The notes under the pieces: generated by a model | The model's database searches: none | Told to the model about the DNA's origin: nothing | What the model saw: the letters and a program-made list of their open reading frames with translations, nothing else | IMG/VR virus record: IMGVR_UViG_3300004461_000214 | Coordinates: 1 to 22,325 of that record | Direction: 5' to 3' (one strand) | DNA length: 22,325 nt | Origin: a virus | Translations under genes and position numbers: made by a program | Shown here: piece by piece, positions 1 through 22,325 of the stretch | Layout of the letters: each line of letters starts with the position of its first letter | Numbering within the stretch: position 1 is the first letter of the stretch

Positions 1-2
1 TT

Positions 3-62
3 GTTGACTGTCGCAAAACATCTTTTGAAGATCCAAACGGCGATCCATTGGACAACGGATAA
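3..62 (+). CDS. C-terminal tail of an upstream gene (partial)
   Basis: The third frame is open from the window edge to a TAA at 60-62 and encodes a short acidic/polar tail (VDCRKTSFEDPNGDPLDNG). The stop lies 3 bases before the ATG of the next gene, the same tight packing used through the rest of this cassette. Too little is visible to name the product. Open frame by chance is possible over only 60 bases. Confidence 0.45.
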   Translation, partial: VDCRKTSFEDPNGDPLDNG

Positions 63-65
63 GCA

Positions 66-977
66 ATGGGAAAACCTAAAAAGTTTTTATCTGATTGGGG
101 TTGGTACATTCAAAAAGGTACAGATCTAAGAATAAGAGACACACGGTTTGAAGGCACATATGAATATTGTGCTGAACCCACACACACTGATGGTAAACAA
201 CATCTTGTAAAGTTTGGAAATAATTTTAATGGTACATGGAGAGATCCTTGGAAGATGCCTCACAGCAATTGGCATTTTTGGGACAATCCTGAACTGTGTC
301 ATTTGTTGTATCCAAGCACTGTGAATCCATTACATCAAAAAACTTGGATACGTTGGGTAAAGAATAGTATTTTAACCAAAGAGAGTGAATTTACAGATGG
401 TACAGAACGTATCAATTGGATGTTGAAAAACTTAAATGCTTGTGTGCCAACTTGGCAAGATCTTGTGCGTGAATTAGACCCCACAGCATTTGATCCTATT
501 CAAGTTAGAAACAAAACAGCATTGATTGTGACCAGTTCACCCAACTGTCATTTGTACTACTATGGAGAAACTATAGGTCAATGGACCAATAGGATCAAAG
601 AGAAATTAAACAAGATGGGTTGGCAAGTAAATGTGATAAGAGGCAAGTCCAGCAGAAAAATAAGAACTAAATCTGCAGATGCAAGACTGTATCAACAATT
701 GCAAAACAAAAAACCTGGAATCATTGTGAATCAACACAGTGCCAGCACAATTGAAGCATTGTGTTCTGGTGTGCCTGTTGTATCCACAGGTGATCACTGT
801 GGCGGACCTTGCGTAATCACTTGGAAAGATTTTATTAATGGTGCAGATCCCACAACGCCCAACGAAGCAGACTTTTTTGCTTGGATGAATGTTATTTTGT
901 CCAACATAAGACACAAAACAGAAATTGTGGATCGTGATTTCCGTCAAAACAAACGTGTACTACCCCAATGGGCATAA
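66..977 (+). CDS. putative GT-B-like glycosyltransferase
   Basis: A 303-residue protein of unknown N-terminal half. The C-terminal half, from about residue 150, starts with a hydrophobic strand (KTALIVTSSP) and reaches a segment near residues 219-248 reading IIVNQHSASTIEALCSGVPVV followed by STGDHCGGP. That resembles the donor-binding region of GT-B glycosyltransferases and capsule/LPS export-modification enzymes, where a Ser/Thr-Glu-Ala pair precedes a G-x-P-V-V strand. The start is 3 bases after the upstream stop. It heads a coupled cassette with asparagine synthetase, a methyltransferase, a cupin and a radical SAM enzyme, so a role in building or decorating a glycan is plausible. The sugar donor and acceptor cannot be told. 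The fold call is by resemblance only. Confidence 0.6.
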   Translation: MGKPKKFLSDWGWYIQKGTDLRIRDTRFEGTYEYCAEPTHTDGKQHLVKFGNNFNGTWRDPWKMPHSNWHFWDNPELCHLLYPSTVNPLHQKTWIRWVKNSILTKESEFTDGTERINWMLKNLNACVPTWQDLVRELDPTAFDPIQVRNKTALIVTSSPNCHLYYYGETIGQWTNRIKEKLNKMGWQVNVIRGKSSRKIRTKSADARLYQQLQNKKPGIIVNQHSASTIEALCSGVPVVSTGDHCGGPCVITWKDFINGADPTTPNEADFFAWMNVILSNIRHKTEIVDRDFRQNKRVLPQWA

Positions 978-1285
978 AACATCAGATTGCACAAAAGAAA
1001 TATCATGATGTTCCAACCAAATGGGTAAGAAGATACAATGTTAAAAAAAATTATTGCAAATTTAAACAACAAGAGTGGTCATTCACACACCATTCTTTCT
1101 ATAAGGTATGGAAACACAGTGGTGTAATGGATCAAATCAGTAGATCACCAGGCGGTTATTGCATGGTTAGGTTGGATCCCACAGAAGCATGGTCACCTAC
1201 CAATGTAAAAATTATTCAAAGAGGCAGATTGTTAATGAGAAACATCACAGAAATATGGAAAAAAACTTGGGGAAGAACAAATTGA
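968..1285 (+). CDS. small phage protein with HNH-endonuclease-like pattern
   Basis: A 105-residue basic protein that overlaps the preceding gene by 10 bases. Its middle and C-terminal part (EWSFTHHSFYKVWKHSG, then YCMVRLDPTEAWSPTNVKII) follows the arrangement common in small phage HNH-type proteins, in which an aromatic-rich helix precedes an R-x-D ... W-x-x-x-N-V block. A full HNH metal site is not evident, so it may be a degenerate or regulatory relative rather than an active nuclease. There is no obvious ribosome binding site, suggesting translational coupling. Its TGA overlaps the TTG start proposed for the next gene. Confidence 0.5.
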   Translation: MGIKHQIAQKKYHDVPTKWVRRYNVKKNYCKFKQQEWSFTHHSFYKVWKHSGVMDQISRSPGGYCMVRLDPTEAWSPTNVKIIQRGRLLMRNITEIWKKTWGRTN

Positions 1286-1635
1286 AAATTATAGTGCATC
1301 ACGAACACACAAAAATAAGAATTGCCAGTTGGCAAGATGCTGATCAATTGTGGATACACAAATACAGCACACAAGATTTAAACACACAGTTGTGCAGTGA
1401 ATTTCATTACTGCTCTTTGATGGAGGCACTTACTATTGTGAGTGTGCATTATTTTACTGCTGTGGGAGGAACCAATCAAATGATGATTGTGGATCCCAGT
1501 GTGGAACTGTTCACTGTGGGAGTAGACACTTGTGAATTCAGATCTATTTCTAGAGACGATATGAAATGGTACACTGAGGTTTGGCAATTGCAAAGGGAGA
1601 TACACGATGTGCGGAGTCGTTGGAATAACAGATAG
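1282..1635 (+). CDS. hypothetical protein, coupled start at TTG
   Basis: I do not recognise this protein of about 117 residues (LKIIVHHEHTKIRIASWQDA...). The frame is open further upstream, with in-frame ATGs at 1189 and 1255, but these lie deep inside the preceding gene. The TTG at 1282 overlaps the preceding stop as TTGA, in the style of the ATGA junctions of this cassette; the ATG at 1255 is the main alternative. The 3' end overlaps asnB by 29 bases, a longer overlap than its neighbours have. A central segment (SLMEALTIVSVHYFTAVGG) is mildly hydrophobic but not a clear membrane helix. Real coding is likely from the strong context, but function is unknown. Confidence 0.55.
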   Translation: MKIIVHHEHTKIRIASWQDADQLWIHKYSTQDLNTQLCSEFHYCSLMEALTIVSVHYFTAVGGTNQMMIVDPSVELFTVGVDTCEFRSISRDDMKWYTEVWQLQREIHDVRSRWNNR

Positions 1636-3295
1636 AGACGAAACATACATAGACCAAGCATTGAAGTCTATACAACACAGAGGCCCTGATGGTGCAGGCA
1701 AATACATCAACAACTCAGTCAGTCTTGGACACTGTCTATTGGCAATAACTTCTGCACCCAAAGAAGGCAATCAACCATACACCACACCACGCAAAAACAT
1801 TCTGGTTTACAATGGCGAAATATTCAACTATGATGACCTTGTACAACAGGAAACAAATTTTAAACCCAAGACCACTTGTGATACAGAATTACTGGCATGG
1901 GGGTTGGACACATACGGCATAGACTTTATAAAAAAAATAGATTCCATGCACGCCTTTGTGTATTATGATGTTAACAAACAAAAATTATACCTCAGCAGAG
2001 ATCACGTGGGCATAAAACCTTTGTACTATGCCAAATGTAAACAAGGGTTGGTGTTTGCCAGTGAGATCAGAGCAATCAAACACAAAGTGTCCACACATCA
2101 CGAGATAGATGCTGTTGCATTGAGCAGTTGGAGTCATTTAGGTTGCAATTTTACACGCAACACATTTTACAAAGGCATTTCAAGATTGATGCCTGGTGAA
2201 TGTTGGCAGTATGACATACCCACAAAACAAATGAACTTGGTGCACAGGATTATACCTGAAACAAAAAACACAAGACGTTTTGATGCAGAAGAATTTAGAC
2301 TGCAAGTAAAAGACACTTGTCGTAAAACCATAAGAGGGTTAAGAAAGATAGGAATATTTTTAAGTGGTGGATTGGACAGCACCATGATCACACACGAGAT
2401 TGCACAAATGATGCCCAACGTGTCCACATACAGCAGTTGTGTGGAACCTTTGCCTCAAGACAAAGAAGACTTCAATGCAGATTTTCGTTGCGGTAAACTG
2501 CTGGCACAAAGATTAAACATACCACATCACAAAATTGTGTGTACACCTGACACGTGGCAACAGTATCTGCGTGACAGTGTGTCACATCTAGAAGAACCTT
2601 TTTACAACGGCAGTTTACCCATGTATTGTCAAATGAATCATCAGATGGCAAGTGACGGAGTGGTTGTGACCATTGCAGGAGACATGGGAGACGAAGTGTT
2701 GGCAGGATACAGCAAATACAGACACATTGGTTTACACAACCCCACATGGAGACAATTGGTGGACAAATGGATGAACAGATTGTCACAACCACCACGAGTG
2801 CCATGTGAACTCAATCGCAATCAACTGTTGGACCTATTGATTAAGGATGTGTTTCCAGACAGCATGTACAATCCTCATGATGTGATCAACAGTTTCATGC
2901 TGTTGGATGTCACAGCAAATTGTTCTGCAGATTTCTTTCAACGCAATGATAGATTTGGCATGGCATATGGCATGGAAGGTAGATTTCCTTTGGCAACCAA
3001 ACAGTTTATAGATTATGCCATGAGTATACCCAGCACAGACAAGATACAAGGCAGTAACATGAAACGGATGAGCAAAATTGCTTATCAAGACATACTGCCT
3101 AATGAAATCATACACAAACCCAAGACAGGATGGACAGCACCACATCAACAATGGGTTAATCAGTCAGAGACAGATCAACACACACTGCGTAAACATCAAC
3201 CCAACACAGTGATACCATACAGAGGTAGAAAAATAGAATCAGTGATGCATCAATACTATGTGTGGTGCGATGTGAACAGGATGCACACATGTTGA
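1607..3295 (+). CDS. asnB: asparagine synthetase B (glutamine-hydrolysing)
   Basis: A 562-residue enzyme of normal family length. The ATG is followed at once by Cys2 (MCGVVGI), the nucleophile of class II (Ntn) glutamine amidotransferases. The glutaminase domain also shows RGPDG near residue 26, YNGEIFNY near 68 and RDHVGIKPLYY near 131. The synthetase domain carries the ATP pyrophosphatase loop SGGLDS near residue 253 and an AGDMGDEVLAGY motif near 357. GRFPL follows in the C-terminal third. Family members transfer glutamine-derived ammonia to an AMP-activated carboxylate, usually aspartate, but some relatives in surface-polysaccharide clusters amidate sugars. A GGGAGA ribosome site precedes the ATG. 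It sits between a glycosyltransferase-like gene and an FkbM methyltransferase, so amidation of a glycan or peptide is as plausible as amino-acid supply. Confidence 0.93.
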   Translation: MCGVVGITDRDETYIDQALKSIQHRGPDGAGKYINNSVSLGHCLLAITSAPKEGNQPYTTPRKNILVYNGEIFNYDDLVQQETNFKPKTTCDTELLAWGLDTYGIDFIKKIDSMHAFVYYDVNKQKLYLSRDHVGIKPLYYAKCKQGLVFASEIRAIKHKVSTHHEIDAVALSSWSHLGCNFTRNTFYKGISRLMPGECWQYDIPTKQMNLVHRIIPETKNTRRFDAEEFRLQVKDTCRKTIRGLRKIGIFLSGGLDSTMITHEIAQMMPNVSTYSSCVEPLPQDKEDFNADFRCGKLLAQRLNIPHHKIVCTPDTWQQYLRDSVSHLEEPFYNGSLPMYCQMNHQMASDGVVVTIAGDMGDEVLAGYSKYRHIGLHNPTWRQLVDKWMNRLSQPPRVPCELNRNQLLDLLIKDVFPDSMYNPHDVINSFMLLDVTANCSADFFQRNDRFGMAYGMEGRFPLATKQFIDYAMSIPSTDKIQGSNMKRMSKIAYQDILPNEIIHKPKTGWTAPHQQWVNQSETDQHTLRKHQPNTVIPYRGRKIESVMHQYYVWCDVNRMHTC

Positions 3296-3489
3296 GCGAT
3301 TTCAATCATGGATTCAAAGTGCATTTTGACACATATGAAGAGTTTGCTCACACAGTGATTGGATTCACCAAAACCATCACACGCGAACAACGTCAGAATT
3401 GGCGATACACTGTGATGGGTCTGGAATTGGAACAGTTCATGGTGAAGTGGTATCCAAATTGGTGGCGCAAACTCCAACCTATCATTTAA
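3289..3489 (+). CDS. small hypothetical protein
   Basis: A 66-residue protein (MLSDFNHGFKVHFDTYEEF...) rich in aromatic residues and ending WYPNWWRKLQPII. The chosen ATG overlaps the asnB stop (ATGTTGA), matching the coupled style of the cassette; an in-frame ATG 27 bases upstream lies inside asnB and is less likely. No motif is recognised. It may be an accessory partner of a flanking enzyme, but that is only inferred from position. Confidence 0.55.
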   Translation: MLSDFNHGFKVHFDTYEEFAHTVIGFTKTITREQRQNWRYTVMGLELEQFMVKWYPNWWRKLQPII

Positions 3490-3497
3490 ATATTGAT

Positions 3498-4067
3498 ATG
3501 AAATATCCTAAACAACCCACACACTTTAAACATTATCCTTATCAACCAGAATGGTATGACAGAGACTTCTTTCATTCACCAGACGGCATCAAAGAATTTC
3601 CTCAACATCATTGCAAAATGAGTTGGGTACTCAGCAAACCCTATGTGACCAGTTGGCGCAATGCTGTGGACATAGGATGTAGAGATGGCGAATACTCAAG
3701 ATATCTACAACATCATTTTGAACACACATATTGTTTTGACAACAGATTGAGACCACGATTTGCTTACAATGTTGCCAAAGGCAAAACCACACACTTTCAT
3801 TGTGGATTGGGCCAAGAATATCAATTGGACGATTTCAACATTGAACGAGTGGACTACATCAAACTGGATGTGGACGGAGCAGAATGGGACATACTGCAAG
3901 GTGCCTTAAAAACTGTGGAACGAGATCACCCTGTGTTTTGTTTGGAAGTGGAACGAGAACCACAACGACGCACACTGGATTATCTTGTGAATTTAATGGG
4001 TTATCGTGTGGTGGAGACTGATGCAAGAAACATGGACAGAATACTGACATGGAGTGACCCCAAATGA
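3498..4067 (+). CDS. FkbM-family SAM-dependent methyltransferase
   Basis: A 189-residue class I methyltransferase. A glycine-rich SAM-binding motif is visible near residue 50 (AVDIGCRDGEYSRYL). The second hallmark, YIKLDVDGAEWDILQGA, lies near residues 117-133 and is characteristic of the FkbM family (FkbM itself methylates a hydroxyl on FK506; other members act on sugars or lipids). The frame is open upstream, but the ATG at 3498 is the first Met beyond the preceding gene; I see no good ribosome site. The protein is shorter than many FkbM proteins but contains both key motifs. It overlaps the cupin gene by ATGA, so the two are probably made together and may act on one product. Confidence 0.8.
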   Translation: MKYPKQPTHFKHYPYQPEWYDRDFFHSPDGIKEFPQHHCKMSWVLSKPYVTSWRNAVDIGCRDGEYSRYLQHHFEHTYCFDNRLRPRFAYNVAKGKTTHFHCGLGQEYQLDDFNIERVDYIKLDVDGAEWDILQGALKTVERDHPVFCLEVEREPQRRTLDYLVNLMGYRVVETDARNMDRILTWSDPK

Positions 4068-4408
4068 AAGCAGGCAAAATATGGGGAAGCACAGAACTGA
4101 TACACGCCAATGGTGTGTTGGAGTTTCACAGAATAGAATACAAAGCAGGATTCAAATGTTCAGAGCATGAACACCAATTCAAATGGAATGGATTCTACGT
4201 GGAGTCAGGAGAGATGCTGGTGCGTGTGTGGCAAGACGATCAAGGATTAGTGGATGAGACCACATTACGTGCAGGAGACTTTACCCAAGTAAAACCAGGT
4301 GCTGTGCATCAGTTTGAAGGTGTTCAAGATGGAGTGGCATTTGAACTGTATTGGGCAGAATTCAATCACAATGATATTGTGCGTAGAACAGTGGGTTCCA
4401 AGACGTGA
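4064..4408 (+). CDS. cupin-fold protein
   Basis: A 114-residue single-domain cupin. A first cupin motif is visible near residues 31-50 (KCSEHEHQFKWNGFYVESGE: His-x-His with a following Glu/Gly turn), then a Gly-Asp turn (LRAGDFTQVKPGAVHQFEG) near residues 75-94 that supplies the second metal-ligand His. Small stand-alone cupins bind a metal and act as isomerases, epimerases, dioxygenases or sensors. The substrate cannot be told. Its start overlaps the methyltransferase stop and its stop overlaps the radical SAM start, both as ATGA, so it lies between two modifying enzymes in one translational chain. Confidence 0.75.
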   Translation: MKAGKIWGSTELIHANGVLEFHRIEYKAGFKCSEHEHQFKWNGFYVESGEMLVRVWQDDQGLVDETTLRAGDFTQVKPGAVHQFEGVQDGVAFELYWAEFNHNDIVRRTVGSKT

Positions 4409-5385
4409 AATGGCCCATACCATTGCACATAGCATTTGAACCCATACAGTTGTGCAATGCCAAATGTTTCTGTTGTCCATACACCACACTGAGTGAGGAC
4501 CCCACATATCGCGGTGTGCAGATGAGCACACAACACATCACTGACCTATTGACTGAGTATGGCGAACTGGTTAAGCAACACAAGGTACCCAAATATCAGT
4601 GCACCATAGCACCTTGGAGATACAGCGATCCATTGGTGCAACCCAATCTACCACTCATCATGCAACTGGCGGATCGTTATGATCTTGGAGTGGACATCAC
4701 CACCAATGCAGTCAGTTTCACAGAGCGAATGTGCCGCACACTGGACCGTCACAGGCACCTGCTGAAACAGATACACATATCAGTGATAGGACACACAGAG
4801 CAAGAAGTGTGGGAACAGATGCGTGTCAAGAAATCCAAGACATTGGACCGCTTGCGGTATGTTAAGCAAAATTTCCCCCACCTCAGCAGTCTGATAAAAA
4901 TTGGCATCAAGCACCGTGACAACATCAGACCTTCAGAAGAAATCAAATCTGAATACAGAGCAGTCACACTGGGTAAAGTGGGTGTGAAAACTAATTGGTT
5001 GCACAACAGATTGGGTGATGGAGATGGTGTGTGGCACAGACCCAAACAGTTTAAAATTGACGCCGCACAATACATCCAGGGTTGTGTGATGTCGCAGGGC
5101 AGGATAACCAGAGAGATGGAGATCAGGGTCAACGGTGATGTGGTGCTGTGTTGCGATGACGCAGATGGCAAAACACACTATGGCAATGTGTTCAAAGATG
5201 GTTTACTCACGTGCTGGCAACGTGTGCAACAGACACATGATGTGATATACAGCAAACAATACACTGATGCCAAACAGCAGTTGATCTGCAACACCTGTTC
5301 AAGAGGAGCATTTGCTTGGGGCAAATTCAACCAGACTGAGATTGATCAGCGAAACCAAGAATTAAAACGAACGACTGGGATTTGA
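4405..5385 (+). CDS. radical SAM enzyme with SPASM/twitch-like C-terminus
   Basis: A 326-residue protein. The N-terminus carries the radical SAM CxxxCxxC signature as Cys17, Cys21 and Cys24 (LCNAKCFCCP), which binds the 4Fe-4S cluster that cleaves S-adenosylmethionine. The C-terminal third has further cysteines arranged as in twitch/SPASM domains: a GC near residue 227, then EIRVNGDVVLCCDDADG, then YGNVFKDG, and finally CNTC near residue 298. Such auxiliary clusters are typical of enzymes acting on peptides, sugars or cofactors. It starts by ATGA overlap with the cupin gene and is the last gene of the plus-strand cassette. Substrate unknown; no precursor peptide gene is obvious next to it. 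Confidence 0.82.
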   Translation: MKWPIPLHIAFEPIQLCNAKCFCCPYTTLSEDPTYRGVQMSTQHITDLLTEYGELVKQHKVPKYQCTIAPWRYSDPLVQPNLPLIMQLADRYDLGVDITTNAVSFTERMCRTLDRHRHLLKQIHISVIGHTEQEVWEQMRVKKSKTLDRLRYVKQNFPHLSSLIKIGIKHRDNIRPSEEIKSEYRAVTLGKVGVKTNWLHNRLGDGDGVWHRPKQFKIDAAQYIQGCVMSQGRITREMEIRVNGDVVLCCDDADGKTHYGNVFKDGLLTCWQRVQQTHDVIYSKQYTDAKQQLICNTCSRGAFAWGKFNQTEIDQRNQELKRTTGI

Positions 5386-5484
5386 ACTGGCGGTGTATTT
5401 TGGTACCCAGGTTTGAGTGGTGAATGTTATAACGCAAGACAGCAGGTACCCCACTTCTAATGTGCAGGACGGGTCCGCACCAAT
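5386..5484 (-). ncRNA. possible small RNA from the leftward promoter
   Basis: The strong leftward promoter at 5491-5519 would start a transcript near 5484 that runs towards the 3' end of the radical SAM gene, antisense to it. No credible reading frame is seen in this stretch. The predicted RNA opens with a hairpin (plus-strand 5462-5480, GTGCAGGAC/GTCCGCAC arms) and has a second pairing between AGTGG at 5416-5420 and CCACT at 5451-5455. Two copies of the palindrome GGTACC (5402, 5445) could pair across it as a pseudoknot. No terminator was found, so the 3' end is a guess. It could instead be an unstructured antisense leader. Confidence 0.3.
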
Positions 5485-5490
5485 CATACT

Positions 5491-5519
5491 ATTATAACAC
5501 CATTGGACCACCCAGTCAA
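5491..5519 (-). promoter_or_regulatory. sigma70-type promoter P3, leftward, extended -10
   Basis: On the minus strand the -35 is TTGACT (5519-5514), the spacer is exactly 17 bases and the -10 is a perfect TATAAT (5496-5491) preceded by TGT, an extended -10. It is back to back with P1, the two -35 boxes being 34 bases apart. It points at no recognisable gene, only at the end of the radical SAM gene in antisense. Confidence 0.8.
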
Positions 5520-5539
5520 CCATACCCCACAGTGATTTT

Positions 5540-5546
5540 GGTTACC
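5540..5546. repeat. GGTTACC half of a duplicated operator-like site (copy 1)
   Basis: GGTTACC lies 7 bases upstream of the P1 -35 and is preceded by TTTT. The same TTTT-GGTNACC arrangement occurs 7 bases upstream of the P2 -35 at 5718-5724. GGTNACC is a short inverted repeat and might be an activator or repressor site shared by P1 and, facing the other way, P3. Confidence 0.4.
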
Positions 5547-5553
5547 CACACCA

Positions 5554-5582
5554 TTGACACTGTGCTCGTATGATGTTATACT
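5554..5582 (+). promoter_or_regulatory. sigma70-type promoter P1, rightward, extended -10
   Basis: Consensus -35 TTGACA at 5554-5559, a 17-base spacer, and -10 TATACT at 5577-5582 preceded by TGT. The segment ATGATGTTATACTGT at the -10 is repeated exactly at P2, 178 bases downstream. Expected transcription start is near 5589. No convincing gene follows before P2. Confidence 0.8.
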
Positions 5583-5647
5583 GTGTGAGTACTGGGATGG
5601 TGTCATATGGTTTCCTAACAACTTGTGGTGGTGTCCCATACCATTTT

Positions 5648-5699
5648 GTGGAGTGTGTTTCACTGATAGACTGTCATCTTTCTCCTGGACACTCTCCAC
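5648..5699 (+). ncRNA. hairpin in a possible short RNA between P1 and P2
   Basis: Arms GTGGAGTGTGT (5648-5658) and ACACTCTCCAC (5689-5699) pair over 11 positions with a single T-T mismatch, around a 30-base loop. Further upstream, ATGG and ACCAT segments at about 5594-5645 can also pair. This would lie within a transcript from P1 of about 140-180 bases. The reading frame across it (about 5554-5745) translates to a Cys/Trp-rich sequence with no protein character, so a non-coding RNA or long leader is more likely than a gene. Confidence 0.4.
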
Positions 5700-5717
5700 T
5701 TCCCACACTGTTGTTTT

Positions 5718-5724
5718 GGTAACC
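5718..5724. repeat. GGTAACC half of a duplicated operator-like site (copy 2)
   Basis: GGTAACC preceded by TTTT, 7 bases upstream of the P2 -35. Together with the repeat around the -10, this makes P1 and P2 look like two copies of one promoter cassette. Confidence 0.4.
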
Positions 5725-5731
5725 AATCACA

Positions 5732-5760
5732 TTGACTTCCCCTAGACATGATGTTATACT
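5732..5760 (+). promoter_or_regulatory. sigma70-type promoter P2, rightward, extended -10
   Basis: The -35 is TTGACT (5732-5737), the spacer is 17 bases and the -10 is TATACT (5755-5760) preceded by TGT. Expected start near 5767, giving a leader of about 64 bases to the lipoprotein ATG at 5831. Confidence 0.82.
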
Positions 5761-5802
5761 GTACACTCAACTGAACCATTCCCACTTGTCATAACTGTGT
5801 GA

Positions 5803-5842
5803 GTGGTTGGGTTGTTTAAGGTTAACATATATGAACAACCAC
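5803..5842 (+). promoter_or_regulatory. hairpin enclosing the lipoprotein ribosome site and start
   Basis: GGTTGTT (5810-5816) can pair with AACAACC (5834-5840), placing the AAGG ribosome site (5818-5821) and the ATG (5831) in a 17-base loop. A competing helix pairs GTGGTTG (5803-5809) with CAACCAC (5836-5842). Both use the same 3' strand. The arrangement could tune translation of the lipoprotein. Confidence 0.4.
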
Positions 5843-5992
5843 ACAGTGCAACACATTATGCTCATTTTGTTTCTGTCTGTGTGGTTGACGTCATGCACAG
5901 CGTGGAATCAATCCCCATCATTCACTGATACCTTTCTTAACACACATACTCCCCAATACACCGTTGTGAACGGATCAATCTATAAGAATTAG
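5831..5992 (+). CDS. small lipoprotein with its own promoter
   Basis: A 53-residue protein with a short N-region, a hydrophobic stretch (IMLILFLSVWLTS) and a lipobox LTSC placing the acylated Cys at residue 21; the mature part is about 33 residues. The N-region lacks Lys/Arg, which is unusual for a signal peptide. The ATG at 5831 has AAGG 9 bases upstream; an in-frame ATG at 5807 has no ribosome site and would put eight extra residues ahead of the signal. It is driven by P2 and stands alone, facing the virion operon. Small phage lipoproteins act in superinfection exclusion (as in T5 Llp) or as outer spanins (Rz1). Rz1 genes normally sit in or next to Rz, which is absent here, so an exclusion or moron-type role fits better. 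Confidence 0.62.
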   Translation: MNNHTVQHIMLILFLSVWLTSCTAWNQSPSFTDTFLNTHTPQYTVVNGSIYKN

Positions 5993-6114
5993 GCACCATT
6001 GGAGTGGTTCAGATACTATAGAAATGGTTGATATTCTGGTTTATAGGGTAGGATTTGGGTGATTAACCCTTGAGAGACAGGTTTTGAAACATTCTGAAAC
6101 GGTTGCCTCCTGTT
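5993..6114. other. intergenic stretch without a recognised gene
   Basis: Between the lipoprotein stop and the next leftward gene's terminator-like hairpin. It holds weak inverted repeats only, such as ACCATT (5997-6002) with AATGGT about 20 bases on, and ACAGG (about 6077) with CCTGT (about 6109). No T-run follows them in the rightward sense, so the lipoprotein transcript has no clear terminator here. Confidence 0.4.
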
Positions 6115-6155
6115 AAAAAATACCACATCTCACCGCTCTTGACCGTTCATATGGT
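6115..6155 (-). terminator. probable terminator of the leftward small-gene operon
   Basis: On the minus strand, ACCATAT (6155-6149) and ATGTGGT (6128-6122) pair over 7 positions with one G-U, around a 20-base loop, followed by ATTTTTT (6121-6115). It lies about 30 bases after the stop of the 6187-6561 gene. The loop is large, so efficiency is uncertain. Confidence 0.45.
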
Positions 6156-6186
6156 GTGTGTCGCTGTGATATTGTGTAATCAGTTC

Positions 6187-6561
6187 TCAGTTTCTTCTCA
6201 CTAATCTACCCACTCTGCCAATGGTCTGCATCACTTTTATGCCACGATGTTGAGCGATTTCAGTGTGTGATATGATGTTCAGCATTGATGCCATGTGCAG
6301 ACTCCACTGTTCCCACTCTGCTGGGTCTAACTCTGTGAACACTTGTACATATGTGCCTTCTGTTGCTTCAGTGTCTATCAAGTGTCGCACGTGTTCAATA
6401 TCATATGTTTCTTGTGTGAATATGTGTGTGTATGGTTTGCTGTACTCTATCACATACTCTGGATACTTGCTCAGCATCTGTTTCACTGTGCTCATGTCCT
6501 CTGCGGAATACAATCTGTGTGTTTTTGCAGTTTTTCTGTCACGCACTGATCTCTTACTCAT
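6187..6561 (-). CDS. hypothetical protein, basic N-terminus
   Basis: A 124-residue protein starting MSKRSVRDRKTAKTHRL at 6561. The frame is open to 6675, but the upstream part looks non-coding and crosses an inverted repeat; an AAAGAGA site precedes 6561. The first 20 residues are strongly basic, the middle is acidic (EATEGTYVQVFTELDPAEWEQW) and the tail basic again (RVGRLVRRN). I do not recognise a family. A nucleic-acid or protein-binding early protein is conceivable. It is the last gene of the operon from promoter P4. Confidence 0.55.
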   Translation of the reverse strand: MSKRSVRDRKTAKTHRLYSAEDMSTVKQMLSKYPEYVIEYSKPYTHIFTQETYDIEHVRHLIDTEATEGTYVQVFTELDPAEWEQWSLHMASMLNIISHTEIAQHRGIKVMQTIGRVGRLVRRN

Positions 6562-6630
6562 GGTCTCTTTGAGGAAACCTATGTTGGCAATGGTGTAAAG
6601 GAATTGGTTTATCATAATATGGTTAGTGAT

Positions 6631-6673
6631 GTGTGTGAGCGAACAGTTAGGTAGAACAGAGTCATTCACACAC
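6631..6673. repeat. inverted repeat between two small leftward genes
   Basis: GTGTGTGA (6631-6638) and TCACACAC (6666-6673) form an 8-bp stem around a 27-base loop, in the 124-base gap between the stop at 6686 and the start at 6561. It lacks a T-run. It may be an mRNA processing or stability element, or reflect the region's general CA/TG richness. Confidence 0.35.
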
Positions 6674-6685
6674 ATCGTGCTATGC

Positions 6686-6904
6686 TTAAAGGATTACATC
6701 AATGTTTGAAGTTAATGTAACAGGAATATTTAGTGTGTTGCGGAATTTTGTGGGGATTAGTGAGTTCTTTTGAGTGGCACACCCATTAGGATATATCCCC
6801 ATATGCGCCAGCAACTGGGGAATCAATGGCATATTGATGTAACGTGGTGTGCCGTTAATATTTAGTGTGTGATTATTGCCACCACTTCTCTTTAGGATCA
6901 GCAT
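6686..6904 (-). CDS. small hypothetical protein
   Basis: A 72-residue frame (MLILKRSGGNNHTLNINGTP...) that overlaps the end of the preceding gene by 32 bases. AGG lies just upstream of the ATG, close for a ribosome site. The composition (balanced, with MPLIPQLLAHMGIYPNG) looks protein-like. No family recognised. A later Met at about residue 25 would remove the overlap and is an alternative start. Confidence 0.4.
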   Translation of the reverse strand: MLILKRSGGNNHTLNINGTPRYINMPLIPQLLAHMGIYPNGCATQKNSLIPTKFRNTLNIPVTLTSNIDVIL

Positions 6905-7559
6905 AACCTATATCCCGTCTATGTTCTGCGTGAGCACAAAATCTATCGTGTGCGTTGTCAAAATCTGTTGCTTCAAAACGCCATACCCAATCTTCCACAC
7001 ACATCACACCCTCTAATTGTTTTCGTTCATTGATGGTCACATACATGGCACAACCTGACAGTATGGCAGTTTTTTTCTTGCGATGTCGCTGTCTGCCCTT
7101 GCCCAACCACTGAGTGCGTCTTGAATGTGTGATCCATTGAGACTGAACTTCAGTCACACAGTCAGTGTAGAATTCCTCTCCCAATGCAGTTCTCATGTGA
7201 TTGGTAAAGTTGCTCAATCTAGCAGAACAATCAAACCTCACACGATTGAATGCATTGTCCTCTGTGGCATCAGTTCTAAAATCCAAATTCACTTTGATGG
7301 TCTGTCTTTCTGGATTATAGAAACTCAATTTGGCATAGGTGATTGGCACCCCGCACAGTTCCATTTGAGAACCATCGTTCTCTTTGGTCTGGCCCAAAAG
7401 GCGAGATGCAGAAGGCATCTCTGTCAAAGAAGAAGGCGAAGACGACTGAATTGTTTGGTCAAAAGGCAATTCTTGTCTAATCTTATTTCTTAAATGTTTA
7501 ATGTTTAATATTGTTTGCGTTGACTTTAGTTTTGCTGAAAACTGTTTTGTTTTTGCCAT
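6873..7559 (-). CDS. hypothetical protein of 228 residues
   Basis: The start at 7559 (MAKTKQFSAKLKSTQ) has an AGGAG site 7 bases upstream, deciding it over the longer open frame that reaches 7658 inside the previous gene. The protein has a basic, helical N-terminus, a Ser-rich linker near residue 41 (SSSPSSL), then a mixed domain. It includes a basic segment (KGRQRHRKKK) near residue 160 and an acidic, aromatic C-terminus (EDWVWRFEATDFDNAHDRF). I do not recognise it. Its neighbours are small unknown genes under a sigma70-type promoter, which suggests expression by host RNA polymerase, possibly early. Confidence 0.65.
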   Translation of the reverse strand: MAKTKQFSAKLKSTQTILNIKHLRNKIRQELPFDQTIQSSSPSSLTEMPSASRLLGQTKENDGSQMELCGVPITYAKLSFYNPERQTIKVNLDFRTDATEDNAFNRVRFDCSARLSNFTNHMRTALGEEFYTDCVTEVQSQWITHSRRTQWLGKGRQRHRKKKTAILSGCAMYVTINERKQLEGVMCVEDWVWRFEATDFDNAHDRFCAHAEHRRDIGYADPKEKWWQ

Positions 7560-7567
7560 TGTGTCTC

Positions 7568-7747
7568 CTATTTGTGTTGTTTTGATTTGAGTTGTTGCTG
7601 TATGGTCACATAATCCTGCACAGACAACCACTGAATGTGTTTGCGGTGTCTCACACATACCAATTCAGCATGGTGAATTTCAGTATGATTCACTCTGCGT
7701 GCCTTAACAGGGCATTGGTTGTGTTTTTTTAGTTTTGTGAGTGCCAT
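7568..7747 (-). CDS. small Cys/His-containing protein, likely leaderless
   Basis: A 59-residue protein starting MALTKLKKHNQCPVKARR. It contains Cys12, then HAELVCVRHRKHIQWLS with a second Cys and several His, a pattern common in tiny phage metal-binding proteins, though only two Cys are present. The ATG at 7747 has no ribosome site. It falls 7 bases after the -10 of promoter P4, where transcription would begin, so the mRNA probably has no 5' leader. The frame's next upstream Met (7783) lies in the -35 region and could not be transcribed from P4. Confidence 0.6.
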   Translation of the reverse strand: MALTKLKKHNQCPVKARRVNHTEIHHAELVCVRHRKHIQWLSVQDYVTIQQQLKSKQHK

Positions 7748-7754
7748 TAACACA

Positions 7755-7783
7755 ATTATATAGCATCGTGGTGTGGAAGTCAA
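7755..7783 (-). promoter_or_regulatory. sigma70-type promoter P4
   Basis: On the minus strand TTGACT (7783-7778), a 17-base spacer and TATAAT (7760-7755). The flanks resemble P2: AATCA before and TTCC after the -35 core, and GATG before the -10. Seven bases separate the -10 from the ATG of the 7568-7747 gene. Confidence 0.82.
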
Positions 7784-7802
7784 TGATTAAGTGGATAATT
7801 TG

Positions 7803-7846
7803 GGGAGTTTTGATTAGACTGTATGAAAATAGAGACCAAAACTCCC
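7803..7846 (-). terminator. long-stem hairpin after the virion operon (hairpin B)
   Basis: GGGAGTTTTG (7803-7812) and CAAAACTCCC (7837-7846) form a perfect 10-bp stem with a 24-base loop. It lies between the stop of the 7902-8189 gene and promoter P4. There is no T-run on the minus-strand exit side, so it may terminate weakly, protect the 3' end, or insulate P4 from readthrough. Confidence 0.55.
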
Positions 7847-7848
7847 AC

Positions 7849-7893
7849 CAGTACGTGGAAAGGTCAAATGGGAATAAGACCTGTGTCGTACTG
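7849..7893 (-). terminator. nested hairpin after the virion operon (hairpin A)
   Basis: CAGTACG (7849-7855) pairs with CGTACTG (7887-7893); inside, AGGTC (7861-7865) pairs with GACCT (7878-7882) around a 12-base loop. In the leftward transcript this is the first structure after the stop at 7902, followed two bases later by hairpin B. Confidence 0.55.
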
Positions 7894-7901
7894 ATATCTA
7901 T

Positions 7902-8189
7902 TTACTCGCCAGCACTGTCAGTACACTCTGGTTTGAGTATCACAGCATATGGTTCTTGGCAATGTGGAGTCCAACAACGTATTTTCCACAGAATTTTGCG
8001 AGTTTGGTAACCGTAGGTTCTGTAGTAGGAGTATTTGCCTTCAAATGGTCTTTCTGACAACATGTGATTGCCACCGCATCGTGAACACTCCACTTTTTCT
8101 TGATCAAATTGTTCTGATGTAATTTTGCGTCGTTTGGTGGCGTATTTGTTGGCGTAATAAGCGTTTCTGCTCAATTGAGGTCTGCCCAT
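7902..8189 (-). CDS. small zinc-binding-type protein
   Basis: A 95-residue basic protein with two cysteine pairs, Cys35-x-x-Cys38 (ECSRCGGNH) and Cys72-x4-Cys77 (RCWTPHC), spaced as in zinc ribbons or small treble clefs. The N-terminal 30 residues are basic. The C-terminus ends in TDSAGE, one of the DS[A/G]G motifs found across the virion block. Its ATG overlaps the preceding stop as TAATG. It is the last gene of the virion operon. Function unknown; nucleic-acid binding would fit the charge and fold type. Confidence 0.65.
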   Translation of the reverse strand: MGRPQLSRNAYYANKYATKRRKITSEQFDQEKVECSRCGGNHMLSERPFEGKYSYYRTYGYQTRKILWKIRCWTPHCQEPYAVILKPECTDSAGE

Positions 8190-8371
8190 TACCAGACTCT
8201 GATGAATATGCCAATCAGCATGGTCACAATCAAACCAGTCAATGCCAAAATGTACATTTGGTAACCTTGGATATGATAGAGATGATTGTTCATGATCTTG
8301 TCCAGTGTGCGTTCAATTTTGTCTATGCGTTTTTCTATTGCTTTGATAGGTGTTGGTTTCATATTATTCAT
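8189..8371 (-). CDS. small one-TM protein with coiled coil, holin/XhlA-like candidate
   Basis: A 60-residue protein from the ATG at 8371, joined to the preceding stop as TAATATG, a junction used twice more in this operon. Residues about 8-28 (IKAIEKRIDKIERTLDKIMNN) have heptad spacing of a short coiled coil. The C-terminal third is a hydrophobic membrane segment (MYILALTGLIVTMLIGIFIRVW, about residues 38-59) ending in a basic residue. This coiled coil plus single membrane helix layout is that of XhlA-type and some class III holins. No endolysin gene is visible in the window, so a lysis role rests on architecture alone. A Met three residues later is an alternative start. Confidence 0.5.
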   Translation of the reverse strand: MNNMKPTPIKAIEKRIDKIERTLDKIMNNHLYHIQGYQMYILALTGLIVTMLIGIFIRVW

Positions 8372-8372
8372 A

Positions 8373-8798
8373 TTATGATATTGTGCTACCCAATGCAACC
8401 ACTTTCCAGTTGGAACCATCATACACTGCCAATGTTGTTGCGCCTGAATTACCATTTGAACAGTATGCCAAGTCACCTGCTTCTTTGTCTGATCTTGCGT
8501 TGAGTTCTGTCAGTGTTTGTGGTTTTAGTTGTAGTATTTCTTCTATGTTGACCTTGCCTGTGGCAGGATCCAGTGTTAAATCTGTTGCTGATGTGGAGTT
8601 GATTTCATCTGGCAGTTGTGCCGCTATTATTTTGGATGTGCCATCTAACCCTGCTACACCGTTTGCTGTGTTTCTGCCATCAATCACAGTGATCAATTCG
8701 TCAAATGCCGCCTTGATGTCTGGTCTTGCCGCCGCAGGTGAATCCGTGGCATCATTTAAATTTGTTGTGCTTACGTTTGAACTTGTTCCCCAACCCAT
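8373..8798 (-). CDS. fibre-like virion protein, short form
   Basis: A 141-residue protein. The first 40 residues (ending ARPDIKAAFDELITVID) match in layout the N-terminus of the next gene upstream (SRPEIKTMSDAVNNIVDFID), suggesting a common virion-attachment module. The C-terminus (GDLAYCSNGNSGATTLAVYDGSNWKVV) is a beta-type repeat unit common near the ends of marine phage fibre and tail proteins. AGGAG lies 10 bases before the ATG. It lies after J and the main structural genes, the usual place for fibre genes. Confidence 0.62.
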   Translation of the reverse strand: MGWGTSSNVSTTNLNDATDSPAAARPDIKAAFDELITVIDGRNTANGVAGLDGTSKIIAAQLPDEINSTSATDLTLDPATGKVNIEEILQLKPQTLTELNARSDKEAGDLAYCSNGNSGATTLAVYDGSNWKVVALGSTIS

Positions 8799-8822
8799 AA
8801 TATGGTACTCCTTTGTTGTTTT

Positions 8823-8830
8823 TATTTATA
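8823..8830 (-). promoter_or_regulatory. TATAAATA box ahead of the short fibre gene
   Basis: A perfect TATAAATA on the minus strand, 25 bases before the ATG at 8798, in one of the few gaps (113 bases) in the virion operon. It equals the T4 late-promoter core. A second exact copy lies at 19237-19244. Chance is possible in AT-rich DNA. Confidence 0.35.
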
Positions 8831-8911
8831 AAATTGGTTGCAGTATACAACTAATCTTATCTCTTTGTTTTGCCCGTGTACTGACGTCTACGAGCGACTA
8901 ACACACCTTTT

Positions 8912-9853
8912 TTAACTGAAGTTGGTGCTTAAACTTGCGTAATATATTCCGCCCACAAAACTTATGGTCATGATGTCTATGGCATTGGCACCAGTACTTA
9001 ATGTGGACGTGCCTCCTGCAAACAACATTCTGCCTGCAGAGTCTAAATCTTCTGTAAATGTTCTGTTGCCTGTTCCATCTTGTTTAATGATTAATGTTAG
9101 ACTTTGTCCATTTTCTGCACTGGCAAATCCTTGGAAGTTTACATTACCAGTCAATGTGACTTCCATTAAATTTCCATTTGTTTTGACATCAGGTGTTAAA
9201 TTTGAACCATAAGGCAATTCAAATACTTGTTCCTTGTACCTCATGCCTGCGTCTATGATGAATTGGTCTGATGTTACAGTGATTTTATCAAAATTTTCAG
9301 TAGAACCAGCACTGTCTCCATGTGAATTAAAAGTTATTGCATTTTCAGACTGGAAATTGGTTGCATAGTGATCAATAACAAAATTAACTGCATCCACACT
9401 GATACCATGATTGGTAACTCCTGCTGAAGTGCCACCAACAACAATTCTTGTTTTGTCAGACTCTAAACGTAAATGACCACTTACACCACCCAGTTTACTA
9501 ATTTTAAAATCTGTGCCTCTACCAGTGTTGGTTTTTATGTTGAATGTGTCTGTGTCTAAATCTGATGTCAGTGGATTTGTAACACCTGCCGCGGCAGTTA
9601 TATTAAGAGGCGCACCTCCTGAATCTGGATTAACCAAAAGAGTGTTGCCTAAATGAGCAACTTCTACTTGTGAATTTGCACGATTGTACACCAACAATGC
9701 ATAAGGATCTCCATCTATACCAGTGGTGTCTATAAAATCAACAATGTTGTTGACAGCATCACTCATTGTTTTTATTTCAGGTCTGGATTCTTTGATAGAA
9801 TTTGTGTCTGCTGAAAATTTATTTGAATCTGGTTTGTTTGTTGGCCACGCCAT
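8912..9853 (-). CDS. fibre-like virion protein
   Basis: A 313-residue beta-rich protein. Its N-terminus resembles that of the 8373-8798 product. The body is Gly/Thr/Asn rich with short beta strands (TDTFNIKTNTGRGTDFKISK, GHLRLESD), as in trimeric fibres. The C-terminal 70 residues (LIIKQDGTGNRTFTEDLDSAGRMLFAGG ... IDIMTISFVGGIYYASLS, read in pieces) look like the small beta domain that closes many marine phage fibre proteins. It holds one DSGG and two DSAG tetrapeptides. A GGAGG site lies some distance upstream of the ATG, inside the preceding gene. No host-range domain can be named. Confidence 0.65.
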   Translation of the reverse strand: MAWPTNKPDSNKFSADTNSIKESRPEIKTMSDAVNNIVDFIDTTGIDGDPYALLVYNRANSQVEVAHLGNTLLVNPDSGGAPLNITAAAGVTNPLTSDLDTDTFNIKTNTGRGTDFKISKLGGVSGHLRLESDKTRIVVGGTSAGVTNHGISVDAVNFVIDHYATNFQSENAITFNSHGDSAGSTENFDKITVTSDQFIIDAGMRYKEQVFELPYGSNLTPDVKTNGNLMEVTLTGNVNFQGFASAENGQSLTLIIKQDGTGNRTFTEDLDSAGRMLFAGGTSTLSTGANAIDIMTISFVGGIYYASLSTNFS

Positions 9854-9854
9854 A

Positions 9855-10613
9855 TTAGTTTATCACAACCTCCGTTTGTCCATTTGCTGAAGAAAAGCAA
9901 ATTGGAAGATATTGAATTTGTACATCCACTGTGCAGTCTATTCTACGTGCTTTGCCGTAACTGTCTGCATCAAAAATATTTAACACAAGAGGGGTTGATG
10001 TCTTGTCAATATAGATAAGTGGTCTGACAGGATCTCCTCCTGAATCATCCAATCCTGTGATGTGTGGTTGTATAATACAGTTGGTAATTTTGCCTGTTTC
10101 TTTTTCAAATGTTAATTGTCTAGCACCCACAGAACCACCCAGTGTGCTGGTGTCTATGTCTGACTGTGAAAGTGGCAAGGTGCTGTTGTTGAAACCCACA
10201 TTGAAATCGTTTAAAAATAGTACAGGAGATCCTGCTGAATCTTCTGCTCCTGCTGAATCACCTGTGCCTTGCGTTAAAGTAAATTTAAAAAATCTTGCAT
10301 ATATGCCTGGCACGTCTGCTGTGTCAGGTGAAATTGTAGCGGTGCTTGGAGAATCAATTGCTCCTCCTGTGCTGTCAACAGTGTTGCCATACTGCACTGT
10401 TGTGATAACAGGTGCTCCAGAATTAAATGTTAACAATGGTAGATGCCAATCCAAACCGCCAGCGTCAATGATGTTGGTGGTAAATTCTAAAAGAGAACTG
10501 GGTGTGCCTCCCCAACTAGTGAGTGTGCTCCAATTGGTATAGTCTGCCCAACTTTCCACACTGCGAGCAAATAGAGTGTTTTCAATTTCATCAAAATATC
10601 CGTTGCTTGACAT
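9855..10613 (-). CDS. structural protein downstream of J
   Basis: A 252-residue acidic, Ser/Thr/Gly-rich protein with no recognised domain. It starts with MSSNGYFDEIENTLFARSVES. It holds two DSAG tetrapeptides six residues apart and one DSGG. The ATG is one base after the J stop (TAATATG) and AGGAGG lies within the last J codons. Position between the tail-tip gene and the fibre genes suggests an adhesin-associated or baseplate component. Identity is inferred from context only. Confidence 0.55.
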   Translation of the reverse strand: MSSNGYFDEIENTLFARSVESWADYTNWSTLTSWGGTPSSLLEFTTNIIDAGGLDWHLPLLTFNSGAPVITTVQYGNTVDSTGGAIDSPSTATISPDTADVPGIYARFFKFTLTQGTGDSAGAEDSAGSPVLFLNDFNVGFNNSTLPLSQSDIDTSTLGGSVGARQLTFEKETGKITNCIIQPHITGLDDSGGDPVRPLIYIDKTSTPLVLNIFDADSYGKARRIDCTVDVQIQYLPICFSSANGQTEVVIN

Positions 10614-10614
10614 A

Positions 10615-12993
10615 TTATCCTCCTAAATTCTGTTGTCCACCAGCATCAAAACCGTATGTTTCTTGTAGATAGTTAACAAAACCTTCTAATCCATCGTCCT
10701 CAATTTTTGTGCCTTTAATGATGTATTTTTTCTTAGTAAAATTTGTTTCTGAAAAATCACCTCCCATTGCATATTCATCTTCTGGACCAGGATTTGTTTT
10801 TATTGGTCTAATTTTTGCTACTAACCCTTTTACAAGAGGAATACGTATGAAATTGCCGCCGCTTAACCGTCTGTAATAAACAGTTCCTTGAGGAGTTCCT
10901 TGAACAGTTGATGTATTGAACACGTTGGCAAAATTTCCATGACTACCTGCAAAAAATATATGACCACCACTACTTTCTTTGTTGCCCATAAAATATTCTA
11001 ATCTCAATCCATTCACACCAGGTTCTTGTGGTAGTGCCAATGCAATTTCACCCACATTGCAACGATATCTTACACCATTTATTATTATAACACTGGTGTA
11101 GTTAGAACCTTGACGTTGTACCAAAGTCAAATATCCGTTTTCTCTAATGTCTGCACCGCTGTCTACTCTTTTGATTAAACAACTGGTTGGTATGGATAAT
11201 GCGTTGTTGTGTTGATACACTTTGCCACTCCACACAAGGGGTGTGCTAGGATAGGCAACCAATTGTAAATCGTATCCATAAAATTTATCTAAACTTGGTT
11301 TTTTAATTGGTTCATACTCAGGAGGTGGTGTTGGTGCAGGTATTGGTCCTGCAGAATCATCTGGTATTGGGTAAGGCGGTTTAACACCTTTGGGTGGATC
11401 ACTCACAGGTCTTTGCAATGGTCTGCCTGAATATTCATCTGGTAGATACACAGTGGGTGGATTTTCTATCTGTTCACCTGACACGTGTGGATAATGATTT
11501 GCTGTGTGTTCCACAGCAGATATATCTATCAAACCTTGATTGGTCAATTTCATATCTACCACTCTAAATGTACGCAAATCAAGATCCAGTATGTCTTCTG
11601 ACATTCTGATAATGTCACCTGGTTCCACATTGAATAATTCTTGTGTGCCTGTAAAACTTAATGTTCTTTGATTACGTGATTTCAAATAAATCATTCTTGC
11701 CATTTCACGTGCTATGTAAGGATTGGTAAGGGTAGTAAATGTAAATTCACCTGACATTTCTTCATCGTCATCCACTGCTTGATCACCTGCCTCACTGAAC
11801 ACCACTTGTTGACTGCTGAATTCTTTGTCAGGATCTATGTAGTTCACATACACATTGTTGTATTTGGATACTTTGGATTCTCCACCCAACGTAACTGACC
11901 CCACAATAAAAAAGTTACTGACATCAAATGCAACATCAATTGTGGCAGATGTTATGTCAGTGGCATTACCGCCATCTTCTACTTTTAGTTTGTATCTGCC
12001 ACTCACAAAAGGCAGTATGCCTCTGCAACCACCTACTAATTGTTTTACATTGTCTATTAATTTTGATTCTGTGGTCAGCACTGTGTTGCAAGTCAACACA
12101 AATTCAGTAAACTTGCCGTCATCATCTAGGTCTACTAATTGATTAAATTTTTCAGCGGCAATTCTAAAACTTTCTGTGTGTATGTCTTCTTTTTTGATGC
12201 CCAATCCATAACGAGGATTCATCATGTAATCCAGCAACACACATGCTGGGTTTGTGCCTGGTCTGTTAGAATCTGTTTCCACATAAGTCTTTGATAAATC
12301 TGCATAATCGTTTGGTAGGTTTTCGCTGTCTGGAGTTACTGTGGTAAGATCAAAAACTTTTTTACCAAACACATCAAATTGAATTTGTGGTACACCGCCA
12401 CCAAAAGGATTAGAATCTATTTCTGCTTGATTTGAATTTTTCCATTCAAATCTAAATGCCGCATATGCAACACCTGGTAATTTTCTTACACCATTGTTCC
12501 AACTGGGTGATCCGTTTGCCAATGTGCTTTGTGGTTGATCTTCTGTGCCGTTGAATATTTGAAATTGTACTCTGCCACTGTATCTACCTGTGCTGGATGT
12601 GTAAACTTGTGCATGATTGTATGTGTTGCTGGTACCTGGGTGTGGCAACAGTTCGTTTTCATCCAATTTGATTCTGTGTACACCTCCAATCTCACCTTCA
12701 CAAATAGCATACACCACATACAGATATTGATTACTGCTTCCGTTGGTTTCCACGTGTACAATTGTGCCACCCAAACGTCTAAATCCATACGCCACAGGTA
12801 TTCCAACATTGGTACCTGACTTGGTAACTTTAACACCTTGTGCAAGTGATTCTGCAGATACGTCTGGTGTTTCAAAAGAACCAAAAGGTTTTATAATAAA
12901 TCCAAAAGCATCACCCACAAAAGATGTTATGCCTTTGACTGCTTTTTTAATTCCTTTTATGATTCCTTTGATTGGTTTTTTTATGAATCCCAT
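10615..12993 (-). CDS. tail-tip/host-specificity protein (lambda J-like)
   Basis: A 792-residue protein. The first 40 residues are hydrophobic and basic with an IKG repeat (IKKPIKGIIKGIKKAVKG). Then follow J-family marks: IPVAYGFRRLGGTIVHV, YAICEGEIGGVHRIKLDENE and NPACVLLDYMMNPRYGLGI near residue 260, and later FNVEPGDIIRM. A Pro-rich linker (PIPAPTPPPEYEPIKKP) near residue 560 leads to a variable C-terminal region that would contact the receptor. J proteins form the tail tip and decide host range. The start at 12993 overlaps the preceding stop as TAATG, with GGAG 7 bases upstream. One DSAG lies in the linker. The protein is shorter than lambda J (1132). Confidence 0.87.
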   Translation of the reverse strand: MGFIKKPIKGIIKGIKKAVKGITSFVGDAFGFIIKPFGSFETPDVSAESLAQGVKVTKSGTNVGIPVAYGFRRLGGTIVHVETNGSSNQYLYVVYAICEGEIGGVHRIKLDENELLPHPGTSNTYNHAQVYTSSTGRYSGRVQFQIFNGTEDQPQSTLANGSPSWNNGVRKLPGVAYAAFRFEWKNSNQAEIDSNPFGGGVPQIQFDVFGKKVFDLTTVTPDSENLPNDYADLSKTYVETDSNRPGTNPACVLLDYMMNPRYGLGIKKEDIHTESFRIAAEKFNQLVDLDDDGKFTEFVLTCNTVLTTESKLIDNVKQLVGGCRGILPFVSGRYKLKVEDGGNATDITSATIDVAFDVSNFFIVGSVTLGGESKVSKYNNVYVNYIDPDKEFSSQQVVFSEAGDQAVDDDEEMSGEFTFTTLTNPYIAREMARMIYLKSRNQRTLSFTGTQELFNVEPGDIIRMSEDILDLDLRTFRVVDMKLTNQGLIDISAVEHTANHYPHVSGEQIENPPTVYLPDEYSGRPLQRPVSDPPKGVKPPYPIPDDSAGPIPAPTPPPEYEPIKKPSLDKFYGYDLQLVAYPSTPLVWSGKVYQHNNALSIPTSCLIKRVDSGADIRENGYLTLVQRQGSNYTSVIIINGVRYRCNVGEIALALPQEPGVNGLRLEYFMGNKESSGGHIFFAGSHGNFANVFNTSTVQGTPQGTVYYRRLSGGNFIRIPLVKGLVAKIRPIKTNPGPEDEYAMGGDFSETNFTKKKYIIKGTKIEDDGLEGFVNYLQETYGFDAGGQQNLGG

Positions 12994-13466
12994 TACAACT
13001 CCTTCACATACATATTGCCACACCATTTCATATTTTTCATTTCAAAATATTTACTGGCACGTTCTACATATTCTTCATCAACGTTGTAATCTTTGTCAAA
13101 CAAAAACACACCGCTCATTATTAATTCAACATCTTGATCTCTTAAAAAATCTTCTATTTGGTCAAAGAATTTGTGACTGCTGATCTTGTGTCTGTAATCA
13201 GGATGTAAAAAAAACATTTCTACATTGGCCACTCTCACTCTGTTCCAAGTTAATTCTGATAAACTGACCACACTGTAACCTACCACTCTGTCATCCTTGA
13301 TGTACAATAAAATATTGCTTTGTTGTTCTATCAATCTTTGTTTGGTTAATTCTAATGCTGTTTCCACATCAAAATTTAATTTGCCAGACACATTGGCCTC
13401 TTCAGCGTGTATGCGATAAATTTCTTGCAGTTGATTGAAGTGTGAGATGTTTGCTTGTTTTAACAT
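12993..13466 (-). CDS. GNAT-like acetyltransferase in the tail module
   Basis: A 157-residue protein (MLKQANISHFNQLQEIYRIHA...). It follows the GNAT fold order: N-terminal helices, a strand with DDRVVGYSVVS near residue 60, and a long strand VRVANVEMFFLHPDYRH near residue 85 before the cofactor helix. The acetyl-CoA loop of active GNATs (R/Q-x-x-G-x-G/A) is replaced by YRHKISSHKFF, so activity is in doubt. The start shares TAATG with the hub gene. In lambda-like tails this slot between hub and J usually holds an NlpC/P60 peptidase and assembly genes. It might modify a tail protein or have been recruited as a structural or assembly factor. Confidence 0.65.
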   Translation of the reverse strand: MLKQANISHFNQLQEIYRIHAEEANVSGKLNFDVETALELTKQRLIEQQSNILLYIKDDRVVGYSVVSLSELTWNRVRVANVEMFFLHPDYRHKISSHKFFDQIEDFLRDQDVELIMSGVFLFDKDYNVDEEYVERASKYFEMKNMKWCGNMYVKEL

Positions 13467-14056
13467 TATTTTATACCCCATTTTATTTCTGCCAATGCTT
13501 CGTGTGAAAATTCCATACTGGCATCGTTGGCATGTTCTCTTTGAAAATTGTTTTGATTGGTTCTGCGTCCATTCTTTCTGTTGAAATTCACAAACTGCGA
13601 ACTTACTTGTAATTGTATGTCTGCTGATGTTTGATTGTTGGTCACACTGTAACCTGCTATTTTGCCTTTGAACAACAAGAAAGCATTTTCACCTGCTGAA
13701 TCACCAAACAACACATTGGTGCTTGGGTCAATAAATCCTCTGTATATGCTCACAGTTTGATTTATTATTTCTGATGTGGCAAACGTTTGCACATTGGCAA
13801 GTGTTAAGGCACTGATTGCTATGTTTACAGAACTGATTTGTACAGCACTGTTCAATTGTGTTTCACTGATAGACATAAATTCACCCTGTGCAGAATATGT
13901 TTCGCCATCAAATGTTAGATCATAAGGATTGTTGGTGTATCTCAATGTGTCTGATCCACCGCCACTGTCAGGTGTGTCTATCTCCAACAACAACACACTG
14001 GTAAATGTGTTGCCTGCAAGATATGTGTTTAATGGATCAGAAAATCCGCGAGGCAT
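13466..14056 (-). CDS. tail hub protein, DUF2163/lambda L-like
   Basis: A 196-residue protein with the layout of small tail hub proteins: LLLEIDTP followed by LRYTNNPYDLTFDGETYSAQ near residue 40, a beta domain with VSIYRGFIDPSTN near residue 103, and FKGKIAGYSV. It ends with FVNFNRKNGRRTNQNNFQRE and a WG-containing tail. These proteins form the ring between the distal tail protein and the tip. It carries DSGG near the N-terminus and DSAG in a central turn. TAATG joins it to both neighbours, and GAGGAGGT lies in the last codons of the upstream gene. Confidence 0.72.
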   Translation of the reverse strand: MPRGFSDPLNTYLAGNTFTSVLLLEIDTPDSGGGSDTLRYTNNPYDLTFDGETYSAQGEFMSISETQLNSAVQISSVNIAISALTLANVQTFATSEIINQTVSIYRGFIDPSTNVLFGDSAGENAFLLFKGKIAGYSVTNNQTSADIQLQVSSQFVNFNRKNGRRTNQNNFQREHANDASMEFSHEALAEIKWGIK

Positions 14057-14694
14057 TAAATTACCTCCTCAACATCCATCCTATAATTCACAGTGCCGTC
14101 TACATTGTATTGATATTCTTGTAGATCACTGCTCATAATCACTTTGAATGGCACGTTGTCGTATGTGACTGTTTCACTAGTTGATACTTGTAACACCAAT
14201 GCTGGTTCAAAAGCAATGGCAAAACCTGCTGAGTCCATCACAGCATCTTCTGTTGCCATGTACACTTTGCTGTGTCCTGAAAATTTAATCACATCACCCA
14301 TTTTGAGTGCTGTGGCATTGATGTTGCCTTGGTCAGTTGTAACGTTGACGCTGGTTGAACCTTGTCCAAATGATCCTTGCACTGTGACTGTGCCCACATT
14401 GTCAGTTGCTGTTCTAAAACTTATTTCTGGTATCTCTATGGTAAAATCGTTCACACTGGTTTTTGCTTTGGCAATAAAACCTTGTATCTGTTTAAAATCT
14501 GACACAGTAAGACTGACCAACTCCAATGTGCCTTTGAACAATGTGGTTGCCGCTGTGCTTCTTATGATTCTGCCTGATGCAGTTTTTGTGACAGCAACTT
14601 CATTCTGTTGTTTGAAGTTGACTGCTCTAAATTTTATTGGTGTAGCATTTGATAAAATGCTTGAACTTCCGTTGAATGCTCCTATGCTTGCCAT
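14056..14694 (-). CDS. distal tail protein-like
   Basis: A 212-residue beta-rich protein directly after the tape measure gene, where distal tail (Dit-like) or lambda M-like proteins are encoded. It begins MASIGAFNGSSSILSNATP and ends with an oligomer-type strand pattern (FKVIMSSDLQEYQYNVDG, then NYRMDVEEVI). A central DSAG sits in a turn (DAVMDSAGFAIAF). No catalytic motif is seen. TAATG at both ends. The assignment rests mainly on gene order. Confidence 0.6.
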   Translation of the reverse strand: MASIGAFNGSSSILSNATPIKFRAVNFKQQNEVAVTKTASGRIIRSTAATTLFKGTLELVSLTVSDFKQIQGFIAKAKTSVNDFTIEIPEISFRTATDNVGTVTVQGSFGQGSTSVNVTTDQGNINATALKMGDVIKFSGHSKVYMATEDAVMDSAGFAIAFEPALVLQVSTSETVTYDNVPFKVIMSSDLQEYQYNVDGTVNYRMDVEEVI

Positions 14695-16793
14695 TATGCT
14701 GTGATCCCCTCTCTTCCTTGTCTGTTCATTGCTTCATTGATAACGCCCACAATTGTTGATCTTCTTTCCAACAACAGTTCGTCAAAACCTGTTGCGTCCA
14801 CTGTTTCAATGTTGAAGTTCACTGTGACTTGTTGGCCCATTGCACCGTTTGATGTAATTTGTCCACCTGCATTAGGTGTAAACATTTCTGGTCCCTTTTC
14901 TCCAACCAAGTATTGTTGTCCTGCAGAAACTGGTCCACCTTTTTCTCTTGGTCCTGTGTATGTGGTTGATTTAATCTTAGCAATTTGTACTGCACCAGTT
15001 GCCGCAATCAATGCCGCTTGTAAATATGCACCTCTACCTAATGCAAACATCACACCTTTTGCTGTGCTGATAATTGTTTCAGATATTGCAACTGCTTTTG
15101 CTATCTTGAATGCTTTTTCGTTAATTTGTGCCAGTTCACCCAACAACTCTTTACCAAGTGCTGTGTTAAGACCTTTTTTGTCTTTGCCAAATGCCTTTTC
15201 AATATCTATTTCTTTTGCTTTACCAGATTTAATTAAATCAATTGCATCTCTTCTTTCTCTTTGATTTCTTGCTTCTCTGTCCAGTTGTGCTTTTCTTTCT
15301 AACACAGCAACAGCATGATGATATTCTTCTAAACTGATTAAATTTCTGTCTAGTGCGTCTTGTAGTTTTTCACCTTCTTTTACATAAGATGTTCCAAATG
15401 TGTCGTCAAACACACCGCCCACAGACTTGGCCACACTGGACAAACCTTCCATTGCTTTTTGTAATTCTTTTGCCGCTTTGTCTTCGTCTATCTTAGGTGT
15501 AATAACAATTGGATCAACGTTTAATGCTGTCTTGGTGTCATTTTTTAATTTTTCAATTTGTGCTTCTAAATCTGCTCTGTCTTTGTCTGAAACAAATTTA
15601 AAAGGACCACCATCTTCAAATGCTTGATTGAATGCTGATTTCATTCTGCCACCAAAATCTTCAAATGCATCTCTTGGGTCTTTTAAAGTTAATGCTTTTG
15701 TGATCGCCTCAAAGAGTATTCCGCCAAATTCAAGAGCAACATTGCCCAATCCTTGAAATGCGTTTATAAAATTATTTGTAAATTTTTCCAATGCATACAA
15801 CAATTTAACACCTAAAGCGCCTTCTAGTTCTAACAGAGGTTTTAATAATGTGTAAACTCCAGTAACTGCAATTGCTACTGCTGACGCAAACAACAATAAT
15901 GGATTTCGCATCATCGCAAGATTTAATTTTGTCATAGCAAGTCTTAAACCGCCAACTCCACGAGTAAACATTATTAATTTACCCAAAGCAAGAGAGGCAC
16001 CAAATGCAACGGCACCTACCACTGCTGTTTCAAGATTTCTACCTACCACCAATATAGCGTTGGCAATTCCTTCAAACACTGGTGATGATGATCTGCCCAA
16101 TGCAATGAAATTATTTTGTAACACAGTTAAACTTTGTCCAATTGTGGCAGATGTTTTGCCAAATTGTTCGTCAATATCTTTACTGCTTTTTAACAATGAA
16201 TTAATCAATACATCTGCAGTTAATTTACCTTGAGATGCAAGTGCTCTAATTTCTCCTCTTGCCTTGCCTGTTTCAGCGGCAAGTATGTCTAGAATTAATG
16301 GAGCGGCCTCAACCACTGAGTTGAATTCATCACCCCTAAACGCACCTGATGCCAGTGCTTGACCAAACTGTCTAATTGCACCAGCGGCAGTACCTGCATC
16401 TGCACCTGATATTGCAAGTGTTTTGGCAAATGTTTCTGTGATCTGTGCTGTGGTTGCCTGACTGATACCTAAATCTTTAGTAGACAGTGCAATTTTAGTA
16501 TATAAATCAACCACACCTTCCAAATCTCCTCTAGATCTATTAGCAACCTCTTGTAGTGTGTTGAAGGTTGCATTTAGATTTTGTTGAGAAGTGGTAACTA
16601 TTTTCAGTCTGTTATTAACATTCTGAATGGTGTTGGCGTAATTGTATAGAGCACGTACAGAAAACGCCGCGGCGGCAATTTTGGCAAGATTGCCAAGACT
16701 GCTGTTTAGACCTTCAACATTCTTTTTAGTCCTGTTAAGTGCCGCCCCTGTTTTATCAACGACGACTAGTTCTAGTCTTACTTGCTCCGCCAT
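14694..16793 (-). CDS. tail tape measure protein
   Basis: A 699-residue protein. Residues about 60-240 carry the TMP_2-type tape measure domain (RSRGDLEGVVDLYTKIA, then IRQFGQALASGAFRGDEFNS, then GKARGEIRALASQGKLTADV). Hydrophobic segments follow at about 245-290 and 295-320, then a charged helical region. The C-terminus has GGPVSAGQQYLVGEKGPEMF, typical of tape measure ends. It sets tail length; at about 1.5 angstrom per residue this predicts a tail near 100 nm. The ATG has AAAGGA 8 bases upstream and overlaps the end of the frameshifted chaperone gene by 38 bases. No peptidase domain is visible. Confidence 0.9.
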   Translation of the reverse strand: MAEQVRLELVVVDKTGAALNRTKKNVEGLNSSLGNLAKIAAAAFSVRALYNYANTIQNVNNRLKIVTTSQQNLNATFNTLQEVANRSRGDLEGVVDLYTKIALSTKDLGISQATTAQITETFAKTLAISGADAGTAAGAIRQFGQALASGAFRGDEFNSVVEAAPLILDILAAETGKARGEIRALASQGKLTADVLINSLLKSSKDIDEQFGKTSATIGQSLTVLQNNFIALGRSSSPVFEGIANAILVVGRNLETAVVGAVAFGASLALGKLIMFTRGVGGLRLAMTKLNLAMMRNPLLLFASAVAIAVTGVYTLLKPLLELEGALGVKLLYALEKFTNNFINAFQGLGNVALEFGGILFEAITKALTLKDPRDAFEDFGGRMKSAFNQAFEDGGPFKFVSDKDRADLEAQIEKLKNDTKTALNVDPIVITPKIDEDKAAKELQKAMEGLSSVAKSVGGVFDDTFGTSYVKEGEKLQDALDRNLISLEEYHHAVAVLERKAQLDREARNQRERRDAIDLIKSGKAKEIDIEKAFGKDKKGLNTALGKELLGELAQINEKAFKIAKAVAISETIISTAKGVMFALGRGAYLQAALIAATGAVQIAKIKSTTYTGPREKGGPVSAGQQYLVGEKGPEMFTPNAGGQITSNGAMGQQVTVNFNIETVDATGFDELLLERRSTIVGVINEAMNRQGREGITA

Positions 16794-17291
16794 GGTTCAT
16801 TCCTTTGTTAGCGTTGTCATGCTGTATTTTAAAATACGAGGCCCATAACTGGATCTCCAGGACACTGAACTGCATGACTTCTTCTATTGATTTACCTAGT
16901 TCTTTTGCTATGTGCATCAACAGAAATAGTTCTGTGTCCTCTCTTAGTTTTTTGAGACATCCTCCTGTGTATATTCAGATGTCGCATTATTTAAAGCACT
17001 AGCAACTTTGATTAATGTAGAAGGATCTGCTTCGTTCATCATTGTTACTTTGTCAAACTTATGAAACATAGGTTTGCCATCTGGTGTTAGTGCTTTGTTA
17101 ATCACTGATTCAACCAATGCTTCCACAGTTTTACCTTGTGTTTGCAAATCAATAATTTTTGACTCTACAGCAAACGAGTATACCGCTTTGTAGTAGATGT
17201 CTGTTTTCCATTCTGGAACTGTCATTTTTAACAGTTCACCATTTAATTTAGACTTAAAGTGTGTTTTTATATTGTCTAATACTTGTGTCAT
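16756..17291 (-). CDS. tail assembly chaperone GT fusion, made by -1 frameshift
   Basis: The stretch between the G-type chaperone stop (16944) and the tape measure start has no start-initiated gene, yet its -1 frame is open from the slippery site to a TGA at 16758-16756. The extension is 63 residues, beginning LREDTELFLLMHIAKELG and continuing through an ILE-WASYF-type helix. This is the helical T domain expected of lambda-type GT proteins. With slippage at 16947-16953 the product is about 178 residues. GT binds the tape measure and recruits tail tube protein before assembly. The T part has no ribosome site with a usable reading frame: the ATG at 16958-16960 opens only a 22-codon frame. Confidence 0.8.
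16920..16966 (-). promoter_or_regulatory. -1 ribosomal frameshift signal
   Basis: The slippery heptamer A AAA AAC (minus strand 16953-16947) is in the correct phase, three bases before the TAA. An SD-like AGGAGG (16966-16961) lies 7 bases upstream, as in dnaX-type signals. Downstream, after 11 bases, ACAGAA (16935-16930) and TTCTGT (16925-16920) form a 6-bp stem with a 4-base loop. All three parts of a bacterial -1 signal are present, though the stem is short. Confidence 0.8.
16944..17291 (-). CDS. tail assembly chaperone, G-like
   Basis: A 115-residue protein with the usual G-type layout: MTQVLDNIKTHFKSKLNGEL, then TVPEWKTDIYYKA, then INKALTPDGKPMFHKFDKV and an NEADPSTLIKVAS segment. The ATG overlaps the preceding stop (ATGA) with AAGGAAG upstream. 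Translation normally ends at 16944; a fraction of ribosomes shift into the T frame. It works with GT to coat the tape measure during tail assembly and is not kept in the virion. Confidence 0.82.
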   Translation of the reverse strand: MTQVLDNIKTHFKSKLNGELLKMTVPEWKTDIYYKAVYSFAVESKIIDLQTQGKTVEALVESVINKALTPDGKPMFHKFDKVTMMNEADPSTLIKVASALNNATSEYTQEDVSKN

Positions 17292-17608
17292 ATTCTTCCT
17301 TTTGTTTTAAATGACTTAATGGTTGGCCTCACTATACCATTAGGTCGTTGTTTGCTACGCCCTCGTTCCAGCAGACCAATGTAAGGCACGCGATTGGTGA
17401 TTCTGTGTTCTTTTTGAACAAAGTTTCCTGATGATGGATTTCTACCCACCGTCTTTTTCCAACCTCGTCTTGCTCTGCCTTTATCAACAGGTGTGTATAT
17501 TTTCACCTCTTGAAAAATTCTTTCTGCGATGCGATCTGACACTTTTCCTAGTTGCCTTTGGATCCGTGTGAAGACCGCATCAAGATTGGATATTTTACCT
17601 CCAATCAT
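17288..17608 (-). CDS. tail completion protein, HK97 gp10-like
   Basis: A 106-residue basic protein from the ATG at 17608, the first Met after the preceding stop (MIGGKISNLDAVFTRI). The open frame extends upstream but overlaps the tail tube gene. Its centre shows TPVDKGRARRGWKKTVG near residue 40 and NRVPYIGLLERGRSKQRPNG near residue 73, the pattern of HK97 gp10-type neck/tail completion proteins. These act at the head-proximal end of the tail. Confidence 0.7.
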   Translation of the reverse strand: MIGGKISNLDAVFTRIQRQLGKVSDRIAERIFQEVKIYTPVDKGRARRGWKKTVGRNPSSGNFVQKEHRITNRVPYIGLLERGRSKQRPNGIVRPTIKSFKTKGRI

Positions 17609-17613
17609 CAGTA

Positions 17614-18015
17614 TTATATTGTTTCTTCGTGTAGTATTCCGTTTCCTTGAAAACTGCATGATACTGTGACTAAGTCATCAAAACTTGCTGTTCTAGAAAC
17701 TGAAGTAACAATTACATCTCCAACATACTTTACGCCTGTTGTTGCTGGAAAAAATTCTACAGAAATGTTGGCGTCATTTGCTGGATCAAACACAGAAGCA
17801 CTTGTTTGTGCTGTGTCGTACATGCACTCCATAGTGCCTGTAAATTGTGTTAAACCGCTTATATATGTTCTAGCGCCATCGCCCATTGCTGTATCTTCTA
17901 CTACGTCTTTTGTGTGTTCAATTGTCCAAGATCTTACTTCTGCTACTTGAGTAGAAGCACCACCTGAATCATCGCCAAACATCACTTTACCGTTTTCACC
18001 TGTTAGTGTTGCCAT
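17614..18015 (-). CDS. major tail tube protein
   Basis: A 133-residue beta-sandwich-type protein (MATLTGENGKVMFG...). Features of small tail tube proteins include AEVRSWTIEHTKDVVEDTAMGD near residues 25-45, LTQFTGTMECMYD, and a C-terminal VTVSCSFQGNG strand. It polymerises around the tape measure. A strong GAGGAGA site lies 9 bases before the ATG, consistent with high expression. One DSGG (FGDDSGGAS) sits in the first loop. It overlaps the end of the preceding small gene by 20 bases. Confidence 0.75.
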   Translation of the reverse strand: MATLTGENGKVMFGDDSGGASTQVAEVRSWTIEHTKDVVEDTAMGDGARTYISGLTQFTGTMECMYDTAQTSASVFDPANDANISVEFFPATTGVKYVGDVIVTSVSRTASFDDLVTVSCSFQGNGILHEETI

Positions 18016-18274
18016 CGTTGGTCTCCTCTTTTAGATTGTTAATGTCCCATTCAATATCGCTCATGTCTTCTTCTGAGTGTATTGGTTCTGGGGTGTTGTG
18101 GTTGACTTCTGCTTGTGCTTTGATTTCAACCTTTGGCAGAAGTTTTTTCTTAGACTTGGGTTTTTTAACTGTGTCTTTTTTAGTTGTCCAACCCGCCTCT
18201 AGAAATCTGTCTAGACGATCTGATTCTATATTTTTCTTTTCAGATCCTTTGTGTACTTTAATATATCGCGCCAT
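17996..18274 (-). CDS. small charged protein between tail genes
   Basis: A 92-residue protein. The N-terminal 30 residues (MARYIKVHKGSEKKNIESD, then a FLEAGWTTKK turn) form a compact motif seen in small neck-region phage proteins. A Lys-rich linker (KKPKSKKKLLPK) and an acidic tail follow. GGAG lies 11 bases before the ATG. Role unknown; the basic linker and acidic tail suggest a disordered or assembly-time function. Confidence 0.55.
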   Translation of the reverse strand: MARYIKVHKGSEKKNIESDRLDRFLEAGWTTKKDTVKKPKSKKKLLPKVEIKAQAEVNHNTPEPIHSEEDMSDIEWDINNLKEETNDGNTNR

Positions 18275-18276
18275 TA

Positions 18277-18726
18277 TTATACTGCTCCTTTAGTAAATGA
18301 ATATCTCACGTCCGCCGTTATTAAAAACTCTCCCAAGGGTGGCGTACGATCAATTATTTCAACTGTTCTAACACGTGTGGTTGATGCTTGGGATGCCGCA
18401 AGTTCACGTGTTCTATCTGAATTCAACGTTTCTTCAATACGTTCAATCAATTCATTTCTTTTTTGATCCACTGTGATGATTTGTGCTGATCTTCCATCTG
18501 CTCTCACAAAACCACGGATCGTTATTTCTATAACACCTCTTCTGCCACCACCCATCACATGGTCTTCTCTGGTTTCATTACCAGTTGTGATTAGTAGTGC
18601 AGGAAATTGTGTAATTGCTAATTTTTCCACGTCAAAAGGTTCACGTGTGACTAGGACAGGTCTTGGAGGAGTCATGTCCTGTAAAACTGATTCTATGTTG
18701 TGTGCTATGTCTTCTCTGTTACTCAT
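18277..18726 (-). CDS. tail terminator-like protein
   Basis: A 149-residue protein (MSNREDIAHNIESVLQDM...). It has the order expected for tail terminator or minor tail U-like proteins: an N-terminal helix, FPALLITTGNE near residue 41, the strand GVIEITIRGFV near residue 65, a helical hairpin IERIEETLNSDRTREL and a C-terminal ITADVRYSF strand. Position between the connector and tail tube genes agrees. No more specific call is possible. Confidence 0.6.
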   Translation of the reverse strand: MSNREDIAHNIESVLQDMTPPRPVLVTREPFDVEKLAITQFPALLITTGNETREDHVMGGGRRGVIEITIRGFVRADGRSAQIITVDQKRNELIERIEETLNSDRTRELAASQASTTRVRTVEIIDRTPPLGEFLITADVRYSFTKGAV

Positions 18727-18729
18727 CTA

Positions 18730-19182
18730 CTACCTTTTCAAACGGAGAAAATGAGTAGGTTCCTTTTCAGCATCGCTAACATCTCCTGATGAATCCATAT
18801 CATATTCTACACCGTCTCTTAACACAAGATCCATTTCTCTTTCGTATTCTTTACGATAGAATTCCATCTTTCTTTCAAAGATGTCTTGATCTGCGTCAAA
18901 TTTTGCTAATTTTGTATAAACGTGAAAACCTAAACAATTGTAACACGCCACTCTTGTGAGTTGACTTGCTGTGTACATATCTTCATCTGGTTCGTTTTGT
19001 CCTGATGATAGATATTTTAGGTCATACAAACCTATCTGTTGTGTGGGCCACCAACGTATTCTAAGATCTCTAAACACATCGTTTTGTGCTTTTGTGATTT
19101 CTTCGTCAAAGTCAGGTATGCCGTAATTTAAGATATCAGGTTCGTAGTCTTGGATGTCTGCAATGGTTAATAATGTTGCCAT
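18730..19182 (-). CDS. head-tail connector/adaptor protein
   Basis: A 150-residue, mostly helical acidic protein (MATLLTIADIQDYEPDILNYG...). It lies directly after the capsid gene, where gp6/gp16-type connectors are encoded, and has their helix-rich character (ITKAQNDVFRDLRIRWW, QLTRVACYNCLGFHVY, FERKMEFYRKEYEREMDL). A near-miss of the operon's tetrapeptide, MDSSGD, sits near the C-terminus. It is preceded by a 140-base gap with a TATAAATA box and hairpins, so it may begin its own late transcript. Confidence 0.65.
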   Translation of the reverse strand: MATLLTIADIQDYEPDILNYGIPDFDEEITKAQNDVFRDLRIRWWPTQQIGLYDLKYLSSGQNEPDEDMYTASQLTRVACYNCLGFHVYTKLAKFDADQDIFERKMEFYRKEYEREMDLVLRDGVEYDMDSSGDVSDAEKEPTHFLRLKR

Positions 19183-19236
19183 TAGGGGTACTACCTCCGT
19201 AATTGTTAATAATAATCAAGTTCTGCTTGATGTGTT

Positions 19237-19244
19237 TATTTATA
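19237..19244 (-). promoter_or_regulatory. TATAAATA box in the gap after the capsid gene
   Basis: A perfect TATAAATA on the minus strand, 54 bases before the ATG at 19182 and just past the 19258-19285 hairpin. It matches the T4 late-promoter core and the second copy at 8823-8830. It could restart transcription of the connector and tail genes. Confidence 0.35.
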
Positions 19245-19257
19245 CCGCAGTCGTGAA

Positions 19258-19285
19258 GAAAGGGCGAAACGAATTCCGCCCTTTC
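19258..19285 (-). terminator. strong hairpin after the major capsid gene
   Basis: GAAAGGGCG (19258-19266) and CGCCCTTTC (19277-19285) form a perfect 9-bp GC-containing stem with a 10-base loop, 38 bases past the capsid stop. The minus-strand exit is TTCACG, so the U-tract is poor. It may attenuate transcription so that capsid mRNA exceeds tail mRNA, or stabilise the capsid mRNA 3' end. Confidence 0.6.
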
Positions 19286-19295
19286 AAGATATATG

Positions 19296-19311
19296 ACCAT
19301 ACAAGTATGGT
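19296..19311. repeat. second hairpin after the capsid gene
   Basis: ACCATAC (19296-19302) and GTATGGT (19305-19311) form a 7-bp inverted repeat with a 2-base centre, 10 bases from the larger hairpin. In DNA it could be a protein site; in RNA the loop is tight and the inner pairs would open. Confidence 0.45.
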
Positions 19312-19322
19312 AATATTATTTA

Positions 19323-20180
19323 TTATAGGTTTGCGTCCCCAACAATACCAACACCATAAGTGTCAAATATTTCTGCTGTACCGTACGCCATAGAACCAAC
19401 GATTTCGTCTGCTCTAGCAGAAGCATCTCTTTGGTTCTCTACTCTTAAGTTACGTTTAACCATGTAACCTAATGCGTCGCCGTGGAATGCCGCACCAACG
19501 AATGCACCTGCTGAGTCACCAGATATAACTGTTGATTCAAAGATTTGCATTCCTGCAAGTGTTCCTACAAATCCAGTTCTCAATGCTTCATTACCTAAGT
19601 CTGATAGGTTATGAGCAATTGTTGAACCAGCGTTTGTTAACAATTTCTTGATTTGGAACGCTTGTTTAGGGTGTAACACACAGTATAACGGACCACTTGG
19701 AACTTTTGCAGTTCTTAGTGTTGCCGCCGCTTTGAAAAGATCTTCTACTGAAATCTCGTCTGCGCCTGTTCCTACAGTTTGTGAAAAACCTGAGAATAAC
19801 GCCGCGATGTCTGTGTCAATTTTCTCTGCTAATGCAGATCCAATTTGTCTTCCTACTGCTGAAGCAACATCTTCTGCTGATGCTTCTTTCATAAGGTCAG
19901 TTAAAGTAATCATTACACCTTTTTCTGTCGCTGTAATTGTTTTTGACGTTGTCAAATCAAATGCCGCGTTAGTTAGGTCAACACCATCACCTGGTGTGCT
20001 TACCGCAACTGTTGGATATATTGGAACCTGAGCAGTTAACCCTGGTGTTCCAGACATATCATAGTTTCTTATTAAAGGTCTCATGATTGAAGTTTCGTTC
20101 AATGTGAAAAGACCTGATTGGACTACGTTACTAAAAAACGCTGATCCTATTCCTGTATCTACTGCGTTTGTAATCGCCAT
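19323..20180 (-). CDS. major capsid protein, HK97 fold
   Basis: A 285-residue protein. HK97-type coat features are a T-rich N-terminus, the strand pair TAQVPIYPTVAVST near residue 49, EKGVMITLTDLMKEAS (E-loop/spine region) and the long helix DVASAVGRQIGSALAEKIDTD. The P-domain motif LYCVLHPKQAFQIKKLL lies near residue 165, and NLRVENQRDASARADEIVG, the conserved C-terminal strand and helix, near 243. There is no protease gene; a separate scaffold gene lies upstream. AAAGGAGAA is a strong ribosome site. It has a DSAG in a loop just before the final domain (VISGDSAGAFVG). Confidence 0.9.
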   Translation of the reverse strand: MAITNAVDTGIGSAFFSNVVQSGLFTLNETSIMRPLIRNYDMSGTPGLTAQVPIYPTVAVSTPGDGVDLTNAAFDLTTSKTITATEKGVMITLTDLMKEASAEDVASAVGRQIGSALAEKIDTDIAALFSGFSQTVGTGADEISVEDLFKAAATLRTAKVPSGPLYCVLHPKQAFQIKKLLTNAGSTIAHNLSDLGNEALRTGFVGTLAGMQIFESTVISGDSAGAFVGAAFHGDALGYMVKRNLRVENQRDASARADEIVGSMAYGTAEIFDTYGVGIVGDANL

Positions 20181-20198
20181 AGTACTTCTCCTTTGTTA

Positions 20199-20903
20199 TT
20201 AAACACTCACGCCGCGTGATCTCATGATCTCGCGATACCTAGCACGATGCTCAGGTATGTTCATGTTTAGATTGGTTATGTCGTCATTGACCAACGATTC
20301 TTTGCTACCATCGCCTTTGCCAGTACCTGAACCTTGTGGTCCTGCACTTACAAAATGCGGATTGGATTGAAGAAACTCTTTTACCAAGTCTTTAACTTGT
20401 ATGGGATCGCCTTTGTCATCATAACGAACTTGACCCGTTTTTGCGTCTATCACGTCAACAGCACCTGCTTCATTAAGTTTCAATTGTTGTTTAAGCAATT
20501 GACTTACTTGAGTAGGGTTGATTGCTTTGGCATTGGATGCCTCACTCATCAACTGTCCATCAATTTTGATTGAAGTCAATTCAGACTGATAATGGTTAAT
20601 TTTAGAATTAAATTTTTCTGCTTGTTCTTTAAGAACTGCTTCAAACTCTCCTCTTTTTTCCAATTCTGCCTGTCTTGTCTTTTCCTCTTTTTCAATTAAC
20701 GTGTTGTATTGATCAACGTCTATGCCTTTATACTTTTTATCGTATTTGGCACGTTCCCTCGCTACTCTCTCTCCTACGATCCTCTCTAGATCATCTTGAG
20801 TGAAAGATTGAGTGTTAGTTTCTTCTTGAACCGCTGTGGTTACCTGCTCTTTAGATTCAGGTGCAGTGTCCTGAGATTTTACCGCTTGATTGTCTGCGTT
20901 CAT
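20199..20903 (-). CDS. capsid scaffolding protein
   Basis: A 234-residue, highly charged, helix-rich protein just upstream of the capsid gene. The first 35 residues are Gln/Glu/Thr rich and disordered-looking. Coiled-coil-like helices run from about residue 40 to 115 (DDLERIVGERVARERAKYDK and onwards). A Gly/Ser linker (SAGPQGSGTGKGDGS) precedes a short C-terminal helix (HRARYREIMRSRGVSV) that likely contacts the capsid protein. Layout, size and position are those of phage scaffolds. No protease motif is visible. Confidence 0.82.
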   Translation of the reverse strand: MNADNQAVKSQDTAPESKEQVTTAVQEETNTQSFTQDDLERIVGERVARERAKYDKKYKGIDVDQYNTLIEKEEKTRQAELEKRGEFEAVLKEQAEKFNSKINHYQSELTSIKIDGQLMSEASNAKAINPTQVSQLLKQQLKLNEAGAVDVIDAKTGQVRYDDKGDPIQVKDLVKEFLQSNPHFVSAGPQGSGTGKGDGSKESLVNDDITNLNMNIPEHRARYREIMRSRGVSV

Positions 20904-20964
20904 GTGTTTACCTCTTGTTTGAGTTGAGTGTACTCCCTGTCTATGACAGTACTGATGTTATTTA

Positions 20965-21045
20965 TTATCTTCTTTTCTTTTTGCCTCTCGTAGATGATTT
21001 CTTACCACGAGTCATGCTGTTTTTCTTTTTGCCTCTTGTTGCCAT
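20965..21045 (-). CDS. 26-residue basic peptide with three TRGKK repeats
   Basis: A tiny gene ending at TAA 20967-20965. The peptide opens MATRGKKKNSMTRGKK and closes SSTRGKKKRR: three TRGKK repeats at about 8-10 residue steps, with about 13 Lys/Arg and no acidic residue. The ribosome site AAGGAGGAG just before the ATG is among the strongest in the window, and the start lies 3 bases after the stop of the upstream gene, so translation is likely. It lies between portal/GT9 and scaffold genes. A DNA-binding or packaging-related role, or an internal head peptide, would fit the charge; nothing in the sequence proves it. Confidence 0.65.
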   Translation of the reverse strand: MATRGKKKNSMTRGKKSSTRGKKKRR

Positions 21046-21047
21046 GA

Positions 21048-21839
21048 TTACTCCTCCTTTTTGTTGTAATTTTGCTTTACCAGTTCAATTACTTCTTTGG
21101 GTTCAATAGAATCCATTGCTTGTTCACAGTATGTGCAAGTACCTTTTGGCACATGACAACCCAAACCGTCTGGATTGCAATGTGTCTTACGTGTAATATT
21201 TATTTGGCCTTCATATCCTGTTCTCTGGGGACTTTGATGACTGCCATACAACACCACACAAGGCACATCAAGATTGCCTGCTATGTGATGCACTCCACCC
21301 TCTGTGGTCACCACCATGTGTGCGTACTTAATCATTATCATGGTTTCACGTATTGAAAGACATCTTACATTTTGCAGTCCTGGATAGTCTGTTTGTCCTT
21401 TTGCATTTTTTACAAAAGTTGGACTGGGCAATGCTCTTATCAATGAGTAATCTTGTAGACCATCTATCACTGCTTGCCATCTAAAATATTTTTTGTTGTC
21501 TGCAAATATAGAATCTTTAGCATCTGGGTTTATAAGAATATAAGGTTGTAATTTTTTGTAATTCAACTTGAACCACATCTCTTCTGAATCTTTAAATTCT
21601 ATAGGTGCTGTTTTTGGTTTGTAAGGTGTGTTGTTGTGATACCACCGTTTGTTGTTGTTTGGGTGTGTTTCAAATGGTTCTCCGTAATTGAAGTCTAACC
21701 AAGGTGTGTTGTGCCACACAGGTTTTGCAAATCCTTGTGCAATACCTTTTGCTTGTCTGTGAGGTTTTTGTTTTTTGCCTGTCTTTTTGAATTGGTGGTA
21801 TGCTTCTGCACGCCACATCATGTCATCACCTATTCCCAT
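21048..21839 (-). CDS. glycosyltransferase family 9-like protein in the head module
   Basis: A 263-residue protein. Its C-terminal half has the GT-B/GT9 (heptosyltransferase-type) donor site pattern: MVVTTEGGVHHIAGNLDVP followed by CVVLYGS, near residues 175-200, then SPQRTGYEGQINI. A four-cysteine cluster (HCNPDGLGCHVPKGTCTYC) is placed as in many GT9 proteins, before IEPKEVIELV. The N-terminal half (YHQFKKTGKKQKPHRQAKG...) is less conserved-looking. It lies between the portal and scaffold genes, an unusual place for a glycosyltransferase. It could glycosylate a virion protein, or a host surface sugar late in infection. No clear ribosome site precedes the ATG. Confidence 0.72.
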   Translation of the reverse strand: MGIGDDMMWRAEAYHQFKKTGKKQKPHRQAKGIAQGFAKPVWHNTPWLDFNYGEPFETHPNNNKRWYHNNTPYKPKTAPIEFKDSEEMWFKLNYKKLQPYILINPDAKDSIFADNKKYFRWQAVIDGLQDYSLIRALPSPTFVKNAKGQTDYPGLQNVRCLSIRETMIMIKYAHMVVTTEGGVHHIAGNLDVPCVVLYGSHQSPQRTGYEGQINITRKTHCNPDGLGCHVPKGTCTYCEQAMDSIEPKEVIELVKQNYNKKEE

Positions 21840-21847
21840 ATTGGTAT

Positions 21848-22325
21848 TTAGATGTTGTTGTCTGTGGGGTCTGTGTTATTGAAAAACTGTGCCATTTCTG
21901 GATGCAGTTCTACAATTTGTTCGTTGGTGTAACCTTGATCCAGCATTTCTCTCATGTGTGTAATCAATTGTTCAACTGATTGAATTGGTGTGTGAACCAT
22001 GTTTGGTTGTGCTGACGGTTCAGGCATTTCAACAGCATCATCTTCCATCACAGTTTTGTAAATCTTTTTATCAATCTGTTCGTTGATGAATGTGTTTTGA
22101 ATGTTGGACTCTTTTGCCATTTTTAGTAGACTGATATCATTTGCTTTGTCTTGTATTGAAAATGATCTTGGATATTCAATTGTGCCATCAAACACTGTGC
22201 CTTCGTAAAGAGCAAACAATCTCCATATCTGTTCTTCTGCGTGTTCCAACTGAGTGGCAAACGTTGCTAATCTGCTGGACAGTTGTGTGAACTCAGATGA
22301 TATTGCAATTCCAGATAACCTACGA
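21848..22325 (-). CDS. portal protein, C-terminal part (truncated by window edge)
   Basis: The frame is open to the window edge, so the start lies beyond 22325; a TTG at 22249 should not be taken as the start. About 158 residues are visible. The helical stretch SGIAISSEFTQLSSRLATFA, then QLEHAEEQIWRLFALYEG, is the wing/clip-to-barrel helix pattern at the C-terminal end of many portal proteins. YPRSFSIQDKANDISLLKMA follows. The end is acidic and Met/Pro rich. Gene order (portal before scaffold and capsid) supports the call. The terminase gene would be expected further upstream. Confidence 0.7.
   Translation of the reverse strand, partial: RRLSGIAISSEFTQLSSRLATFATQLEHAEEQIWRLFALYEGTVFDGTIEYPRSFSIQDKANDISLLKMAKESNIQNTFINEQIDKKIYKTVMEDDAVEMPEPSAQPNMVHTPIQSVEQLITHMREMLDQGYTNEQIVELHPEMAQFFNNTDPTDNNI

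Follow-up and report, generated by a model that had tools for sequence, protein, structure and literature searches.

Maf enzymes O-glycosylate surface serines and threonines of flagellin, a polymerising structural protein, with nonulosonic acids and, for one Maf, also with Kdo, and no sequon is known for them (PMC11339370). In the Bacteroidales, a general O-glycosylation system uses the sequon D(S/T)(A/I/L/M/T/V) and a glycan with a uronamide and O-methyl groups (PMC4030854). Among phages, the mycobacteriophages Che8, Rita and their relatives encode glycosyltransferases and bear covalent glycans on their major capsid proteins, as cited in PMC11256854.

We analysed a window of 22,325 nucleotides (IMG/VR record IMGVR_UViG_3300004461_000214) together with its lineage, which consists of uncultured aquatic phages known only as metagenome-assembled genomes. 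The tetrapeptide D-S-[A>S,T,G]-G recurs in the virion proteins of these phages, and we give about two chances in three to its being a serine-specific O-glycosylation sequon read by phage glycosyltransferases. To our knowledge, only a few systems of virion glycosylation have been described in phages, none of them with one acceptor tag over the whole particle, and we know of no tetrapeptide shared by capsid, tube, hub, J and fibres in the mycobacteriophages, which differ also in their hosts and enzymes. A literature search found no naming of DSAG as a glycosylation motif.

The motif resembles the Bacteroidales sequon in having Asp before the putatively modified Ser and Ala after it and in the proposed use of one glycan for many proteins, and AsnB-type and FkbM-type enzymes could supply the chemistry of the Bacteroidales glycan groups; however, it excludes Thr, needs Gly at +2 and takes Gly at +1. 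The enzymes of the Bacteroidales system work outside the cytoplasm, whereas phage virions assemble inside it. The predicted fold of one lineage protein matches Magnetospirillum Maf best, but this protein has ~185 aa against a 632-residue chain, its sequence is too distant for HMM matches to PDB chains, and it is proposed to act on many virion proteins that are unrelated to one another but share a strict sequon. A second protein, encoded at 66-977, shares its predicted fold with the KpsC / GT99 beta-Kdo transferases, although it has ~10% identity, no Pfam match and moderate model confidence (pLDDT 74).

Enrichment and specificity of the motif

An earlier note on this DNA had listed 13 DS[AG]G tetrapeptides in eight ORFs of the virion block. 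All 13 were recovered at the exact plus-strand positions claimed, on the minus strand, as nine DSAG and four DSGG (Table 1), and a scan of all frames of the window revealed no further DS[AG]G. The carriers were likewise as described, with three sites each in the fibre and post-J proteins, two in the hub and one each in the Zn-type small protein, J, distal tail, tail tube and major capsid proteins, while the plus-strand cassette, scaffold, tape measure and chaperone of the window were free of the motif. For the 15 proteins of the virion block (3758 aa), residue shuffles gave 0.27 DS[AG]G (maximum of 3 in 1000) and dipeptide-preserving shuffles 0.90, in agreement with the expectation of far fewer than one; the Poisson P(at least 13|0.27) was 5e-18 before correction for the post hoc choice of the motif. 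Within the block, DSAG outnumbered every other tetrapeptide by a wide margin, and DSGG was level with GDSA, which overlaps DSAG. When tetrapeptides were ranked by the number of different proteins containing them, DSAG was at the top in the window and in each of the seven near-complete relatives (6-9 proteins per genome), whereas in ten other phages it was present in no protein (nine phages) or in one (one phage).

The same tetrapeptide dominated the lineage set of 702 non-redundant proteins (165,288 aa), where DSAG was observed 151 times against 4.0 expected (38x). DSSG, DSTG and DSGG were enriched 5-8x, whereas near-variants were at or near chance (NSAG and DSAA, 1.3x each; ESAG, 0; DTAG, 0.9x) and DAAG reached 1.9x; the 4 DTAG observed against 4.6 expected indicated that Thr is not accepted. 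The specificity profile is enzyme-like, in that D, S and G are near absolute, while the third position is A far above S, followed by T and G. The 151 sites used 49 codon spellings, including both Ser codon boxes (TCN and AGY), which ruled out a DNA-level repeat as the origin of the motif and upheld the view of the earlier note that the signal lies in the peptide. The flanking sequences were diverse (flank KL of at most 0.61 bit), and the enrichment of DS[AG]G was far above shuffled controls. The motif is a selected linear motif and not a generic turn.

Table 1. Motif sites and candidate modifying enzymes in the window (plus-strand coordinates)
Feature	Position	Strand	Remark
KpsC-like glycosyltransferase (predicted GT-B, beta-Kdo-transferase-like)	66..977	+	AF2 mean pLDDT 74; predicted fold
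Asparagine-synthase-type amidotransferase, possible glycan tailoring	1607..3295	+	PF00733 E 2e-46; TIGR01536
FkbM-type methyltransferase, possible sugar O-methylation	3399..4067	+	PF05050 E 3e-10; TTG start, true start may be later
Cupin, possible sugar-nucleotide tailoring	4064..4408	+	PF07883
Radical SAM/SPASM protein, same cassette	4405..5385	+	PF13186 above cut-off; PF04055 below cut-off
DSAG, extreme C-terminus of small Zn-ribbon-like protein (7902-8189)	7908..7919	-	one other homologue has VILKPEFWDSAGD before the stop
DSAG, fibre protein (8912-9853)	9032..9043	-	
DSAG, fibre protein	9305..9316	-	
DSGG, fibre protein	9614..9625	-	
DSGG, post-J structural protein (9855-10613), site three	10035..10046	-	
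DSAG, post-J structural protein, second of tandem pair	10230..10241	-	
DSAG, post-J structural protein, first of tandem pair	10248..10259	-	
DSAG, Pro-rich linker of J (10615-13026)	11347..11358	-	PxPxDSAGPxPxP again in L007, L030, L031
GNAT acetyltransferase, between hub and J	12993..13481	-	disfavoured as reader
DSAG, hub protein (13466-14056)	13691..13702	-	DSAG/DSGG/DSTG in 18/20 non-redundant homologues
DSGG, hub protein	13958..13969	-	comes with 4-residue insertion
DSAG, distal tail protein (14056-14694)	14224..14235	-	variable-length loop
DSGG, near N-terminus of tail tube protein (17614-18015)	17959..17970	-	DSAG/DSGG in 6/8 non-redundant homologues; DS in 8/8
DSAG, major capsid protein (19323-20180)	19506..19517	-	kept as GDSAGAFVG in most of clade
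GT9 (heptosyltransferase-family) glycosyltransferase, candidate modifying enzyme	21048..21839	-	PF01075 E 2e-8

Distribution and turnover of sites

Approximately 150 of the lineage sites were located in surface virion families, namely the fibres, J and post-J, hub, distal tail, tube and capsid proteins, where ~2.3 were expected. No DSAG was found in the tape measure (20,851 aa), portal, terminase, scaffold, chaperone, terminator or named enzymes of the lineage, nor in a lectin-like protein that these phages encode in the fibre block, and the 247 unassigned proteins contained two sites, one in a virion-like protein and one in an enzyme. One contig (G022) had only 2 DSAG. Across eight families, the motif fell in 30 different columns of the alignments, and many of these columns were gaps in the non-carrier homologues, which suggests that it arrives in loop insertions; the possibility raised earlier that the tetrapeptide is an insertion is thus often realised. 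Decayed sites frequently still read Asp-Ser (DSGS, DSGD, DSAT). Single sites were lost and gained among homologues while the total per genome was kept, a pattern that fits a sequon. At the level of sequence, the sites map to loops and linkers of surface proteins where insertions and deletions are frequent, and internal proteins have none.

The pelagiphages of the HTVC111P/112P type have homologous capsid, tail and terminase genes, and their capsid protein is 41-45% identical; however, four pelagiphages with homologous virions had no DSAG or DS[GST]G, and the motif was in this comparison confined to the lineage. In phages whose Gp80-type fibre protein is homologous, DSAG was counted 0-1 times, and the idea that the motif is common to phage virions or to Gp80-type fibre proteins was rejected on the basis of 0-1 DSAG across 11 comparison phages. 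An enrichment of NTTG/TAVG in HTVC112P, HTVC111P and Venkman was also rejected as an analogous motif, being almost wholly due to repeats inside one fibre protein. A search of bacterial genomes for proviruses or hosts with the hub profile found nothing.

Candidate enzymes

The gene of the ~185 aa Maf-like protein was present in all seven near-complete members (one divergent, E 1e-3). In the relatives it closes the fibre block, a position outside the window, which is a partial contig containing the GT9 and KpsC-like genes. The AF2 model of the family (pLDDT 91.7, pTM 0.88) matched Maf 5mu5 best (Z 11.9 over 160/180 residues), and other matches sharing the fold were SteA (Z 10.8), Cst-II (2x62, Z 9.8) and pyrophosphokinases (Z about 9); these Z values, like those for KpsC below, are VIA-align second-look scores, on which both assignments rest. 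Foldseek against PDB gave no significant match for the Maf-like model (E 0.02 or worse), and a PDB sequence-profile search with the family gave no meaningful one. Within the family, G7, N8, G9, S11 and N27 are invariant and H159 is nearly so, forming a GNGxS nucleotide-binding signature plus a conserved His, and we take these residues to be equivalent to residues of Cst-II. Distant Maf-like homologues were found in unrelated contigs without DSAG and therefore provide no independent association between motif and enzyme; within the one lineage, the co-occurrences are not independent either.

For the KpsC-like model, KpsC chains occupied ranks 1-4 (Z 9.4-10.4; best, 6mgd at 10.4), while Foldseek against PDB gave no significant match and searches of Pfam, NCBIfam and PDB sequence families gave none of note. 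Its gene was present in six of the seven near-complete relatives, near the Maf-like gene in the complete ones. The GT9 gene was found in all seven and, in the subclade of the window, lies inside the virion operon with portal and scaffold on either side; its PF01075 score, 34.1 bits, exceeded the cut-off of 22, and its protein matched WaaF (1psw, E 4e-5). The lineage profiles of these three enzymes had no match in the four pelagiphages, six other comparison phages or four pelagiphage-like contigs.

Explanations of the motif

The earlier note had offered three readings, a shared modification such as an O-linked sugar, a common binding partner, and one selected turn type. The shared modification is now the best supported of these, given the Maf-like, KpsC-like, GT9 and tailoring enzymes in the lineage, whereas the turn is disfavoured. 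The sequence Asp-Ser-Ala-Gly does fit a type I turn with a bulge, and loops hold many of the sites, but against a generic turn or loop preference of the host or lineage, acting with no partner, stand the flat frequencies of interchangeable turns (NSAG, DTAG, DSAA and DAAG, at most 1.9x), the recurrent site in the Pro-rich linker of J, and the lack of the motif in internal virion proteins and in homologous pelagiphage virions, so we consider it very improbable. Docking, in which a decoration, chaperone, receptor-mimic or host protein would bind the tetrapeptide non-covalently, seems distinctly unlikely. Selection by a peptide-binding domain would equally yield a short, strict motif whose flanks differ and whose loops are otherwise unrelated, and the lineage has conserved proteins of unknown function; however, no candidate peptide-binding protein was identified, many genes of these genomes are devoted to glycan chemistry, and the strict use of Ser over Thr and the survival of Asp-Ser in decayed sites point to the Ser hydroxyl.

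The hydroxyl could also be the target of another modification, that is, phosphorylation, or acylation or acetylation by the GNAT. Most members have the GNAT gene between hub and J, and the same place in related pelagiphages is annotated 'toxin-activating lysine-acyltransferase', yet the pelagiphages with this acyltransferase have no DSAG, an incomplete contig without a GNAT at this place (G009/L020) keeps 9 DSAG, and the set of glycosyltransferases would be superfluous for acetylation, all of which makes this reading improbable and disfavours the GNAT as the reader. It is possible, though not probable, that the GT9 enzyme initiates by adding ADP-heptose or a related sugar to the motif Ser, as cytoplasmic autotransporter heptosyltransferases do, and that the Maf-like and KpsC-like proteins extend the glycan or act elsewhere. 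The conservation of the gene, its place in the virion operon and its PF01075 and WaaF matches favour such a role, but GT9 enzymes mostly act on the lipid A-core, HTVC112P has a GT9-family gene (weak PF01075 match) and no DSAG, and GT9 homologues also occur without DSAG in L207 and L209, both short fragments.

In the glycosylation-sequon reading that we prefer, the sequon would be displayed on surface loops and linkers of outward-facing virion proteins and recognised by at least one glycosyltransferase that the phage encodes and that probably works in the cytoplasm. Its Ser would be glycosylated as the virion assembles or earlier, and capsid, tail tube, baseplate and fibres would in this way all bear one and the same glycan. 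We infer that the likeliest reader is the ~185 aa Maf/GT42-type enzyme, with CMP-nonulosonate or CMP-Kdo as the putative donor, and the KpsC-like and GT9 enzymes, the FkbM methyltransferase and the AsnB-type amidotransferase may extend or tailor the glycan. More tentatively, we suggest that the lineage has its own general sequon-directed O-glycosylation, in which a miniature Maf-class transferase, or a GT9 partner, would recognise D-S-[A/S/T/G]-G in each class of surface virion protein and cover the virion with a glycan of the phage's own making.

The modified residue, the specificity and the candidate enzymes are predicted here by sequence alone. If true, the prediction would give a Maf-class enzyme a strict sequon and protein engineering a genetically portable four-residue O-glycosylation acceptor tag, would make glycosylated virions predictable from metagenomes, and would explain the presence of several sugar-chemistry genes in small aquatic phages. 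Even if no glycan is involved, one tetrapeptide recurring throughout the lineage in virion proteins that are otherwise unrelated must have a specific reader.

Distribution of the DSAG/DSGG motif in the window and in related phages

A six-frame scan of the window recovered 13 DSAG or DSGG tetrapeptides (9 and 4, respectively), every one of them encoded on the minus strand and within a real ORF of the virion block; these were exactly the sites listed in an earlier note. Shuffling of the 15 virion-block proteins gave an expectation of 0.27 by residue (maximum of 3 in 1000 shuffles) and 0.90 by dipeptide. DSAG (n=9) outnumbered every other tetrapeptide of the block by a wide margin, and DSGG (n=4) was level with GDSA, a tetrapeptide that overlaps DSAG. 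Because the motif was picked post hoc, independent data provide a better test of it. The window spans an entire IMG/VR record (22,325 bases) and is apparently a fragment of a phage genome, since its portal gene is truncated at the right end and no terminase was seen.

Relatives were gathered with two queries: the capsid protein, which brought in 40, and an alignment of the hub protein, from which the best 80 of 149 were taken. The nearest deposited genome was that of the lake phage DSL-LC06, a metagenome assembly with a terminase that clusters with those of Pelagibacter phages and a predicted host in the Pseudomonadota (PMC10611076); a hub profile searched against bacterial genomes for proviruses or hosts found no host for the lineage. 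DSAG was repeatedly the top tetrapeptide in this lineage, with 8 occurrences in DSL-LC06 and 14, 12 and 11 in the contigs G014, G034 and G037, compared with approximately 0.2 expected in each. When tetrapeptides were ranked by the number of different proteins containing them, DSAG headed the list both for the window and for each of the seven near-complete members, all of 28 kb or more (6-9 proteins). It was absent from four pelagiphage isolates whose virions are homologous (HTVC112P, 026P, 202P and 111P), from the uncultured pelagiphage-like contigs L032-L041, and from lambda, Venkman, MEP402, CRP-5, Mae-JY09 and MW202462, while C72C1 contained a single DSAG. The observation of the earlier note was correct, and its extent, lineage-wide, is larger than could be seen from the window.

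Approximately 150 sites were located in fibres, post-J, distal tail, hub, J, Gp80-type fibre I, tail tube and capsid proteins, where 2.3 or so were expected altogether. Among the lineage proteins, no site was found in the tape measure (20,851 aa) or in the portal, terminase, scaffold, chaperone, tail terminator, completion proteins and named enzymes. Two sites fell in unassigned proteins, a virion-like protein of 214 aa and an enzyme of 534 aa, the single exception. On the sequence evidence, this is a real linear motif, carried throughout the lineage by the surface proteins of the virion. The Zn-ribbon-like small protein of the window ends in the motif, as does another homologue (...WDSAGD), and it may be exposed on the particle, because the motif is elsewhere found on virion surfaces. 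A large lectin-like protein of the fibre block, unlike its neighbours, had no DSAG in 14/14 non-redundant members; it is perhaps unmodified, as a binder of receptor or glycan. Separately, fibre proteins with NTTG/TAVG repeats were common to HTVC112P, HTVC111P and the Methylophilales phage Venkman despite their differing hosts.

Locations of the genes and proteins discussed
Feature	Location	Strand	Remark
GT-B protein, KpsC-like	66-977	+	in window
AsnB-type amidotransferase, FkbM methyltransferase, cupin, radical SAM/SPASM protein	1607-5385	+	consecutive genes
Zn-ribbon-like small protein	7902-8189	-	C-terminus ...TDSAGE
GNAT acetyltransferase	12993-13481	-	
Head-tail connector	18730-19182	-	MDSSGD
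GT9 glycosyltransferase	21048-21839	-	in window; PF01075
Lectin-like fibre-block protein	L002:19145-19909		
NTTG/TAVG-repeat fibre proteins (HTVC112P, HTVC111P, Venkman)	L043:26168-28438, L046:24562-26997, L161:25361-27553		

Specificity and turnover of the motif

Among 702 non-redundant lineage proteins, DSAG was observed 151 times against 4.0 expected (38x). Other residues were enriched at the third position (DSSG 8.1x, DSTG 5.4x, DSGG 5.1x and DSYG 4.4x), and near-synonyms gave 0.9x for DTAG, 1.3x for NSAG, 0 for ESAG, 1.3x for DSAA and 1.9x for DAAG. A preference for a turn was rejected: it would allow Asn for Asp, Thr for Ser and other small last residues, which the observed profile does not. 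Part of the DSSG excess comes from a single conserved connector site, which reads DSSG in every near-complete IMG/VR member examined (head-tail connector); listed as a near-miss in the earlier note, it may be a true site, since position 3 tolerates Ser.

Alignments of eight families contained 30 distinct serine columns. Some sites were old (hub column 130, DS in 20/20; tube, DS in 8/8), and many were recent, lying in columns gapped in other homologues, such as a hub DSGG that comes with a 4-residue insertion, EDSAGY in the post-J protein of contig L020, and sites in distal-tail loops and J linkers. Decayed motifs often retained Asp-Ser (DSGS, DSGD, DSAT, DSAN). The 151 sites had 49 codon spellings, with serine as both TCN and AGY, and diverse flanks poor in Lys/Arg. 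As read from these alignments, this is a peptide motif gained convergently.

Candidate modification enzymes

The GT9 gene was present in 7/7 near-complete members (the G014 copy is cut short at the contig end), as was a family of ~185 aa encoded last in the fibre block (one member divergent, E 1e-3); the 66-977 family was present in 6/7. The lineage profiles of these three had no match in 4 pelagiphages, other comparison phages and 4 pelagiphage-like contigs tested, and weak Pfam GT9 matches occurred in HTVC112P and 111P. Distant homologues (~25-33% identical) of the ~185 aa protein, which is Maf-like by predicted fold (below), were found on contigs L180-L187 and L189-L193; these contigs had no DSAG, and homologues of the structural proteins of the window could not be detected in them. 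The consecutive AsnB-type, FkbM, cupin and radical SAM/SPASM genes in the window form a compact cassette, and AsnB recurs in 6/23 contigs compared.

The motifs GNGxS...CN...SG of the ~185 aa family had suggested the Maf/sialyltransferase class ahead of the fold search. Its AlphaFold2 model (17 sequences; pLDDT 91.7, pTM 0.88) gave nothing significant by Foldseek against the PDB. Re-alignment of the Foldseek candidates placed Magnetospirillum Maf first (5mu5, Z 11.9, 160 residues, 3.1 A), followed by SteA (10.8), Cst-II (9.8) and another sialyltransferase, with pyrophosphokinases of the same fold (~9) and human ST6GALNAC2/ST8SIA3 (~8) lower. The DSL-LC06 copy is deposited under the name sialyltransferase, and some viral structure matches are named DUF115 or MptE-like. 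For the 66-977 family (pLDDT 74), the top four matches were KpsC Kdo transferases (Z 9.4-10.4), and those ranked next included the WbbB Kdo transferase (Z 8).

Most of the lineage has a GNAT acetyltransferase gene between hub and J. The corresponding position in HTVC112P, 026P and 111P, immediately ahead of the large tail protein, is occupied by a gene annotated as 'toxin-activating lysine-acyltransferase' or 'RTX toxin acyltransferase', and acyltransferases in the tail module may be a broader pattern.

Interpretation

Maf-class enzymes act in O-glycosylation of flagellin Ser/Thr with CMP-nonulosonates, and with Kdo in one case (PMC11339370). The Tannerella O-glycan, whose sequon is D(S/T)(A/I/L/M/T/V), bears uronamide and O-methyl groups (PMC4030854), a chemistry that could come from enzymes of the AsnB and FkbM types encoded in the window. 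Surface virion proteins would display a Ser sequon, the Maf-class enzyme of the same genomes would glycosylate the motif Ser, and the Kdo-transferase-like, GT9 and tailoring enzymes would accompany it. Joining sequon and enzymes in this way is the simplest account, and virion glycosylation at DSAG is the leading, though unproven, explanation. However, the association of motif and enzyme is confined to one lineage, and distant Maf-like homologues occur in other contigs without DSAG. A serious variant is that GT9 adds the first sugar; this is itself a form of glycosylation, and our confidence in the two overlaps. It is also possible that the motif docks a binding protein or that its Ser carries a modification other than a sugar. 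If the virions are indeed glycosylated at DSAG, we speculate that a glycan coat might serve in shielding from receptors or grazers, in adsorption or in stability.
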